This document shows, piece by piece, positions 1-62,919 of a DNA stretch of 62,919 nucleotides. Each line of letters opens with the position of its first letter. Position 1 is the stretch's first letter. Below the pieces are notes generated by a model. It did no database searches. It was not told where the DNA came from and saw only the letters and a program-made list of their open reading frames with translations. The DNA is taken from positions 1 to 62,919 of IMG/VR virus record IMGVR_UViG_3300021962_000100; one strand, written 5' to 3'. The translations under genes were made by a program, and so were the position numbers. This stretch comes from a virus.

Positions 1-2370
1 CTCACCTACACTATAATTGTGACCTGTCCATGAGGAACTTCCATTTGCTAGTTCAGTATTGTCAGGTGAATTACCAGAAAAATAATTCCATAAACCTTCA
101 ACTGCTCCAGTAAGAGCATAAGCACCCCCTCCAATAATAGCACCACCAATAGCACCTGGGACAGCACCAACACCTGCAAATACACTACCTGCGGCACCAC
201 CACCTGATGCACCACCCATGACAGAATTCATAAAACCACCCCATGACATACCATCATTGTTCAATACCTCATCAGGTTTGTATGCTCTAATATTTGCTTG
301 AAATTCTTCTGGTGTACTTACCATTTCATATCCAGGACCAAATAAAAATTCGGCATATTTAAAACCATCAGCTTTTAATCTATCACGTATTTCAGTAGCC
401 TGTTTCTTTTTATTTTCAAGATAAGCTTTTCTAAATGCTGCATAATCATCAAGCGTATGACTCATGTCTACAAGCTCTGCTATATCTGAATTATTTCTAA
501 TTTGTGGTAAGGCATTTTTCTTTTGAATAACTTCCATTAATCTTTTAGTCATTCTAGTAATTGCTTCTGGACTAAGATTATCTAAAGATCCTCTAGCTGC
601 AGCTAATAATTTTGCTTGAGCTTCATCTCCACCGGCTGTACCAGGTAACATAGATTCTCTTTCAAGATCTGTTGTATAAATACCCTCTTCAACAAGCATG
701 TTTCTAATCTTCTTATCAATAGGTTTTCCATTAGCTTTTTTGCCATCTTTTTCCAACCAGTTGATTAATGGATTCATATTAAATCCTGAGTAATCTTTAT
801 CAGATAATACACCAAGAAGTTCAGAATTAGAAATCACTCCTTCTTGATTTAATGCTTGAAGAACATTAATCATTTTTGTCTTAGCACCTTCAGCATCATT
901 TTTATAAATGTCATTGATAGTAGCACTTAATTTTTTAGGATCTGTTTGACCAGTTTTAGCCATTAAATCCATAACCGCCTGTACTTCAGCTAGTTCAGGT
1001 TTCATTTCAACCTTACCTGTTTCAGGATCTTTTTGATATAAACCAGATGCAAGTTTTTCTTGAGTGTCTAATTTATCCATATCAAGAAGATACTTATAAT
1101 ATGCTACATCTTTTTGTGCGGCAGCTCTTTGAGATATTAATGATGAATCATACAAATACTTTTGTTTTTGTACTGCAAATGGATTAGCATCATATTTTAA
1201 CTCATAGTCTAATTTAGAAAAGTCTCTAGCAGCTTTATCTAAATCACCCTGTAGGAATGTAGAAGCCATAACTGCATCTACTCTTGATCTTAATTCATTT
1301 GTATCATCTAATGACAATTTACTACCACCAGTACTTGTCATTGTCTTATTGATGTTATCTGTAATAAGATTTCTATCAGAATCATTCTGCTTAAGCATTT
1401 CCTCAATCTGAGCATTTGCTTCTTGGTATTTCTCTAATGTACTTTTTGTATTCTCAACATCCTCACCATTAGCAATTGATTTTTCTAACTTATCAATCAT
1501 TTTTTGATTTGTCTGTTGCTCACTAATTAAGTTAGTACGAGTTAATTCAGTTTGCTTTTGAAGCATTTTTAAAGCACTATTTAAATAAGTCTTTTCTGCT
1601 AACTCAGCACTTCCACCAAACTCTGGTGTATCTTTCTTAGCTGCTACATAGTTCTTTCTTTCTAAGTAAGCACGTGTAGCATAAAAGTCTTTTACCTTAG
1701 GGTCATTACCTAAAGCAGAATAAAATATACTTTGTAACTGTGGTATAATAGGATCACCATTTTGTTCTGTAATGATCCAATCTCCTTGTGGTGTTGTTCT
1801 TTTAACTTTGATTTTCATCTTAGTTGCTAACTCCATAGCAGCTTTTTCTACATTCACATATGGTGTATATTTTACATCACCAAAAGAAGCAAGTTGATCA
1901 TATGGGGTCTCTTTAAATTCTTGTACTCTATAATCAATTGCTTTTATACCTTCATCCCAATATTCTGAATTAACTTTTTCATCAGTAGAAATTCTTTTAC
2001 CTTCACCTAATGCTTTTTCAAAACCAACATTTTTAGTAAAGACCATATCTCTCATTAGGTTTTGATCTTCATAGAAAGGTCTAAAAAGTTGTGTAGCTTG
2101 TTGTACATTTTGTTCCAATGACAAATCCATGCCAGTGATTCTTTGCAAATCAAAGTCAATTCTCTTGATTGTATTATCTCTTCTTTTTATACTTTCATCA
2201 TGAGTCAATGGAGCATTTAAAAGCTGTCCATACATGCTATTTAACCTATTCCAGTTTTGGTCATATTGAGTTTGCTTTAACTGCAATACATTTGCAGTAA
2301 AGTTTAAATCAGGCTCATATGGCTGATAGTCTGGGATAAAAGTGTTGACTCCTTGTGGATATTGTGCCAT
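1..2370 (-). CDS. Large virion cargo/ejection-type protein, 3' end cut off by window edge
   Basis: I read this frame directly from the sequence. It opens at an ATG at 2370 (protein start MAQYPQGVNTF) and stays open for 790 codons to the window edge, so the C-terminus is missing. The N-terminal third (LKQTQYDQNWNRLNSMYGQL, then LSLEQNV and RPFYEDQNLMRDM) resembles the start of large internal virion proteins seen in crAss-like and other Bacteroidota phages. The middle is highly charged and helical with likely coiled coils. Around residues 720-765 there is a Gly/Ala-rich hydrophobic stretch (GGASGGGAAG, GAIGGAIIGGGAYAL) of the glycine-zipper type that could insert into a membrane. It is the last visible member of a run of giant proteins. 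The role as an ejected or encapsidated protein is inferred from context and length. Confidence 0.7.
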   Translation of the reverse strand, partial: MAQYPQGVNTFIPDYQPYEPDLNFTANVLQLKQTQYDQNWNRLNSMYGQLLNAPLTHDESIKRRDNTIKRIDFDLQRITGMDLSLEQNVQQATQLFRPFYEDQNLMRDMVFTKNVGFEKALGEGKRISTDEKVNSEYWDEGIKAIDYRVQEFKETPYDQLASFGDVKYTPYVNVEKAAMELATKMKIKVKRTTPQGDWIITEQNGDPIIPQLQSIFYSALGNDPKVKDFYATRAYLERKNYVAAKKDTPEFGGSAELAEKTYLNSALKMLQKQTELTRTNLISEQQTNQKMIDKLEKSIANGEDVENTKSTLEKYQEANAQIEEMLKQNDSDRNLITDNINKTMTSTGGSKLSLDDTNELRSRVDAVMASTFLQGDLDKAARDFSKLDYELKYDANPFAVQKQKYLYDSSLISQRAAAQKDVAYYKYLLDMDKLDTQEKLASGLYQKDPETGKVEMKPELAEVQAVMDLMAKTGQTDPKKLSATINDIYKNDAEGAKTKMINVLQALNQEGVISNSELLGVLSDKDYSGFNMNPLINWLEKDGKKANGKPIDKKIRNMLVEEGIYTTDLERESMLPGTAGGDEAQAKLLAAARGSLDNLSPEAITRMTKRLMEVIQKKNALPQIRNNSDIAELVDMSHTLDDYAAFRKAYLENKKKQATEIRDRLKADGFKYAEFLFGPGYEMVSTPEEFQANIRAYKPDEVLNNDGMSWGGFMNSVMGGASGGGAAGSVFAGVGAVPGAIGGAIIGGGAYALTGAVEGLWNYFSGNSPDNTELANGSSSWTGHNYSVGE

Positions 2371-2428
2371 AATATTTTTTATATTATAAAACTATCAAAA
2401 TTTTTTAAGTTTATTAAACCTATAATGT

Positions 2429-4846
2429 TTAGAGGATGAATGGATAGGTAGTAGTTCCAAAAACATACCCTCCATCTGCAAATGGCTCACCACCATATTG
2501 ACTCTTGATTCTAGCTTCTTTGTAAGCCATATCAAATGCTTTTTGATAGTCACCAGTTTTAGCTAAGTAATATTGAATTCTATCCTCTAATGTTTGACCA
2601 TTAGCACCAGTTAATGGTTTTTCTATACCAGTAGGTGTAACAAATCCATAATCATACTCTGACATATACTGTGGAGTAGTAACATTCATGTTTTGTCTGC
2701 GACCCATTTCTAAATCAGCATCCATAGCGGCACCAAAAGTACCAAACGTTCTTCTATTAACATTAGCTGTTCTTTGATCTTTACGTCCTTTTTGAGAGTC
2801 TAAAGCTTGATTAAGTAACTGTGTTCTAGCAAGCATATTAGAATTATTAATAGCTGCTTGCTGTGCATTTGTTTCTCTTTGTCTATCAACGTTTCTAGAT
2901 TGCACTCCAGCAACAGCATCCATACTAGCTCTTAAACTTTTACCAAGCATGTCTTTTAACATAGCTTGTTTTTTACCAGAAGAACCAGAAGTACCAGACA
3001 TAATTGAATCAGCAACTTGATTAAAGAGAGCATTAGCTTGATCAGTTTTAGTTTGATATTCCTCATATGCACCTGGTAATTGCGCACTACCAGGAAGTAC
3101 CACATTTGATGCAGCAGGATTAACTTGCATAAGAGCATTTCTCATGACATTTTTTTGAGCAGCTTTACTCCAATGAGGCATAGGTTGCATCATTGCTTTT
3201 TGCACCTTACCTCTTTTACCATTACAGTTACATTCTTCCATGTTAGTAACAGGGAATCTTTTAACTTCTCCAGTAACAGGATCTTCACAAACACATTCTA
3301 ATTCTTCAGTAGTACTTTGACATGACGGATCCATAGGTTGACAAACTCCATTTGCATCTTTTGGTGCAGGTTTTGTATTACCATTTGCATCTTTATAAAC
3401 AGATCCATCTGCATTTTGACAAAGACATGGAGTTTCTTCTGGCTCTTCATTTTCTAAATAAACAGCTTTTTCATTAAATGTTTCTTGAACCTCTTTTGTA
3501 TTACATCTATCAAAAATTGCTTTAGATGCAGCACCAGGTGCCATATGAGTACGTCTACTTCCTGTTTTTTGAAATGCAACTTCAGGATCTGTTAGTTCTT
3601 CATATGTTGCTCCATTTTTAATCATATTACAAATAGCATCTTCCCAACCTGAACTAGGTCTTCCACCTCCTACAGCACCTCTTGCAGGAACTCTTTCACG
3701 ACCTTGTTGATACCAACCTTGCGCATTTGGTCCAGCACCGCTAACTGTACCTGAGTTCCAACCTGCTCCGGGATTTGCTTGTACTTTAGTAGCTTTGATA
3801 TTATTTACAGTAACTTCACTATCACCTGGTCCACCAAATTTAGGCATACCACCCATAGCCATTTCTGGATTGTAAGGGAAATCATACCCACCCATTTCCA
3901 TACCGTAGCCTGCATAAGCAGCACCTCCATATGCCATCATACCTTGTTGCATCATTTCTGGAGGAGGCATAGAACCTTGTGGTACCATTTGATCCATGCC
4001 TTGTTCTGGCATAGCTACAGGAGCTCCACTAGGCATTTGTTGCGGATAAGCAGGTTGACCTTGACTTTCATTCATCATCATTTGCTGATCCTGCATAGCT
4101 TGTTCAGGAGCCATCTGTTGCATTTCTTGTGCCATCATAGGATTTTGTTCCTGTGGCATTTGAGGATTTACACCAGGATTGGCAGATTGTGCAAGTGCAT
4201 CAGCTTGAGCTTTTAGTTCTGGCATTAAATCTTCTTCAGAAATTCCATTTGCTTCCATGTATGGTTTTGCCATAGAAGGAACACCTTGTGGAAATCCTTT
4301 CATTGATTCTTGTACAAGAGCTAAAGCACCAAGCTTCATGATGTAATTCTTAATCATGATAGTAGCAGTATTTCTTTCTAACTTGCTAGTATCAGGATCT
4401 AATAGAATTGACTTATATTTATTGATGTTATATGGCTTTGCAAGTTCTGCTGGAGTATATCCGCCTTTCTTTGGGGTTTTATTAAACATTGCAAGTACTG
4501 CAGGATCATTTATTCTTAATGAAGATGTATCACTAAAAATAAAAGTATCATCAGGTAAGTTTAATGGAACGCCACCTTCATGGTGTCTTTTACCTTTGAT
4601 CTTAACATGATCTGGAATTGATTGTCCACTAATAGGACCAAATGCAGTTTCTCCACCTTCAGCTTCTAGGTTAGCTTCATCTCTTGGTACTGCAGAGATA
4701 CTATCTTTTACACCTTTATAAAAGGTTTTATCAGATGCTGTATAATCTGCGCCACCAAAAGCTCCAGGATTTAATGATAATGACCCATCCACCTGCTTAC
4801 CGTAAGCAGCTTTTTCTAATGGCATTTTTGTAATTCTAACTCTCAT
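2429..4846 (-). CDS. Putative virion cargo protein, Met/Gln/Pro-rich
   Basis: This 805-residue protein has three visible parts. Residues about 55-200 form a compact region containing HHEGGVPLNLPDDTFIFSD and KKGGYTPAEL, a pattern I recognise from conserved large proteins of Bacteroidota phages. Residues about 215-340 are low complexity, dominated by Met, Gln and Pro, and probably disordered. Residues about 470-550 are a Cys-rich insert (CLCQNADGS, ECVCEDP, CNCNG). The C-terminus carries the double-glycine motif FADGGYVFG. Its N-terminus (VRITKMP then AAYGKQ) resembles that of the next gene at 4856-8503, suggesting paralogy or a shared targeting sequence. It starts 9 bases after the upstream stop. 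The function is not established; position among the giant proteins suggests an internal virion protein. Confidence 0.7.
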   Translation of the reverse strand: MRVRITKMPLEKAAYGKQVDGSLSLNPGAFGGADYTASDKTFYKGVKDSISAVPRDEANLEAEGGETAFGPISGQSIPDHVKIKGKRHHEGGVPLNLPDDTFIFSDTSSLRINDPAVLAMFNKTPKKGGYTPAELAKPYNINKYKSILLDPDTSKLERNTATIMIKNYIMKLGALALVQESMKGFPQGVPSMAKPYMEANGISEEDLMPELKAQADALAQSANPGVNPQMPQEQNPMMAQEMQQMAPEQAMQDQQMMMNESQGQPAYPQQMPSGAPVAMPEQGMDQMVPQGSMPPPEMMQQGMMAYGGAAYAGYGMEMGGYDFPYNPEMAMGGMPKFGGPGDSEVTVNNIKATKVQANPGAGWNSGTVSGAGPNAQGWYQQGRERVPARGAVGGGRPSSGWEDAICNMIKNGATYEELTDPEVAFQKTGSRRTHMAPGAASKAIFDRCNTKEVQETFNEKAVYLENEEPEETPCLCQNADGSVYKDANGNTKPAPKDANGVCQPMDPSCQSTTEELECVCEDPVTGEVKRFPVTNMEECNCNGKRGKVQKAMMQPMPHWSKAAQKNVMRNALMQVNPAASNVVLPGSAQLPGAYEEYQTKTDQANALFNQVADSIMSGTSGSSGKKQAMLKDMLGKSLRASMDAVAGVQSRNVDRQRETNAQQAAINNSNMLARTQLLNQALDSQKGRKDQRTANVNRRTFGTFGAAMDADLEMGRRQNMNVTTPQYMSEYDYGFVTPTGIEKPLTGANGQTLEDRIQYYLAKTGDYQKAFDMAYKEARIKSQYGGEPFADGGYVFGTTTYPFIL

Positions 4847-4855
4847 TTTGTAAAG

Positions 4856-7800
4856 TTATATAAATTCTATTTGACCTCCAGCGGCAAGGATTCTACCAAT
4901 CTCTTCTTGTGTAAGATCATACTCTCCACCTTTTTGATATCCTAATTGACCCCCTCTTTTTACAAAGGCTGCATTACCTACTACAGAATTGAAACCAGTT
5001 GAACCTCTACCTTGTCCTTTAGACATGATTCTTTGATTCAAACCACTATAGCCACCTCTATAATCTAACTCATTTACAGGTTCTCTATTGTCTGCACTAG
5101 TTCTTGCATTAAGATAATCATCATTATATATGTTATCAATAGTTCTTGCACCAGACTGGATAGCTGATCCTGCTAATTGTTTACTGTTTAATATTCCATC
5201 AGGATTTAAAGTTCTTGCAGTATTGATATCATATGTAACTGAAAAATCTTGTGGTGCTATTGTGCTTGAATTATAGTTAGGGTTATAACAAGGACTGTTA
5301 GGATCCATAACATCTTTTTCTTCACATGGTCCCATTGCTTGACCATTTGTATTTTGATTTGGATCAAATGGACCTGTACCGCTAAATTGACCACCTGGAT
5401 CAAATGTAGGTATATAACCTCCAAACTCAAGCATCATAGGATTTCTCTGCATTGACTGCTGATTAATCTTTTCTTGCTCAGATCTTTGTTGCATCTCCTC
5501 TATACCTTGCAATCTTTGACTGCGAGTATTTAAAATATTATTTAAGCCTTCATCAATTTGACCTTGCTCAGTACTATTCTGTAAAATCTGATCTAATGAT
5601 TTTTGCTCATCTGCATTAAGGTCAGAGCGTACATCTCCCCAATTAGATTCAAGATAGTCTCTATTTGATTGTGTGCTTCTATTTGCTTTTACTTTTGCCA
5701 TATAATCAGCATCAGACATAGGGGCAGTTTGACCTTCTTGAGCAGGACCTTCATAGAAAGCATTAGGATCTTGACGCATCAATCTTCTATTGTTTCTATT
5801 CATTGCTCTTTCACCTGCTCTAATAGAAACTCTAGATTCATCTTCTAAACCTTTAACATTACTTCTTTGCTTTTCAGGAGCTTCAATACCACCTATTTGA
5901 TTATTATCATTTTGTAAGTAGTCTGGTATTTTATCAGTATTCTCATCAGCTTTAAAGGTAGGATTCGTATTATTATTTGTTGTAGTTCCAGTAGCATTAG
6001 GATTATTAGGATCTACCCATCTTCCAGTTAAAGTCATAGTTTTTTTACCTGACCACCATGGACCTTTCTCATATTTATAATCATACATGTATCCTGCTTT
6101 TCCAGGTTCAGCTGGTCCAGTAAGTCCTGGCATTTGACCAGAAGGCATTTGTAAGGGTTTACCATCAGCTGTAGTTGCAGGTCCTTGTTGTGACATCCAC
6201 ATAAAGTCATAGTTCTTTCCAGTATTAGGATTCATCTTAAATGGAGAAAACATATTTCCAAGTTGTTGTTTCAAACTTGGTGCCGTTGGATATGGTGAAT
6301 AACCACCACGTCCATCAGGATATACTTGTTGCTGTGTTTGTTGACCTTGTTGTTGTGTTGTAGTTTGTCCAGAAGGTGCTGTAGCATATGGTTTAGATGG
6401 GTTATAGGATTCAGTAATTACCCCTCTATTTTTTAAATCTAAATATGCTTGATAGTTATCTCCACTTGTTATGTTTTGATTGTATTGTTGGAATGCTGGT
6501 GATTGAAATGCTGGATCAACTTTATTATTAGCTGGATCCATTTTGCTAGAATCAACAACATAACCTGGCTCAGCTTTTATTAATCCACCTCTTCTATACA
6601 TAAAGGGATCATTTACATCCTTAGATTGAATATCATTGTTATCATATTCTACTATAGGACTGATAGACATTTCATCTCCACCATATACAAATTTTTGTAG
6701 GTTACCCATTTGATCCATTTGCGGATTAGTAACTGGACCTCCAAAAGCTTGTGTTGGTAAATTAGGATCTGGAAAGAACTGATCTTCTAATTGACTTTGC
6801 ATTGAAGCATTTTGCCAATTATTGTACAACTCAGCATTTCTTGCATTCCATTCTGGATTTGCAGAACCTGAAAGTGAGGAGTACTGATTACCTTGTGCGT
6901 CAGTTGTTAAATAACTTCCACTATTTATAAGTACTAATTCTTCAGGTGTTAATTCCTCGTTATTAAGTAATTTTTGATTGATTCTATTAAATTCTGCTTG
7001 ATCAACCGGACTACTCCATACTTTATCTTCCATGACTCCTGTTGATGGATCATCTGGTATCATTGACTGAACATAAGGTAATGTATTAAAAAATGCATCC
7101 TGTTCATTTTGTGCAGCTTCCGCTCTTGCTTTTGCTGTTGACGTTTGCCAATTACCAGCTGTAGAAAATACAAATGGTTCAATAACACAACCATTTTCAT
7201 CACACTGTTCTTCTTCAGATACAGCAGGATTATTATTTAATGGAACGTTGTTAGATTTAGTAGGATCTGCCGCAGAATTTATTGTAGCAGCTTGTTTTTT
7301 AACAATCTTGCCAGGAAAACTATAAGATTCTTCTGAATAACTATATGGTCCATAAGTTGTACCATATCCCATACCTGGCATTACTCCAGATCCCATACCC
7401 ATAAGCATTTGAGCAGGAATACCTTTAGCACTCCATTCTCTTTTACCTGTCCACCACGGTCCTTTTTTATATTCAAAATCTACAAAAGGACCTGTTTGAC
7501 CTTCTGTGGATTGATTAGTATTAGCAGATGAACTTGCAGGCATTTGTGGAGAAATAATTTGTAGATAATTAGGAAGTCCTGGAACACCCATATATCCTGC
7601 AGCAATATCTCCAAAAGCTTTTTGCCAATCCTTATTGGCTTGATTCATTTGTCTTTGTTCTCTTCCTCTTTTAGCCTGAGGTATTTCAAAACCTGCTCCA
7701 TGAACATCATTCATTGGCTGTTGAAATATATTTGATGTAGATCCAGTATATGCCTGTAAGTGATGCATTGGATTTTCTGTATCCATCTCCATACCTAGTT

Positions 7801-8503
7801 GAGCCATTGGAAAACCTGGTTGTTGTTGAGGTTGTGGTTGATTAGTCTTATCATATATTTCTTTAGCATAATATTCATTACCTAAATCTTTAATACCACG
7901 TCTAAAGTTATTTACTAAACTTTGTCTACCATTAATAGGTGTATCAGTTATACTAGCAGAATTTACATTATCCTGTTGCATTCCGTCCGCAGCTTTCTTA
8001 AGACCTCTTACTACAGTTTTAACAAATTTCTTTTTACTGATTGATCCTCCTTTTTTCATTTCTTCTGAGTCTTCTAGATTATCTTCATTAAAAGCAAGTT
8101 CATCACCCCAACCTTCGGCATCTTCTTCTGTTTCTTCAGATACCCATGGTTCATTAATGGTGTATAATGGCGGTGTTACTGGTTCTTCAGTTGTCTCATC
8201 TTCAATAACTTGCTCATCTTTGAAAGGTATTTGAGTATCTTGTTTATACAACATACTTACTACCTCATCAATTTTATCCATTGCATCATAATAACTTAAG
8301 CCATAAGTGTCTTGTAATACTGATGCAATATTGTCAGCATCCGGATCTAGAGTTAATTCATCAAGAATAGTATCAACTATATCTTGTTGCCCTCCACCAG
8401 TTTGCATACCATATTGTGCTTTCTGTAAGAATTTTGCAGTTTTATTTATATAAGTCCCTTGATTATTAGGATCTTTATAAATTCTTACCTTTACTTTTTT
8501 CAT
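4856..8503 (-). CDS. Putative virion cargo protein, Gln/Asn/Pro-rich, 1215 aa
   Basis: A 1215-residue, largely low-complexity protein rich in Gln, Asn, Pro and Gly, with no catalytic motif that I can recognise. It contains an internal repeat: KKGPWWTGKREW near residue 345 and EKGPWWSGKKTM near residue 815, each following an aromatic, acidic stretch. Double-glycine motifs recur (KKGGSIS, AFGGPV, VYGGDE, RRGGLIK, EFGGYIP). The C-terminus, YQKGGEY followed by DLTQEEIGRILAAGGQIEFI, matches the tails of the proteins at 8563-14136 and 14139-16625. The start ATG at 8503 is preceded by a TTTAGTATATTAAT box (about 8523-8536). A structural or encapsidated role is inferred from the neighbours and the shared tail. 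Confidence 0.68.
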   Translation of the reverse strand: MKKVKVRIYKDPNNQGTYINKTAKFLQKAQYGMQTGGGQQDIVDTILDELTLDPDADNIASVLQDTYGLSYYDAMDKIDEVVSMLYKQDTQIPFKDEQVIEDETTEEPVTPPLYTINEPWVSEETEEDAEGWGDELAFNEDNLEDSEEMKKGGSISKKKFVKTVVRGLKKAADGMQQDNVNSASITDTPINGRQSLVNNFRRGIKDLGNEYYAKEIYDKTNQPQPQQQPGFPMAQLGMEMDTENPMHHLQAYTGSTSNIFQQPMNDVHGAGFEIPQAKRGREQRQMNQANKDWQKAFGDIAAGYMGVPGLPNYLQIISPQMPASSSANTNQSTEGQTGPFVDFEYKKGPWWTGKREWSAKGIPAQMLMGMGSGVMPGMGYGTTYGPYSYSEESYSFPGKIVKKQAATINSAADPTKSNNVPLNNNPAVSEEEQCDENGCVIEPFVFSTAGNWQTSTAKARAEAAQNEQDAFFNTLPYVQSMIPDDPSTGVMEDKVWSSPVDQAEFNRINQKLLNNEELTPEELVLINSGSYLTTDAQGNQYSSLSGSANPEWNARNAELYNNWQNASMQSQLEDQFFPDPNLPTQAFGGPVTNPQMDQMGNLQKFVYGGDEMSISPIVEYDNNDIQSKDVNDPFMYRRGGLIKAEPGYVVDSSKMDPANNKVDPAFQSPAFQQYNQNITSGDNYQAYLDLKNRGVITESYNPSKPYATAPSGQTTTQQQGQQTQQQVYPDGRGGYSPYPTAPSLKQQLGNMFSPFKMNPNTGKNYDFMWMSQQGPATTADGKPLQMPSGQMPGLTGPAEPGKAGYMYDYKYEKGPWWSGKKTMTLTGRWVDPNNPNATGTTTNNNTNPTFKADENTDKIPDYLQNDNNQIGGIEAPEKQRSNVKGLEDESRVSIRAGERAMNRNNRRLMRQDPNAFYEGPAQEGQTAPMSDADYMAKVKANRSTQSNRDYLESNWGDVRSDLNADEQKSLDQILQNSTEQGQIDEGLNNILNTRSQRLQGIEEMQQRSEQEKINQQSMQRNPMMLEFGGYIPTFDPGGQFSGTGPFDPNQNTNGQAMGPCEEKDVMDPNSPCYNPNYNSSTIAPQDFSVTYDINTARTLNPDGILNSKQLAGSAIQSGARTIDNIYNDDYLNARTSADNREPVNELDYRGGYSGLNQRIMSKGQGRGSTGFNSVVGNAAFVKRGGQLGYQKGGEYDLTQEEIGRILAAGGQIEFI

Positions 8504-8562
8504 AAAACTAGTTCTATATATTAATATACTAAATTTTAGTTTAACCGATAAACCTAATAAGT

Positions 8563-11500
8563 TTACTGTTCCTCAACTATATAACCTTTTGCAACATACT
8601 CTTGTATCTGTTTAGGAGTTAATTCCATTTCAATTATACCACCTTCTTTAAATCTTTTTGGAGGTGGTTTTAAATGTGGATTTTTAAGTAACATTCCTTC
8701 ACCCACTGTATGATGAGACTGTATTCCAGTACCATCTGGCCAAGTAAAACCTTTTAAGCTTCCTTTTGATTTAAAATACTTCTTAACGTAAGCTCTTTCT
8801 TTCTTAGATAATTCATCTGTTTGGAATACAGTATCAACTCCTTCTTTAGGTCCTTTGGTAACTCTATCGTATACTGTATCATAAGTTATTTTCCCAAGAA
8901 GTCCAAGTGTTGGGACAGCCAATATAAGAGGTACAATGACCTGTCTAAAACTTTTTATTTGATTTGCTTGCTGTAAATATTCTCTTTCAAGTTCATTATA
9001 CTCATTGACCTGCTTATGATAAAAATCTAATTGTGCTTGAATTTCATCATATTCTTTTTTTAATTCAGGGTTTCTTTTACCAGCAAGTCTTTCAGCTTTT
9101 TCATCAACAAGTTTATCTAAGTTTCTCATTAGCTGCTGCAATGAATCAGATCTTTCTCTAAGTTTTTGCAATCCTCCATTAATCATATTTTCAATTCTCT
9201 TATAGTCCTGAAAAGTTTTGATTAAATCTGAATCTATTTGACCAGAGGGTAAACTGTTTGCTAAGCTTTCAAAATTATAACGCCTTGTTAAAAGTGATTT
9301 TGGTTTTAAAGCAGTGTTAAGAATTGAGTATTGTAATAAGTCTTTAGCTTCATTAAAGTCACCTAAAATAGATGAGTAATATGAAGTTCCATAAGTATCT
9401 CCTTCAACTATTGATGCAGATCTTACACCAAGTCTTTCAGTTATTTCATTATATATCTTTTGTATATTTTTTTTGCTGGCATCACTCATTGCCATTTTTC
9501 CTAAAATACTGTTAGATAACAAGTCACCTGTTTTATTAATTGATGACATTGCTTCCTCATTATAAAGAGGACCACTATGATGCTTAATAATATCTGTAAC
9601 AATTTCTTTTTGTTCAGGAGTAAATACTCCACCACCGGATGTTGCAAATTTTACACTATTAACATATTCAACTGGATTAGTTGCATTAACATTTAATCCA
9701 TATTGCATTTGACCTAATATATTTCCTTGATGGTTTGGATTACCAAGTTTAACAGTATTTAAACCAAAACCTCTTAAAGTTCCTCCACCTTGTGTAATAT
9801 CCCATTTTTTAAATGAGTTCTCTAAATCTTCTATTGTTCCTCTATGTGATACTTGTCTATTGTGTACAGAATTATTTATATAAAAGTCATTTAAAGCAAG
9901 TTGCATTCTTTCAGGATTTTGTGCAACAGATTCTATATCTCCAATAAAATCCATTAATCTTAATGCTTCAATATTTGCATTAACGTCAGATAATGCCTCA
10001 GTAGATAACTGTGGTCCTATTGATCCTTTAGATCCTACTAAACTTTGTACATAAGTTTCTTGAGCTTTTTTAACAGTATTAACATTCCCATAATTTATAT
10101 AAGTGTCAATTCTATTAACATGTTTACTTTTACTTGATTCATACGCGTCTACAATTGTTTTAATTGCAGGATCAATTTTATCCATGAATTCTTTTGCAGA
10201 AATATTAATTTCTAAACCTAGCATTTCAGGATCAACTAAACTTGTTTTCATTAGGTTTATAAAACTTCCGGTTGAATTGGGATGTTTTTCTTTAATTTTA
10301 TTACCTAACCTTTCAATGGCTTTCTTTTGTTGAGCATAATATTCATCTGGAAAAAATTGTCTAAATAATTCTAATTCAATAGATCTTTTTTCTCCAGTTA
10401 ATGGATTAGAAGTCCAATTGACTTTTACTGTACCATTTGGATTAGTATGAATTATATTAAAATCAATATTGCCTTCCTCACCTGGAATACCAATATTATG
10501 AACTTTAGCAGGTCCTTTATCTAGTACATGCTGTAAAGTATTTTTTACTTTGTTATCATAATCTTTATCTAAAATAAGTACATCTACATCTCCAGTTAAA
10601 TGTGGTAAACCCCCTTCTGTAACACCAACCGCTGAACCATAAACTTTACCTCCAGTAAGTTGTTCAACATGTTTTATATTATCATTTAATGTTGTTAAGT
10701 ATTCTGGTGATACGACTGGATTACTGTTACCTTCATGGATATATTCTAGTTTTTTATCTTTAGGACTAATAACCATAGATTTAGATGGCATTTCAACTAA
10801 AGCTTGTACAGGTTTACCAGTTTTAAATGAAGTAATTTGACCTTCTCCTTTTGTGATTGCTTCGGATAAAGGAGAACCTTTTTCAATTTTTAAACCTTTA
10901 TCTGTTATTTGAATATTTGGAATATTTCTTTCAAGACGCGCAATCTCTCCTTGTTTTTTAAAACTATCTAGTAACTGTCGTGAATCTATTCCTGTACGTT
11001 CTAAAGCATGTGGTAAAATATTTTTTACTTTATCAACTTCTGCAAGATATTGATTTGAAACACCAATTGCTTTATGAGTTTGATCTATGTATTGATTATA
11101 AGCATTACGAGATATTTGATTAGATTCCTCAGCTAATTTTCTTAAAGCTTTATCTCTGAATGTAATTGCTTTTGCTGTATTTTTTGAGAAATTTTTTAAT
11201 CCTCTTTTACCCTTTCCAATAGCACCAATTAATAAACTTAAACCAGCTTCATTTACATTTGGGTTCTCCTCATCTAAGAAAGCATCAGCCATACCAACAG
11301 CAGATAATACAGTAGGAAGGTTGTTTAATACCTTACTCATTATATTAAAGTTCTGTGGTTTATCTTTTACAATATCATATAGTCTTAATGGGAATTTTTC
11401 TCCTGTAGTTTTTCTATAGTCTTTGTAACGATCCTTAAGCATTTTAGGAGTTATCTTATCATAAGCATTTTTGATAATACCCTGCTGTAATAGATCCTCT

Positions 11501-14136
11501 CTAATCTCCATAAGAAAAGGAACTTTTTCTGTACCCTTACTTTGATTTAAAAAATAATCAACGCTTTTACCTATATAATTTTTTCCCGGAGTCATTATAC
11601 CATATATACCTTTTTTTTCTTCTTCTAAGCCAGGTATAGTTAATTGTTCAGCAGCAGGAGTAACAAGATCAAGTTTAGCTAACTGATTATCTAAATAAGA
11701 TGGTCCTAGTTCTTTTGCACCATAGCTGTTTATTTTATGACCAAATTCATGAGAACCTACAAGACGTAAGTCTTCTGGTTTAAATGCTCCAGGACGTATA
11801 CCTATTGCATTGCCACTAGTAGAATAAAATGCTGCATGTCCACCAAGCATTCCTTCAGCTTTTGCTATAAGATTATCAGATTCCATCAATAAGGCATCTA
11901 GCTCATCTGCTTGATCTTGATATTCTGTCTTTGAAATTTTTCCTTCATTCAATGCAATTTCTAACTGATCATACTCTTCATTTAATGCGTCATTTACTTC
12001 TTTTTCATTTTTGTAAAAAACATTTACATTTTTTAAGTCATTAAGTCCCTGAACAAATGTTTCAGGTGTTTGTCCTTGAAGTGCTGGAGTATTATCTATT
12101 AAGTTTTGTAATCTTCTTTGACCCTCAGGTGTTTTCCATTGTTCTAATTTTTCTGCTCTTATTGTATCTAAAACCTCTGCTATTGTTTCATTTTCTTGAG
12201 CAGAATAATTTGGACCCATGTCATCTAACATATATTTAATAGGCTCATTTGCTTTATCAAAACCTAAAACTTCAGACTTTGCTAATTCCTCTTCAATATT
12301 AAGTGGTTTTTTAGTTGGGTATGGTTCTACAGTTGCAGCCGTTCTATATTCATCAGGAAGAATAAACTCTTTTTGAGGTTGTCCAGCAAACTCTAATGCT
12401 GCAGGATTATTACTTACATTATAACCCTGTAATTTAGAAAATGGAACATTAGTAGTCAATAAATTATTTACATCACCTCTTTGACCTGCCACAATTCCTA
12501 CTTCACCTTCTGTACCAAAAGGTTGATTTGTCCACCATTTACCTGCGGTTTCTTGTGGAAAAAATATACCAGCCATTTCAGTTCCTTCTGGATACATTGG
12601 GTTATATAATTCACCACTATTTAAATATGTTTTTACATTAGGGGATTGTAATTGTTCAGGAGTTAATTCTGAAACTGCACCTAATTCATAATCATGGTAT
12701 TCAGCAGCTAAAGGATTTTTACTAAAACTTTGATTAGGAGGTTCTACTCTGTACAATGGAACTCTAGTATCAATAGCTCTAACTGTTTTAGCTAATGGAC
12801 TTCCTGTAGATGAAGTAGATCCTACTGGTAATAAACCAGTACCCGTATTACCTGGATTAGGGCGCATAGGACCAGCTTGGCCCCATTCACCATAAGAAGA
12901 TTTTAATATATCACTTTCAACCATTGCCATTTTATAGGCATTTGCTTCTTCTGATAATGCTACTAATGGATTTTTTCCTCCAGCAAGAGTTAATGCATTC
13001 ATACCAATATCAAATGCTGCAGTTCCTGCATTTGCCCAACTTGGATCATCAACAAACTTTTGAGTTGATTCTACAGTTTCTGGAAGCATCTTCATTCCTT
13101 GAGCATATAAACCAACAGGATGCCACCATGAAGCAAAATCAATAGCTCCCGTAACAAGATTCTTATCAGCCCCGTCTTGATATCCTGTTTTTGCTTTCAT
13201 GTCTTCATATGCTTCATAGTTATAAGGCATAGTTTCTGTCGGAGACATTGCATAATGAAAAGCATCTAGAGGATTTAATAGAATAGAACGTGCTCTATTA
13301 TAATAACCTTCAGCTGAATTTGGGTTTTCAAATGATACATGATTAGGATCTCCAAGATTTAGTTGTTCCATGGTAACTTTACCAGGACCACTTTGACTAT
13401 TGTATCCATTTTCATCTGCCACTCTCCTTAATACATCTGGATCTTGACTAACATAAATATTAAGGGCTTTTTTCTTAAGCCTTTCATAATCCTCCTTTGC
13501 TTTCTGGATAGATTCTTCAACGCTTAATTTAGAATTTTGGGATCTTAAATCTTGAGCTACTTGATATACAACATTATCATAGTTATCATTAAGAGCTTTT
13601 TCAGCCAAGAAACTTCTTTTATTGTTATACTCTTGTTTAGCAGCTTCCACATGTCCCCATTGTTCATCTGTAGTTGGAGCTAATTGAGCTAAAGTACCTT
13701 GAATTGTTTCTGATTGAAAAGCATTTGGGTTAGCTATAGCAAAAGCTTGTTCTTCTTCTAATTTTCTTTTTGCTTCAGCATCTAACTTTTGTTGAAGTGC
13801 TAAAGCTGCATCTTCTTTTTTCTTTTGTTCAGTAGCTGTTTTAAGAGCTGTGGCATTTGCTCTTGTTGGTGGTCCTTGAGAGGCAGCCTGTACTTTCATA
13901 GCACCAGTTCTAATATCTGGTTTACTGTATATAGATTGCACACTAGAAGAACCTACAGGTTGCCCCATACCAGCATTAAGCTTTTGCAATATCATTGCAT
14001 CTCTTACAGGAGCACCATCCGAATAAATCCAGTTACCTGAATTATCTTTTTTAAATTTATTTCCAGGATAATCTCTAAGCTCCACTTCACCTCCTACTGG
14101 AAATTTTGGGATACCAACAATTTTATACTTTGCCAT
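8563..14136 (-). CDS. Giant multidomain virion cargo protein with HExxH and nucleotidyltransferase-like motifs
   Basis: A 1857-residue protein. The N-terminus (residues 14-70, with PGNKFKKD and MILQKLN) is shared with the product of 14139-16625. Around residues 455-595 the series LYRVE, KWWTNQP and KEFILP is reminiscent of ADP-ribosyltransferase folds; this call is weak. Near residue 795 is HEFGH, a zinc metallopeptidase-type HExxH. Near residues 1165-1190 are GSAVG and GDVDVLILD, the GS...DxD signature of nucleotidyltransferase folds. Residues about 1620-1725 form a coiled coil. A hydrophobic stretch (VIVPLILAVPTLGLLG, about 1732-1750) could span a membrane. The C-terminus is FKEGG followed by ELTPKQIQEYVAKGYIVEEQ, the tail shared with its neighbours. 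Likely delivered with the DNA into the host cell; substrates are unknown. Confidence 0.72.
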   Translation of the reverse strand: MAKYKIVGIPKFPVGGEVELRDYPGNKFKKDNSGNWIYSDGAPVRDAMILQKLNAGMGQPVGSSSVQSIYSKPDIRTGAMKVQAASQGPPTRANATALKTATEQKKKEDAALALQQKLDAEAKRKLEEEQAFAIANPNAFQSETIQGTLAQLAPTTDEQWGHVEAAKQEYNNKRSFLAEKALNDNYDNVVYQVAQDLRSQNSKLSVEESIQKAKEDYERLKKKALNIYVSQDPDVLRRVADENGYNSQSGPGKVTMEQLNLGDPNHVSFENPNSAEGYYNRARSILLNPLDAFHYAMSPTETMPYNYEAYEDMKAKTGYQDGADKNLVTGAIDFASWWHPVGLYAQGMKMLPETVESTQKFVDDPSWANAGTAAFDIGMNALTLAGGKNPLVALSEEANAYKMAMVESDILKSSYGEWGQAGPMRPNPGNTGTGLLPVGSTSSTGSPLAKTVRAIDTRVPLYRVEPPNQSFSKNPLAAEYHDYELGAVSELTPEQLQSPNVKTYLNSGELYNPMYPEGTEMAGIFFPQETAGKWWTNQPFGTEGEVGIVAGQRGDVNNLLTTNVPFSKLQGYNVSNNPAALEFAGQPQKEFILPDEYRTAATVEPYPTKKPLNIEEELAKSEVLGFDKANEPIKYMLDDMGPNYSAQENETIAEVLDTIRAEKLEQWKTPEGQRRLQNLIDNTPALQGQTPETFVQGLNDLKNVNVFYKNEKEVNDALNEEYDQLEIALNEGKISKTEYQDQADELDALLMESDNLIAKAEGMLGGHAAFYSTSGNAIGIRPGAFKPEDLRLVGSHEFGHKINSYGAKELGPSYLDNQLAKLDLVTPAAEQLTIPGLEEEKKGIYGIMTPGKNYIGKSVDYFLNQSKGTEKVPFLMEIREDLLQQGIIKNAYDKITPKMLKDRYKDYRKTTGEKFPLRLYDIVKDKPQNFNIMSKVLNNLPTVLSAVGMADAFLDEENPNVNEAGLSLLIGAIGKGKRGLKNFSKNTAKAITFRDKALRKLAEESNQISRNAYNQYIDQTHKAIGVSNQYLAEVDKVKNILPHALERTGIDSRQLLDSFKKQGEIARLERNIPNIQITDKGLKIEKGSPLSEAITKGEGQITSFKTGKPVQALVEMPSKSMVISPKDKKLEYIHEGNSNPVVSPEYLTTLNDNIKHVEQLTGGKVYGSAVGVTEGGLPHLTGDVDVLILDKDYDNKVKNTLQHVLDKGPAKVHNIGIPGEEGNIDFNIIHTNPNGTVKVNWTSNPLTGEKRSIELELFRQFFPDEYYAQQKKAIERLGNKIKEKHPNSTGSFINLMKTSLVDPEMLGLEINISAKEFMDKIDPAIKTIVDAYESSKSKHVNRIDTYINYGNVNTVKKAQETYVQSLVGSKGSIGPQLSTEALSDVNANIEALRLMDFIGDIESVAQNPERMQLALNDFYINNSVHNRQVSHRGTIEDLENSFKKWDITQGGGTLRGFGLNTVKLGNPNHQGNILGQMQYGLNVNATNPVEYVNSVKFATSGGGVFTPEQKEIVTDIIKHHSGPLYNEEAMSSINKTGDLLSNSILGKMAMSDASKKNIQKIYNEITERLGVRSASIVEGDTYGTSYYSSILGDFNEAKDLLQYSILNTALKPKSLLTRRYNFESLANSLPSGQIDSDLIKTFQDYKRIENMINGGLQKLRERSDSLQQLMRNLDKLVDEKAERLAGKRNPELKKEYDEIQAQLDFYHKQVNEYNELEREYLQQANQIKSFRQVIVPLILAVPTLGLLGKITYDTVYDRVTKGPKEGVDTVFQTDELSKKERAYVKKYFKSKGSLKGFTWPDGTGIQSHHTVGEGMLLKNPHLKPPPKRFKEGGIIEMELTPKQIQEYVAKGYIVEEQ

Positions 14137-14138
14137 AA

Positions 14139-16625
14139 TTATATTTGTTCAATAGTGTAACCTAAACTTCTTAATCTTTTTACTTCAGCTTCTGTAAGTT
14201 CAACTTCATCTCCAACTTTATGTTCACCTCCTTTTTGTTTCTTAGGTTTATAATTATAGTTATAATCACCATTAAGATACTTTAATAAATCACCCTGTTG
14301 TGCTCCATATAAATCAAGTAATTGAACTATATCATATGGTAGTTTATCTTCATCGGCAAGTCTATAAAGATTGTCTAAAGTTTCTTTAGTTATTTTACCA
14401 GCTTCCCATGGTGTTTTATGTTCACTTAAATAAAACAATGTTGATAGTTTTCTTGCTTCAATTTCAGATGGATCAGATACATAGTTAAACTTTTCTTGAT
14501 CAAAACTGTCACTCCAAGGACCATCGTTAAAAGCTTTTAGATTTATTGGAGGAACTGTTTCCATAACATCCAAAAGAGCATCACCTTTATGACTTACTTC
14601 ATGAACATAAGTAGTATTAAATTTACCAGGATCAGCTTTTGTATATAAAAACATTTTGTTCTTTTCAGGATCCCAATAACCATCCTCACGCATGTCTTGG
14701 GGCTTTTGACTTGTAATTGAAAAATATGTTGGTCTATTTAAAGCACCAATGCGCTCATTTGATTTTCTAACATCTTGCTTTTTAAGTTGTTTATCATAAT
14801 ATTCTTGAAAACCTGAATTTTTTTTATTATAAATATCATTTTCTTCATTCATAATAGCAAATAATTTCTGATTTAAATCATATAACTTAGGATCATTAGG
14901 ATTGTTTTTTTCTATTGTTTCAATTTGTTTATATAAATCTAGATAAGTTGTTCCAAATTTATTTTTTATATAATCATCCTCTATGCCAGCGTTAGCATAA
15001 GGATCACGCTTTGAATATGGTTGTGTTTTGTAATAATTTTCTACAAAATCTTTACTCTTCCAATACATATCAGATTCTTTCTTTGGAACCTGTTTAGTAT
15101 TGTATCTTTTTCCTTTATATACAAATTCTTTTTCTCCGGACTCTCTTGCATTTCTAAAAGCTGAATTAAATGAACTATATTCTGAGTAATCATTCAATCC
15201 CCATTTTTTAGGATTCCAAGCTTCATACCATGATATATAATCCTTACCATACTTATCTTTATCTCTTTCCCATTGAGATTTTAATTTAACATCTTTTTCA
15301 GTTTTTACTCTTATACAATCTCCAAATTCATCTTTTGCATATCCTGGAGGACATGGACTTCCTCCTTCTTCCATTTGATTTAAAGAAGGAACAGAGATAT
15401 CTTCTACAATATAACCTCCTTTTCTATACTCTTCTATTTCTTCTGGAGTAAGTTCAGTTTCAATATATCCTCCATCATTATATGAACTCTTGTACTCACC
15501 AGGATCATTGGGGCTTTTTTTAAAGTACATGTTATTAGTCTGACCCTTTTTATTTTTGCCACCAACAATACCATCAGGCAATTTATTATTACTACTTAGA
15601 TATAATAGATAATTGGTTTTTTCTTCAGGTGTCATATTACTAGCTCCTGCCTTTGCACCTACATAATTATTATAAATATCTTCACCAGATTCTCTTAACT
15701 TATCTGTCCAATCTCTGTCATCCATCCCACCAAATAGAGTAGATAATTCATGACCTATTCCAGATAGATTAGAACCAATAAAACCTACTGCTGGAGCTAA
15801 AAATTGAAAATGACTCATAGGATTACTTACAGCATCTTCAATAGCTTCTGCAGTATATCTTCCTGCATTAGCATGTCTAAAGTTATCTACTGGATCATCA
15901 TTTGGTCCTGCAGCAGCTTCACCAGCTAATCTTGCTCTTTCCATTGGAAAACCAAGACTATTGTTTACTTTCCATTCTGCGGCTTTAAGATCACTCATAT
16001 TTTTTGGAGGCAATATCAATTGATCTGTTACATCAGGATAATATATATCTTGTTCTCTTTGTATCTCAAATAATCTATCTGCTTCTTGTTGATCAGATAT
16101 TTGTGGAGACATTCTTAAGTCACTTATTTTTTGTCTTCTTTCAGTATTAGACATTGGCACTTTAGCCTCATACTTTGGAGCATTTTGTACTACTGGAGAA
16201 CCTACTGGTTTACCTTTACCATAATTAAGATCTTGTAATATCATGGTATCTGTTACCGGTGCTCCAGATTCATATATCCATTTACCACTCTCATCTTTTT
16301 TAAACCTGTTTCCTGGAGCTCTATCTAATTGAACATATCCACCATTATCAAAAAACATTGGTGATGAACTACCTGGCGCTATTGGGCTATAAGTTTTACT
16401 TTTAACTTTTTTCTTTTTAAATAAAGCATTAGGTTTACTCAAAGCACTCTTCTTAAATAAAGAATTCTTTTTAAACAATCTATTAGTTGCATTTAAGTCA
16501 CTAGAAAACTTACTTCCACCCTTTTTCATTTGAGGGGTTGTATCTGTACCTACTGCTTTTTTAACTTTATTCTTAGGATCATTCAGATTTTTAAGAACAT
16601 CAATAAGTAATTTCTTATTATACAT
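14139..16625 (-). CDS. Putative virion cargo protein with HExxH metallopeptidase-like domain
   Basis: An 828-residue protein. The N-terminal 75 residues are basic and carry repeated LFKK units (RLFKK, SLFKK, ALFKK). Residues about 93-150 repeat the N-terminal domain of the 1857-residue neighbour (PGNRFKKDESGKWIY, MILQDLN). A copy of the shared tail motif sits internally near residues 390-408 (ELTPEEIEEYRKGGYIVE) and a second copy forms the C-terminus (ELTEAEVKRLRSLGYTIEQI), as if two units had been fused. Near residue 672 is HEVSH, followed about 45 residues later by SDPSEIEARK. HExxH plus a downstream Glu is compatible with a gluzincin-like zinc peptidase. The start codon overlaps the preceding stop as TAATG, implying coupled translation. 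Confidence 0.7.
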   Translation of the reverse strand: MYNKKLLIDVLKNLNDPKNKVKKAVGTDTTPQMKKGGSKFSSDLNATNRLFKKNSLFKKSALSKPNALFKKKKVKSKTYSPIAPGSSSPMFFDNGGYVQLDRAPGNRFKKDESGKWIYESGAPVTDTMILQDLNYGKGKPVGSPVVQNAPKYEAKVPMSNTERRQKISDLRMSPQISDQQEADRLFEIQREQDIYYPDVTDQLILPPKNMSDLKAAEWKVNNSLGFPMERARLAGEAAAGPNDDPVDNFRHANAGRYTAEAIEDAVSNPMSHFQFLAPAVGFIGSNLSGIGHELSTLFGGMDDRDWTDKLRESGEDIYNNYVGAKAGASNMTPEEKTNYLLYLSSNNKLPDGIVGGKNKKGQTNNMYFKKSPNDPGEYKSSYNDGGYIETELTPEEIEEYRKGGYIVEDISVPSLNQMEEGGSPCPPGYAKDEFGDCIRVKTEKDVKLKSQWERDKDKYGKDYISWYEAWNPKKWGLNDYSEYSSFNSAFRNARESGEKEFVYKGKRYNTKQVPKKESDMYWKSKDFVENYYKTQPYSKRDPYANAGIEDDYIKNKFGTTYLDLYKQIETIEKNNPNDPKLYDLNQKLFAIMNEENDIYNKKNSGFQEYYDKQLKKQDVRKSNERIGALNRPTYFSITSQKPQDMREDGYWDPEKNKMFLYTKADPGKFNTTYVHEVSHKGDALLDVMETVPPINLKAFNDGPWSDSFDQEKFNYVSDPSEIEARKLSTLFYLSEHKTPWEAGKITKETLDNLYRLADEDKLPYDIVQLLDLYGAQQGDLLKYLNGDYNYNYKPKKQKGGEHKVGDEVELTEAEVKRLRSLGYTIEQI

Positions 16626-19600
16626 TATCTAGGAGAATGTTGTGTTTTAGTATTGATAATTTTTAAAACCATGTTAGTATCTCTTGAATTACTTTTAGAA
16701 AGTTTAATAAAGTTAATATAATGTCTGAACTTCTTTCTTTGTAACTCAGGTTTAGAATAATCTAAATTTAACTGGTTTAAATTCTTAATATAACCATTAG
16801 GTTCTGTAATCCAAATGTTTCTTTCATCATAGTTACCAAGCAATACTGTAGAATCAGGAGAAGGTAAATACGGTCCAGGATTAGGTGGATATGGTGAACC
16901 AATTGGGAACTCACCTCTATTTTTAGTAATATCCCAAAATTGATTTATTCTATATTTATGTTCTTCTTTAGAATAAAGAATATCATAACTTGCTAAGTTT
17001 GGTGCAAGCTTAGGGAACTGTAATGATAAGCCTATATCATTCTTTGGATAGATATTTAAATTTAAGTATCCTGAAACCTGATCTGAATTATGAATTACAG
17101 CATGATCAAAGTTATAATCTAAGACATGGAACTGATCCACACATAAGTTTTTATCTCTTCTATAACATTCTAAGTAATACTCAATACTTTTAATTGTATT
17201 TACCATCTGACCAGTTGGCACAGGTAATTCTATTTCAAAAGGATGTTGTACTCCGTAGAAATTACAATAATCATTACAGAATGCATTATGCTTCCATATA
17301 CCATTATTTTTTGTAGTTAAGAATGTTCCTTTACTTGGTACATAGAAGTTAGGGTGCCAGTCATGAAAACTAATCCAGAATTGTAATTTAGGGTCATAAC
17401 TAACCGTCCAAGATGCATCATCAAAATATGTTGGATCACCTAGTTTAAATTTAACTACTAAGCCATTACCGTTTTGATATTGAAACTTATCAATTGATTG
17501 AATATAAGTTGTTTGACCTCTATACTTTTCTTTCAATCTAAAATCTCTTTTAGAAAAATAAAGCACACTGTTGTCATTATCATAACTTGCTGTACATGAT
17601 ATACCAGCTACTGGATTATCTGTATGTGGATAATTAGGGAATTCTTCCAAAAGTTTATATGGTAAGAATTCACTAAACCACCACTTCATTCCATCTTGAG
17701 AAATTTCTTTTAAACCATTTTGAAATGAAAATACTTTACCTTGGTTTTGTGAGATATAATAAAGTCCTGCAGGTGTAGATACAACCGCATATTTATTTTG
17801 TGATGATCCATATTCATATGGTCTCTCAGCTACTACAACATTTTGTGGAGCTTGAGCAAATATACCAGCATCTCCAACTGTTACTTTAGTGCCGCTATCA
17901 TCTAACTGTAATGTATCAACGCCTTGATAAATAATAGGACTATCATTTTCAAATGTGATAAATAAACCAGTTTTTGCAAAACTTTTTACTGAACTCAACT
18001 TGCTTTTAAACTCTACCATGTTAAGTGGTAAAAATGTTAACCAAGCGTCTACATTACTTGTTTCCTGTTGTTGTAATGAGTAGTTAATTCTATTAGGATA
18101 ACTTACATAACATAACTCAGCTACATTAGGATTGTAACTTGTACCTTGTAAAATACCAGCAGTAAAATATTGATTGAATAAAAATCTTGATGCACTTAAT
18201 GAATAATCATAAGCATAGTAGTTTCCTTTAGTAAGAATCTCTGGATTAGAATCAAATAAAACATCAAGGTTAGTATAATTATATTTATTGTAAGGTTGTT
18301 GCCAAGTAAGTGTACCCGGATCTCTAAAGTCTACAAGTACCTCAGATTCTACAAAGAAATCTCTAACACCATTGGCAGAAGTATAAAAATAAGAATTTCT
18401 TACTCCAATAAATCCAGGGTATAGTAATGATAAATTAGTCTGTTTATTAAAATAAACATTATCTAAATCATAGTAACTTCCAGGCAATAAACCATTACCA
18501 TAGTTTGGGTTATTACTAAATAAACTAAATAAGTTACTTATATTAAATTCACTGATATCCCAAGGTTGACTATTTACTTTAAACTTGGGTTCAGGAATCA
18601 TTTGATTTAAAAAATAATTCCATTCTATATTATCTGGAACATCATACAAAGTATCATAAAAGAAATGCATGATATTCTTTTCAGTAAATCTATTTACATA
18701 AGTGTCTCCTCCAAACATAGTTGGAGTTTCAGTTTTATTTTGAATAAAATTTGAAAATCCACAAGTGCTACCAAAAGACAAAGTTTGTACAGAGTTGGGA
18801 CCTGTAGTTATATTGTAATCAAGTTTTTGTTCACATGGTGTAGCAACTATTTGTTGTACAGTATCTAATTGCCCATATTGATTTTCAATTCTATATTTTA
18901 ATCCTACATAATGACTAGCAATTTTATTTATAAAATTTTTAGTCTTACCGTTTTCAGTCCAGTTAACTTTATTAGGAGTAAAATTACTAGCACCAGGAAT
19001 ATTAGCTATTGGATTAAATGTATCAATAGCATAACCAAGTGTCATCAATGATTGATCAACACTTCTTCCATTGGCGTTTAATAAAAAATGTGGGCCAGAT
19101 GTAGTTCCTGCTGTATCACCACGTTTTGTTCTTAATACAACTAACTTAGGTCTTTTAATATTATTTACTCTGTACTTTCTATTAACACCTGAAGAGTCTA
19201 CATATTCAGTTAAAGATTGTAATTGATCAAATATATATTGACCTTCTTCCATCACAAATCTTTTATCTTGAGAGTTATTAGGAATTACAAACTTATTGTA
19301 ATCACCATGTCCAACTAATTCAAGAGCATACTGCCTCTTTTTAATTACAGCATATAATGTATCTACGGCTTGTTGAGTACCTTCAATGAAATAATAAAAT
19401 AATTGACCACCTGTTGTTATAGTATTTAAATAACCTGAAATGCTGGGGCCAAGTAATTCATACCCACTATATGTTTTATCGTATTGTGGTAATGTATAGT
19501 AATGGCCTGTAGAACTAACACCATCTTGAGCATTTTCAAAAATGCTACTTAAACTCACACCTCCAGTAAATGCCTCAGCTATAGGACCACCTGCATTTGT

Positions 19601-22021
19601 ATACGCATTTAAAGCAGTATTAAATGCTGGAATAGGACCAACTACAGGAAGTGTTAATGCCGTTTCAGCTAGCGAATTTAACTGTAGACCAGTAGTTGTG
19701 GTTACAGTACCTGGAACAGGACCCGTAAATTGTAAACCATAGTTTGGTGAAAAATTACCTGCCGGATAATTAATTTTTAATTCACCTAAAGCTTTTATCA
19801 ATGCGTTGATTACACCATTTGCTAATGCAAAGGCAACAACCTTATTACTCATTAATTTAAACTTAGGATGCTTATTTGGTTCTATAAAATATTGCAATGC
19901 TTCTCCCTGTACACTTCCATATATTTTTACTTCTGATGTAGATAAGTAAGGATTAATAAAACTTGTATCAGGTGAGTGGAAAGAAATAATATCTAATGGA
20001 ATATTTTGATTTAGTTTATCACCATCATTATCAGTTTTAGTAATAAATGGATCATTGTATTGATAGTTAGCAAATGCTGGGATACTTGTATTATTTAATG
20101 CAGGAACAATAGTATTAAATGGATAGTTAGCATATAATCCTACAATGCCTGAATTTTCAGCACTACCTCTTGGGCTATAGTCACGGAAATTATTAATCAT
20201 TCCTTTAGCCAAGATACTTTTATTACCGTGTCTTGATCCTCTTAATATTTCATAACCTACAATACCGGGGATGTCTTTACCATCATTATCTTTTGGAAAG
20301 ATGATATTTTTAAATTGAACACCCATCAGTCTAATATAAAACTTACCATTAGGTTTTTTATAAAAGTGATTAACAGATGGATGTAATGCATTATCAGGGA
20401 ACTTGTGGTGTCTTATCTCTTTACCACATAGATCGTAATTTGTATTACTTGTTTTAGTCCAACAGTATTGAGTTGAGTTCCAAACTTCCGGTTGATTGTC
20501 AGGATAAATTTCTGTTGACTGCCAATAACCCATTTTACCTCTAGACAATATTACTCCACCATCAGGCAAAGGTGTATTGATAGAAGCTTGTAAAACAGAA
20601 GCTGTATTAATACTTTGAAAAAACATGGAATCTCCAGGCAGGGTAGTTCCAGGTACATTAGCATATGGTCCATTTTCTAAGTAACTTGTACCATTATATA
20701 CATAAGAACCTGCGGGTCTTCCTGGAATATGATAAGATGCAGATTTATCACCTGTATCATATACCCAGCGAATAAAAAATGAATATACTTCATCTCTTAA
20801 ATAACCAGCATTTTTACCACCGTCAATATAATATTCTTCTGGGTATTCTACTGAGACCCATTCAGCTTGTATAAGATTTGCTAAAGGTTGATAATTAAAA
20901 TCAAATTTACTAGTTGGGCCGATCCTAAGTAAATAATTATTTACTTCAGCCATTTGTTCTGATTTCTCAAATACAGGATTCTGAAGTAATAACTCTTCTA
21001 CAGGAACAGTTGCAGCTGTCTCAGGTATTTGATCTAGCACAATAGTTTTTATTCTTGTAGAATAATAGCCTACTCTTTTAGCACTTAAGTTTTGATCAAT
21101 AAATCTTATTACAACTAATTCAAATTCATCAAAATGTTCTGAGTCAGCATCAACAGCAATTTCAAAAGACCCTTTCTCATTTACATAATTAAATATAGGT
21201 TGTGTATAACCTGCAGAAAAATAGTTTGTAACCCTTTGTCTATTAATTGTATACGCTGCTGTTATTGCATAAGATCCATTTTCTATTACACCTTGTTGTT
21301 CAGAAGTTGTTAAATCCAAACAAGGAGTAATAACTAATGATGCTAATCTTATTTTATCACAATCTAAAATTCCTGGTAAAATAGGAGTACAAATATTACA
21401 GTTAGAACCAGGAATAGGATCACAATTTTCTTGCCACGGAACATTAGGCCAAAGCATGGTATCTCCAGAAGGTCCTGTGTATAAGTTACCATTACCTGTA
21501 AAAACATAATCACTTGGTGGCCATGTTTTAGGATCACCTATATTAAGATATCTATCTGGATTTAGTCCATCAGCCCAATATACTTGCCAAGTACAATCAT
21601 CTTTTAATTTTGATGCTCCAGTAATTAAGTCATGTTTAGTAAAGTTTAAACAGTTATCAATTACTATAGGTCTATATTTACAAAGATCAGATTCAAATAA
21701 ACCTATCTCTGAGTTAATTGGTTTCTCATCTAATGAGTTATATCCAACACTATATATAATCCATTTATCACTAAACAAATGTATAGCACCAATTATATAA
21801 ACATATGGTGCATTCATTTTAGTACCCGTTTGAGCACACAGAGCATTTGACTCTTCATTAGATAAAGTACCTAAATCCCCTTCTGCCGTATTATTAACAG
21901 CATTGCGGGCATGTGTCCACATACCTTCCTGTACAAATAATGGATCAGCATCTTTATTTAATCCCTTAATAAAAGAATTAGTTTGTACTTGTGAAGTTTC
22001 TTGACCTTGCTTCTTTGCCAT
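16625..22021 (-). CDS. Tail muzzle/hub-type structural protein (crAss-like), 1798 aa
   Basis: The N-terminus (SFIKGLNKDADPLFVQEGMW, then THARNAVN) is a pattern I associate with the very large tail-tip or muzzle protein conserved in crAss-like phages and related Bacteroidota phages. The protein is 1798 residues long, beta-rich, full of aromatic Gly/Pro/Asn loops, with no transmembrane segments and no recognised enzyme motif. It follows the ring/connector genes at 22021-23741, the order expected when a tail is built outward from the portal. Start and stop codons overlap those of both neighbours as TAATG, so the set is probably translationally coupled. The exact position in the virion is inferred by homology of pattern, not shown here. 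Confidence 0.75.
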   Translation of the reverse strand: MAKKQGQETSQVQTNSFIKGLNKDADPLFVQEGMWTHARNAVNNTAEGDLGTLSNEESNALCAQTGTKMNAPYVYIIGAIHLFSDKWIIYSVGYNSLDEKPINSEIGLFESDLCKYRPIVIDNCLNFTKHDLITGASKLKDDCTWQVYWADGLNPDRYLNIGDPKTWPPSDYVFTGNGNLYTGPSGDTMLWPNVPWQENCDPIPGSNCNICTPILPGILDCDKIRLASLVITPCLDLTTSEQQGVIENGSYAITAAYTINRQRVTNYFSAGYTQPIFNYVNEKGSFEIAVDADSEHFDEFELVVIRFIDQNLSAKRVGYYSTRIKTIVLDQIPETAATVPVEELLLQNPVFEKSEQMAEVNNYLLRIGPTSKFDFNYQPLANLIQAEWVSVEYPEEYYIDGGKNAGYLRDEVYSFFIRWVYDTGDKSASYHIPGRPAGSYVYNGTSYLENGPYANVPGTTLPGDSMFFQSINTASVLQASINTPLPDGGVILSRGKMGYWQSTEIYPDNQPEVWNSTQYCWTKTSNTNYDLCGKEIRHHKFPDNALHPSVNHFYKKPNGKFYIRLMGVQFKNIIFPKDNDGKDIPGIVGYEILRGSRHGNKSILAKGMINNFRDYSPRGSAENSGIVGLYANYPFNTIVPALNNTSIPAFANYQYNDPFITKTDNDGDKLNQNIPLDIISFHSPDTSFINPYLSTSEVKIYGSVQGEALQYFIEPNKHPKFKLMSNKVVAFALANGVINALIKALGELKINYPAGNFSPNYGLQFTGPVPGTVTTTTGLQLNSLAETALTLPVVGPIPAFNTALNAYTNAGGPIAEAFTGGVSLSSIFENAQDGVSSTGHYYTLPQYDKTYSGYELLGPSISGYLNTITTGGQLFYYFIEGTQQAVDTLYAVIKKRQYALELVGHGDYNKFVIPNNSQDKRFVMEEGQYIFDQLQSLTEYVDSSGVNRKYRVNNIKRPKLVVLRTKRGDTAGTTSGPHFLLNANGRSVDQSLMTLGYAIDTFNPIANIPGASNFTPNKVNWTENGKTKNFINKIASHYVGLKYRIENQYGQLDTVQQIVATPCEQKLDYNITTGPNSVQTLSFGSTCGFSNFIQNKTETPTMFGGDTYVNRFTEKNIMHFFYDTLYDVPDNIEWNYFLNQMIPEPKFKVNSQPWDISEFNISNLFSLFSNNPNYGNGLLPGSYYDLDNVYFNKQTNLSLLYPGFIGVRNSYFYTSANGVRDFFVESEVLVDFRDPGTLTWQQPYNKYNYTNLDVLFDSNPEILTKGNYYAYDYSLSASRFLFNQYFTAGILQGTSYNPNVAELCYVSYPNRINYSLQQQETSNVDAWLTFLPLNMVEFKSKLSSVKSFAKTGLFITFENDSPIIYQGVDTLQLDDSGTKVTVGDAGIFAQAPQNVVVAERPYEYGSSQNKYAVVSTPAGLYYISQNQGKVFSFQNGLKEISQDGMKWWFSEFLPYKLLEEFPNYPHTDNPVAGISCTASYDNDNSVLYFSKRDFRLKEKYRGQTTYIQSIDKFQYQNGNGLVVKFKLGDPTYFDDASWTVSYDPKLQFWISFHDWHPNFYVPSKGTFLTTKNNGIWKHNAFCNDYCNFYGVQHPFEIELPVPTGQMVNTIKSIEYYLECYRRDKNLCVDQFHVLDYNFDHAVIHNSDQVSGYLNLNIYPKNDIGLSLQFPKLAPNLASYDILYSKEEHKYRINQFWDITKNRGEFPIGSPYPPNPGPYLPSPDSTVLLGNYDERNIWITEPNGYIKNLNQLNLDYSKPELQRKKFRHYINFIKLSKSNSRDTNMVLKIINTKTQHSPR

Positions 22022-23079
22022 TATACTACTCTTAAGTTATTATAGTTTCTATAATATGGGTTATTAGGGGAATAACTTTCAAACATATAGTAATACTTGC
22101 CATACATTGCTTTTCTGTTTGCTTGCCACATTTGTTCAAGCTCTTTAAAGTTTGGAGTATTTACTACACTTAATGCATTATTTCTTGCTGCCTTAACTCT
22201 TTGTTCTATTAATTGCAATCTTTGCATTACATCCTCTCCATTCATATAAAGATTTTCAAGAATACGTGCCTTTAGTGCATACTCATAATATTCATTAAGT
22301 AAGTCATGATCTGGAACAAGAAGGTTTCCATCTTCATCTTCCATTTGACCTTGATAGTTTAAATACACTTTTCCTGTCTGAAAAGTAGTAAATAAAAACC
22401 CACCTTTGATCCATCCTTGATTTGCTGTATTCCAATAAAGATTTGGACAGTCACATTCTATTTCTTGACTGGCTTTCATTTGTAACGGAATTAAAGCAGT
22501 GTAAACACGTGTTGTTCCAGAATTATTTATAACTTGAATTAATTCCCATTTCTCACCTTTACAGTTCATAAAGACTCTAGGTCTTGTACAAACATCTCCA
22601 TAAGGAGCATTTGGATCATAGGCATCAGGAATAACTGATGGAGTACAAGTTGTAGGACAAGTATTATTTGGACATGCTGCTGTATGGTTGCATGGATTAG
22701 CATTACATACTGAACAATTTACAGTTGCTGGTGCACATACATCTACAGTAGATGGAGTTTCTACATACTGAATTTCTTGCATATTAGTTCCAGATGCCCA
22801 TCCATCATAACCTAAATGTTCTACATATTCGCCACAAATAAATGCAAAGTTAAATGTGTAAAAATCATCTGGAAGTTTAACCTTACCATGACACACATCA
22901 AGTATTACTTCTTTTTGCTGATTGATTCTTAAACCAAGATCATAGTTAATTTTCTTAGCAAGTTTAATTAACTGTTGGGGCTCTATCATATTTTCAAGAG
23001 CAAACGTATTTAAATCAATTGTTACATCTTCTAACAATTGGTCAAACGTTCTATATTTGAGTGTGTAATTAAAGTCCAT
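22021..23079 (-). CDS. Ring/connector tail tubular-type protein with Cys-rich insert
   Basis: A 352-residue protein with an N-terminal helical region (TFDQLLEDVTIDLNTF) and a C-terminal region of long helices (LLNEYYEYALKARILENLYM). This layout fits the head-tail connector ring proteins of crAss-like phages (gp4/gp11-type folds). Between about residues 110 and 150 is a loop packed with Cys (CSVCNANPCN, CPNNTCPTTC), which is unusual for a connector and could form disulfides or bind metal. It sits between another connector candidate and the muzzle gene, with TAATG overlaps on both sides. The role as a virion ring protein is inferred. Confidence 0.65.
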   Translation of the reverse strand: MDFNYTLKYRTFDQLLEDVTIDLNTFALENMIEPQQLIKLAKKINYDLGLRINQQKEVILDVCHGKVKLPDDFYTFNFAFICGEYVEHLGYDGWASGTNMQEIQYVETPSTVDVCAPATVNCSVCNANPCNHTAACPNNTCPTTCTPSVIPDAYDPNAPYGDVCTRPRVFMNCKGEKWELIQVINNSGTTRVYTALIPLQMKASQEIECDCPNLYWNTANQGWIKGGFLFTTFQTGKVYLNYQGQMEDEDGNLLVPDHDLLNEYYEYALKARILENLYMNGEDVMQRLQLIEQRVKAARNNALSVVNTPNFKELEQMWQANRKAMYGKYYYMFESYSPNNPYYRNYNNLRVV

Positions 23080-23741
23080 TATCTAAGTAAATTTTGACTA
23101 TCATCAGAAATATCAGTAGCTATTTGTAATGATATAGTTAGTTCTTTAACAGCAAACTGTTCAATTTCAGAAAATAAATATTCCGGAAATGGCAGCGGCT
23201 GATCTTGTTTTATTAAACAATCATCTGTAGTACATGTGTCTGCCTGTCCTTCAAAAATTGCTTCAGCTCTTACAGCTTCCCAGTCAATATTTGGAAAATA
23301 TAAATAACCATTTAAATACCAGAAATATCTATTCTTATTATACTTAAAGGTTGTAGTTTTAGTCATAGAAACCCAAGTACCAGGATCTGTACGGAAAAGC
23401 TCAATAGTACCATCTATTGAAGATACAGTACGTATAATAGGACCAAATACTCCATCTAAAATTGTAGGAAGTTTTTCTTTTGATCTTTTAAAATAACATC
23501 CAGAGTATACACCAACACAACCAGCTTCTACTTTGTCTACATCAATAAGTTCAATGTAAGGTAGTACTTGGAATATAGAACTAATCTTCATTAGTCTAAA
23601 CTGATTGTCTTCCCTCTTTAAAAGAGTTTGACCGTATTTAGTAAGTAAAAAATATATATTCCTATCGGTTAGGAATGCATCTTCTTTTACACCTTTTAAA
23701 GTAGTTCTGACTCTTGATATTGCTTCCCCAATTGTTGTCAT
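23079..23741 (-). CDS. Ring/connector protein of the head-tail interface
   Basis: A 220-residue protein with N-terminal helices (TIGEAISRVRTTLKGVKED), a beta-rich middle and a C-terminal helix (YLFSEIEQFAVKELTISLQI) ending in DDSQN. This is the common plan of crAss-like connector ring proteins that stack below the portal. The start ATG overlaps the upstream TGA stop as ATGA, and its own stop overlaps the next start, so it is part of a coupled connector-muzzle set. Assigning it to a specific ring is not possible from sequence alone. Confidence 0.6.
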   Translation of the reverse strand: MTTIGEAISRVRTTLKGVKEDAFLTDRNIYFLLTKYGQTLLKREDNQFRLMKISSIFQVLPYIELIDVDKVEAGCVGVYSGCYFKRSKEKLPTILDGVFGPIIRTVSSIDGTIELFRTDPGTWVSMTKTTTFKYNKNRYFWYLNGYLYFPNIDWEAVRAEAIFEGQADTCTTDDCLIKQDQPLPFPEYLFSEIEQFAVKELTISLQIATDISDDSQNLLR

Positions 23742-24319
23742 AGATCAAATTCATTATAGCTTTTTAAAGCATGGTTTTGTTTATTTTTTGCAATATCTTG
23801 AAGTATTGCTTTTTGATATGTCTGCCTAAGTTTAGTAGTAGAATTAACTACAACATACATATTCCAATTTTCCGGATAGTTTTTAGAAACTGATCTTTTA
23901 AAATCTCTACATGCAACAAAACTCCAAAATTCTCTATTCTTCATTTTATGTTTTGGTGCATTGCTTGTAAAAAATATTTTAGCTAGCTTGCCATCAGTAT
24001 TAAAGTTGTTATTATTTACTGTCACACCATACTTATTTGACTTAGCATAATCAACATTTATCTTCTTACTTTTTTGACAAGTACCAATAAAAAGCCATCC
24101 AATAGTTTCAGGTAACTGAACACCATCTCTTTTCTCTATAACTGTGGTATACAGCAACTTATTAAAAGCTTTAATTATATTTCTCAATTCCATATTAGTA
24201 TAATCTTTATACTTAGGATGTTTCTTTTTAAAACTATCAAAGAACTTTTTATTCAATACACTATGCACGTCAGGTCTATACCTTGGTGCGGTTAAATCAG
24301 GTTTTTTAAATTCCTTCAT
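23738..24319 (-). CDS. Conserved basic protein upstream of connector genes
   Basis: A 193-residue basic protein with an N-terminal region rich in Lys (FDSFKKKHPKYKDYTNMEL) and an internal LPETIGWLFIGTC segment. It looks like a protein conserved next to the ring proteins in crAss-like genomes, but I cannot name its function. It is the first gene after a strong terminator (24371-24397). A TATATTTG box lies at 24358-24365, so it probably opens a transcription unit carrying the connectors and muzzle. Its TGA stop overlaps the next start as ATGA. Confidence 0.6.
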   Translation of the reverse strand: MKEFKKPDLTAPRYRPDVHSVLNKKFFDSFKKKHPKYKDYTNMELRNIIKAFNKLLYTTVIEKRDGVQLPETIGWLFIGTCQKSKKINVDYAKSNKYGVTVNNNNFNTDGKLAKIFFTSNAPKHKMKNREFWSFVACRDFKRSVSKNYPENWNMYVVVNSTTKLRQTYQKAILQDIAKNKQNHALKSYNEFDL

Positions 24320-24357
24320 ACTATATAGATTAATATACTAAAAATAACTCACTTTAG

Positions 24358-24365
24358 CAAATATA
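24358..24365 (-). promoter_or_regulatory. Candidate Bacteroidota-type promoter -7 box
   Basis: On the minus strand this reads TATATTTG, a match to the Bacteroidota -7 consensus TAnnTTTG. It lies directly after a terminator and about 38 bases before the ATG at 24319. No convincing -33 TTTG at the usual spacing is visible. A further AT box (TTTAGTATATTAAT) lies nearer the start codon. Confidence 0.4.
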
Positions 24366-24370
24366 CACAT

Positions 24371-24397
24371 AAAACAAAACCCCCGCGAGTGCAGGGG
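24371..24397 (-). terminator. Rho-independent terminator
   Basis: On the minus strand a 7-bp stem (CCCCTGC / GCGGGGG, one G-U pair) with loop ACTC is followed by TTTTGTTTT. It lies downstream of the 24438-24983 gene and closes the appendage-protein unit. Confidence 0.85.
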
Positions 24398-24437
24398 CTT
24401 TGCCTTGTTGTCACAGAAACCAACAAACTGTAACTTC

Positions 24438-24983
24438 TTAAAATATAATTACAACCCTTACCCTCACAGGAGGATCTATTGGTGTTTGATTTAAAGTAAT
24501 TAATATGTCTCCTGTAGTATCATCTGTTGATGCATCCCAAGTTCCATTTGTACTATATGGTTGAATAAGTCTCCAGGTAGTTCCTGCAAGGTACCATATA
24601 TTTAAAACAAAATCTGAAAATTCAGAACCATCCTCACTACATAATGATGGATCTACACCACAAGCAATAAGTTCTGCTCTTGTAACAGAAAGAATATCAC
24701 CATCCAAATTTGAAGTAAATTCTTTTACAAATCTTAATTTCTTTGTTTGATTATCACAGAAATAAGTAACTACATTGTTTAATGCATCTGCTAAAGTTGT
24801 ATCTGTTGCTACAACAGTATCTGATCCACAATCAATAGCTGCACCAGTATAGACTGTACATTGTGCATCAGTAACAGTATAACATGGTTCCGGATCAGGA
24901 CATGCTGCTGGTGTAGGACATGGTGCTGGACTAGTTAAAAAACTATCTTCACACCCACAGTTAGAACATTTATTTATTGACAT
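24438..24983 (-). CDS. Virion appendage protein sharing an anchor domain with the collagen-like fiber
   Basis: A 181-residue protein. Residues 1-75 contain two CxxC pairs near the start, a Pro/Cys stretch (PCPTPAACPDPEPC), then TVTDAQCTVYTGAAIDC and DTTLADALNNVV. The same series occurs at the N-terminus of the 1938-residue collagen-like protein at 50991-56807, so both probably dock to the same virion component. The remainder is a small beta-rich domain. It is the last gene before a strong terminator and follows the long fiber-like gene at 24995. A fiber, adaptor or decoration role is inferred from the shared domain. Confidence 0.6.
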   Translation of the reverse strand: MSINKCSNCGCEDSFLTSPAPCPTPAACPDPEPCYTVTDAQCTVYTGAAIDCGSDTVVATDTTLADALNNVVTYFCDNQTKKLRFVKEFTSNLDGDILSVTRAELIACGVDPSLCSEDGSEFSDFVLNIWYLAGTTWRLIQPYSTNGTWDASTDDTTGDILITLNQTPIDPPVRVRVVIIF

Positions 24984-24994
24984 ATCTTATAGTA

Positions 24995-26653
24995 TTATGG
25001 GCAAACAGCTGAGAATCCGGTTTCAGTATTACAATGACCTAAGTATCCTATTAAACCATCAAGAGTAAAATAAAATCCACCAATTTGGTTTTCATCTCCA
25101 GCATCACAAGAAAATGGCCATGTCAAATTAAATGTATCTGAAAGCAATGGAAAATTTGCATTAGAAGGAGCATTGTGAATATCTGTTCCACTACCAATGT
25201 AGTTAGGAAGATACTCTCCTGATCTAACATTACTTGTAATCAATCTTAATGGAGAGTTTCCTTGAATTCCGCTACCTCTTGTTGTACTAATTTCTACATC
25301 ATGTACAACTTGAACTGTAAGTGCTTTTGTTGAAGTAATACTAACTCTAATTGCAGATGTTAAACATGTACCATAAGTTGGATCAACATCAATAGGTCTA
25401 AGAGCAGTATCCCAAGCTTTATAATAAGTAGCATCTAAGTTTGCTGCTGTAACAGAAGAAGGAATAACAGAACCACCATTGTTAAATGAAATAGCACCAT
25501 TAGCATTAATAGAACAACCACCAACACCACTCCAAGTTGTACAACCAGAGATTGAATTATATGCAGAAGTAGATGATAAAGTAACAACACTTCCAGGAGA
25601 AGATGGATTTTCTAATGGAACATAAACAGTTCCTCTAAAGTGAATTTGATTTCCAATTCTTCTACACTGTGGTTTTGTTACTCCTGAATAATATGCAAAT
25701 CCTTCAAGATCTACCCAACCAGTATCTGTAATATTTGCTGTAACATTAAATGCAGGCCCTGAGGAAACTGATAAATTTACTGTAGCTGTATCTGAAACTG
25801 TAACTTCAACTGTTTGTGCATATTGATATACATCACAAAGTGCTACCCAAAGATTATTGATTGCATCTGCTACAGTAGCATAAGATCCTGCTTGTATCCA
25901 ATTTGAATTTGTAGAAAATGCAGTTCCTGTTGTTAATTGTAAATCTGTATCATCAATACAAATTGCAGAAATAGCAGAAATTAAATCTGATGTAGTTCCA
26001 GTAGTTGAATAATATGAACACCATATATCATTAATAAATGCCTCTAATACAACATCAATATCTTGAGTAGTACCAATGTTTAAAGAACCAATTGTACAAT
26101 CTAATGTAAATGATGGTAAAACTAATGTAGGAACTGGAGCGGCTTCTAGTGCTGTAACTCTTACTTCTAAATCTAATATGTTAGAATTTATTTCAGTAAT
26201 TTCTGTTACTAATGAACATACTTTAGTTCCGATTGCTTGTGCATATTCTGAAACAGTCATTACAGTAACTCTATCTACTATAAAGCAATCTGCTACTGTT
26301 ACTAATGTGTCAGCACTTGCTGACTTTGTAGAACCTGTAGTAAGTGGACTTGTAGCAGGATCTGATACAGTAGTTACTTCATTTTGTAAAGTACAAATTT
26401 GCTCAATCAAAAATTGTATAAGTGCTTGAAAATCATTTGGACCACAAGCAGTTAGATTGAAACATGAAAGATCATAGTTAGTTACATTTAATGTATCTAA
26501 CACTGCACATAATTCTGTTGCAAGTTTAAATATAACATCTGAAATTGTATCACCTGCGCACAGTTTGATACAAGGGATATCTGGTCCTTGCCAAATCACA
26601 CAGTTACTGGAGATTGGACTACAAGGTGAGTTATCATAATTAAGTGGCTTCAT
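24995..26653 (-). CDS. Putative tail or head fiber protein with repeated anchor-like modules
   Basis: A 552-residue protein in which a motif of the type DTISDVIFKLATELC recurs (GDTISDVIFKLATELC, TVADAINNLWVALC, and a weaker DIDVVLEAFINDIWC). A helical stretch near residues 150-172 may be a short coiled coil. From about residue 330 the protein is Ser/Thr/Gly-rich and beta-like (RRIGNQIHFRGTVYV), as expected for a terminal receptor-contacting domain. A TTTTTGTATATTATAG box lies just upstream of the start at 26653. The fiber role is inferred from organisation; no depolymerase motif is seen. Confidence 0.6.
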   Translation of the reverse strand: MKPLNYDNSPCSPISSNCVIWQGPDIPCIKLCAGDTISDVIFKLATELCAVLDTLNVTNYDLSCFNLTACGPNDFQALIQFLIEQICTLQNEVTTVSDPATSPLTTGSTKSASADTLVTVADCFIVDRVTVMTVSEYAQAIGTKVCSLVTEITEINSNILDLEVRVTALEAAPVPTLVLPSFTLDCTIGSLNIGTTQDIDVVLEAFINDIWCSYYSTTGTTSDLISAISAICIDDTDLQLTTGTAFSTNSNWIQAGSYATVADAINNLWVALCDVYQYAQTVEVTVSDTATVNLSVSSGPAFNVTANITDTGWVDLEGFAYYSGVTKPQCRRIGNQIHFRGTVYVPLENPSSPGSVVTLSSTSAYNSISGCTTWSGVGGCSINANGAISFNNGGSVIPSSVTAANLDATYYKAWDTALRPIDVDPTYGTCLTSAIRVSITSTKALTVQVVHDVEISTTRGSGIQGNSPLRLITSNVRSGEYLPNYIGSGTDIHNAPSNANFPLLSDTFNLTWPFSCDAGDENQIGGFYFTLDGLIGYLGHCNTETGFSAVCP

Positions 26654-26666
26654 ATTTCTTCTATTA

Positions 26667-26682
26667 CTATAATATACAAAAA
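26667..26682 (-). promoter_or_regulatory. Candidate late promoter, TTTTTGTATATTATAG
   Basis: The minus strand carries TTTTTGTATATTATAG 13 bases before the ATG at 26653. Nearly the same string occurs before the genes starting at 47726, 58248 and 60461, so it is probably a shared promoter or other control element. Confidence 0.45.
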
Positions 26683-26686
26683 TTTA

Positions 26687-28621
26687 TTAAGATTGGCAAG
26701 TTCTACCAGTGCTTCCACAACCACAGTTACCTCCGCAAGAACCCCCACAATTACATCCAGTATTACATCCACAACTTGGGGTTGCACATGTATAATCTGG
26801 ATTAACTAATGCTTTTAAATCTATTAGTTGTTTTTGAATGATGTACTGTTGATCTTCTTCAGGACAACAATTAGATATACCATATCTTAATTCAAGAACT
26901 TGTTTATATAAAGCTTCTGCAGCTTTACATGAAATTTCTTCATATTTCCAAGTAGAACAATATGGTGTGTTGTATCCTGGCTTTAACGATCTTCTTGGAT
27001 AAATAGGAGGAGGACATGTATGAACATCACCATCTAATGTACAATCCCCAAAATATTCTACATAATCTGTAGGATAAGATGTAAGCCAGTGAGCCATACA
27101 TATTCTTTCTGATCTTTGACCTGAAAGTAATGTAATTGTTTGAACAGTACCTTCACAGTCTAGATAGTCATAATTATGACTAACAGTATCATGGTTTTTA
27201 ACTCTTGAGCATATACAAGGAAAACTTGTAAGACAGTCTTCACATGTTGTAAATGAGTTTGCTATATCTCCAAGAATTCCTGCTCCAACACTTGTCATTG
27301 CAACACTGACTCTCCAGCATGTTGTAGGACACCACTCAAGAATAATAATCTCTGTTACATATTCTGAAAGATCAGTTGAAGTAATTATACTAGTTTCAAT
27401 ACCATTACAATCTGTAAGCTCATAATAAGTTGTTTTACAAGCTTCACAATCATCATATGCAACTGAAACTGAAGTAGGAACATCTGATGGAATTGGATCT
27501 GGATATTCTTCAACAATCCAACATCCCGGACAGTCTGGATTTAATTCAACAACTTGTCCTACATAAGCACTGAGGTCAGATGATGTATAAATTATTGTAC
27601 CTAAATCATCACAATTAGTTAGTAAATAATTTGGATTAGGATTACATGAAGTACAATCATCATATGCTTGTAAAACAACTACATCAATAGCACAATCACA
27701 ATCTACTACACTATTAACTATCCAACAGTTATCATATCCATCTATTTGTACAACTTGACCAAGAATTGCATATTGACCAAGAGATTGAGCTGTTGTATAA
27801 ATTGGATCTAATACATCAGCACAATCAAATAATTCATAACATGGAGTTGGACATAAACCATCTACACATTGACCACCATCTATTACAGTATAACTAGAAG
27901 GAACTTGCGGATATACTAAAGAGCATCCTTTCCAATACCCACTGATTGTAGTAGATACTACTACACCATCACAGTCAATATAATATAATTTACCTGAACC
28001 AGTAATTTCATAACAAGTACAATCACATGAACAAGGAAGATCTCCATCAACTGCAACTGTAATTGGATTACTAGGATCTAAATTTGTATCAACAGACCAA
28101 TTAACTACATAGTAACAATCAAATCCTAAATCTGCATCAACTTCTATTGAAGCATAACCATTTACATATGCTGATAAATCTGTATCTGTTACAGTAGGTA
28201 CAAGTGAACTATCACATGGCCAAACAACATATAATGGAGTTGGACATGTAGGACATGTAATTACTTCATCTCCACATGGTGTTTCATATGTAGTAGTACT
28301 ATCCCAAGTATAAACACCACTTCCTGGAAAGTCTGTTGGAACAACATTAAGATTAAGATAGTTAGCCCCAGTAATTGGACTACCTGGATCTGCAGTTGTA
28401 CCAGTAAAGATTCTATAACACTGAACACTTAAACCTACATAACTATCAGTTAAAGGATCATATCCTACTCCTGAAATACCATTGTATATATTTATGCCTG
28501 GTGTAGGTGGATTTGTTGTACCATTAACACTAAAATATAATGTATTTCCACCACAACATGGTTCAAATGCAATCCATGAATTTGATGCGGGTGTTGTAAG
28601 TGTTGTTTTTGGTACTGACAT
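26687..28621 (-). CDS. Cys-rich repeat virion protein
   Basis: A 644-residue protein built from repeats of roughly 60-65 residues. Each repeat contains a YxLxxC, a DLSxYV, a CWxV and a YDDCxxC segment (for example YELTDCNG, DLSAYVGQVVEL, CWIVEEY, AYDDCEAC); about six copies run from residue 100 to 470. The last 30 residues are an almost pure Cys/Gly/Asn tail (CGCNTGCNCGGSCGGNCGCG). No enzyme motif is visible. It lies among appendage genes. Extensive disulfide bonding or metal binding is plausible. Function beyond a structural one is unknown. Confidence 0.65.
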   Translation of the reverse strand: MSVPKTTLTTPASNSWIAFEPCCGGNTLYFSVNGTTNPPTPGINIYNGISGVGYDPLTDSYVGLSVQCYRIFTGTTADPGSPITGANYLNLNVVPTDFPGSGVYTWDSTTTYETPCGDEVITCPTCPTPLYVVWPCDSSLVPTVTDTDLSAYVNGYASIEVDADLGFDCYYVVNWSVDTNLDPSNPITVAVDGDLPCSCDCTCYEITGSGKLYYIDCDGVVVSTTISGYWKGCSLVYPQVPSSYTVIDGGQCVDGLCPTPCYELFDCADVLDPIYTTAQSLGQYAILGQVVQIDGYDNCWIVNSVVDCDCAIDVVVLQAYDDCTSCNPNPNYLLTNCDDLGTIIYTSSDLSAYVGQVVELNPDCPGCWIVEEYPDPIPSDVPTSVSVAYDDCEACKTTYYELTDCNGIETSIITSTDLSEYVTEIIILEWCPTTCWRVSVAMTSVGAGILGDIANSFTTCEDCLTSFPCICSRVKNHDTVSHNYDYLDCEGTVQTITLLSGQRSERICMAHWLTSYPTDYVEYFGDCTLDGDVHTCPPPIYPRRSLKPGYNTPYCSTWKYEEISCKAAEALYKQVLELRYGISNCCPEEDQQYIIQKQLIDLKALVNPDYTCATPSCGCNTGCNCGGSCGGNCGCGSTGRTCQS

Positions 28622-28627
28622 ATTTAA

Positions 28628-28810
28628 TTATTTATATCTATCTTTTCCCCAAACTTGATTTGTTTGAGATACTGTTGCCATTGTTTTTCTTTGCTTGAGT
28701 CCAGATTCATAAGATGTTAAACATCCTGAACATACTGTTTTACCATCTGATGCTGTTCTCTTCTGACATCCACATGATAATTTCTTTTTGCAGTTTGGGC
28801 AGTTAGCCAT
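28628..28810 (-). CDS. Small zinc-ribbon protein
   Basis: A 60-residue protein with CPNC, CGC and CSGC clusters in the first 30 residues, spaced as in a zinc ribbon, followed by a basic tail. Similar small proteins occur next to structural genes in Bacteroidota phages, but the function is unknown. The start at 28810 is preceded by AACCAACA with a 4-base gap, the same element found before four other genes. It sits between two Cys-rich structural genes. Confidence 0.65.
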   Translation of the reverse strand: MANCPNCKKKLSCGCQKRTASDGKTVCSGCLTSYESGLKQRKTMATVSQTNQVWGKDRYK

Positions 28811-28831
28811 AAGTTGTTGGTTTTAAATAAG

Positions 28832-29374
28832 TTAACAATTAATACAATCCATTTTATTGAGGAGCTTCCAAGCATAATTGTAAAGTGACATTCCTTTCTG
28901 AGGTTCATGACAAAACTCTACTTTAGACTTAGCCGCTTCTAAATACATTTTGATAAGATTAAGTTCTTCTAACTTCTGTTTAATCTTAAATGGCGGATCA
29001 CAATCTGCCACATCTAATCTACAAAGAATATTGTAGTATCTATTTAATGCTTTAGTAATTCTCATATGATTGTATTCTACATATACCACATCATTGGGAG
29101 AAACACTGTATTTAATAATATAAATACCATCTGGAATATCTACATATTCAGTTCCGCAATTTGTTGTTTGCAAACCTAGATCACATGCGGTAATGTTATC
29201 TATGAATCCAGCATTTACATCTAACTGTACAGAATATTGAAAACCGGGAACAGTAATATTTAACTGTTCACATACAACAGGAATTAGATCTGTATAAACA
29301 CTAGTATCCATTACAGTAAGAATACAAGGATTCATTACTGTTGGAACTTCTAAACTTAATACGTGATTTGCCAT
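28832..29374 (-). CDS. Conserved structural-module protein
   Basis: A 180-residue protein with a beta-rich N-terminal two thirds (LDVNAGFIDN, YIIKYSVSPNDVVYVEYNHM) and a helical C-terminus (KQKLEELNLIKMYLEAAKSK) containing several Cys. It is the kind of protein found between sheath-sized or capsid-sized structural genes and fibers in phage genomes, but I do not recognise a named family. It begins 11 bases downstream of a strong terminator with no clear promoter in between, so it may depend on read-through. Confidence 0.55.
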   Translation of the reverse strand: MANHVLSLEVPTVMNPCILTVMDTSVYTDLIPVVCEQLNITVPGFQYSVQLDVNAGFIDNITACDLGLQTTNCGTEYVDIPDGIYIIKYSVSPNDVVYVEYNHMRITKALNRYYNILCRLDVADCDPPFKIKQKLEELNLIKMYLEAAKSKVEFCHEPQKGMSLYNYAWKLLNKMDCINC

Positions 29375-29385
29375 AAGTATTTAAT

Positions 29386-29425
29386 AAAAAAAGGGGATAG
29401 GAGTTTGTAACTCTTCTCCCCTTTT
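29386..29425 (-). terminator. Rho-independent terminator
   Basis: A long stem AAAAGGGGA / TCCCCTTTT (29389-29397 with 29417-29425) encloses an inner GAGTT / AACTC stem. On the minus strand it is followed by a run of T. It lies downstream of the 549-residue structural gene, as expected for a highly expressed virion gene. Confidence 0.88.
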
Positions 29426-29446
29426 AGATTTTTGAGTTTAGTTATC

Positions 29447-31096
29447 TTAGCAAGAAACTACATTGTAAGGATTGTACACAGGAAGTGTAGGGAAATTCAC
29501 AGGAACGTCACATACAGTATCACATGAGAATGCTTCAATGTTACAACCATTAGCACAACCATCTAACCAATCAGATACATCAGTATACAATGTACTTAAT
29601 GCGTTTTGAGAGAAAATAGTTAATGCATATTGATCATTATCAAATGTTCCACTTGGATTATTAAAACGTGGTACATTGTGAATAAGTACATATCTGTAGT
29701 ATAAAGCACCACGATCAATAGTACTGATAATTTGATTTCCTTGAGTAATCTCACGGATACGTAGATCAGTTGCTAAGAAGTTTTGTCTGTAAGATTCAGA
29801 AAGAGTAAGTTCTCTAAGAACTGTCTCACCAAGACCTTGTACTTGAAGACCAGTACACTCAGTAACAACACAAAGAGTTGTAAATGCACATGGATCACCA
29901 TTAAGATCTACTTCAGAAGCATAAAGTTTAACTGGCTCTTTTTCATAGAAGTCAGAAACTTGGAATGTACAGTCACCAAATCTAGTGTCAACATAAGCAC
30001 CGTTTAAGATCAAACCTGCACAAGCACCATCAGTGTGTCCAGCAGATACATAGTTATCCCAAGTATCAGCACCATTTGCAGCTAAGAAAGTAGCAGAAGT
30101 TCCTGGAGCATACCAGATAGTACCATCTTCAGCTTGAACAGCTGGTTGAATGAATGGAGAAACAATTGGATTGTTTACAATTGCATTAGCCCAAGCAATC
30201 ATTACAGTAGTTGAATCAACTGCTACTGGAGCAATTGCACCATCTGGGCAACATCCTGTGTATGCATCAACAGTTGCATAAGCATTGTGGTTTAAGAAAC
30301 GTAATGCAGGAGAACCTTTAACATCCAAACGGAGGTAGTAAGTTTCACCACATAAGAATTCTTTGCAGCACTCAGCTGTAGTACCACAACCTTCTTGTGC
30401 ATGAGCTGAAGTAATTGTAGCTACGTCTACAGTAGCATCATCATTACCACCAACAAGAGTAAGTGTATCATTTACAGTGTATCCTTTTCCTGGATTAATA
30501 ACTGTAGCTGAATCAACAGTACCACCAGTAACAACAATTTCTAAAACTGCACCAGTACCAGTACCACCAGTTACTTCAACAGTGTAAGTACCATTAGCAT
30601 AGCCTGTACCAGCAACCAAAGTATCAACAGTTAATGCACCGCCTCCATTTGTCCAGTAAGTAGAACCTACGTGAATTACATTGTTTTGTGGAGAACATGG
30701 ATCTACTGAATAGAAACGTGATACATATTTAGGGTTGATCATTTTAGACTTGTTAGTCTCTTGATAACCACCTGCTAATGGACCAATCTTGTCATTATCA
30801 TAAATTGCAGAACCTGCAATATAAACATTACAACAAGCTGTTGGAGTAATAGTTTGATTAAAAGTTGCACTACTAGGATTTGCATCGAAAATACCAATGT
30901 ATCCATTTTCATAAGTAGATGCTGCAGCTGCTTTCAACTGATTCAAACCATAGGTAGGAACACCTTCGGTGGTCACATAACCATAATCAGAATCTGTAGA
31001 AACAGTTGTGCCATCTAACAAAGTTACAGTAGCGTTATTAACACTTTCTCCTGTAGCTAAGAATGCTTTTTCAAAAGCATGATTAAAATAAGCCAT
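29447..31096 (-). CDS. Abundant virion structural protein, 549 aa
   Basis: A 549-residue protein, beta-rich and with more than 20 Cys. Residues about 160-235 form a Gly/Thr/Val repeat-like segment (VAGTGYANGTYTVEVTGGTG, VINPGKGYTVNDTL) that resembles an inserted decoration domain. It is followed by a strong terminator, as is the major capsid gene, which suggests high expression. The upstream region holds CTATAATATAGTGA (31128-31140), a relative of the candidate promoter box. I cannot decide between a major tail or sheath-like protein and a capsid decoration protein; there is no other evidence of a contractile tail. Confidence 0.6.
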   Translation of the reverse strand: MAYFNHAFEKAFLATGESVNNATVTLLDGTTVSTDSDYGYVTTEGVPTYGLNQLKAAAASTYENGYIGIFDANPSSATFNQTITPTACCNVYIAGSAIYDNDKIGPLAGGYQETNKSKMINPKYVSRFYSVDPCSPQNNVIHVGSTYWTNGGGALTVDTLVAGTGYANGTYTVEVTGGTGTGAVLEIVVTGGTVDSATVINPGKGYTVNDTLTLVGGNDDATVDVATITSAHAQEGCGTTAECCKEFLCGETYYLRLDVKGSPALRFLNHNAYATVDAYTGCCPDGAIAPVAVDSTTVMIAWANAIVNNPIVSPFIQPAVQAEDGTIWYAPGTSATFLAANGADTWDNYVSAGHTDGACAGLILNGAYVDTRFGDCTFQVSDFYEKEPVKLYASEVDLNGDPCAFTTLCVVTECTGLQVQGLGETVLRELTLSESYRQNFLATDLRIREITQGNQIISTIDRGALYYRYVLIHNVPRFNNPSGTFDNDQYALTIFSQNALSTLYTDVSDWLDGCANGCNIEAFSCDTVCDVPVNFPTLPVYNPYNVVSC

Positions 31097-31161
31097 TTTT
31101 TCTAAGTTTTAATTAATAAATATATACTATAATATAGTGAAAGTTTTTTAAACTTCCAAAA

Positions 31162-31617
31162 TTATTTTAAGAAAAGCAATTTGTATTTTGCTGAGTTAAT
31201 TGTATCCTTTAAAGTATCTAAACTATTTACAAGTTCTGAGTAAGGCATTTTTGCTTGAAGAGCATTTACCATTTGATACATATCTCTTAAATATGCAAGA
31301 CCTTCTTCTACTGTATTAAGAGTTCTTGGTGTAGCTTCTGTGTAATCTAAAATTTTTTCAGCAGCACCTTGATAACCTTCAATAAGAGTATCTGCATGTC
31401 CTGGTAATGCATCATATAAATCATTAAGAGCTTTATGTGCTGCATAAGATCCAGCTCCTTTTACTTTTAAGTGAAGTTTATGAAAACTTGATGCAGCATT
31501 CATAAGTTCTGTTGCACAGGCTGCTGTCATTGTATCACAATTAGCAGAAGATCCTGCTGTTGAATAATTTGCTGTTGATGCAGAAGCATCTCTTTTTAAC
31601 ATTCTAGGTTTGTCCAT
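31162..31617 (-). CDS. Dps/ferritin-fold-like protein
   Basis: A 151-residue, mostly helical protein. Residues H49, H61, D76 and E80 have exactly the spacing of the Dps ferroxidase ligands (E. coli Dps H51, H63, D78, E82). The fifth ligand, Asp at +4 from the second His, is Asn65 here, with Asp66 beside it. The context EGYQG after E80 is typical of phage Dps-like (DUF5856-type) proteins. Dps-family proteins oxidise and store iron and bind DNA. Here the gene sits inside the head and connector module, so a virion-associated or DNA-protective role is possible but inferred. Confidence 0.6.
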   Translation of the reverse strand: MDKPRMLKRDASASTANYSTAGSSANCDTMTAACATELMNAASSFHKLHLKVKGAGSYAAHKALNDLYDALPGHADTLIEGYQGAAEKILDYTEATPRTLNTVEEGLAYLRDMYQMVNALQAKMPYSELVNSLDTLKDTINSAKYKLLFLK

Positions 31618-31622
31618 TTTTA

Positions 31623-32321
31623 TTAATTATTGCGTTCTGCAGTTTCTGTACCTCTAGAGAACTGATTTCCTGATTCCATATCACCAGCAAGAATACTCAC
31701 TGCTTCATCAATTATTACTTCTATTATATCATCTTTAAATTCACATTCTACATTTTGAGTAGATTGTAGATTAGTATAAGGATCTACACAACCATCAATT
31801 TGAATTTTTATAGGTTGTCTATAGTAAATTATATTAGCTGATTCAATTTGAAAATCACCATTTGTATAAATATGTGTAGTATTTCCAATTAAAGTAGCAA
31901 ATGTTTCTCCCCATTCAAAACTAGGTTGTTTACCTTTATCTCTTAAAAGAACATTAAGATCTCCTTCCTGTGCTAAATAAACAGTCATCCTTCTTTTAGT
32001 ACAGCATTCTTGTTTAGCATATACATCTACTCTTTTCCATTGTAGATAATCTCCAGGAAGATTTCCAAAATAATAATATTCTTTATCTGTTAAATTAAGT
32101 GCTTGAGTATTTAGTAAAACTTGAAGATCATCTTTTCTTCTTGTTGAACCTTCATCACCTTCTTTTAAAATATTAATACCATGCAATTGTCTTCTAGCCC
32201 ACTCAACTTGTGCTTTATTAAAAGCTTCAACAATCTGCCAGCAAGTTATATTATCATAATCTTGACTATCCAGTTTATTTAACCGTTGCTTGATCTTTAT
32301 TTCAATTGTACTGTTTAACAT
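31623..32321 (-). CDS. Head-tail connector ring protein
   Basis: A 232-residue protein with an N-terminal helical half (IEIKIKQRLNKLD, then AFNKAQVEWARRQL), a central beta region and a C-terminal helix FKDDIIEVIIDEAVSILAGD. This C-terminal signature is typical of the gp11/gp4-like ring proteins that attach below the portal in crAss-like phages. Its start ATG overlaps the stop of the gene before it (TAATG). It is separated by several genes from the other two ring candidates at 22021-23741. Confidence 0.65.
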   Translation of the reverse strand: MLNSTIEIKIKQRLNKLDSQDYDNITCWQIVEAFNKAQVEWARRQLHGINILKEGDEGSTRRKDDLQVLLNTQALNLTDKEYYYFGNLPGDYLQWKRVDVYAKQECCTKRRMTVYLAQEGDLNVLLRDKGKQPSFEWGETFATLIGNTTHIYTNGDFQIESANIIYYRQPIKIQIDGCVDPYTNLQSTQNVECEFKDDIIEVIIDEAVSILAGDMESGNQFSRGTETAERNN

Positions 32322-32755
32322 TATTTTTTCATTTTACTAAGTGTAATTGCAAGTCTTGCTCTTTGACCAAGCTTACCACCCTTTTTAGCAGCTGCTGCCA
32401 ATTTAGCTTTAGGAATAGTTTCTCCTTTCTTAACACCAAGTTGTTCTCTAAGAGCACCTGGCTTTTTAATAGCACCCTGAATCCAGTTACCACCCTTTTT
32501 TTGTTTTGGTACTTCAGCTGCTTTTTTTGCTTCTTTTTTAGCCGCTCTATTTTCTTTGATGTTTTTACCTACTCTAGTACCAATAGCGGATAAACCTGTA
32601 CCAATTATTGTTGCTGCAATTTTAGCACTTGGCGTACTAAATGCACCTGGTTTTTTAGGCCATGGAACACACTTACCATCTATACAAGCATGTTCTGGAG
32701 GACAATCATCACCATAATTACATCCTTGTTTTGATTTTGTACTTTTAACTGCCAT
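32321..32755 (-). CDS. Small Lys-rich protein with short Cys motif
   Basis: A 144-residue, strongly basic protein. The N-terminus has a small Cys cluster (CNYGDDCPPEHACIDGKC). The rest is Lys/Ala-rich with one hydrophobic stretch (KIAATIIGTGLSAIGTRVG) and the motif KKGGNW. It is the last gene of a run of seven small Lys-rich proteins. Inner-capsid, DNA-binding or structural use is plausible from charge and location; no family recognised. Confidence 0.55.
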   Translation of the reverse strand: MAVKSTKSKQGCNYGDDCPPEHACIDGKCVPWPKKPGAFSTPSAKIAATIIGTGLSAIGTRVGKNIKENRAAKKEAKKAAEVPKQKKGGNWIQGAIKKPGALREQLGVKKGETIPKAKLAAAAKKGGKLGQRARLAITLSKMKK

Positions 32756-32757
32756 AA

Positions 32758-32997
32758 CTATTTCTTTTTACGTTTATTTTTTAAAGCACCTGCAATAACA
32801 TCTGCTCTAGTAATTTTATTTTTAGGTGCAGCTAATGCAGCAAGTTTTGCTTTTTTAACTGAGCCACCTTTTTTCATAGTAGGGGCACTATAGTTTGTAG
32901 TTCCTGTTTGAGGAATACCATAAATTTCAGGTTTAGTCGTTGAACCACCTTTTGCCATTTTTTGACCACCACATTTAGCACATCCTAATTTTTTCAT
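32758..32997 (-). CDS. Small Lys-rich protein
   Basis: A 79-residue basic protein beginning MKKLGCAKCGGQKMAKGGS and ending in NKRKKK. It carries KGGS and MKKGGS double-glycine motifs also seen in the giant virion proteins. It ends in a TAG stop 2 bases before the next start. Part of the cluster of small basic proteins between the capsid genes and the ring protein. Function unknown. Confidence 0.55.
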   Translation of the reverse strand: MKKLGCAKCGGQKMAKGGSTTKPEIYGIPQTGTTNYSAPTMKKGGSVKKAKLAALAAPKNKITRADVIAGALKNKRKKK

Positions 32998-33009
32998 AAT
33001 ATATAATTT

Positions 33010-33255
33010 TTAACATTTCCATTTTCTCAAAGACTTATTGATTCTTGATTGAGGATCATTAGCAGTCTTAGCACTTGTAAGTTTTTTCTTCATTCCTGTC
33101 ATACGTGCACAGAAAGATTTCTTTCTTGGACCTCCTCCTGGTTGAGGAGCTTTAATATCATGACCAGCAGCCTTTAATGAAGCTCTACCTTTAGCATTAA
33201 GACCACCACTAGGTGACTTACCTTCTTTTCTTTGCCATGCTGGTGTCTTTGCCAT
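33010..33255 (-). CDS. Small basic conserved phage protein (DUF6321-like)
   Basis: An 81-residue protein starting MAKTPAWQRKEGKSPSGGLN and containing RKKSFCARMTGM and a terminal SLRKWKC. I recognise this pattern from small conserved proteins of aquatic and environmental phages (DUF6321-type). Its start lies 38 bases inside the end of the preceding gene. The function is unknown; the high positive charge and place in the head module suggest a nucleic-acid or capsid contact. Confidence 0.65.
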   Translation of the reverse strand: MAKTPAWQRKEGKSPSGGLNAKGRASLKAAGHDIKAPQPGGGPRKKSFCARMTGMKKKLTSAKTANDPQSRINKSLRKWKC

Positions 33256-33481
33256 TCTTTTTATTTTTAGGATAAGGGTTTTCTCTATGCCATTTTTTAG
33301 TTGCTGCTATACCCTGTTTAATTGTTTTAGCTCCTGCTTTCTTGGTAAGATTGATTGTATCCCACTTTCCTTTATCTTCAGTAGGATGATTAACCATTAT
33401 ATCCCCAGGTTTACCTTTGCCTATCTTTGTAGTCTTTTTATAAATCCTGTGTTTTTCACCATCTGCAGTTACTCTTGCCAT
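33218..33481 (-). CDS. Small basic conserved phage protein
   Basis: An 87-residue protein with the conserved block KHRIYKKTTKIGKGKPGDIM followed by NHPTEDKGKWDTI and ATKKWHRENP. This small protein recurs in structural modules of Bacteroidota phages. It overlaps the next gene by 38 bases, and its C-terminus (KKNGKDTSMAKKRR) is very basic. No known activity. Confidence 0.62.
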   Translation of the reverse strand: MARVTADGEKHRIYKKTTKIGKGKPGDIMVNHPTEDKGKWDTINLTKKAGAKTIKQGIAATKKWHRENPYPKNKKNGKDTSMAKKRR

Positions 33482-33483
33482 AA

Positions 33484-33708
33484 TTATCTACTGAATGTTT
33501 TAAGAACGCTCATTTGTTCTTGAGCAAGTTTTTTAACATCATTCATCATCTTAGCATCCTTACGGATTTCATCTGCTCTTTTAAGAGTACTAAGTGCTGA
33601 TTCAATTTCCCATTTTCTCATCTCTGCTTTAGCAGGTGCAGAAATAGACATACCTGTAGATGCTTTCTTTACAGGAGCCTTTTTAGTTGTTGTTTTTTTA
33701 ATTGCCAT
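33484..33708 (-). CDS. Small Lys/Ala-rich helical protein
   Basis: A 74-residue protein with a basic N-terminus (KKTTTKKAPVKKAS) of histone-tail composition followed by a helical, charged region (EIESALSTLKRADEIRKDAK). It starts 2 bases after the TAG stop of the 50-residue gene upstream. Member of the small basic cluster. Function not recognised. Confidence 0.55.
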   Translation of the reverse strand: MAIKKTTTKKAPVKKASTGMSISAPAKAEMRKWEIESALSTLKRADEIRKDAKMMNDVKKLAQEQMSVLKTFSR

Positions 33709-33710
33709 AA

Positions 33711-33863
33711 CTATTTCTTTTTAGTTGCTGCTTTAATTTTCTTTTCTTGCTTAAGCATTTGTTTAGTAGGTTTCTTTCCAGAACCTTTATTATCACGGAT
33801 GTTATCCCAGAGACCTCTCTGGGAATAACTACCGTCTTTTCTTTTTAGCATTTGCTTTGGCAT
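33711..33863 (-). CDS. Small basic conserved protein, 50 aa
   Basis: Read directly from the minus strand: ATG at 33863, TAG stop at 33711. The 50-residue product contains RKDGSYSQRGLWDNIRDNKG and KPTKQMLKQEKKI, a short pattern that I recognise from other environmental phages. It fits exactly between its neighbours (1 base after the stop upstream, 2 bases before the next start), which supports a real gene. Function unknown. Confidence 0.65.
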   Translation of the reverse strand: MPKQMLKRKDGSYSQRGLWDNIRDNKGSGKKPTKQMLKQEKKIKAATKKK

Positions 33864-33864
33864 C

Positions 33865-34221
33865 TTAGCACTTTTTACCTCTCATACTGCCACCCATTTT
33901 TGCTTTAGGTACAGCAGTTCTTGGAGCAGAACTAGTACCACCAACTCTACCTTTAGTGGTTTTCTGTGTAGAAACTTTAGCATTTGAATTTACCATACCA
34001 CCAGTTTTCATAACTTTTCTCGTAGGTTTTAGATTATAAACTTCGGTTCCTCCTGTTTCTTTAACTTCTTTTCTACCAGCTTTAGTATAAGGCGTGTATA
34101 ATCCTTTAGTATTTGTGTAGCCCTCTACAGGAACATATAGTCCTTTACCTTTTGAAGCTTTTCTTTTTGCAGCTTTTTCACTCATAGTGCGTCCACCATC
34201 GTCATATTTTTTAAGTGCCAT
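33865..34221 (-). CDS. Small basic protein with GG motifs
   Basis: A 118-residue Lys/Arg/Gly-rich protein with DDGGRTMSEK near the start, MKTGGMVNS in the middle and MGGSMRGKKC at the end. The same double-glycine motif after a charged residue recurs in the giant cargo proteins of this window. It is the first of the seven small basic genes downstream of the 338-residue capsid-associated gene. No family recognised. Confidence 0.55.
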   Translation of the reverse strand: MALKKYDDGGRTMSEKAAKRKASKGKGLYVPVEGYTNTKGLYTPYTKAGRKEVKETGGTEVYNLKPTRKVMKTGGMVNSNAKVSTQKTTKGRVGGTSSAPRTAVPKAKMGGSMRGKKC

Positions 34222-34233
34222 TTTATTTTAAGT

Positions 34234-35250
34234 TTAAGAATTCCAAAATTTCTCACAGGCTTTGTTGAGATCTGTTAGAACATCCTCATTGAGTGGGTTC
34301 TTCAAGTACTCTATTACATCTGAAACATTGCGTCCTAACATTGCATTAGTCTTAGCATGGTAGATGTAACCATCAGCCTTATTAATAATATACTTAAAAA
34401 ATACGGAATCTCTAACAATTGATTTAATTTTTAGTGTTTCCATATCCATTCCTACAGCTTCAAGGAAAGACTTAGCAGCTCTTTCTTTGTTGCCTTCAAC
34501 TCCTTCTCCATTAATGTACAAGTCCATGTTCTCATACATAACATCATTAGGTGTTGACTTTCTATATTGTGTACTGTTACCATCTACTACTTTAGCTACA
34601 TAGAATAGTTTAGTACTATTTTTGTCAAATAATTTCTGAAGTTCAGAAAGTGCCTTGTTACGCATTTTCTTGTATTCAGTTCTTGCAACAACAGTCTGCT
34701 CTTGTTTGTCTAAGTAAAACTTAGGTGGAACAGCTCTTGATCTTGCATCATCAAAACTTTTTGATACAATAGAAAATCCCCCAGCTTCAATAGCATAAAG
34801 TTTAATTCTATCATATGGATCATTAGGATCTAAGAATAAAGGTTCATTACCACATGCAATATGAATCTTATTCCAAAAATCTTTATTATCTGGTTTAAGT
34901 AATTTTACTTTATTCCAGAATTGAGGGTCCTCAATATCTAAAACATTTGCTGCTAACTCTGTCTCAAGTTCAGCAACAGCAGTTCTAATTTCTCTTACCC
35001 TTGCTTCCTTGTCTTCAGCTTTAAGAAGTTTAATCTCTGGTGCAAATTCATTTAAACCAGTAAGATATCTAATAACTCCATTTTGCTCAAGGCAAGCAAG
35101 TTGTTCAAAATGCTTAACTCCATCATATAAAGATAAGCCATAAGTTTCTAGTCCCATATTAGAGACTGAGTTGTCAAAGAACGGGCGGACTGCAATAGCT
35201 GTTTTTTTAACAGTTCCGTGTCCCATTTCTACCATTGTGAAATTTTCCAT
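34234..35250 (-). CDS. Capsid-associated conserved protein, 338 aa
   Basis: A 338-residue soluble, mixed alpha/beta protein transcribed right after the major capsid gene. It has a helical charged region (EDKEARVREIRTAVAELETE) and no recognised enzyme motif. Comparable proteins accompany the capsid gene in environmental crAss-like phages, possibly as an auxiliary head protein. A strong terminator separates it from the capsid gene. Two copies of AACCAACA lie upstream (35255-35262 and 35270-35277), the nearer one 4 bases before the ATG. Confidence 0.55.
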   Translation of the reverse strand: MENFTMVEMGHGTVKKTAIAVRPFFDNSVSNMGLETYGLSLYDGVKHFEQLACLEQNGVIRYLTGLNEFAPEIKLLKAEDKEARVREIRTAVAELETELAANVLDIEDPQFWNKVKLLKPDNKDFWNKIHIACGNEPLFLDPNDPYDRIKLYAIEAGGFSIVSKSFDDARSRAVPPKFYLDKQEQTVVARTEYKKMRNKALSELQKLFDKNSTKLFYVAKVVDGNSTQYRKSTPNDVMYENMDLYINGEGVEGNKERAAKSFLEAVGMDMETLKIKSIVRDSVFFKYIINKADGYIYHAKTNAMLGRNVSDVIEYLKNPLNEDVLTDLNKACEKFWNS

Positions 35251-35254
35251 GTTT

Positions 35255-35277
35255 TGTTGGTTTTATTTTTGTTGGTT
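35255..35277 (-). promoter_or_regulatory. Duplicated AACCAACA start-site element
   Basis: Minus-strand AACCAACA occurs at 35255-35262 and again at 35270-35277 upstream of the ATG at 35250. Single copies lie at 28815-28822, 38252-38259, 49972-49979 and 50134-50141, each 0-4 bases from a start codon. It is a candidate translation-initiation signal. Confidence 0.5.
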
Positions 35278-35285
35278 AAAATTAA

Positions 35286-35315
35286 AGAAAAAAGGGAGGA
35301 GTTTCCCCCTCCCTT
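35286..35315 (-). terminator. Rho-independent terminator after capsid gene
   Basis: On the minus strand AAGGGAGG and CCTCCCTT form an 8-bp stem around an 8-base loop, followed by TTTTTTCT. It lies directly downstream of the major capsid gene. Confidence 0.88.
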
Positions 35316-35331
35316 GTTTTTCTAGTTTAGA

Positions 35332-36951
35332 TTAGAATGATCCACCAGTTACTGGGTTTCTCATAACAATTTTCAACACTTTAGTTGGGTCTTTAACCCA
35401 AATAGCTGGCATTGTTTGGCTCATCATTACACGGTAACCATTGAACTGACCAGAAGACTGGAAGCCTTGGCTACGTCCCATGTAGTCCATAGTACCATTT
35501 TGATACCACCATTTCAATTGATTATCCCAAGACAATTTCAATAAGAAGATATTGTCATTAGTATTATCAGTGATATCAAAGATAATGAATGAGTAAGAAG
35601 ATAATGGGAAACCATCAATGATTGGGTTCTCAATATCATTTGTATGAACATTGTCAAATGCTGGGTTCAACACAAACTTAACGTTAGCCAAGAATGGAAT
35701 AACATAAGAAGTGTAAGCAAAACCAAAGTTCAAGTCCATACCTTTACCAGTGATTGCACCGATATCAGCAGCCTGGATAAGAAGACCAGAAGAGATAGCC
35801 TCTTGTTTGATAGCCTCATTAACCATACGCATACCACCCATACCAGTTTGTACAACTAGACTACGTTTTGGATCTGGACCTTGGAACTCAACCTTACCAT
35901 TGAAGAAGTTGTAGATCTCAGAACGGAACAAGTCAAGTGTGAAGTTATTTTTATTGTATACTCTTTTGAATGAGTTATCCAACTGCTTCCAAAGACCCAC
36001 AGACAATCTAACATCATCTGGACCATCCTGACGTACTCTACCACCATGACCCCACATTAAGTAAGTTTCAATGTCAGTAGCAATTTTGCTCAAGTGAGCA
36101 GATTCCATTTGAGTTAAGAAAGTTCTTGAAAGGTCACCATTATCAAATGCCTTTTTAACTTTGTCTTTACCCATTACCTTAATCATGTCTTCCAAAGAAG
36201 CAATTGAAGGATCTTGGATGCTTTTGTCAAATGTTCTCCAGATCTCAGTTACAGGAACTGTACCATCTGCATTCATACCACCTTTGATCATCAAGTCAGC
36301 ACGGCTAGAGATAGAGTAGTGTACGTGAGCTTCTGCACCACCAACAAAGTTATAGAATTCACGGAATCCTGTTTTTGTAGTAATGTCAGAGAATCTTTCA
36401 CCATACTCACCTCTTGCAGAACCTTTACGGAATACTTTGGTACCGTTAGCTAAGTATTTGTTGTCAATGTATTTGTAGTTGTCATTGTTTACCAACTGCA
36501 CAGTATAGATATAACCATCACCTAATGGGAGGATATCTTCTTGTGTAATGTACATCTCAACACCATTGTATTTGTCATAAGTGATGATATCACCATGTCC
36601 AAATTCTCTTTTGTTAAGTTTGATACGGAATGTAGTACCATCAACACCTTTAAAGTCATTGTTTGGTTCTACGTCTTCAACAATGTAAGGAAGGTCAATA
36701 GAGACAGGAGTCTGCCATCTGTATTCCCCACGTGCGTTATCAACCATGATAACATTTTTTCCACCAAATGATGACATTTGATAAAGAGGCATTTCAACCT
36801 TTTGAGCCATAGCCCAAAGATCCACTGGACCCAAGTCCATTGGCTCTGCATCTTTCAGCATGTTCACCAAGTGGTAAGAATCCACATGGGAACTTGCGTT
36901 GTAAGCGGTATCCCTAAGGAATATACCATTGTTCATTACTGGAGTTGCCAT
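35332..36951 (-). CDS. Major capsid protein
   Basis: A 539-residue protein placed after portal and scaffold genes and before a strong terminator, the usual place of the HK97-fold major capsid protein. The start (MATPVMNNGIFLRDTAYNAS) and the segment VQTGMGGMRMVNEAIKQEA look like crAss-like capsid proteins. Codons and base composition here are less AT-biased than in flanking genes, as often seen for highly expressed genes. Its product would form the icosahedral shell. No cleavage site is evident by eye. Confidence 0.78.
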   Translation of the reverse strand: MATPVMNNGIFLRDTAYNASSHVDSYHLVNMLKDAEPMDLGPVDLWAMAQKVEMPLYQMSSFGGKNVIMVDNARGEYRWQTPVSIDLPYIVEDVEPNNDFKGVDGTTFRIKLNKREFGHGDIITYDKYNGVEMYITQEDILPLGDGYIYTVQLVNNDNYKYIDNKYLANGTKVFRKGSARGEYGERFSDITTKTGFREFYNFVGGAEAHVHYSISSRADLMIKGGMNADGTVPVTEIWRTFDKSIQDPSIASLEDMIKVMGKDKVKKAFDNGDLSRTFLTQMESAHLSKIATDIETYLMWGHGGRVRQDGPDDVRLSVGLWKQLDNSFKRVYNKNNFTLDLFRSEIYNFFNGKVEFQGPDPKRSLVVQTGMGGMRMVNEAIKQEAISSGLLIQAADIGAITGKGMDLNFGFAYTSYVIPFLANVKFVLNPAFDNVHTNDIENPIIDGFPLSSYSFIIFDITDNTNDNIFLLKLSWDNQLKWWYQNGTMDYMGRSQGFQSSGQFNGYRVMMSQTMPAIWVKDPTKVLKIVMRNPVTGGSF

Positions 36952-36979
36952 TGTATATATTAATTTAAATTGTTACTAA

Positions 36980-38248
36980 TTAAAATCTCTTGAACAAATT
37001 GTTTGGTCTTGAGATTGTTTTTTGTTGACGGCTTGGTGTTGTTGTCCTTCTTTGTTCTGGTTCTTCTTGAGTTGAAGAACCTATTTTTCTTGCCTCTTCT
37101 GTTTTTAACTGTCTTACTGTTTTTTCTACAGTTTGTTTTACTCCTTGGTCTCTTACTTTATTTCTGTAAGAATCTGGATCAGAAAGTAACCACAAAGCTT
37201 CTGCAATCAAACCGTGATTTGGTTCTACAAACTGATACTTTTCTAACAAGTGCCCAAGTAGGTTTGTAGGTTTACCAGAAATTGAAGGATAATTTGGCTG
37301 AACTAATCCTGAATATAATTGACTTTGTACCTTTCTATCAAGTTTAATACCACCAAGTTCACCAACTGCTAATGTATTGTATACATTATCTTGATAAGCT
37401 TTTGCTTGCTGAGCTTGTTGTTGTCTTTTATATTCTTGTTCTGCAAGTTGTCTATTTACAATATCTTCTTGCATTTTATCTAACTTCGGTTTAAACTGTT
37501 GAGCTTTTTGTGCTAGTCTTCCTAGTTCTGCGTAGTCTTCAACTTCAGCCTCAATCTCTTCTGCACTTCCAAATCCTGTTGCATATAGATACTGTCTTGC
37601 AATCTCTGCTTGATCATATTCATTAGAAGGATCTAAATCTCTAATCTCTTCTACTTGAGCTAATGTTCTAAAAAGACCTTTAAGATCTTGACCACCATCT
37701 GCTACATATTTAGCAGCATATTGAAGTTCTTGTGGTAAAGACTGAAAGAACTCTTTTGGAGTATTCTCTCTCACTGCAGCTTCTCTTTCTTGAAAGTTAG
37801 CTTCAAATAATTCACGGAAATCTTTAGTTGTATATTCTTCTAATGGTTTATCATCATCAAAAGGAATAAGCGTACCTTCCTCAATCATTTTACTTGCTAA
37901 CTCAGCAAGACCAGACTTATCTACTTTAGGTCTTCCTTTATTACCAGCATCTTCTTCTTGTGAAATTAGACTATCAAGTTCATTAATTGTCTCTTCAACT
38001 TCTATCTTTTTTTCCTCAGCTTCTTTCCTTTCTTCAGGAGTTTTAGCTGTTGGATTGTCAAAGAACGTCATGTCTGTTTTTTCCGCTGAGAAAACAGATT
38101 TTTTTTCTGGTTCATTTTGGTCATCAGGTAGCATAATACTATCTGCACCTGGGATACCAAAAATTGAATCAATATCTACATCAACTTGACCTACCGTTGT
38201 AGAATCTTGTACCTGAATCTCTTCAGGATTTTTATTGGTTTCTTCCAT
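36980..38248 (-). CDS. Probable head scaffolding protein
   Basis: A 422-residue, very acidic, Glu/Gln-rich protein with long predicted helices (EERKEAEEKKIEVEETINEL and a Gln-rich stretch near residues 265-285). It ends in a short basic tail, RPNNLFKRF. An acidic helical body with a basic C-terminus just upstream of the capsid gene is the classic scaffold layout. No protease motif is seen. AACCAACA lies 3 bases before the ATG, preceded by a TTTTGTATATTAAAT box (38270-38284). Confidence 0.65.
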   Translation of the reverse strand: MEETNKNPEEIQVQDSTTVGQVDVDIDSIFGIPGADSIMLPDDQNEPEKKSVFSAEKTDMTFFDNPTAKTPEERKEAEEKKIEVEETINELDSLISQEEDAGNKGRPKVDKSGLAELASKMIEEGTLIPFDDDKPLEEYTTKDFRELFEANFQEREAAVRENTPKEFFQSLPQELQYAAKYVADGGQDLKGLFRTLAQVEEIRDLDPSNEYDQAEIARQYLYATGFGSAEEIEAEVEDYAELGRLAQKAQQFKPKLDKMQEDIVNRQLAEQEYKRQQQAQQAKAYQDNVYNTLAVGELGGIKLDRKVQSQLYSGLVQPNYPSISGKPTNLLGHLLEKYQFVEPNHGLIAEALWLLSDPDSYRNKVRDQGVKQTVEKTVRQLKTEEARKIGSSTQEEPEQRRTTTPSRQQKTISRPNNLFKRF

Positions 38249-38269
38249 CTGTGTTGGTTTTGTTTATAA

Positions 38270-38284
38270 TTTAATATACAAAAT
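38270..38284 (-). promoter_or_regulatory. Candidate promoter box TTTTGTATATTAAAT
   Basis: A minus-strand relative of the repeated TTTTGTATATTATAG element, 21 bases upstream of the scaffold start codon and just before the AACCAACA element. Confidence 0.4.
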
Positions 38285-38338
38285 AAACTTGGAAAATTTA
38301 AAAGTCAAAAATTAATTTTTTGCAATATATAGCTAAAC

Positions 38339-41089
38339 CTATTTTTTCTTTTTATCAGAAGATTTGCCATCATATTTATTCTTATTGACTCTTGCTATTT
38401 CTAGTTGTTTATTTGCTATGTCTTCTTGTGTTTGTAATTTCTGTTGTTCCATACTCATTTTCTGAGAATGTTTCACCATATCATCACTTTGCTTTTGTCT
38501 TTGGATATCTGTTTGAGCTTGGTATTGTTCAGTTGCTCTGATTTCTTTCATAGCATCTCTATAGTCAGACATTTGATTTTGATCAACATCTGCCATTGAT
38601 CCATAACCAGCAGCTCTAATTTCAGCAACAGTAATATCTTTTTGAATCATCTTATCATCTCTTTCAGCAGCAGCCTGGATATCCATTTGTTTTTGTTTCT
38701 CCTGAGATGCAAGTTGTTCTTGTTGCATTTGTTGTTGCTGTTGCATTTCTTGTTGTTTCATTTGCTGTTGTTTTTGCTCTGACATTTTAAGAACAGTATT
38801 TATTTCAGCAATTGAATCTGATTGAACAATCTTACCAAGATCATAAATAGAAGCTCCGGTTGTATTATTTTGAATAGCCATTTGTTTTAACTGCTCAAGC
38901 ACAGCTCTATGATTTGCAGTAGTACTACAGAAAATATTAAGATCTCTCATTAATAAATCTGTACCTTCAATCTGGAATGCAACTTTTTCATCAGCTTCAG
39001 TGATATATGTAAGTCTTGCAGAAGGTTTTGTACTGTGATAATACTGAGCTAAGTCTGTACGCATTTGGTGCACCCTAGGCATTAGATAATCACAGTGTTG
39101 AATAAAGAATACTTCTGTCTGTGCATAAGACGCTGCAGCAGCTTGTTCTACTCCAGTAGCAGTCATTTGAGATAACTGTTGCCCCATTCTTTGTGGATTA
39201 ACACCAATTACTTCATATGCTTGTTGCTTAAAGTGATTTGCTAATTGAATTCTAGACATTAATCTTTCTGTTTGAGAAAGATCAAGTTTTTGGAAATGCT
39301 GGAAGTTTAATGCATTTTCAGTATTTGAAATAGATGTATCCAAAGGAAGCATCTGGAAATTCTTCATTGCAACATATGCTTTAGCATAATTACCTTTACC
39401 CCAATCTTCTCCAAGAGAATGTTTAGGTAAAGTATTTTGGTCAAGCATGATAATTGTACCTAGTTCATCAACTAGAATATCTGCAATCTGATTATTTACA
39501 ATATTGTATCCAATCTGATATGGCTTCATTAAATCTAATAAAGCAGTAGAACGTGTATTTCTATCTGTAAATACAGCTCCTTCTACAGGAAGTTTACAAC
39601 CATATAGACTGTTATCACCTTTAAATTGGAATCTTAATGGTCCAATCTTATGTTTATCAACACCAATATATATTGGAGTAAATCCTCCAGGATTATTCAT
39701 ACCCCAGAATGAAGGAATGTTTGGTCCAATTTTTACACCACCCCAAACTTCATTAATCCAAATCCAATCTATATGCTCTCCATAAACTAAGTTGTCTCTT
39801 GTTCTATTTTTATACAGCCTTGTATCATAGATAGGTTTATCTGAAACTGAATAATCTTCACTTACAATTTCAGTTAGTACTTCTCCTGTTTCAGATATCT
39901 TTGTTAAGTGTCCTACTTTTTTCTGAGATTTCCAATAAGCTGTAGTTACTCTTAATAAATAAGCAGTTCCTTGATCGTAGTAGTCTTCTCCCTCAGCAAG
40001 TATTTGTGTAATAATATCAGAACCATCTAGCACATTACCTCCCATAAATGAGGTATACTGTCTATATGCAAGAGAAGGCATATTTGTATTCCAGTCATGA
40101 GACTTGGTAGCATCATAAAAAGAACCATCATTCTGTAAGCCACCAATATTATATGCTGCAGATCTAATTGGATAAATAGCTTCAAGAGCTGCCATTTGTT
40201 CTTCTGTCATTAAGTAACCATACTTATCAATAACATCAGAAGGAGTCATCATATCTGTTTTACCAGCCCAGTTTCCTTGAGAAATATATCTATTATCAGG
40301 AGACTTATGATAGAATGAAATAACTGGATTCCATAGTTCTACTTCATAATCATCTTCCATCATACGGAAGTGCCAGAACTCTCTATCAGTAATAAGCATA
40401 TCACGGAAACCTCTTTCCTCTAGCTCATCCATTTTAAATCTTTCAACATCAACTTTATGTTGGTGTGTTGCCCATTGCTCAATCATAGATCTATAATCTT
40501 TTTGAAAGAACTTTTCTATTTCAGGCAATGATTTAACTTTTTGAGGATCTAATTGTTGCTGTGCTTCTGGTGAATTAGGATCTAATCCTTGTTCAATTAA
40601 TGCTGCAATAATTTTAGTTTGTGCATCAGCCATTAATGTTTCTTCAACCAAAGATCTTTTTTGTTCTAACATTTCATTATATGAAACATCATCAACGGCT
40701 CTATATGTAAGTTTAGTAGATCTCTTAGCAAATTCACCTACTAAGACATTAATAACATTTGGAATAATTGGATAGAATTTAAGTTCTAAAGCTGAAGCAT
40801 CTTCTTTAGTAAGTAAATCTACAATATCTCTATATTCATTATTCTCTTCTACTATGTAATCTGTTCTATCAATAATTCCTTTTGCTAACTTATAGTTCTT
40901 CATAAGTCTGCGGGCATTTCTTCTAATCTGCTTTAGACCATTCCATTCTAACCAATCTAAATTCCATGCTGCCCAGTGCTCATCTTTTTCTTTTTTAGGA
41001 ATAAACTGCAATGGTTGAGTAACACTACCTAATCGGCTTTGCTCAACCTTTGCTCCCTTTTTTAATTGCATTGCGTTAAATACCTGCAT
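38339..41089 (-). CDS. Portal protein
   Basis: A 916-residue protein lying immediately downstream of the terminase gene, as expected of a portal. The N-terminal two thirds (for example DWLEWNGLKQIRRNARRLMK, then VLVGEFAKRSTK) match the layout of crAss-like portals. The last 130 residues are a Gln/Met/Lys-rich coiled coil (KMSEQKQQQMKQQEMQQQQQ) ending in a poly-basic tail, KSSDKKKK. The portal forms the dodecameric DNA gate at one capsid vertex and the docking site for TerL and ring proteins. The gap to the terminase gene is 5 bases. Confidence 0.82.
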   Translation of the reverse strand: MQVFNAMQLKKGAKVEQSRLGSVTQPLQFIPKKEKDEHWAAWNLDWLEWNGLKQIRRNARRLMKNYKLAKGIIDRTDYIVEENNEYRDIVDLLTKEDASALELKFYPIIPNVINVLVGEFAKRSTKLTYRAVDDVSYNEMLEQKRSLVEETLMADAQTKIIAALIEQGLDPNSPEAQQQLDPQKVKSLPEIEKFFQKDYRSMIEQWATHQHKVDVERFKMDELEERGFRDMLITDREFWHFRMMEDDYEVELWNPVISFYHKSPDNRYISQGNWAGKTDMMTPSDVIDKYGYLMTEEQMAALEAIYPIRSAAYNIGGLQNDGSFYDATKSHDWNTNMPSLAYRQYTSFMGGNVLDGSDIITQILAEGEDYYDQGTAYLLRVTTAYWKSQKKVGHLTKISETGEVLTEIVSEDYSVSDKPIYDTRLYKNRTRDNLVYGEHIDWIWINEVWGGVKIGPNIPSFWGMNNPGGFTPIYIGVDKHKIGPLRFQFKGDNSLYGCKLPVEGAVFTDRNTRSTALLDLMKPYQIGYNIVNNQIADILVDELGTIIMLDQNTLPKHSLGEDWGKGNYAKAYVAMKNFQMLPLDTSISNTENALNFQHFQKLDLSQTERLMSRIQLANHFKQQAYEVIGVNPQRMGQQLSQMTATGVEQAAAASYAQTEVFFIQHCDYLMPRVHQMRTDLAQYYHSTKPSARLTYITEADEKVAFQIEGTDLLMRDLNIFCSTTANHRAVLEQLKQMAIQNNTTGASIYDLGKIVQSDSIAEINTVLKMSEQKQQQMKQQEMQQQQQMQQEQLASQEKQKQMDIQAAAERDDKMIQKDITVAEIRAAGYGSMADVDQNQMSDYRDAMKEIRATEQYQAQTDIQRQKQSDDMVKHSQKMSMEQQKLQTQEDIANKQLEIARVNKNKYDGKSSDKKKK

Positions 41090-41094
41090 AGCTT

Positions 41095-43299
41095 TTATTT
41101 AATATTTTTGAAAGGTGATCTTTTAAAATTTTGAGAATTAAAAGATGAGTTCATTCCTAAATTACGGAATGGACTTCTATTTAATTTAAACAAATTATCT
41201 GACTTTTGCAAGTTTTTAGAGGCATCATCCATGATAACTCTTTTAGAATAACCCCTATTAGCTTGCTGGATTCTCATGAATGCAACTAATGCAGCAAATG
41301 ACACAAGTCTATCCACGTTGACTCCTTCTGCATATTCTTGCATTTCTTTAAGTAACATTGGATCAGGTATACGTTCTATACCATATTTAGTCCTTACAAT
41401 AGTACCATCAGTTTTTGTTTCTACATCTAATTCTTCTTTACAATATTCAATAGCATAACTTAATAAGTGAGCTTTAAATAATGTACCTGTGTTTTTCCAA
41501 CCATACTCCTGAAATACATTAGCATTGGCACCTAGATCTTTTAAGAATAAGATCTGACTCTTAGGTACTAAGTATCTTTGTTTCTTTCTAGATATCATGT
41601 ACTGAATAAATAATGAAATGTTATTTTCAATTACTGTCCACGCATTATACCATTCTATGATTAGTTCTAGTTTTTGGTGAGTTTTATTAATATCATCAAA
41701 TCTACCACACCAAGCAGCTACAATCTTATCTGGTTCTATATATGTTTCTGTTTCTCCCATAGTTACTTTAGTAACTTCTACTGGAGCTTTCATAATATAG
41801 ATTGAACAGAGTGATTCTGAAGTTGTTGTTTTACCTTCAGAGACAGGGTCAATAGAAGCATAGTACTGGCCAAATGTGGGATCCTTAATTGGTCTTTCCC
41901 ATACAACAAGTACTCCAGTTTTATCTTCTGTTTTTTTACTTATAGGAAATTCTTTGATAGGTTGTTTATCTGTATTTTTTACAGCTACTTTACCATTCTC
42001 ATCAGTAAAAATATCTAAGAACTCATAAGCATATTCTTTCTCTTCAATCCTTCTTCCTTGTGCAGCAACTAAATGTGCAGGGAATACTGATACAGATCTA
42101 TGAGCAAATGCTTCTTGAATATTTCTTGGGTGCTGAGAAATACGTAGTTGATAGTCTTCTGGAGAAAGTTCTTTTTTCCATTGTTCAAACTGTGCATCTA
42201 AAGCTATAAGAGCTTCTTCTACTTTAGAATTACCAAAGTCATCTATGTATGGGGGCATTGACCATTGTTCAGGAATAAACAAACCTGACAAACCTACAGT
42301 TCCTTTATTATCTAAAAGATTAGTTTCTACAGCATAAATATCTTTAGAAAGAGGATTAAGAATCATATCTCTTAGTGGATTACACTGAGACAAGTCACCC
42401 ACAGATCCTGCTGCAATAAACATACCTGTAGTAACCATACCTGAGCGCATAGCTGGACGCATGTACTCATATGTCTGATCCATCTTAGGTGCAATCCCTG
42501 CCTCCTCATGGAAGAAGTATTTTACCGGACCCCCTACACCATTTGTTGGATCTTTCTCAAATGACATACCTTGGATAGTACCTTTGAGACCAACTTCTGT
42601 TTTTCTATCTCCTTTTCTTACTTCAATCTTCTGTTGCCACATCATAACCTTATCTGGTGACATAGGTCTATACCATGCTGTATGCTCATTTAAGAAGGCT
42701 GCATATTCTTGTAAGAATTTCCAGGATCCTTTCTCATTGATGTAGTCTTTAAGACTTGCTCCCATCTTAAGGGTAACCCCTGCCTCAAACCATTGCTGGT
42801 TTATAAACTTACCCATATGATAATAAGAGGATGCAATCTGACGTTTCTTTAAGATGGCAGAATGCTTATAGTTTAACTCAGCTAATAACTCATAAAGAGC
42901 CATGTGATACTGAGCATCCCTAATCTTAGCAAAGTCAAACTTCTGTTGTTCCTTATCAAAGATTGGTAAGAAGTTAAGCCACATATAGTATTCTCTTGCA
43001 AGAAACCATGTATTGCTTTCATCTTTTATAATTACACCTTTTCTACATTTTAACTTTTGATCATCCCAATAGGATATAAAGTCTTTTGATTTGAATGGGG
43101 CTGTGCAATATACTCCAGTATCTCTAAACTTTCTTGACTCAGATATAAATACCTGATTAGTTGTATCGTTGAATCCGTACTTACCGGGTTCTTTGAAAAC
43201 CCCAAATATGAAGTTGCTGAAGTCCTCTCTGGATTCAAAACTTGTGGTTGTCCATGTTCCATTGTCATAGGTTGGTATGTCTTGATAAATCTCACTCAT
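41095..43299 (-). CDS. terL: Terminase large subunit
   Basis: A 734-residue DNA-packaging motor. The Walker A position is LKKRQIASSYY (about 150-160), an Arg/Gln-type P-loop without the canonical GKS/T, as in other crAss-like terminases. Walker B is VKYFFHEEAG (259-268), with HEE in place of DE. The RNase H-like nuclease part begins at YYASIDPVSEG with Asp484, and DLGANANVFQEYGW (around 600-615) supplies a further acidic residue. The C-terminal tail contains NLFKLNRSPFRN and FKRSPFKN repeats and may bind the portal. It is a single uninterrupted frame, without an intein. Confidence 0.85.
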   Translation of the reverse strand: MSEIYQDIPTYDNGTWTTTSFESREDFSNFIFGVFKEPGKYGFNDTTNQVFISESRKFRDTGVYCTAPFKSKDFISYWDDQKLKCRKGVIIKDESNTWFLAREYYMWLNFLPIFDKEQQKFDFAKIRDAQYHMALYELLAELNYKHSAILKKRQIASSYYHMGKFINQQWFEAGVTLKMGASLKDYINEKGSWKFLQEYAAFLNEHTAWYRPMSPDKVMMWQQKIEVRKGDRKTEVGLKGTIQGMSFEKDPTNGVGGPVKYFFHEEAGIAPKMDQTYEYMRPAMRSGMVTTGMFIAAGSVGDLSQCNPLRDMILNPLSKDIYAVETNLLDNKGTVGLSGLFIPEQWSMPPYIDDFGNSKVEEALIALDAQFEQWKKELSPEDYQLRISQHPRNIQEAFAHRSVSVFPAHLVAAQGRRIEEKEYAYEFLDIFTDENGKVAVKNTDKQPIKEFPISKKTEDKTGVLVVWERPIKDPTFGQYYASIDPVSEGKTTTSESLCSIYIMKAPVEVTKVTMGETETYIEPDKIVAAWCGRFDDINKTHQKLELIIEWYNAWTVIENNISLFIQYMISRKKQRYLVPKSQILFLKDLGANANVFQEYGWKNTGTLFKAHLLSYAIEYCKEELDVETKTDGTIVRTKYGIERIPDPMLLKEMQEYAEGVNVDRLVSFAALVAFMRIQQANRGYSKRVIMDDASKNLQKSDNLFKLNRSPFRNLGMNSSFNSQNFKRSPFKNIK

Positions 43300-43301
43300 A
43301 G

Positions 43302-43817
43302 TTAACTATCATAAGCTAATCCTTGCCCACCTCTTACTTTACTTGATTGCTCATCTTGAAGATCTTTATAGACTCCCTTAAATGATGCTCTAATCTGGTC
43401 AAAGTTTTTGGCTGCAGCTACTAGTGAATTAATATTTCCATCTCTTCCTGCAGTGATAGCTGTTGTTTCCATGTATCTAGCTAATCTATCTAGCATAGAT
43501 GCCATTCCTTTGTATGCTCTAGAAGTTGGTGTTTCATACATTCTTTCACAGAATAAAAGAGCTGTATGAATATCATCATCTTCTGTAGAGAATTCTGCTT
43601 CTATTTCTTTTAGAATAATATGTTCTTTATCTATCTCCGGAGTATGAAAGAATGGATTCATATCTGGATTAGGACATGTCATATAGAATAAGTAGAGATA
43701 TATTTTAAGATGATCTTCTGGATAATTATCCATGATATCCTTAAGTGCCTTTAGGGTATAGCAATGTTCTGTTGGAATCACTTTGCCATTTTGTACGTCA
43801 AATAGTCTGACTAGCAT
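43302..43817 (-). CDS. Conserved protein upstream of terminase
   Basis: I chose the ATG at 43817 (MLVRLFDVQNGKVIP) because it lies just after the stop of the nuclease gene; a longer upstream reading would run inside that gene. The 171-residue product is mostly helical and acidic in the middle (EAEFSTEDDDIHTALLFCER). It sits directly before the terminase gene, where a small terminase subunit often lies, and a similar protein accompanies TerL in crAss-like phages. No helix-turn-helix is obvious, so the small-subunit role is only a possibility. Confidence 0.6.
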   Translation of the reverse strand: MLVRLFDVQNGKVIPTEHCYTLKALKDIMDNYPEDHLKIYLYLFYMTCPNPDMNPFFHTPEIDKEHIILKEIEAEFSTEDDDIHTALLFCERMYETPTSRAYKGMASMLDRLARYMETTAITAGRDGNINSLVAAAKNFDQIRASFKGVYKDLQDEQSSKVRGGQGLAYDS

Positions 43818-43818
43818 A

Positions 43819-44655
43819 TTATTTCTTTTTAATAATATAAGGATTCTCCTTAAGGTAATTGATAACAGAGATGACCTCATCATAAAGATAAGGCACTGGC
43901 ATTGGTATTACTTCTAATACTTTTGGCTCTCCATTCTCATCTAATTTAGCAATAGGATATCCATATTGATCTTCACCTTCTGTTTCAAATGTAATATGAT
44001 GTATAAATATTTTTCCTGGTTGAAGTTTAGGATTATGCTTTAAGATAATATACATATAGATACTCAACTGTAAAGCATAATGATTAAAATTACAATCATC
44101 TAAATGATCTACTGGAGAAAGCATCTTCTCTGACATTCCCTCCCAGTTTTTAAATGATTCTTTTTTAATCTCTTTATTAGTTTTGTAGTCAATGATATTT
44201 ACTCTACCATTGACTACTTCAACTAAATCTGATTGGCCACATAAGCCTGCTGACTTAAGATAGACCATATGTTCAGGGTACACGCCTGGATCAAGTTTTT
44301 GTGAAGGAGCAATCTTTAAACCATTTGGCTCTTCATACGGTTTAAATATAGGAACAGTAACCCCATCTCTTTCAATAGATGCAAGTGAACATAAGTCAGC
44401 TTCTCTTTGGTTGTGATAGAATGTTCCAAGTGTTGTAGCTCTATTAGCTTCATTATCCCAAATTTGTACAATAGTTTTTGGATCAATACCATACCATTTA
44501 GACTTCTTATTCTTACTGACTCTTTCTGCCACTTTCTTAGCATCAAAAGGTTTCTTAAGACTAGATAGTAAAGTAGTCACACTAACCCACTTGATTTCAT
44601 CATTAGGATCTACACTTTTGTAACTGTGATCATCTGCATTAAATACTATACTCAT
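43819..44655 (-). CDS. PD-(D/E)XK nuclease (Cas4/RecB-like)
   Basis: A 278-residue protein with the core series of the PD-(D/E)XK nuclease fold: GTFYHNQREA (conserved His and acidic residue), GQSDLVEVVNGRVNIIDYKT (Asp, then Asp-Tyr-Lys) and HYALQLSIYMYI (QxxxY helix). Cas4/RecB-type nucleases cut or trim DNA ends, and one is regularly found beside the terminase of crAss-like phages. The start overlaps the stop of the Zn-binding gene as ATGA. A role in genome maturation or host DNA processing is inferred. Confidence 0.78.
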   Translation of the reverse strand: MSIVFNADDHSYKSVDPNDEIKWVSVTTLLSSLKKPFDAKKVAERVSKNKKSKWYGIDPKTIVQIWDNEANRATTLGTFYHNQREADLCSLASIERDGVTVPIFKPYEEPNGLKIAPSQKLDPGVYPEHMVYLKSAGLCGQSDLVEVVNGRVNIIDYKTNKEIKKESFKNWEGMSEKMLSPVDHLDDCNFNHYALQLSIYMYIILKHNPKLQPGKIFIHHITFETEGEDQYGYPIAKLDENGEPKVLEVIPMPVPYLYDEVISVINYLKENPYIIKKK

Positions 44656-44945
44656 AACTGTTCTAATTTATCTTCTTCCTCTTCTGTAGCAATTGCTTGC
44701 CATTTACCAAGAGGACACTCTGATGAAAGAGATCTAGTCTTAAAAGTTAATGAACATCCACATTCATTACAACATGGAGCTGTACCTTTTACAGCACACT
44801 TTTTACCTTTACTAGGACATTCATCACAAACATCATATCTCATTCTTGCAACATCCTCTACAAACTCATCTCTTACTACTGAATTTTTAATGCCTTCAAG
44901 AATTGCTTTTTTATTCTCCCAAATTGCTTTTAGTGCAGCTTTCAT
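44652..44945 (-). CDS. Cys-rich zinc-binding protein
   Basis: A 97-residue protein with nine Cys between residues about 40 and 77: CDECPSKGKKC, CCNECGC and CPLGKW. The pattern is that of a small zinc-binding protein common in Bacteroidota phages and phage-like elements. An N-terminal helix precedes it. The start is preceded by AACCAAAA, a variant of the AACCAACA element, and lies 35 bases inside the end of the IHF-like gene. It is coupled (ATGA) to the nuclease gene, so it may act with it. Confidence 0.65.
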   Translation of the reverse strand: MKAALKAIWENKKAILEGIKNSVVRDEFVEDVARMRYDVCDECPSKGKKCAVKGTAPCCNECGCSLTFKTRSLSSECPLGKWQAIATEEEEDKLEQL

Positions 44946-45300
44946 TTTTGGTTTTTTTAAATGTCTCTTTTTTTATTTTTTCTTCATCAAGTTTTTTATC
45001 TAAATTTTCAAGTAACTCTACTTTATCTTCTAACATTTTTTTATTATAGTATGCTCTAAAAGTAGAAGTATCATGAGATTCTAGAATTTTTTTAAACCTT
45101 TGAATAGATTTTTTAACAAGTGCTGGTCTAGCTACAAACTGACCTAATCCTTCAACATTAATTCTAGGATTAGTTAATCCTGTTAATTCAGTTCTTAGAT
45201 TTTTGTAATATACTTGAATTAAATCTTCAACAAGATCCGTAGGAACATTTAATTCCTCAGCAAGTTCTTTATATAAAGTGCTTGATTTTTTAGGAGTCAT
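44911..45300 (-). CDS. IHF/HU-like DNA-binding protein
   Basis: A 129-residue protein whose first 90 residues follow the bacterial IHF/HU plan: two N-terminal helices (YKELAEELNVPTDLVEDLIQ, YYKNLRTEL), then PRINVEGLGQFVARP in place of the family's beta-arm base (V.I.GFGTF..R). A Lys-rich helical C-terminal extension follows. IHF-like subunits are a hallmark of crAss-like packaging modules and may bend DNA during packaging or gene regulation. The start overlaps the previous TGA as ATGA. Confidence 0.75.
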   Translation of the reverse strand: MTPKKSSTLYKELAEELNVPTDLVEDLIQVYYKNLRTELTGLTNPRINVEGLGQFVARPALVKKSIQRFKKILESHDTSTFRAYYNKKMLEDKVELLENLDKKLDEEKIKKETFKKTKNESCTKSNLGE

Positions 45301-45656
45301 CTGCCAAAAAACTTATAATCTAATAATATATCACCTTCTATTTGAATTTTTAAATCTGGATTTAGCATTACAATTTTTTTATTATCGGCATCTTTTACAA
45401 CTAAAGAATGCTTTTCACATTTGTTAATACAATTTCTTACAGTTTGTTCTGATTTAAAAATTGTAAACTCATTTGATGCTTCATAACAAAAACTTGATAA
45501 TTCTAATGGGCCAATTGTACTAAGCAACGTCAAGCACTCAAAATCTGAATCACTCAATGATATTTTATTAATATAACAATGAGTGAGTATTTGATATTTA
45601 ATAATATCTTTTTTAGACATTATTACTTTTTTCTGTACTTGATTTACTAAAGCCAT
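45297..45656 (-). CDS. Possible winged-helix protein
   Basis: A 119-residue protein. Residues about 30-95 have the spacing of a small winged helix-turn-helix (SDFECLTLLSTIG, EQTVRNCINKCEKHSLVV, then a beta hairpin KKIVMLNPDL). A conserved protein of this size lies beside the IHF-like gene in crAss-like phages. The ATG at 45656 is chosen because it sits just after the upstream stop; an internal Met (MSKKDIIKY) is an alternative start. DNA binding is inferred. Confidence 0.6.
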   Translation of the reverse strand: MALVNQVQKKVIMSKKDIIKYQILTHCYINKISLSDSDFECLTLLSTIGPLELSSFCYEASNEFTIFKSEQTVRNCINKCEKHSLVVKDADNKKIVMLNPDLKIQIEGDILLDYKFFGR

Positions 45657-45658
45657 GA

Positions 45659-45952
45659 TTAATTTTTTCTAAGTCTCCTTGGTGGTTCTTCAGAAGTTTG
45701 TTGATCATTATTTACATTATCTTCTTCAACACCTTCTTCACCCATTTCTTGTTGTGCTTGCATCATCATTGCATACTGCATTTGCACATTTGTTCTTTTA
45801 AACCTTACCTCATCAATTTTAAATAGCATTTCTTCGTATTCAAATTGAGCCTTTAAATAAGGTAAAGAATCTTTATAGAATTTAAGCATTTCTTTTCTTT
45901 TTGCTTCTAATTCTTCAGGTGTAAAAACCTGTTCTACATGTTGATTTTCCAT
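45659..45952 (-). CDS. Small acidic helical protein
   Basis: A 97-residue protein, helical and charged (TPEELEAKRKEMLKFYKDSL), with an acidic, Asn/Gln-rich C-terminus and a final PPRRLRKN. It is the first gene of the packaging unit, after a terminator (46010-46044) and a TATATTTG box (45976-45983). Similar small proteins are conserved at this position in crAss-like genomes, but no function is known. Confidence 0.6.
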   Translation of the reverse strand: MENQHVEQVFTPEELEAKRKEMLKFYKDSLPYLKAQFEYEEMLFKIDEVRFKRTNVQMQYAMMMQAQQEMGEEGVEEDNVNNDQQTSEEPPRRLRKN

Positions 45953-45975
45953 TTTTATATATTTAAGATTTATAA

Positions 45976-45983
45976 CAAATATA
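45976..45983 (-). promoter_or_regulatory. Candidate Bacteroidota-type -7 box of the packaging unit
   Basis: Minus-strand TATATTTG (TAnnTTTG consensus) lies 23 bases before the ATG at 45952 and just after a strong terminator, where a new transcript would be expected to start. A TTTTG precedes it directly. Confidence 0.45.
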
Positions 45984-46009
45984 CAAAATAAGTTTAAATG
46001 TATATTGTT

Positions 46010-46044
46010 TAAATAAAAAATCCAGGCACAGAAAGTACCTGGAT
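46010..46044 (-). terminator. Rho-independent terminator after lysis cassette
   Basis: On the minus strand ATCCAGGTAC / GTGCCTGGAT form a 10-bp stem (one G-U) around TTTCT, followed by TTTTTATTT. It closes the lysis unit. Confidence 0.9.
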
Positions 46045-46063
46045 CACAGTATCTTGTATATTA

Positions 46064-46222
46064 TTATCTATTTTTGATAGTAAGATTTAAGATTGTAAAA
46101 AGATAAAAGTCTCTAGATATATCAACTTCAATTGCTAAGATGTCAATAAAAGAGATTCTTAATTTAATGTTTAATTTATCCCACTGTTTTGCTGAGGATA
46201 TCCAACTGTTTCTAAATTTCAT
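46064..46222 (-). CDS. Small hypothetical protein in lysis cassette, 52 aa
   Basis: Read directly: the ATG at 46222 overlaps the TAA stop of the endolysin gene as TAATG, the same coupling used throughout this genome, and the frame runs 52 codons to TAA at 46064. The protein is MKFRNSWISSAKQWDKLNIK at its start, followed by hydrophobic beta-like residues (ISFIDILAIEVDI). The coupling and the terminator just downstream make a real gene likely. Function unknown. Confidence 0.55.
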   Translation of the reverse strand: MKFRNSWISSAKQWDKLNIKLRISFIDILAIEVDISRDFYLFTILNLTIKNR

Positions 46223-46740
46223 TATGCTTCATTTTTACTGATTGCACCTTTAGCACTAAGTTGTACTTTACGAACATTAGCTGGTTGTGCTACTTTCCAT
46301 TTAGTTCTTCTTGCTTGATGTAATCTTGATTTTAATATTCTTGATACGGATACTGAGTTTCCTTGATTCCCACCAAGTACATGATAGCAATCTTTGTCTT
46401 CTCCTACATAGATACCTACGTGACCTCCTCCGTCTCTTTTAAATGTAAGTACATCTCCTAACATAGGTTCAGCTACTTTAGTGCCATATTTAGCCCAGTT
46501 TAAAGCCCAGAGAGGTTTGTCTACTACTTCTACACCGGCTTGATGTGCACAATATGCAACAAACAATCCACACCATGGAATCTCATCTGCTGTATAAACT
46601 TTATCTAACTTAAGTTCTTTAGCCCAGTCCATAATTACAGGATTGTGTTGTTTACCAACAACTTCTTTAGTACCAATAAGCTTTACTGCTTCAACTAAAA
46701 TTTTTGGAGATTTTTCTTCCTGTAAAAAACTATAACTCAT
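46222..46740 (-). CDS. Endolysin, CHAP/NlpC-P60-like amidase
   Basis: A 172-residue peptidoglycan hydrolase. The catalytic Cys lies in PWCGLFVAYC (Cys57) and the His in GGGHVGIYVGE (His107), the Cys-His arrangement of the TIGR02594/CHAP-type papain-fold amidases. There is no signal peptide, so release across the inner membrane would need the holin encoded just upstream. It would cut peptidoglycan cross-links or the sugar-peptide bond at lysis. It follows the holin gene by 3 bases. Confidence 0.82.
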   Translation of the reverse strand: MSYSFLQEEKSPKILVEAVKLIGTKEVVGKQHNPVIMDWAKELKLDKVYTADEIPWCGLFVAYCAHQAGVEVVDKPLWALNWAKYGTKVAEPMLGDVLTFKRDGGGHVGIYVGEDKDCYHVLGGNQGNSVSVSRILKSRLHQARRTKWKVAQPANVRKVQLSAKGAISKNEA

Positions 46741-46743
46741 ACA

Positions 46744-47241
46744 TTAATCTTTTATGTTCTTGTAGGTATCTGATACTTTCTCAATACCTCCTCTAATAGT
46801 TTTAACTACTCTGAACACTGATTTAAATATATTATTACCTGTAAGATCAAACCAGTTTTCATTAATAGATGATAACTCTATAATTGCAAATATATAAATA
46901 AGTGCATTTGTAAAAATAGCTTTAGTTGGTATTAGAATATCATATCCGGTTGCTTTAAGTAATCCTTGAGTAAATGGTGTAAAACCATAATAATCTAACG
47001 GAAGTATTGCAATGGCTACTACATAATAACCTAAAGCTTTAAAAATATAACCTCTTCTAAGTATTTTGGATTTAAATACATCTCTGTATTTTCTATTTTC
47101 ATCACAAGCAATCTTTTTAAGAGAGATAAGTTTGATAATTGTATCAACTAAGATGACAAACATTAGGAGAATAGCACTTAGTTCAATTGGAGAAACAAAA
47201 GAAAGTATTGACAATGTAAAGAGAGTTATTTTAGTTTTCAT
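46744..47241 (-). CDS. Holin-family membrane protein
   Basis: I chose the ATG at 47241 (MKTKITLFTLSILSFVSPIE) because it overlaps the spanin stop as ATGA; the longer reading would lie inside the spanin gene. The 165-residue protein has several hydrophobic segments (FTLSILSFV, AILLMFVILVDTIIKLI, GYYVVAIAILPL, ALIYIFAIIEL), as in class-I-type phage holins of the holin_4 type. It lies between spanin and endolysin, the expected lysis-cassette order. It would open the inner membrane for the endolysin. Confidence 0.72.
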   Translation of the reverse strand: MKTKITLFTLSILSFVSPIELSAILLMFVILVDTIIKLISLKKIACDENRKYRDVFKSKILRRGYIFKALGYYVVAIAILPLDYYGFTPFTQGLLKATGYDILIPTKAIFTNALIYIFAIIELSSINENWFDLTGNNIFKSVFRVVKTIRGGIEKVSDTYKNIKD

Positions 47242-47726
47242 GGTAGTCTTCTTGAAATCAATTTGAATAATATATAGATTAACAAGATGAATAACACAAT
47301 CCCTCCTACATAAGCTAGAAAGATCACCCAACTAGGGATGTACTTAATTCTTTCCGGCTTAGATGTTTTGGTGACTACTTTAGTGTGGTATACATCATTG
47401 CCTTTAATTACTTTATAAACTGTGTCAACAGTTGCCTTTGAAGTATACACATTATTCTGGAGTTTAGTTTGTAAGCTTAAGATTTTACCATCCTTATCTC
47501 TAAGAACTCCATTTAGTTTAGATAATACATTACCAAGGGAGTCACAATACAATGTATCTTGTATGTAAAGTGTTTCTCCCGGCAAAGTTATTGTTGTGTC
47601 TCTATATTCTGTGATTGTTACAGTGCTGTCCTTCTGTGTACACAATGGACAATACTTTGCTAGTCTTTTCTCTAATGAACAAGAGGAAACTGAAACAATA
47701 AGTAATAGATATAAAAAATACTTCAT
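47238..47726 (-). CDS. Unimolecular spanin (u-spanin) lipoprotein
   Basis: The ATG at 47726 gives MKYFLYLLLIVSVSSC, a lipoprotein signal with lipobox V-S-S-Cys16. A periplasmic region follows, and a C-terminal transmembrane helix (SWVIFLAYVGGIVLFILLIY) near residues 132-155 is followed by SRRLP. A lipid-anchored N-terminus plus C-terminal inner-membrane helix is the defining topology of a u-spanin, which links and fuses inner and outer membranes at the last lysis step in Gram-negative hosts. It opens the cassette spanin-holin-endolysin. The box TTTTTTGTATATTATAG ends about 2 bases before its ATG. Confidence 0.75.
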   Translation of the reverse strand: MKYFLYLLLIVSVSSCSLEKRLAKYCPLCTQKDSTVTITEYRDTTITLPGETLYIQDTLYCDSLGNVLSKLNGVLRDKDGKILSLQTKLQNNVYTSKATVDTVYKVIKGNDVYHTKVVTKTSKPERIKYIPSWVIFLAYVGGIVLFILLIYILFKLISRRLP

Positions 47727-47728
47727 AT

Positions 47729-47745
47729 CTATAATATACAAAAAA
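47729..47745 (-). promoter_or_regulatory. Candidate promoter TTTTTTGTATATTATAG before lysis cassette
   Basis: One of four close copies of this element, here lying against the spanin start codon and partly before the stop of the previous gene. If it is a promoter the transcript would have almost no leader. Confidence 0.45.
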
Positions 47746-47747
47746 TT

Positions 47748-49967
47748 TTACAACATTCCTAGCATATATTTCTCTGCATTTTTAGTTGTATCATCTGCTG
47801 CAAGCATAATCTTAATAATTTCTGCATCAACATGCTTAGGATGTACATACCAGTCTTCATAAGGACAATCATCATTAGGAGAGATGTTACTTGCAATAAG
47901 CATATAACCTTTACTTAGTAAGAAGTTTCTAGACTTTGTTCTAAAAGATTTTGTTATGTCTGTATAGTAGTCATGTTCATATGTAATTACTCCAAAAGTA
48001 CACTGATCCCAAGGTAACATTGTAAGGATCTCATAAGTAGTTCCTGGTGGTTCACAGTCAACTTGCAAGTAGTCAATGTGACCTTTAAGTATAGAGTAAT
48101 CAAACTTTGTTGCGTCACATAATATAATCTCATTCTCTCTTTGTTGTTTAAACTTAGTAACCTCATGTTCTAAGATTTCTAATGATGTACCTGTCCAACC
48201 CCATTTTTCTAGCAATGCTGTGTTACTACCATGGAATGGATCTGCCGCACCAATTTCAAAGTATCTACCATTCTTCTTACCATTGAGCATGCTAAGTGTA
48301 AACATATCCTGATATGTTTGAGAAAAGTTTTTCATGATAGTTTCTGATCCAGGAAACTTGTATCTTAATTTATCATGCAAACCTTTATGATATCTTAAAA
48401 ATGGATCTGGTCCAGAACCTAATGACGTTATATTAGTCTGTACTAATTTTTTATATTTATCAGATAGTATATCCGCATTTGCAACAAGTTCTAAAAAGAT
48501 TTCTCTAGATTCTTTTCCTCTACCTATCCACCATGCAGCTACAGCTCTTTGAAAACCAAGTTGATAACCTCCTTCATATCCTAGATTAGTAGTTATAGGT
48601 TTTGCATAAATATGATTTCTTAAACCCATTACAGCATAACTATACATTTGGTGATAGTTCTTTTGTTTCTCATAATACTCACTTAAGAATAAATATGCTT
48701 CGGGTCTACCTGGTTCAAAATTTAGAGCATTTAACCAAAGACCAAGTTCAGTAACAGGTCTTCTTGTAAGTGTAGCCAAACACTTAGCAACCATTAATAT
48801 AGCCTCATATGTTCTATCAGCATTTTGAGAATACTCAGCCGTTCTTAGATAATAAGACATTGCTGATGCATAATGTCCTTGTGTAAAATAGAATTCTGCA
48901 AGTTCAAATGTTTTATCAGCATTGTACGGATCATTGATAAATGACTCTAGTTTATATGGAGTTGTTCCTTTAGAATTTACTTTATCAACTCTATCAGTAA
49001 AATTGCATACATCTTCAATTACATCTGCAGGAACTTTTAAGATATAAGCTGTTGAATCTTGGAATCCAAATGGAATAATAAAGTTTTCACCATCAAATGC
49101 TAAACCACATGAGAATTCAATAGCACCTGTCATAAACTTAAACTCATCTGAGTGGTGTATTATTTTCCAGTCTTTATCCCATACAATAAATCTGTGATAA
49201 TAATGAGCATCTTTTCTTCCTTGTTCATTATACCAAAGATCTACTTCATGGGTAAGTGCAATATACATACCACGGTATGGGATAACTTGTGAGCCCCCTC
49301 TTATATCTCTTGGAAATAGTATATCTTGTTCTACTAAATGAATAGTTTCTGAAGTGCCTTTCTCAGGATCTACCTTTACTACTTCTGTAGGATTAGTCCA
49401 TTTGACATAATGATAAGGCATATCAATAATTGGCATCCAGTTCTTTTCACAATATGATGCTTTTCCTGGAGGCTCAATTCTGACTCTCTTAGTTTCTGTA
49501 GCTTCTTTTTCTATTGTAGAAAGCTCCATTCTACCTTCACCATTAGTAGTTGTATCTCTACGTACTCCTGAAAGATATAATGTATCATCCCAGTAAACTA
49601 CTCTGGCATCTTCTAAACCAATAAATTCCCAAATAGGTGTTACATCTAACTTAGATGTGTTAACTCTCTGAAACTTATCTATAGTAAGCGTATTAGGATC
49701 TATCTGACATAGATAGTTAGTTGTTCTAAGAGTAACGTCATCCTCTGGATTAAGATATGCTAATGGTCCCCAGGGAGTTTGATATTTCTGTTCTCCTTCA
49801 CTATGATATAGTGCGTATTGAACATGTCTTAGATTCAAAAGATAATATCCATCTACTATAAGTAGAGAAGGGTTAGTTAGTCCTAACCCTTCTGTAAGAT
49901 TTGATGGTATTATTAAATAATTTACAGATCCTCCGTTTTGGAGTGCAAGTTGGCATAAGTTATTCAT
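47748..49967 (-). CDS. Fused GH130-like propeller, TPR and FkbM-type methyltransferase
   Basis: A 739-residue protein of three parts. Residues about 1-335 look like a five-bladed propeller of the GH130 phosphorylase/hydrolase type: GLEDARVVYWDDTLYLSGVR, EKNWMPI, RGGSQVIPY, LTHEV, IEFSCGLAFDGE. Residues about 345-530 are helical repeats of the TPR kind (ELAEFYFTQGHYASAMSYYL). Residues about 555-739 are an FkbM-type SAM-dependent methyltransferase: GRYFEIGAADPFHGSNTALL, WTGTSLEI, HIDYLQVDCEPPG. Such domains act on sugars and glycans. It is transcribed from a TATATTTG box (49986-49993) and AACCAACA lies 4 bases before its ATG. It lies just downstream of the collagen-like fiber gene, so glycan modification of the virion is a reasonable inference. 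Confidence 0.72.
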   Translation of the reverse strand: MNNLCQLALQNGGSVNYLIIPSNLTEGLGLTNPSLLIVDGYYLLNLRHVQYALYHSEGEQKYQTPWGPLAYLNPEDDVTLRTTNYLCQIDPNTLTIDKFQRVNTSKLDVTPIWEFIGLEDARVVYWDDTLYLSGVRRDTTTNGEGRMELSTIEKEATETKRVRIEPPGKASYCEKNWMPIIDMPYHYVKWTNPTEVVKVDPEKGTSETIHLVEQDILFPRDIRGGSQVIPYRGMYIALTHEVDLWYNEQGRKDAHYYHRFIVWDKDWKIIHHSDEFKFMTGAIEFSCGLAFDGENFIIPFGFQDSTAYILKVPADVIEDVCNFTDRVDKVNSKGTTPYKLESFINDPYNADKTFELAEFYFTQGHYASAMSYYLRTAEYSQNADRTYEAILMVAKCLATLTRRPVTELGLWLNALNFEPGRPEAYLFLSEYYEKQKNYHQMYSYAVMGLRNHIYAKPITTNLGYEGGYQLGFQRAVAAWWIGRGKESREIFLELVANADILSDKYKKLVQTNITSLGSGPDPFLRYHKGLHDKLRYKFPGSETIMKNFSQTYQDMFTLSMLNGKKNGRYFEIGAADPFHGSNTALLEKWGWTGTSLEILEHEVTKFKQQRENEIILCDATKFDYSILKGHIDYLQVDCEPPGTTYEILTMLPWDQCTFGVITYEHDYYTDITKSFRTKSRNFLLSKGYMLIASNISPNDDCPYEDWYVHPKHVDAEIIKIMLAADDTTKNAEKYMLGML

Positions 49968-49985
49968 CTGCTGTTGGTTTTACAG

Positions 49986-49993
49986 CAAATATA
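49986..49993 (-). promoter_or_regulatory. Candidate Bacteroidota-type -7 box
   Basis: Minus-strand TATATTTG lies 18 bases before the ATG at 49967 and is followed by AACCAACA (49972-49979), 4 bases before the start. Confidence 0.4.
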
Positions 49994-49996
49994 ACA

Positions 49997-50134
49997 TTAT
50001 TTTTTTTCTTCAGTTGTTTTAATTAACTGAAGTGCTTGAAGAACTTGATTAGCTTCAATTAAGTTAAACGCACCTTTCTGAGCTGCTTGATTTAAAGCAT
50101 GTTCTAAAATTTGTATTGCTTGTTCTTTATTCAT
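49997..50134 (-). CDS. Small helical protein, 45 aa
   Basis: Read directly: ATG at 50134, TAA at 49997. The 45-residue product (MNKEQAIQILEHALNQAAQK, then GAFNLIEANQVLQALQ) is two amphipathic helices and resembles tiny conserved proteins of crAss-like phages. Its ATG is the end of an AACCAACATG string, a copy of the recurrent start-site element with no spacer. Function unknown. Confidence 0.65.
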   Translation of the reverse strand: MNKEQAIQILEHALNQAAQKGAFNLIEANQVLQALQLIKTTEEKK

Positions 50135-50139
50135 GTTGG

Positions 50140-50442
50140 TTAAGTTAAATCTATTGTTACTATATAATTTTTACCCTCTAGATTTTCAAGATATGTTTTT
50201 GCAAGTTCATGTGCAACTTGTAAGGTTTGCTGTTGACCAACACCACACTCTAATGTTACATTTAATGGAAAATCTAAATCTAATGGTTTAAGTTCTACAA
50301 ATTTATCTTTATTTTCAAAACAAGTCAAGTGAACACCTAATGTTTTTCCATTAGGCAATGCAACAAAATGCAATCTAACATAAACATTTTCAATTGAAAA
50401 GTCTATGTTTTTAAATTTTATACTATTTACTATTAGTGCCAT
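50140..50442 (-). CDS. Hypothetical protein
   Basis: A 100-residue protein with alternating hydrophobic strands (VYVRLHFVALPNGKTLGVHL) and one C-terminal helix (TLQVAHELAKTYLENLEG). No family recognised. It lies between the small appendage gene at 50452 and the 45-residue gene, in the fiber region, so it may be a virion or chaperone-like protein, but nothing visible proves this. Confidence 0.5.
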   Translation of the reverse strand: MALIVNSIKFKNIDFSIENVYVRLHFVALPNGKTLGVHLTCFENKDKFVELKPLDLDFPLNVTLECGVGQQQTLQVAHELAKTYLENLEGKNYIVTIDLT

Positions 50443-50451
50443 AATTTATTT

Positions 50452-50973
50452 TTATTGTAAAACAATATTATAAGTTGAACCATTTTCATCAACTACTCTC
50501 AAATATCTTTGTCCCATTATTTCAACAATTAGACTACTGGAAATATAAAATGCAGGTCCAAGTGATGCATATTGATTAAGTCCAATAAAAGACATTGAAT
50601 CAGTACCAATTTGAGCAATACCTGAATAAGGTTCAATATTTAACCAACCTAACCTATAAATTTGATTTATTTCTGATCTAAGCCAATATTCTGAACCTTC
50701 TGTAGTTATCTCAAAATACATGTTCCCAAAAGCATTTTTGTAATCACCAAATTTTATATAACTTGTTGACCATGGGCTACCATCAAAAGCAAAACTTAAA
50801 CCCCAAAAGGGAACACTACTAAAGTATTGATCTGGTGGAAATCCACCATCTAAAACACCTGGAGGAGCCCATACATATCCCATTCTTGTGTTTAATACAG
50901 AAAAACCATAACTTCCTTGAAATGAAGGAAAAGCTTCAAAAGGATCAACATGTACACCACTTATAGTTGCCAT
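50452..50973 (-). CDS. Hypothetical beta-rich protein next to collagen-like fiber
   Basis: A 173-residue, aromatic- and Gly/Ser-rich protein (RMGYVWAPPGVLDGGFPPDQ) without Cys and without a recognised motif. Composition and position directly downstream of the collagen-like gene suggest a virion component or a fiber tip or chaperone. The 17-base gap to the fiber gene places it in the same unit. Confidence 0.5.
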   Translation of the reverse strand: MATISGVHVDPFEAFPSFQGSYGFSVLNTRMGYVWAPPGVLDGGFPPDQYFSSVPFWGLSFAFDGSPWSTSYIKFGDYKNAFGNMYFEITTEGSEYWLRSEINQIYRLGWLNIEPYSGIAQIGTDSMSFIGLNQYASLGPAFYISSSLIVEIMGQRYLRVVDENGSTYNIVLQ

Positions 50974-50990
50974 TTTATATTAATTTATTT

Positions 50991-53900
50991 TTATAATAGT
51001 GTCCAAGTGCAATCTGGATCAAATCTAACTACTGAGTAATCTGTTCCTGCGGTTATATTATGACCTATTAGTCTGACATAATTACCCGAAGCACTTGGTG
51101 CAGTTTCAGTTACGTCACCTGCCGTTCTTGATACATATAGTGGTACACCATAATTACTTATTGGGTGTTGCTCGTGATAAGTAGTTGAATATATACCATT
51201 TAACAATACTGCAAATGTTCCGTTAGAACTAACATTATCAAGTGCAATACCTAATAGATTAATTGTATTTGATGTATCTGCATCTGCCAATTCCCAAGTT
51301 CCATCTGACCTTTGAGATACTAATTGTCCTTTAGAGGCTGAACCCGAAGTTGTAAAAGTAACATCAGTTAAAACAAGACCATTGTAGTAATTATCTGCCC
51401 ATCCTTGAAGTTGAGGGTATCTATTAACTTGAGAAGAACCCATATTTGCAATAGCAGTTATTCCCGATAAATCAGTTGCACCTGCCCAAAATGTATCTCC
51501 ACCTGTCCAAGTTAAGTTTTGTGAATTACCTATAAGACTTGTAGTACCAACCATTGTTAATCCACTACCATCAAATAATAAGTTTGATTCGGCAGTTGCT
51601 CCACCAGCACCATTAGATGTTAGTACTTCATTATCTGATCCTGGAATAGAACCTCCTCCACCAGTAGGCCCCTGAACACCCTGAGTACCTTGTGTACCAG
51701 TACCAATAATACCTTGTATACCTTGCGCACCAGTACTTCCCGTAGCACCTGTAGTACCTTGTGATCCTGTAGCTCCCGTTGATCCTGTAGTCCCTTGTGC
51801 ACCAGTGGCTCCAGTACTACCTGTTGTTCCCTGTGATCCAGTGGCACCGGTAGAACCCGTAGTTCCTTGAGAACCAGTAGAACCTGTTGCTCCAATAGCT
51901 CCCTGAGCACCAGTTGCTCCAGTAGTACCTATAGCTCCTTGAGCTCCTGTAGGTCCAGTTGAACCAGTTGCGCCTTGATTTCCTTGTGGACCAGTAGACC
52001 CAATGATACCCTGAATTCCCTGTGCACCTGTAGCACCTGTTGAACCAGTTGTTCCCTGACTTCCTGTTGCACCAGTAGATCCAACAGATCCTTGAGTACC
52101 TATGGCGCCTTGTGCTCCTGTACTTCCTGTACTACCTATAATTCCCTGGATACCTTGTGCTCCGGTTAAACCTGTAGTACCTGTTGTACCTTGTCTTCCC
52201 TGAATACCTTGTAATCCTTGAACACCTTGTATGCCTTGAAGTCCAGTGGCTCCTGTAGTTCCCTGTGCTCCAGTATTACCAGTTGCACCAGTAAATCCTT
52301 GAATACCTTGGGCTCCAACTCCACCAGTAGCACCTGTAGAACCTTGAGAACCTATAGTTCCTTGAAGACCAGTGCTACCTTGACTACCAGTTGCACCGAT
52401 AGAACCTTGTGTACCAATAGTTCCTTGAGAACCTGTACTACCAATTGCACCTTGTGCTCCCGTAGCTCCAGTTATGCCCTGAGATCCTACACTACCTTGA
52501 GAACCAGTAGCTCCCGTAGTACCTTGTGATCCGGTTGCACCAACACTACCTTGTGTTCCAGTTGTTCCTTGGGAACCAGTGCTTCCAACTGCTCCTTGAG
52601 ATCCAGTTGCTCCTACTGTACCTTGTGCACCTGTGATACCTTGAATACCTTGAGATCCAGTATTTCCAGTTGTTCCTGTTGTACCTTGACGGCCTTGAAT
52701 ACCCTGTACACCCTGAGTTCCTATAGTTCCTTGTGCACCGGTAGCACCCGTTGTCCCTTGACTTCCAATAGCACCCTGGACTCCTGTATTACCAGTTGTC
52801 CCTGTGGTACCCTGAGCTCCAGTGGTTCCTTGAGAACCGGTTGCTCCAGTAGTTCCTGTTGATCCTTGACTACCTGTTGTGCCTTGTGAACCAGTACTAC
52901 CAGTAGATCCTTGTGAACCAGTTGCTCCGGTTGTACCTTGTGAGCCTGTGGGACCTAATGGACCTGTTATACCTTGAATTCCTTGTATACCTTGGGAACC
53001 AGTAGCACCTGTGTTACCTGTAATACCTTGTATACCCTGAGAACCAGTAGATCCAGTTGCACCTGTAGTTCCTTGGCTACCTACAGTACCTTGAGCTCCT
53101 GTGGATCCGGTAGTTCCTTGACTTCCTGTTGCACCAGTGCTTCCTTGTGTTCCTACAGCTCCTTGAGTTCCGGTAGAACCAATTGCTCCCTGTGCACCTG
53201 TTGCACCAGTTTGTCCTTGTAAACCTGTTAAACCTTGAAGACCTGTAGTTCCCTGAGATCCGGTAGCCCCTGTTGTACCAGTGGTTCCCTGACTTCCAGT
53301 TGTACCTTGGCTGCCTATTGCTCCTTGTGATCCAGTAGCACCAGTAGTTCCAGTTGAACCCTGTGTTCCAGTAGTACCTTGTGCTCCTGTCAAACCAGTT
53401 GTACCTTGTGAACCTATAGCCCCTTGAGCACCTGTGTTACCAGTAGTTCCAGTGCTACCTTGTGATCCAGTAGTTCCCTGTGAGCCAGTACTTCCTGTAC
53501 TTCCTTGTGATCCGGTAGTTCCAGTAGTACCTTGAGCACCAACTGGACCTATTACACCTTGTATACCTTGAATACCAGTTAAACCTTGTAAACCAGTAGT
53601 TCCTTGAATTCCTTGTATTCCCTGAATACCTTGTGTCCCTTGAGATCCAGTTAAACCTGTAGTACCTTGAGACCCAGTTGTTCCTTGCGCACCCGTGGAA
53701 CCTGTAGATCCCTGACTACCCGTATTTCCTGTTGTCCCCTGAGCTCCAACAGATCCTTGTGATCCTGTTGATCCAGTAGAACCTTGCGCACCTGTAGCTC
53801 CAACAGTACCTTGACTGCCAGTTATACCTTGACTTCCTATTGTACCCTGTAAACCTACGGATCCTTGGGATCCAATAGTACCCTGACTTCCAACTGTTCC

Positions 53901-56807
53901 TTGTGCTCCGGTTGTTCCCTGAGTACCAGTATTACCAAGTATACCTTGAATACCCTGAATTCCCTGTAAACCAGTTGATCCAGTAGTCCCTTGTGAACCA
54001 ATAGTACCTTGCGCTCCAGTTGTACCAGTGCTACCTTGAGCACCAGTTGTACCTATTGCACCCTGTGTCCCAACAGCACCTTGGCTACCAGTTGAACCAG
54101 TACTTCCTTGAGAGCCTGTTGCACCTATAGATCCTTGTAATCCTAAAGTTCCTTGCACACCTTGGGATCCAAGAGTACCCTGTACACCTTGAGAACCGGT
54201 AATTCCTTGAGTTCCCTGTGAACCAGTTGTTCCTTGTACTCCTAATGTACCCTGTACACCCTGTATTCCTAATGTTCCTTGAATACCTTGGATGCCCAAT
54301 GTACCTTGAACTCCTTGAATACCAATAGAGCCTTGTGTACCTTGTGGACCTGTTACATTACCAACATCATCCCATTCAGTACCATCCCAAACCCATAAGT
54401 GTCCAGTATCTGTTGTAATATAACCATCACCTACATTTCCGGTATATGAGTTTGGATACCCAGGTAATGATGTTGAAGTAGATACACTACCTAAAATAGT
54501 TACTGAGTTACCTGAAATACCTTGTGTACCGGTTAATCCCTGAATACCTTGTATGCCTTGTAGACCAGTGATACCCTGGATTCCTTGAATTCCCTGTGTA
54601 CCTGTTGTACCCTGAGATCCAATCTGACCTTGTACTCCTAATGTTCCCTGAGTTCCTTGTATACCAAGAATACCTTGCGTGCCTTGAGCACCTGTATTTC
54701 CAGTTATACCTTGTGTACCTTGTGATCCATTTAAACCAGCAGTTCCTTGTGATCCTATAGCACCTTGTACACCAGTAGAGCCTGTAGTACCTTGACTACC
54801 AGTAGCTCCAGTAGTACCTTGATTACCTAATGTTCCCTGCACTCCTTGGATTCCCTGGACACCTTGAATACCCTGACTACCAATAGCACCTTGACTTCCA
54901 GTAACACCTTGTATACCTTGTGTTCCTTGGACACCAATAGGACCAATTTGACCCTGCACACCTTGAATTCCTTGTGATCCTACAGATCCTTGTGTACCTG
55001 TAGTACCTTGATTTCCTAAAATTCCTTGTATTCCCTGTGACCCAGTAGAGCCTTGGGTTCCTGTAATACCTTGTGAACCTGTAGAACCAGTTGTTCCTTG
55101 TGATCCAGTATCTCCTGTTATACCTTGTATACCAATAGATCCTTGAGCACCAGTGCTTCCTGTAGATCCTTGAGATCCTGTATTACCAAGTGTACCTTGT
55201 ACGCCTTGTAAACCAATACTTCCCTGAGAACCAACAGATCCCTGGGATCCAATTAGACCTTGGCTACCAGTTGTCCCTTGAACACCTAAAATACCTTGTG
55301 TACCTTGAGTACCTTGACTACCAGTAATACCTGTTGAACCTTGAGTTCCGGTTGTACCCTGACTACCAGTTGATCCTGTAGAACCCTGACTTCCAGTATT
55401 TCCCGTAGTACCTTGGCTTCCAGTCACTCCTTGTAGACCCACAGATCCTTGAGTACCCACACTTCCTTGTGTACCTATTGAACCTTGTGTACCTAAAGTT
55501 CCCTGAACTCCCTGAATACCTTGGGTGCCTTGTACCCCTTGGATACCTAATAAACCTTGTATGCCTTGAATTCCCTGAGAACCGGTTAATCCTTGTAATC
55601 CAGTGCTACCTTGACTACCTGTGTTACCTGTTGTTCCTTGTGGACCAGTTGTGCCTTGTACTCCCTGAGATCCAAGAGCTCCTTGTGAGCCAGTTGTACC
55701 TGTAGATCCCTGTGTACCAGTAGATCCTTGAGATCCAGTGCTACCAGTGCTACCCTGAGAACCTGTGTTTCCAGTGGTACCCTGCACTCCTTGAATACCT
55801 AATTGACCTTGTGTACCAGTACTTCCTTGAGTACCAGTAATACCTTGTGATCCAGTAGTACCTTGTAAACCTAATAATCCTTGAGTACCTTGAGTACCCT
55901 GTGATCCTGTAAGACCAGTTGATCCTTGAATACCAACAGCACCTTGTGAGCCAGTAGATCCAGTGGATCCCTGACTACCAGTATTACCTACAGTACCCTG
56001 TGGACCGATTACACCTTGCAATCCTTGTGTACCCTGAGTACCTATTTGCCCTTGAGTTCCTGTAGTACCTTGTTGTCCATTACTTCCTTGGACACCTTGA
56101 ATTCCTATTTGACCTTGTATACCTTGAGTACCTTGGATTCCTTGATCTCCTCTTTCCCCCTGTATACCTTGGATACCTTGTAGACCTACAATACCTTGAG
56201 AACCAGTGTTACCTGTAGTTCCCTGTGGGCCTGTAGTACCTTGCACTCCTTGTGAACCTAATGCTCCTTGAGAACCTGTTGTTCCAGTTTCTCCTTGGGC
56301 ACCTATTGTACCTTGAGCACCGGTAGATCCTGTGGTACCTTGTGAACCAGTATCACCTTTAATACCTTGTGCACCAACAGTTCCTTGAGCTCCAGTAGAT
56401 CCTACAGCTCCTTGTGGACCTATAACACCAATCTGTCCTTGAACTCCGGTAATACCTTGTACACCCTGAATTCCTAAAGATCCTTGTGTTCCTTGTGTAC
56501 CCTGAGCACCTTGTGTTCCTACTACAGTACCACTTGCAACCCAATCTACAATATACTGTAAACCTTGGGCAACTGTTGTATCCTGAGGAATAATAGTTTG
56601 TTGTGATGCATCTATATCTTCTCCTGTATATACAACACAATTAGCATCCGTTACTTCTGCACATTGTTCATCTTCAGGACAAGGATCAGGTGTAGGGCAT
56701 GCAGGCGGAGTTGTTATACCAGATGTACATACAGAACATTTTCCACAGTTATTACACCCTGTGTTAGTAAAAATACTTTCAAGTTGACTGGATCTTTTAG
56801 GGATCAT
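50991..56807 (-). CDS. Giant collagen-like fiber protein, 1938 aa
   Basis: Residues 1-96 are a Cys-rich anchor ([43 protein letters not shown]) shared with the 24438-24983 protein. Residues about 97-1716 are Gly-X-Y triplets, some 520 of them, almost all GxQ or GxT (GTQ, GIQ, GSQ, GTT) with very few prolines. They are broken once at about 762-818 by a small domain ([20 protein letters not shown]). Residues about 1719-1938 form a globular C-terminal domain with [14 protein letters not shown], of a kind seen at phage fiber tips. Collagen-like repeats form trimeric rods; the anchor would dock to the virion and the tip may trimerise or bind the host surface. Confidence 0.85.
51660..56520 (-). repeat. 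Low-complexity collagen triplet repeat tract
   Basis: Nearly 4.9 kb of short degenerate repeats encoding Gly-Thr/Ile/Ser-Gln and Gly-Thr-Thr triplets, interrupted at about 54350-54525. Synonymous codons vary a great deal, so the DNA repeats are diverged although the protein repeats are regular. Long open frames on the other strand and in other frames here are by-products of the repeat. Confidence 0.9.
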
Positions 56808-56816
56808 AGTAATATT

Positions 56817-57077
56817 TTATAGTTCTGCAATACTAAGATAAGCAACAAATTGAGGAGTTGCTGAGTCATAGATAACAGATTTAGATACTAAATACTGATT
56901 TGGGTTTAATGCAAATAAAGAATTGATATCAGCTTCAAGTCCATCTGCAGTTGCATTAGTCACAACAGTCTCAGTTATATTTGATAACTGACTGACACTT
57001 AAACCTTTAAGTACAGCTAACTGAAATGGGAAGTTATTCCCTTTATTTCCGTATGTCTTTAAATTTCCTATTGACAT
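56817..57077 (-). CDS. Conserved small virion-module protein
   Basis: An 86-residue protein starting MSIGNLKTYGNKGNNFPFQL, a start that I recognise from small proteins in Bacteroidota phage fiber regions. It contains a TADGLEADINSLFALNPN segment and no Cys. It lies between the collagen-like fiber and two appendage genes and is probably structural, but no role is known. Confidence 0.58.
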   Translation of the reverse strand: MSIGNLKTYGNKGNNFPFQLAVLKGLSVSQLSNITETVVTNATADGLEADINSLFALNPNQYLVSKSVIYDSATPQFVAYLSIAEL

Positions 57078-57079
57078 GA

Positions 57080-57775
57080 TTAAAATGTTTTATTTAATGT
57101 AAATAATTCTGAGTATATAGAATCTCCTGTACTTGCTGTACCCCATTGTGCAGTAACTGACAAGGTATTTAATACCGTAGTATCAAAGCCTGTACTTGTT
57201 TCTGTACTAAAATTAGTTCCTTCAAATGCATTAGAGGCATCTTTAGTATAGAAAAATATTCCTCCGGTTACTATTTCTGCGGTACCTGATCCACCAATAG
57301 CACGTACTGTAAAGTTAACATCTAATTTCCAGTGCTTATTTGTTGATCCTGCCATAGTTAATACTCCAGTATCAGCTAATACAACACTACCAGTTTTAAT
57401 TTTTATTCTAAGAGTATGGTTGTTTACAGATGAAATATGTCCAGTTGCTACTGCATGAAAACTATCTCCTACTTGAAATCCATTTGCAGGTACACTTAAA
57501 GTTCCTAAACCACCATCTAATAAAGATGATTCTGTTGTTGTATTAGTTACTGGTGTACTAGAGTTAGTCTGTGTATACAAACCGTAGTTTAATGTAGTTG
57601 GTATACCAGCATTTAACTGAGTAGCAAGATCAGAATATTTAATAATGGTAGGTTTATAACTACCATCATATTTTCCATCTCTAGTACCAACTACAAGTAA
57701 ATCATCATCTTCCAGGACAGTTTTCACCATCCTGGTTTTGATGAGATTAAATAAGTTGGTAAGATTATTTAACAT
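57080..57775 (-). CDS. Putative virion appendage protein with N-terminal anchor
   Basis: A 231-residue protein. Residues about 15-50 (DDDLLVVGTRDGKYDGSYKP) match the pattern of the next gene upstream (VDNLIAVGAKDPSRDDGYLP), suggesting a shared virion-docking segment. The C-terminal 170 residues are Thr/Ser/Gly-rich beta strands (LDGGLGTLSVPANGFQVGDS), as in jelly-roll fiber domains. Translation is coupled to the upstream gene by a TAATG overlap. Confidence 0.58.
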   Translation of the reverse strand: MLNNLTNLFNLIKTRMVKTVLEDDDLLVVGTRDGKYDGSYKPTIIKYSDLATQLNAGIPTTLNYGLYTQTNSSTPVTNTTTESSLLDGGLGTLSVPANGFQVGDSFHAVATGHISSVNNHTLRIKIKTGSVVLADTGVLTMAGSTNKHWKLDVNFTVRAIGGSGTAEIVTGGIFFYTKDASNAFEGTNFSTETSTGFDTTVLNTLSVTAQWGTASTGDSIYSELFTLNKTF

Positions 57776-58248
57776 TACGCAATAATCAAGAAATGAATTC
57801 CAACTGCAGCATTTAATGCAGCTGAACCAGCACCATTACTAAGAACTACTTTAAATGATCCATTAGCAATATCTGCAACACCTACAACTGGAATACCGGT
57901 AGCTGCTTCATCATATTCAACCGATACAAGAATTCTGGATCCAGCTGCAACAAGTGAATTGTTTACAGTGAATGAAGTTCTAGCATTAGCAGCAAGAGTA
58001 GATGATACAGTTCTGATAACACCATTTAATGCATTTACAGTAACTGCAGTAGTAATACTAGTAGCCTGAGTTACGTTTGCATCATTATATAATGATTGCA
58101 AAGGTGCTGCATTAACAGCAAGTGGAAGATATCCATCATCACGAGAAGGATCTTTTGCACCTACTGCAATTAAGTTGTCAACGTCTGTTGGAAGAGCTGC
58201 TCTATAGTTCCCAGCTTTAATCCAAGAAATAAAATTTAAAATGTCCAT
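57775..58248 (-). CDS. Putative virion decoration or fiber protein
   Basis: A 157-residue protein with an N-terminal segment like that of its neighbour (NLIAVGAKDPSRDDGYLP) and an Ala/Thr/Val-rich beta domain (LNGVIRTVSSTLAANARTSF, SRILVSVEYDEAATG). The composition resembles head decoration or fiber proteins of aquatic phages. It is the first gene after a strong terminator and has the ATTTTTTGTATATTATA element upstream, so it probably starts the fiber transcription unit. Confidence 0.58.
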   Translation of the reverse strand: MDILNFISWIKAGNYRAALPTDVDNLIAVGAKDPSRDDGYLPLAVNAAPLQSLYNDANVTQATSITTAVTVNALNGVIRTVSSTLAANARTSFTVNNSLVAAGSRILVSVEYDEAATGIPVVGVADIANGSFKVVLSNGAGSAALNAAVGIHFLIIA

Positions 58249-58271
58249 GGTTATAAATATTAAATGTATAC

Positions 58272-58290
58272 ATTATAATATACAAAAAAT
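58272..58290 (-). promoter_or_regulatory. Candidate promoter ATTTTTTGTATATTATAAT
   Basis: A copy of the repeated element, between the terminator at 58304-58328 and the gene starting at 58248. The terminator-then-box order supports a promoter function. Confidence 0.5.
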
Positions 58291-58303
58291 ATCTTTAATA
58301 AAC

Positions 58304-58328
58304 AAAAATCCCCGGCATAAACCAGGGA
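58304..58328 (-). terminator. Rho-independent terminator
   Basis: On the minus strand TCCCTGG / CCGGGGA form a 7-bp stem (one G-U) around TTTATG, followed by TTTTTG. It lies downstream of the accessory genes ending at 58371. Confidence 0.88.
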
Positions 58329-58370
58329 CTTTCTTGACAGGGTAGGAATTAAAAAAAAAGTACACAATGA

Positions 58371-58574
58371 TTATCCTACCATATATCCAAATAAGAATGA
58401 AACTATTATAAGGGCTGCAATGGTGTAGTTTGCTATTGCACGACCTTTCTCATCCTCCATGTACATATTGTACATCTTGTTATAGATAGGTCTTGTCATG
58501 GCATTTATGACAATCCAAAACATTGCAATACATCCTATTGCAAAAGCCGCTAATAATATTTTCAACCAGATCAT
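58371..58574 (-). CDS. Small two-helix membrane protein
   Basis: A 67-residue protein with two transmembrane segments (LKILLAAFAIGCIAMFWIVI and YTIAALIIVSFLFGYMVG) separated by a charged loop (YNMYMEDEKGRA). Size and topology fit a class-II holin, but it is far from the lysis cassette, so other membrane roles are equally possible. Its start overlaps the DUF3310 stop as ATGA. It is the last gene of the accessory unit. Confidence 0.6.
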   Translation of the reverse strand: MIWLKILLAAFAIGCIAMFWIVINAMTRPIYNKMYNMYMEDEKGRAIANYTIAALIIVSFLFGYMVG

Positions 58575-58888
58575 AACGTATCTATTCTTCTTTGTAAATA
58601 TACTAAAGCTTTTTCTAAATCTTGTTTTTTTGTTGTCTTAGATTTCTTTCCAGCTCTAGCTAAATATTTAATTACATTACCAAGATAGAAATCTTTATCT
58701 AATTCCCAAGCTTCTAGAACATTAAAAACTTCATATGTAGAATCTTTTCCACCATAGTGATCAGGCCTGATAGGATCATTAAGAATAATAATCCTAGAAC
58801 TAACATCAATAGGTTTAGTAGTGATCTCCTCTTTAGAACAGGCAACTTTTTTGTACTGTTCTTCACTTTCTTGACTAAAGTTTACCAT
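58571..58888 (-). CDS. DUF3310 family protein
   Basis: A 105-residue protein carrying the diagnostic DUF3310 series: RPDHYGG, then YEVFNVLEAWELDKDFYLGN, VIKYLARAGKKS and DLEKALVYLQRRI. The family is frequent in phages, often beside nucleotide-metabolism genes, and its biochemical role is not settled. The start overlaps the GroES-like stop by a few bases. Confidence 0.85.
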   Translation of the reverse strand: MVNFSQESEEQYKKVACSKEEITTKPIDVSSRIIILNDPIRPDHYGGKDSTYEVFNVLEAWELDKDFYLGNVIKYLARAGKKSKTTKKQDLEKALVYLQRRIDTL

Positions 58889-59175
58889 ATAATGACAACA
58901 TCTCCTTCATTAAGGACAAGTTTAGTTTCTCCGTCAATATCAATACGCTCAACTACTTCTAAGTTAAGTGCACTTGTACGGACATAAACTTTATCCCCTA
59001 CTTTAACATCTTCTACTTTGTCACCTACTGCAAAGACATTAAGCTTGTTCCACATCTTAACAGCTTCAGCCATCATTACTTCTTCATCTTTTGCGCTCAA
59101 CTGAATTGACGACTCTTTTCTTTTAGGAACATCTAACAAAATAGTTCTTCCTCTTAAACTTTTAAATGGTTTCAT
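58882..59175 (-). CDS. GroES-like co-chaperonin
   Basis: A 97-residue protein, the usual GroES length. The N-terminus has LRGRTILLDVPKRKES where GroES has its first strand and the start of the mobile loop. The C-terminal half has EDVKVGDKVYVRTS, then LEVVERIDIDGETKLVLNEG and DVVIIW, matching the GroES beta-barrel pattern (VKVGDKVL..., ...ESDILAVI). Phage co-chaperonins such as T4 Gp31 help the host GroEL fold capsid proteins. The match is by pattern and should be tested by structure prediction. The start is preceded by an AACCA variant of the start-site element. Confidence 0.58.
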   Translation of the reverse strand: MKPFKSLRGRTILLDVPKRKESSIQLSAKDEEVMMAEAVKMWNKLNVFAVGDKVEDVKVGDKVYVRTSALNLEVVERIDIDGETKLVLNEGDVVIIW

Positions 59176-59179
59176 TGGT

Positions 59180-59527
59180 TTATTTTAATGTAATTACTTT
59201 TACTACTGTCATCTGAGCATTAAGGATTTCTCCTACTGCATGATCAAACAACAAACTTTTTACCGGAGTCTTCTCATCATTAGAATATCTTCTCTTTAGA
59301 ATCTCAGCCATTTCTGCTGCTAATTCTTTTACTCTATGCACATCTTCATCTCCGCTTGGGTTAAAACTTAATCCCACTAACTGTTCTCCAAATGTAGGTA
59401 ATCTCTTTTCTTCAAATCCTACTGCTGCTTTCTCTTCCATATATTTATCATATTTAATACGCGCTTCCAAGTTGGTTTCTGACTCAGCTGTTAGTTTGCG
59501 CCATATGTCCAACTGATGCTTGGTCAT
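59180..59527 (-). CDS. Candidate Acb2/Tad1-type cyclic-nucleotide sponge (anti-CBASS/Thoeris)
   Basis: A 115-residue helical protein. The series FGEQLVGLSFNPSGDEDVHR, VKELAAEMAEILKRR and a C-terminal EILNAQMTVVKVITLK follow the pattern I know from Acb2/Tad1 hairpin-domain proteins (T4 vs.4-like: FGE..VG..FNP......V..IK, ending AQM..VKA.T). Acb2 proteins form hexamers that bind cyclic oligonucleotide signals and so block CBASS (and in some cases Thoeris) immunity. Small size and location among accessory genes agree. Its start overlaps the upstream stop as ATGA. Recognition is by eye, hence moderate confidence. Confidence 0.58.
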   Translation of the reverse strand: MTKHQLDIWRKLTAESETNLEARIKYDKYMEEKAAVGFEEKRLPTFGEQLVGLSFNPSGDEDVHRVKELAAEMAEILKRRYSNDEKTPVKSLLFDHAVGEILNAQMTVVKVITLK

Positions 59528-59775
59528 ACATTCTCATATGTCATAGCAAAGATATCTGGCTTGCATGCATAAAACTCTCCTGCTACTCCTTTGATAATAT
59601 AATCTCCAACATTGGCAAACATATCTCCCTCTAAGGTATCAATGTATAGATCTTTCACTACACCATGACTAGTAAAGTAACATGTCTTGCAAAAGTTTAA
59701 AACCTCAAACTGATTCTGCCCAGTCCACTGAACTGCCTCAATAATAACCGGTTTCTTTTTAAACTTCTGTGCCAT
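59524..59775 (-). CDS. Conserved small phage protein (PGDYIIKG-type)
   Basis: The ATG at 59775 is preferred to a TTG two codons upstream because it restores the usual family start MAQKFKKKPVIIEAVQWTG. The 83-residue protein has the familiar series TLEGDMFANVGDYIIKGVAG followed by EFYACKPDIFAMTYE, found in many phages of diverse hosts. No biochemical function is known. A TATATTTG box ends only 3 bases before the ATG, so a transcript starting there would be nearly leaderless. Confidence 0.75.
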   Translation of the reverse strand: MAQKFKKKPVIIEAVQWTGQNQFEVLNFCKTCYFTSHGVVKDLYIDTLEGDMFANVGDYIIKGVAGEFYACKPDIFAMTYENV

Positions 59776-59778
59776 GTA

Positions 59779-59786
59779 CAAATATA
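59779..59786 (-). promoter_or_regulatory. Candidate Bacteroidota-type -7 box at a start codon
   Basis: Minus-strand TATATTTG directly upstream of the ATG at 59775 and directly after the terminator at 59802-59828. Confidence 0.4.
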
Positions 59787-59801
59787 AAAAACTTTTTTAA
59801 A

Positions 59802-59828
59802 TAAAAAAGCTCACTAATAAAGTGAGCT
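59802..59828 (-). terminator. Rho-independent terminator
   Basis: AGCTCACT / AGTGAGCT form a perfect 8-bp stem around a 5-base loop. On the minus strand it is followed by TTTTTTAT. It closes the short unit made of 59886-60020 and 60051-60461. Confidence 0.88.
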
Positions 59829-59885
59829 ATTTTAACTAGTCATATAAGTATCAAATGTGCACTATGCTGCACCTTTTATGACACA

Positions 59886-60020
59886 TTATCCTTGTCCCCT
59901 ATAAAGTTTTTTATACTTCTTAGAACTTTTAAGTTTGGATGTCTTAGTCTTTGCATGTACACCCGGACGAGAAACTTTCTTTTTCTCTAGCTTTGTTGAG
60001 CTTTCTTTAATCTTTGCCAT
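59886..60020 (-). CDS. Small Lys-rich protein, 44 aa
   Basis: Read directly: ATG at 60020, TAA at 59886. The product (MAKIKESSTKLEKKKVSRPG, then VHAKTKTSKLKSSKKYKKLY and RGQG) is a short, very basic protein of a type that I have seen in Bacteroidota phages. The segment SKLKSSKxYKKxYRGQG is the conserved core. It lies before a strong terminator. Function unknown. Confidence 0.65.
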   Translation of the reverse strand: MAKIKESSTKLEKKKVSRPGVHAKTKTSKLKSSKKYKKLYRGQG

Positions 60021-60050
60021 AGTATATTAGTTTATACTATAAGATAATGA

Positions 60051-60461
60051 TTATTTGGTAAACTTGTCCAACTTTAAAAGCTTAACAATCTTATTTGCCC
60101 ATTCTTCTCCCTGAGATATGAAATCTTCTTCTGTATCTATATTATATCCATTAAGTAGAATACCCATATGTACAGCTTCATGCATTACCATAGTGATATC
60201 TTCCGCTGTCTCTTTAAAGTGTTTTTTATTCAAAAATAAAAAAGGTTTGTATGGTGCTTTTGCAGTAAGCTTTTTATCTCTTGGATCATAATTAGTAAAT
60301 CCATAGATATACACTCCATTACCAACAGTCTTATCTACTTCTTCAGCTTGGGCATCTGCACGGTTTAACCCATGCATTTCCTTAACCTTGTAATAATCAA
60401 ATATTTCAGTAGCATCTTTACCAATCAGTAAGATAAACTTACCCATGTCAATCTTCTTCAT
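60051..60461 (-). CDS. Small HExxH metallopeptidase-like protein
   Basis: The ATG at 60461 (MKKIDMGKFILLIGKD) is chosen because the longer reading starts inside the GC-palindrome region. The 136-residue protein contains MVMHEAVHMG, an HExxH zinc-binding motif near residues 91-95, followed by Glu residues (DTEEDFISQGEEWANKI) that could supply the third ligand. Before it lies a beta-rich region. The TTTTTTGTATCTTATAG element lies just upstream. Substrate unknown; it is the first gene of the minus-strand block. Confidence 0.6.
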   Translation of the reverse strand: MKKIDMGKFILLIGKDATEIFDYYKVKEMHGLNRADAQAEEVDKTVGNGVYIYGFTNYDPRDKKLTAKAPYKPFLFLNKKHFKETAEDITMVMHEAVHMGILLNGYNIDTEEDFISQGEEWANKIVKLLKLDKFTK

Positions 60462-60462
60462 A

Positions 60463-60480
60463 CTATAAGATACAAAAAAT
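60463..60480 (-). promoter_or_regulatory. Candidate promoter ATTTTTTGTATCTTATAG
   Basis: A one-base variant of the repeated element lying directly before the start at 60461, at the head of the minus-strand block. Confidence 0.45.
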
Positions 60481-60800
60481 ATAGATCCCCCGGGGGAGAA
60501 CAAATGAAAAAAGAACCCCCGGGGCAATCTACCTGTAGCATTGTAAAGGTAGGGATAAAGTTTGAAAGAAACTAGGGGATGGCAAATCTAATATATAAGA
60601 GGTTGTTGGGGCCCCTCACTCCAGACCCCCCGGGGCCATCCGCTCGGCAGGGGTACCCCCTGTTGCTGCCAGCTGGTCAAATGCATCTGACCATCTGTTG
60701 CAAGAAAATTTTCTTGGCAGAAAATGTTTCTATGACCTATGCCATGCTGTGCATGTCATGGTCTCTGTCTAGTCATGCTACACATGACATTAGACAGGTA
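60481..60800. other. Divergent intergenic region with GC palindromes and inverted repeats
   Basis: No gene is supported here. In an otherwise AT-rich sequence there are palindromes TCCCCCGGGGGA (60486-60497), CCCCCGGGG (60516-60524), GGGGCCCC (60608-60615), CCCCCCGGGG (60626-60635) and GGGGTACCCC (60650-60659). A perfect 16-base palindrome CAAGAAAATTTTCTTG lies at 60701-60716. Two long hairpins follow: one around 60734-60763 and one pairing CTGTCTAGTCATG (60765-60777) with CATGACATTAGACAG (60783-60797). The region separates divergent gene blocks and is a candidate control region or replication origin. Confidence 0.6.
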
Positions 60801-60805
60801 GTCTG

Positions 60806-60814
60806 CTAGCCCTT
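60806..60814 (+). promoter_or_regulatory. CTAGCCCTT element, copy 1
   Basis: CTAGCCCTT followed by an AT-rich stretch, 31 bases before the ATG at 60846. Other copies at 61088-61096 and 61730-61738 also follow T- or pyrimidine-rich DNA, so it may be an early promoter or operator. Confidence 0.45.
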
Positions 60815-60845
60815 GTCATAATATAAAATATTAAATTATTATATT

Positions 60846-61061
60846 ATGAATAGTATTATAACTCGGGTTATATCTAACCCTCATTCTAAGACTAGTGTGA
60901 TCTGCTATCCCAACGGTATGAAACCTTTTGTGATTAGCAAATCCAAAGCTAAAGCTTTGAAGGCTGGCAAGACCTACCTTGTAGATCTTAGAGCCAGCAC
61001 TGCAGGCTATGTCTATTCAGTCATAGTCCGCGGAGAACTAGCATTAAAGAAAGGGAAGTAA
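60846..61061 (+). CDS. Small basic protein, first plus-strand gene
   Basis: A 71-residue basic protein (SNPHSKTSVICYPNGMKPFV, then SKAKALKAGKTYLVDLRAST) with a beta-like C-terminus (GYVYSVIVRGELALKKGK). No family recognised. It has a CTAGCCCTT element upstream and an own terminator, so it appears to be a single-gene unit, as expected for an early phage gene. The stop codon lies in the loop of the terminator hairpin. Confidence 0.6.
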   Translation: MNSIITRVISNPHSKTSVICYPNGMKPFVISKSKAKALKAGKTYLVDLRASTAGYVYSVIVRGELALKKGK

Positions 61062-61087
61062 ATTCCCTTTTCTTTTCCCTCTTTTTT
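61050..61087 (+). terminator. Rho-independent terminator
   Basis: AAAGGGAA (61050-61057) pairs with TTCCCTTT (61063-61070), followed by TCTTTTCCCTCTTTTTT. It directly ends the first plus-strand gene. Confidence 0.7.
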
Positions 61088-61096
61088 CTAGCCCTT
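61088..61096 (+). promoter_or_regulatory. CTAGCCCTT element, copy 2
   Basis: Lies between the terminator of the gene before and the ATG at 61132, 35 bases upstream, followed by the AT-rich TTGATAAATCAA inverted repeat. Confidence 0.45.
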
Positions 61097-61131
61097 AAAT
61101 TATATTGATAAATCAATAAATTTTATAAATT

Positions 61132-61647
61132 ATGGCTTTACAAGCAAAATTTCTAAGTATTGGCAAAGGTGGGACCTTAGCCATTTATGAAGTGCGTGGC
61201 ACTTCATCTGAACTTGCAACTTACGTAGCAAGCTTTAAAGACAGGGAACCTGCCTTTAAGAGCACCTTGGATGGCAAGCCTATCCTAGATGCTAAGGGAC
61301 AAAAGACTCCGCTTTTGTTCACGGCATATCCTATGCCTGGTAAGAATGTTTGGCATCCTTTGTACCAAAAGGCTGACGGCACATTCACTCTTGATAAACA
61401 AGACCTCAACTTTGAGATCTTGGTTTCCAAGAGTATGGGCGCTGACTTTGGTCAGGCTTATGCATCTGAAGCTGCACGCAGATATGCTGATAGCACATCT
61501 GTATCTTCTACAGCATCATCTATGCTAGCTGATGATGAAGAAGATGAGGCTGATGAAGAGGACTTCACAGCATCAGCATCTGAAGATGCAGAGTTAGATG
61601 TTGTTCCTGAAGAAACAACAGCTAAAGGAGCTAAAACTACCAAGTAG
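61132..61647 (+). CDS. Protein with acidic C-terminal tail, possibly nucleic-acid binding
   Basis: A 171-residue protein. Residues 1-125 are a mixed domain with a Gly/Lys-rich start (MALQAKFLSIGKGGTLAIYE) and NVWHPLYQKADGTFTLDKQD. Residues about 133-160 are strongly acidic (DDEEDEADEEDFTASASEDA). A basic or mixed core plus an acidic tail is the layout of phage single-stranded DNA-binding proteins such as T7 gp2.5, but I see no specific OB-fold signature, so this is only a suggestion. It is a single-gene unit with its own upstream element and a strong terminator. GC content is higher than in its neighbours. Confidence 0.58.
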   Translation: MALQAKFLSIGKGGTLAIYEVRGTSSELATYVASFKDREPAFKSTLDGKPILDAKGQKTPLLFTAYPMPGKNVWHPLYQKADGTFTLDKQDLNFEILVSKSMGADFGQAYASEAARRYADSTSVSSTASSMLADDEEDEADEEDFTASASEDAELDVVPEETTAKGAKTTK

Positions 61648-61664
61648 TATTAGCTGAAAAATAT

Positions 61665-61702
61665 AAGAGTAACCACTAACGTGGTTGCTCTTTATTTTTT
61701 TT
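61665..61702 (+). terminator. Rho-independent terminator
   Basis: AAGAGTAACCAC / GTGGTTGCTCTT form a 12-bp stem (one G-U) around TAAC, followed by TTATTTTTTTT. It ends the 61132-61647 gene. Confidence 0.9.
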
Positions 61703-61729
61703 CCTACCTAAAACTATTCCCTTTTTCTT

Positions 61730-61738
61730 CTAGCCCTT
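61730..61738 (+). promoter_or_regulatory. CTAGCCCTT element, copy 3
   Basis: The third copy lies upstream of a gene-free, structured stretch, which suggests that the stretch is transcribed, either as a long leader of the gene at 62054 or as an RNA in its own right. Confidence 0.4.
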
Positions 61739-61754
61739 AACTAAATGTGCTATT

Positions 61755-62007
61755 GTATTCTTTATAGAATACTAATAGAGCCTACCATACAGTATATAGT
61801 ATATATATAAAACAATATGTACAGAATGCTGCGGGACACAGGCTCAATACTTGCTACTTGCTGGTAGATGGTAGGTGTTGTATCTTATATACTGTAAATG
61901 TGAGACAACACTACTTGAAACATGCTTGTATCTGCTTGATTCTGTGTGAGTTGCAGGAAATGAGTGTAAAACACTCTTCATTCCTATACTTGCATCAGTC
62001 TTCACAG
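61755..62007 (+). ncRNA. Candidate structured leader or small RNA
   Basis: There is no credible gene between 61648 and 62053. The stretch holds GTATTC/GAATAC (61755-61772), GAGCCT/AGGCTC (61778-61783 with 61840-61845), CCTACCAT/ATGGTAGG (61781-61788 with 61868-61875), ACAGTATATA/TATATACTGT (61789-61798 with 61886-61895) and a long imperfect hairpin from CTGTG (61942) to CACAG (62007) with GAGTGT-AAA-ACACTC at its tip. The third and fourth pairs cross, giving a pseudoknot or alternative folds. The strand is inferred from the upstream element. Confidence 0.4.
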
Positions 62008-62053
62008 ATTTCTACAATAGTCTTTACTAATAACAATTAATATAGCTAAAACT

Positions 62054-62314
62054 ATGAACAAAACAACAGACTCATTGGTACTTGGTATTATACTTGGAAC
62101 AGTATTAACAGGATTACTATCCTATATACTATCTTCTTATATACTATTACCATATAAAGGAACAGAGTCATATCCTCCGGCAAAGATCAAAGTTGAATAC
62201 TACTTGGAAGTATCTCAAGATTCTATCAAGATTCAATCAGCTGATTCTAATGCAAGAGTATATGTAGGTAAATACTCTGACCTTGATTCCTTAATTACTA
62301 TTGATAACCAATAG
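62054..62314 (+). CDS. Small single-pass membrane protein
   Basis: An 86-residue protein with one N-terminal transmembrane segment (SLVLGIILGTVLTGLLSYIL) and a hydrophilic, probably periplasmic or cytoplasmic, tail (KVEYYLEVSQDSIKIQSADS). No lipobox. Starts after a long structured, gene-free leader. Possible superinfection or membrane function is speculative; no family recognised. Confidence 0.55.
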   Translation: MNKTTDSLVLGIILGTVLTGLLSYILSSYILLPYKGTESYPPAKIKVEYYLEVSQDSIKIQSADSNARVYVGKYSDLDSLITIDNQ

Positions 62315-62382
62315 TATTTACTAATCAGTATTCTTGAACAAATGATAGATACAGATTACCTATGTAATTATACTTACAGAGT

Positions 62383-62895
62383 GAGAGGCAGTAATCCTCT
62401 CCGCAACTTGTACAGCTAACCAATAATGCTGTACCTCTTTACTGTTAGCAAACAGTGACAAACCTGTGGGGCTTCTATTGGGTTCTATATATACTCTGCA
62501 AATGTGTATATAGTGCTAAACAAATGGAGATGTGACATTGAATGACTTCCATCTATGCAGACATTTGTAATCCAAAGTTAGTGCAGACTTTAAAACCAGG
62601 TATTTTACACATAGTATATTGATAAAGCTATGTGAGTTTAATTTAAACTAGACAGTTTTATACACGGGAGCAATCTGGCAGTGTGATCCTGTTGACCACA
62701 GCAGTAATATGTGGTATGTCATTTATCTATTCTCCTCCACAAAGATTCCACTTGGGAGAATACAGCTGACTGAAGTGGAATTCAGTGTAATTCGGGTGAT
62801 GACTCAGCGGTCTAATAGCAATGTAGGATATTGTTATACACTTTGAATATTATGACATTATTACTAACAATTAAGTCCTGTGTACCTAGCACAGG
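62383..62895. repeat. Gene-free region with serial inverted repeats
   Basis: No gene is seen from 62315 to the window end. At least six hairpins follow each other: GAGAGG/CCTCTC (62383-62401), GTACAGC/GCTGTAC (62410-62434), ACTGTT/AACAGT (62441-62456), CTATATATAC/GTGTATATAG (62485-62513), CACATAG/CTATGTG (62608-62634) and CCTGTG/CACAGG (62877-62895). Between 62729 and 62785 three overlapping pairs compete: ATTCTCC/GGAGAAT, ATTCCACTT/AAGTGGAAT and ACTGAA/TTCAGT. No tRNA cloverleaf could be fitted. It may be a structured RNA or a long leader for a gene beyond the window. Confidence 0.45.
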
Positions 62896-62919
62896 CAAGT
62901 CCTCAAATTTAAATTTAAA

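Follow-up and report, generated by a model that had tools for sequence, protein, structure and literature searches.

Phage T4 packages and injects a set of highly diverse proteins, the internal proteins and Alt, which have one short targeting sequence in common (PMC3012670, PMC5694885). This capsid targeting sequence (CTS) is N-terminal, comprises 10-20 residues and is cleaved. In the crAss-like phage crAss001, gp45 and gp46 are virion cargo that is stored in the capsid and tail (PMC10172136), and their genes lie directly after the muzzle gene. A further group, the polyvalent proteins of phages and conjugative elements, is described as very long and multidomain, with MPTase, ART and wall-degrading domains, and as encoded beside virion genes (PMC5512222).

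In this study, we analyzed a stretch of 62,919 nucleotides (hereafter, the window), which is the whole of IMG/VR virus record IMGVR_UViG_3300021962_000100. An earlier note, made from the sequence of the window, had proposed that several giant proteins end in a common tail motif serving as a virion-loading or processing tag. We found that the motif is far from chance, that it is confined to one block of genes in subtypes bound to particular gene positions, and that the proteins of this block vary in their enzyme content and shuffle their units. Judging by sequence and gene position, we consider it somewhat better than an even bet (probability roughly 0.55) that the tail is a small C-terminal docking or loading module that tethers candidate ejectable cargo in the virion.

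The locus resembles each of the described systems in part. As with the T4 CTS, one short sequence occurs on diverse candidate cargo, but the tail is C-terminal or internal rather than a short N-terminal sequence of the T4 type, has 20-28 residues and is unrelated in sequence. The block occupies the same syntenic place after the muzzle as crAss001 gp45/gp46, with the difference that its tail-bearing genes are extra genes before the last gene of the block, which we call slot 4. Neither gp45 nor gp46 of crAss001 was found to carry the tail, which is therefore not a general crAss cargo signal. Like polyvalent proteins, those of the block are long and multidomain, contain zincin-type motifs, ART-PolyVal and wall-degrading domains, and are encoded near virion genes; the slot-specific tags are a difference, as we met no common tag at the C-terminus in the part of the defining paper available to us (PMC5512222). 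These polyvalent features belong to the block as a whole, the window's own proteins having only zincin-type motifs and a sub-threshold match to the metallopeptidase family DUF6782.

Results and Discussion

Gene order and motif copies in the window

The 62.9-kb record encodes proteins matching Crass_capsid (1.2e-32), crAss_MUZ (2.6e-35) and CrAss_Ring_2 (2.1e-23), all above cut-offs, and its portal and large terminase were recognized through PHROG families. With the major capsid, muzzle and ring proteins that characterize Crassvirales, the window is a fragment of a crAss-like phage. On the minus strand, the ring proteins and muzzle are followed by proteins of 828, 1857, 1215 and 805 residues (slots 1 to 4) and then by more large ORFs. 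The genes that define the block are as follows:

16625..22021, minus strand: muzzle protein (crAss_MUZ), the upstream limit of the motif block in all relatives
14139..16625, minus strand: slot-1 protein, 828 aa, a mosaic, with an HEVSH zincin-type motif at about 14589-14603; ORF confirmed
8563..14136, minus strand: slot-2 protein, 1857 aa, with an HEFGH zincin-type motif at about 11737-11751; ORF confirmed
4856..8503, minus strand: slot-3 protein, 1215 aa, with tail B; ORF confirmed
2429..4846, minus strand: slot-4 protein, 805 aa, ending in GGYVFGTTTYPFIL and without the tail; the downstream limit of the motif block

Two proteins encoded elsewhere in the window may be mentioned here. One, of 1938 residues (50991-56807, minus strand), consists mostly of collagen-like triple-helix repeats (Pfam Collagen, E 6e-226) and is probably a fibre; the other (46222-46740, minus strand) has a CHAP / NlpC_P60 domain and is likely a peptidoglycan hydrolase.

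All four motif copies were found where the earlier note had placed them, with the tails as it quoted them, and the three minus-strand ORFs that carry them were confirmed:

4859..4918, minus strand: subtype B tail DLTQEEIGRILAAGGQIEFI, C-terminus of the 1215-aa protein; profile match E=1.9e-10
8566..8625, minus strand: subtype A tail ELTPKQIQEYVAKGYIVEEQ, C-terminus of the 1857-aa protein; profile match E=2.5e-14
14142..14201, minus strand: subtype E-like tail ELTEAEVKRLRSLGYTIEQI, C-terminus of the 828-aa slot-1 protein; weak, sub-threshold match to Pfam DUF7210
15402..15455, minus strand: internal copy ELTPEEIEEYRKGGYIVE, residues 391-408 of the 828-aa protein; a seam at which stand-alone homologues elsewhere stop

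The three proteins had been thought otherwise unlike one another. This proved wrong for two of them, as the 1857-aa and 828-aa proteins share a 57-residue module near their N-termini:

13933..14103, minus strand: N-terminal module of the 1857-aa protein (residues 12-68), 63% identical over 57 aa to the 828-aa protein
16182..16352, minus strand: matching module of the 828-aa protein (residues 92-148), 63% over 57 aa to the 1857-aa protein

A second N-terminal module, GQWxxPGxxTRIP..ITM, is common to slot-1 proteins. Shared N-terminal modules of this kind could be the real docking element in place of the tail. No close relatives of the 1857-aa protein were detected among viral contigs by pattern search, and it had no matches in phage records.

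The slot-4 protein contains a conserved domain that recurs in phi17:2 gp041, where it is annotated as a virion structural protein. Slot-4 proteins, i.e., that of the window (2429-4846, minus strand) and its homologues, close with a different conserved tail, GGYVYxDxxYPFIx, and a (K)VRIxKxP string is a frequent start of slot-3 and slot-4 proteins alike. A relationship between slot 4 and the portal-bound domain of gp45 was considered and rejected: it was not significant by profile comparison, hhalign or fold search (the last found no gp45 chain), and only a ..D.(F/Y)(I/V)FSD.. string could be aligned, so that neither sequence nor structure placed the protein in the gp45/gp46 family.

The motif is restricted to the block between muzzle and slot 4

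A strict regular expression for the motif gave 115 matches in 1292 proteins from 121 loci, and none in the same proteins reversed. Profiles built for three subtypes (described below) had 125, 36 and 16 matches at E<0.01, again with no matches in reversed proteins. At the DNA level, a degenerate pattern of the motif was found in 40 contigs among 2.9 million viral contigs, of which 24 had a crAss capsid and 13 more a muzzle of the window type; the pattern with its residues in reverse order had no matches in the viral contigs, and the motif pattern itself had none in 11.3 million bacterial and archaeal genome contigs (257 Gb). We do not count as a negative the empty result of a tblastn search of phage records with a 28-aa consensus, since the query was possibly hidden by low-complexity filtering.

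Within one group of environmental crAss-like phages, the large, otherwise variable proteins of the block nearly all share one end module of 20 to 28 residues. When 31 whole crAss-like records were searched with the profile, all 62 matches (E<=1e-3) fell 0.35-16 kb downstream of the muzzle. In 28 loci whose muzzle was at least 45% identical, the stretch from the end of the muzzle gene to slot 4 had 51 complete genes, of which 44 end in the tail and 48 contain a copy, whereas none of the 249 genes outside the block had it (Fisher p about 1e-45, a nominal value since the loci are related and relatedness was ignored). The proposed restriction to a single locus was thus borne out, and the finding that would have spoken against a virion role, a motif common in unrelated non-virion proteins, was made neither in the bacterial and archaeal genomes nor among the other phage genes. 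The claim of C-terminal placement held for the variable, enzyme-bearing proteins of this virion-gene block in most cases, but not throughout, as some copies are internal.

The cyanobacterial Leptolyngbya phage Lbo-JY46 has a muzzle 24% identical over 88% of the window muzzle. In this more distant carrier, a similar tail closes the second gene that follows the muzzle (domain E 0.0017 with an A profile built without Lbo-JY46); the tail-ending protein of this phage has 674 residues.

Tail subtypes are bound to gene slots

The single common form given in the earlier note can be refined, in that the 1215-aa protein has a tail of a separate subtype (B) that is bound to a gene slot. Tail A (ELTxxEIxxYxxxGYIVEEL) and tail E (GDEVDEATxxxLxxLGYTFEQI) both end slot-1 and slot-2 genes. 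Tail B, which reads EGDEVxMTxEExxxFxANGGExEYL or YDLTQEEIGKILAAGGQIKFI, ends the gene immediately before slot 4. The layout of the window matches that of its relatives: slot 1 has the E-like tail, slot 2 tail A and slot 3 tail B, and slot 4 follows. Independent pattern scans, which did not require a stop codon, found the motif to be C-terminal in 25 of 25 B-type and 12 of 12 E-type matches, and slot 4 was the next gene in 23 of the 25 B-type matches. Within slot-3 homologues, the tail is 82-86% identical and the bodies 38-54%. One Pfam family, DUF7210 (PF23843), overlaps the tail: positions 13-37 of its 38 align with residues 799-823 of the 828-aa protein, but at 19.8 bits the match is below the curated cut-off of 27, and it was the sole match among 38 members scanned.

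This binding of subtypes to slots, with A and E on slots 1-2 and B on slot 3 beside slot 4, is also what one would expect if a tail bound other tails, or the protein that follows in the block, in the formation of an ejection complex or a tail-barrel plug, and so set the order of assembly rather than the loading of cargo. The presence of several copies in one protein would, in addition, permit multivalent contacts. We nevertheless regard such an assembly or oligomerisation element as unlikely, because the diversity of payloads and the shuffling of cassettes resemble a portable tag more than a fixed scaffold, and because some slot-1 proteins have no terminal copy.

Internal copies mark the fusion of tail-closed units

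Of 96 complete motif-bearing proteins, 31 carry the motif internally as well as at the C-terminus, and another 11 carry it internally alone; a free C-terminus is therefore not essential. The origin of internal copies is illustrated by a 324-aa slot-1 protein of one relative, which ends in the tail and matches over its full length (59-63%) the first 320-331 residues of longer proteins of 507, 801, 972 and 1339 residues, where the tail is internal at that point. A stand-alone protein of 183 residues has the same relation to a 632-aa protein. Since stand-alone homologues in other phages stop exactly at the copy, the suggestion that the internal copy in the window reflects fusion of once separate genes is borne out. 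In a different arrangement, a 211-aa cassette of payload plus tail is 92-96% identical in two proteins whose preceding parts differ, and the 828-aa protein of the window is itself a mosaic, residues 451-828 matching one phage at 51% and the remainder matching others. Taken together, the pairs of stand-alone and fused proteins, the cassette and the mosaic extend the fusion idea to a general shuffling of tail-closed units.

Given the clear shuffling of units at the tail, and the frequency of short cap-like helices in general, the tail might be a mere recombination seam or folding cap that is kept through unit exchange at that site and has no role in targeting. We consider this very improbable. 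Tails B and E are strictly C-terminal, B is limited to one gene slot, and conservation of the tail at the protein level exceeds that of the bodies, all of which favors a selected function of the tail.

The upstream GG and the predicted structure of the tail

Each motif copy had been said to follow a charged GG. A GG within about 15 residues upstream was observed for 73 of 99 A-type, 26 of 33 B-type and 14 of 15 E-type copies (113/147 overall, compared with 13% of random 15-mers from the same proteins); thus, the enrichment is strong but the feature is not universal, about a quarter of A-type copies being without it. The motif, E-L-T-x-x-E-I-x6-G-Y/G-x-I/V-E, is predicted to form an extended-helix-extended structure. 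In a 44-residue model, the last 24 residues are predicted with confidence (pLDDT about 90) as one helix flanked by two extended segments, and a fold search with this model found no solved structure that resembles the tail. Conserved residues concentrate in the helix and the GY.(I/V)E core.

The enrichment of GG raises the question of proteolysis. The charged GG and the tail might constitute a C-terminal propeptide, in which the tail directs or marks the protein and a maturation protease then cuts close to the GG or at it. Cuts at internal copies would release separate effectors in the manner of a polyprotein. Internal copies do part units that stand alone in other phages, zincin-type motifs occur within the same proteins, and there are precedents: the targeting sequences of T4 internal proteins are cleaved (PMC5694885), and P1 DdrB is processed prior to packaging (PMC5512222). 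Cleavage at GG is weakened, however, by the A-type copies that have no GG nearby and by conservation that is found not at a cut site but in the helix together with the GY.(I/V)E core. Moreover, the spacing of GG varies, and no prohead protease was recognized among the window proteins scanned, which were a subset of the ORFs. We therefore view a processing site as an improbable explanation of the tail.

Payloads of the block proteins

Enzyme domains in the block differ from protein to protein. One relative has an ART-PolyVal domain (6.6e-13, above cut-off) directly upstream of the tail, YkuD was above cut-off in two block proteins, and lysozyme-like matches in two block proteins were just under it. 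Further payload matches were to DUF6782 metallopeptidase (in the 828-aa protein, a weak one), a metallo-protease PHROG and an L-Ala-D-Glu peptidase PHROG. The zincin-type HExxH motif occurred in 19 proteins and in none of the reversed controls. A SET payload, indicated by Pfam matches in four block proteins, was rejected: in the two proteins for which positions were seen, the match covered half of the profile and fell on the conserved N-terminal slot-1 module.

A candidate loading module

The docking or loading reading has the best support: the tail is short and shared, lies at protein ends, does not occur outside the block and comes joined to interchangeable enzymes, and in crAss001 this block encodes stored cargo. 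The T4 internal proteins, diverse cargo with nothing but a targeting sequence in common, set a precedent (PMC3012670). Genes lying between the muzzle and slot 4 would, in the proposed mechanism, encode modular proteins that are kept in the capsid or tail until they leave the particle along with the DNA. Every unit would comprise a payload that varies (zincin-type HExxH, ADP-ribosyltransferase, L,D-transpeptidase or lysozyme-like) and a closing tail, which would bind one common site in the assembling virion, e.g., on the portal, in the inner tail barrel or on the slot-4 protein. Any payload joined to the tail would then be co-packaged, and the shuffling and concatenation of payload-plus-tail units would leave internal copies behind. 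That the block proteins are present in virions, bind a partner and are ejected is what we infer. Caution is warranted by the proteins with internal copies only (11/96) and the shared N-terminal modules; also, the tail model shows only a helix. More tentatively, the tails may form a portable cargo code, in which short slot-specific C-terminal modules bring a fast-changing set of enzymes into the virion, and cassettes of payload and tail are traded among phages.

A tail that serves as a loading tag would provide a sequence handle for the ejected effectors of uncultured crAss-like phages, nearly all of which are unannotated, and a tagged reporter would be a simple test of how these virions select the proteins that they store. 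The T4 CTS and the tail would then be two unrelated answers to one problem.

A second short motif in the slot-1 protein

Residues 467-511 of the 828-aa protein (about 15093-15227, minus strand) contain another short motif, F..AF..AR..G...F...GK.Y.T. It matches four other block proteins and a hypothetical protein of Tortoise microvirus 70 (41.5%, E 2e-3), and is possibly common to tailed phages and microviruses.
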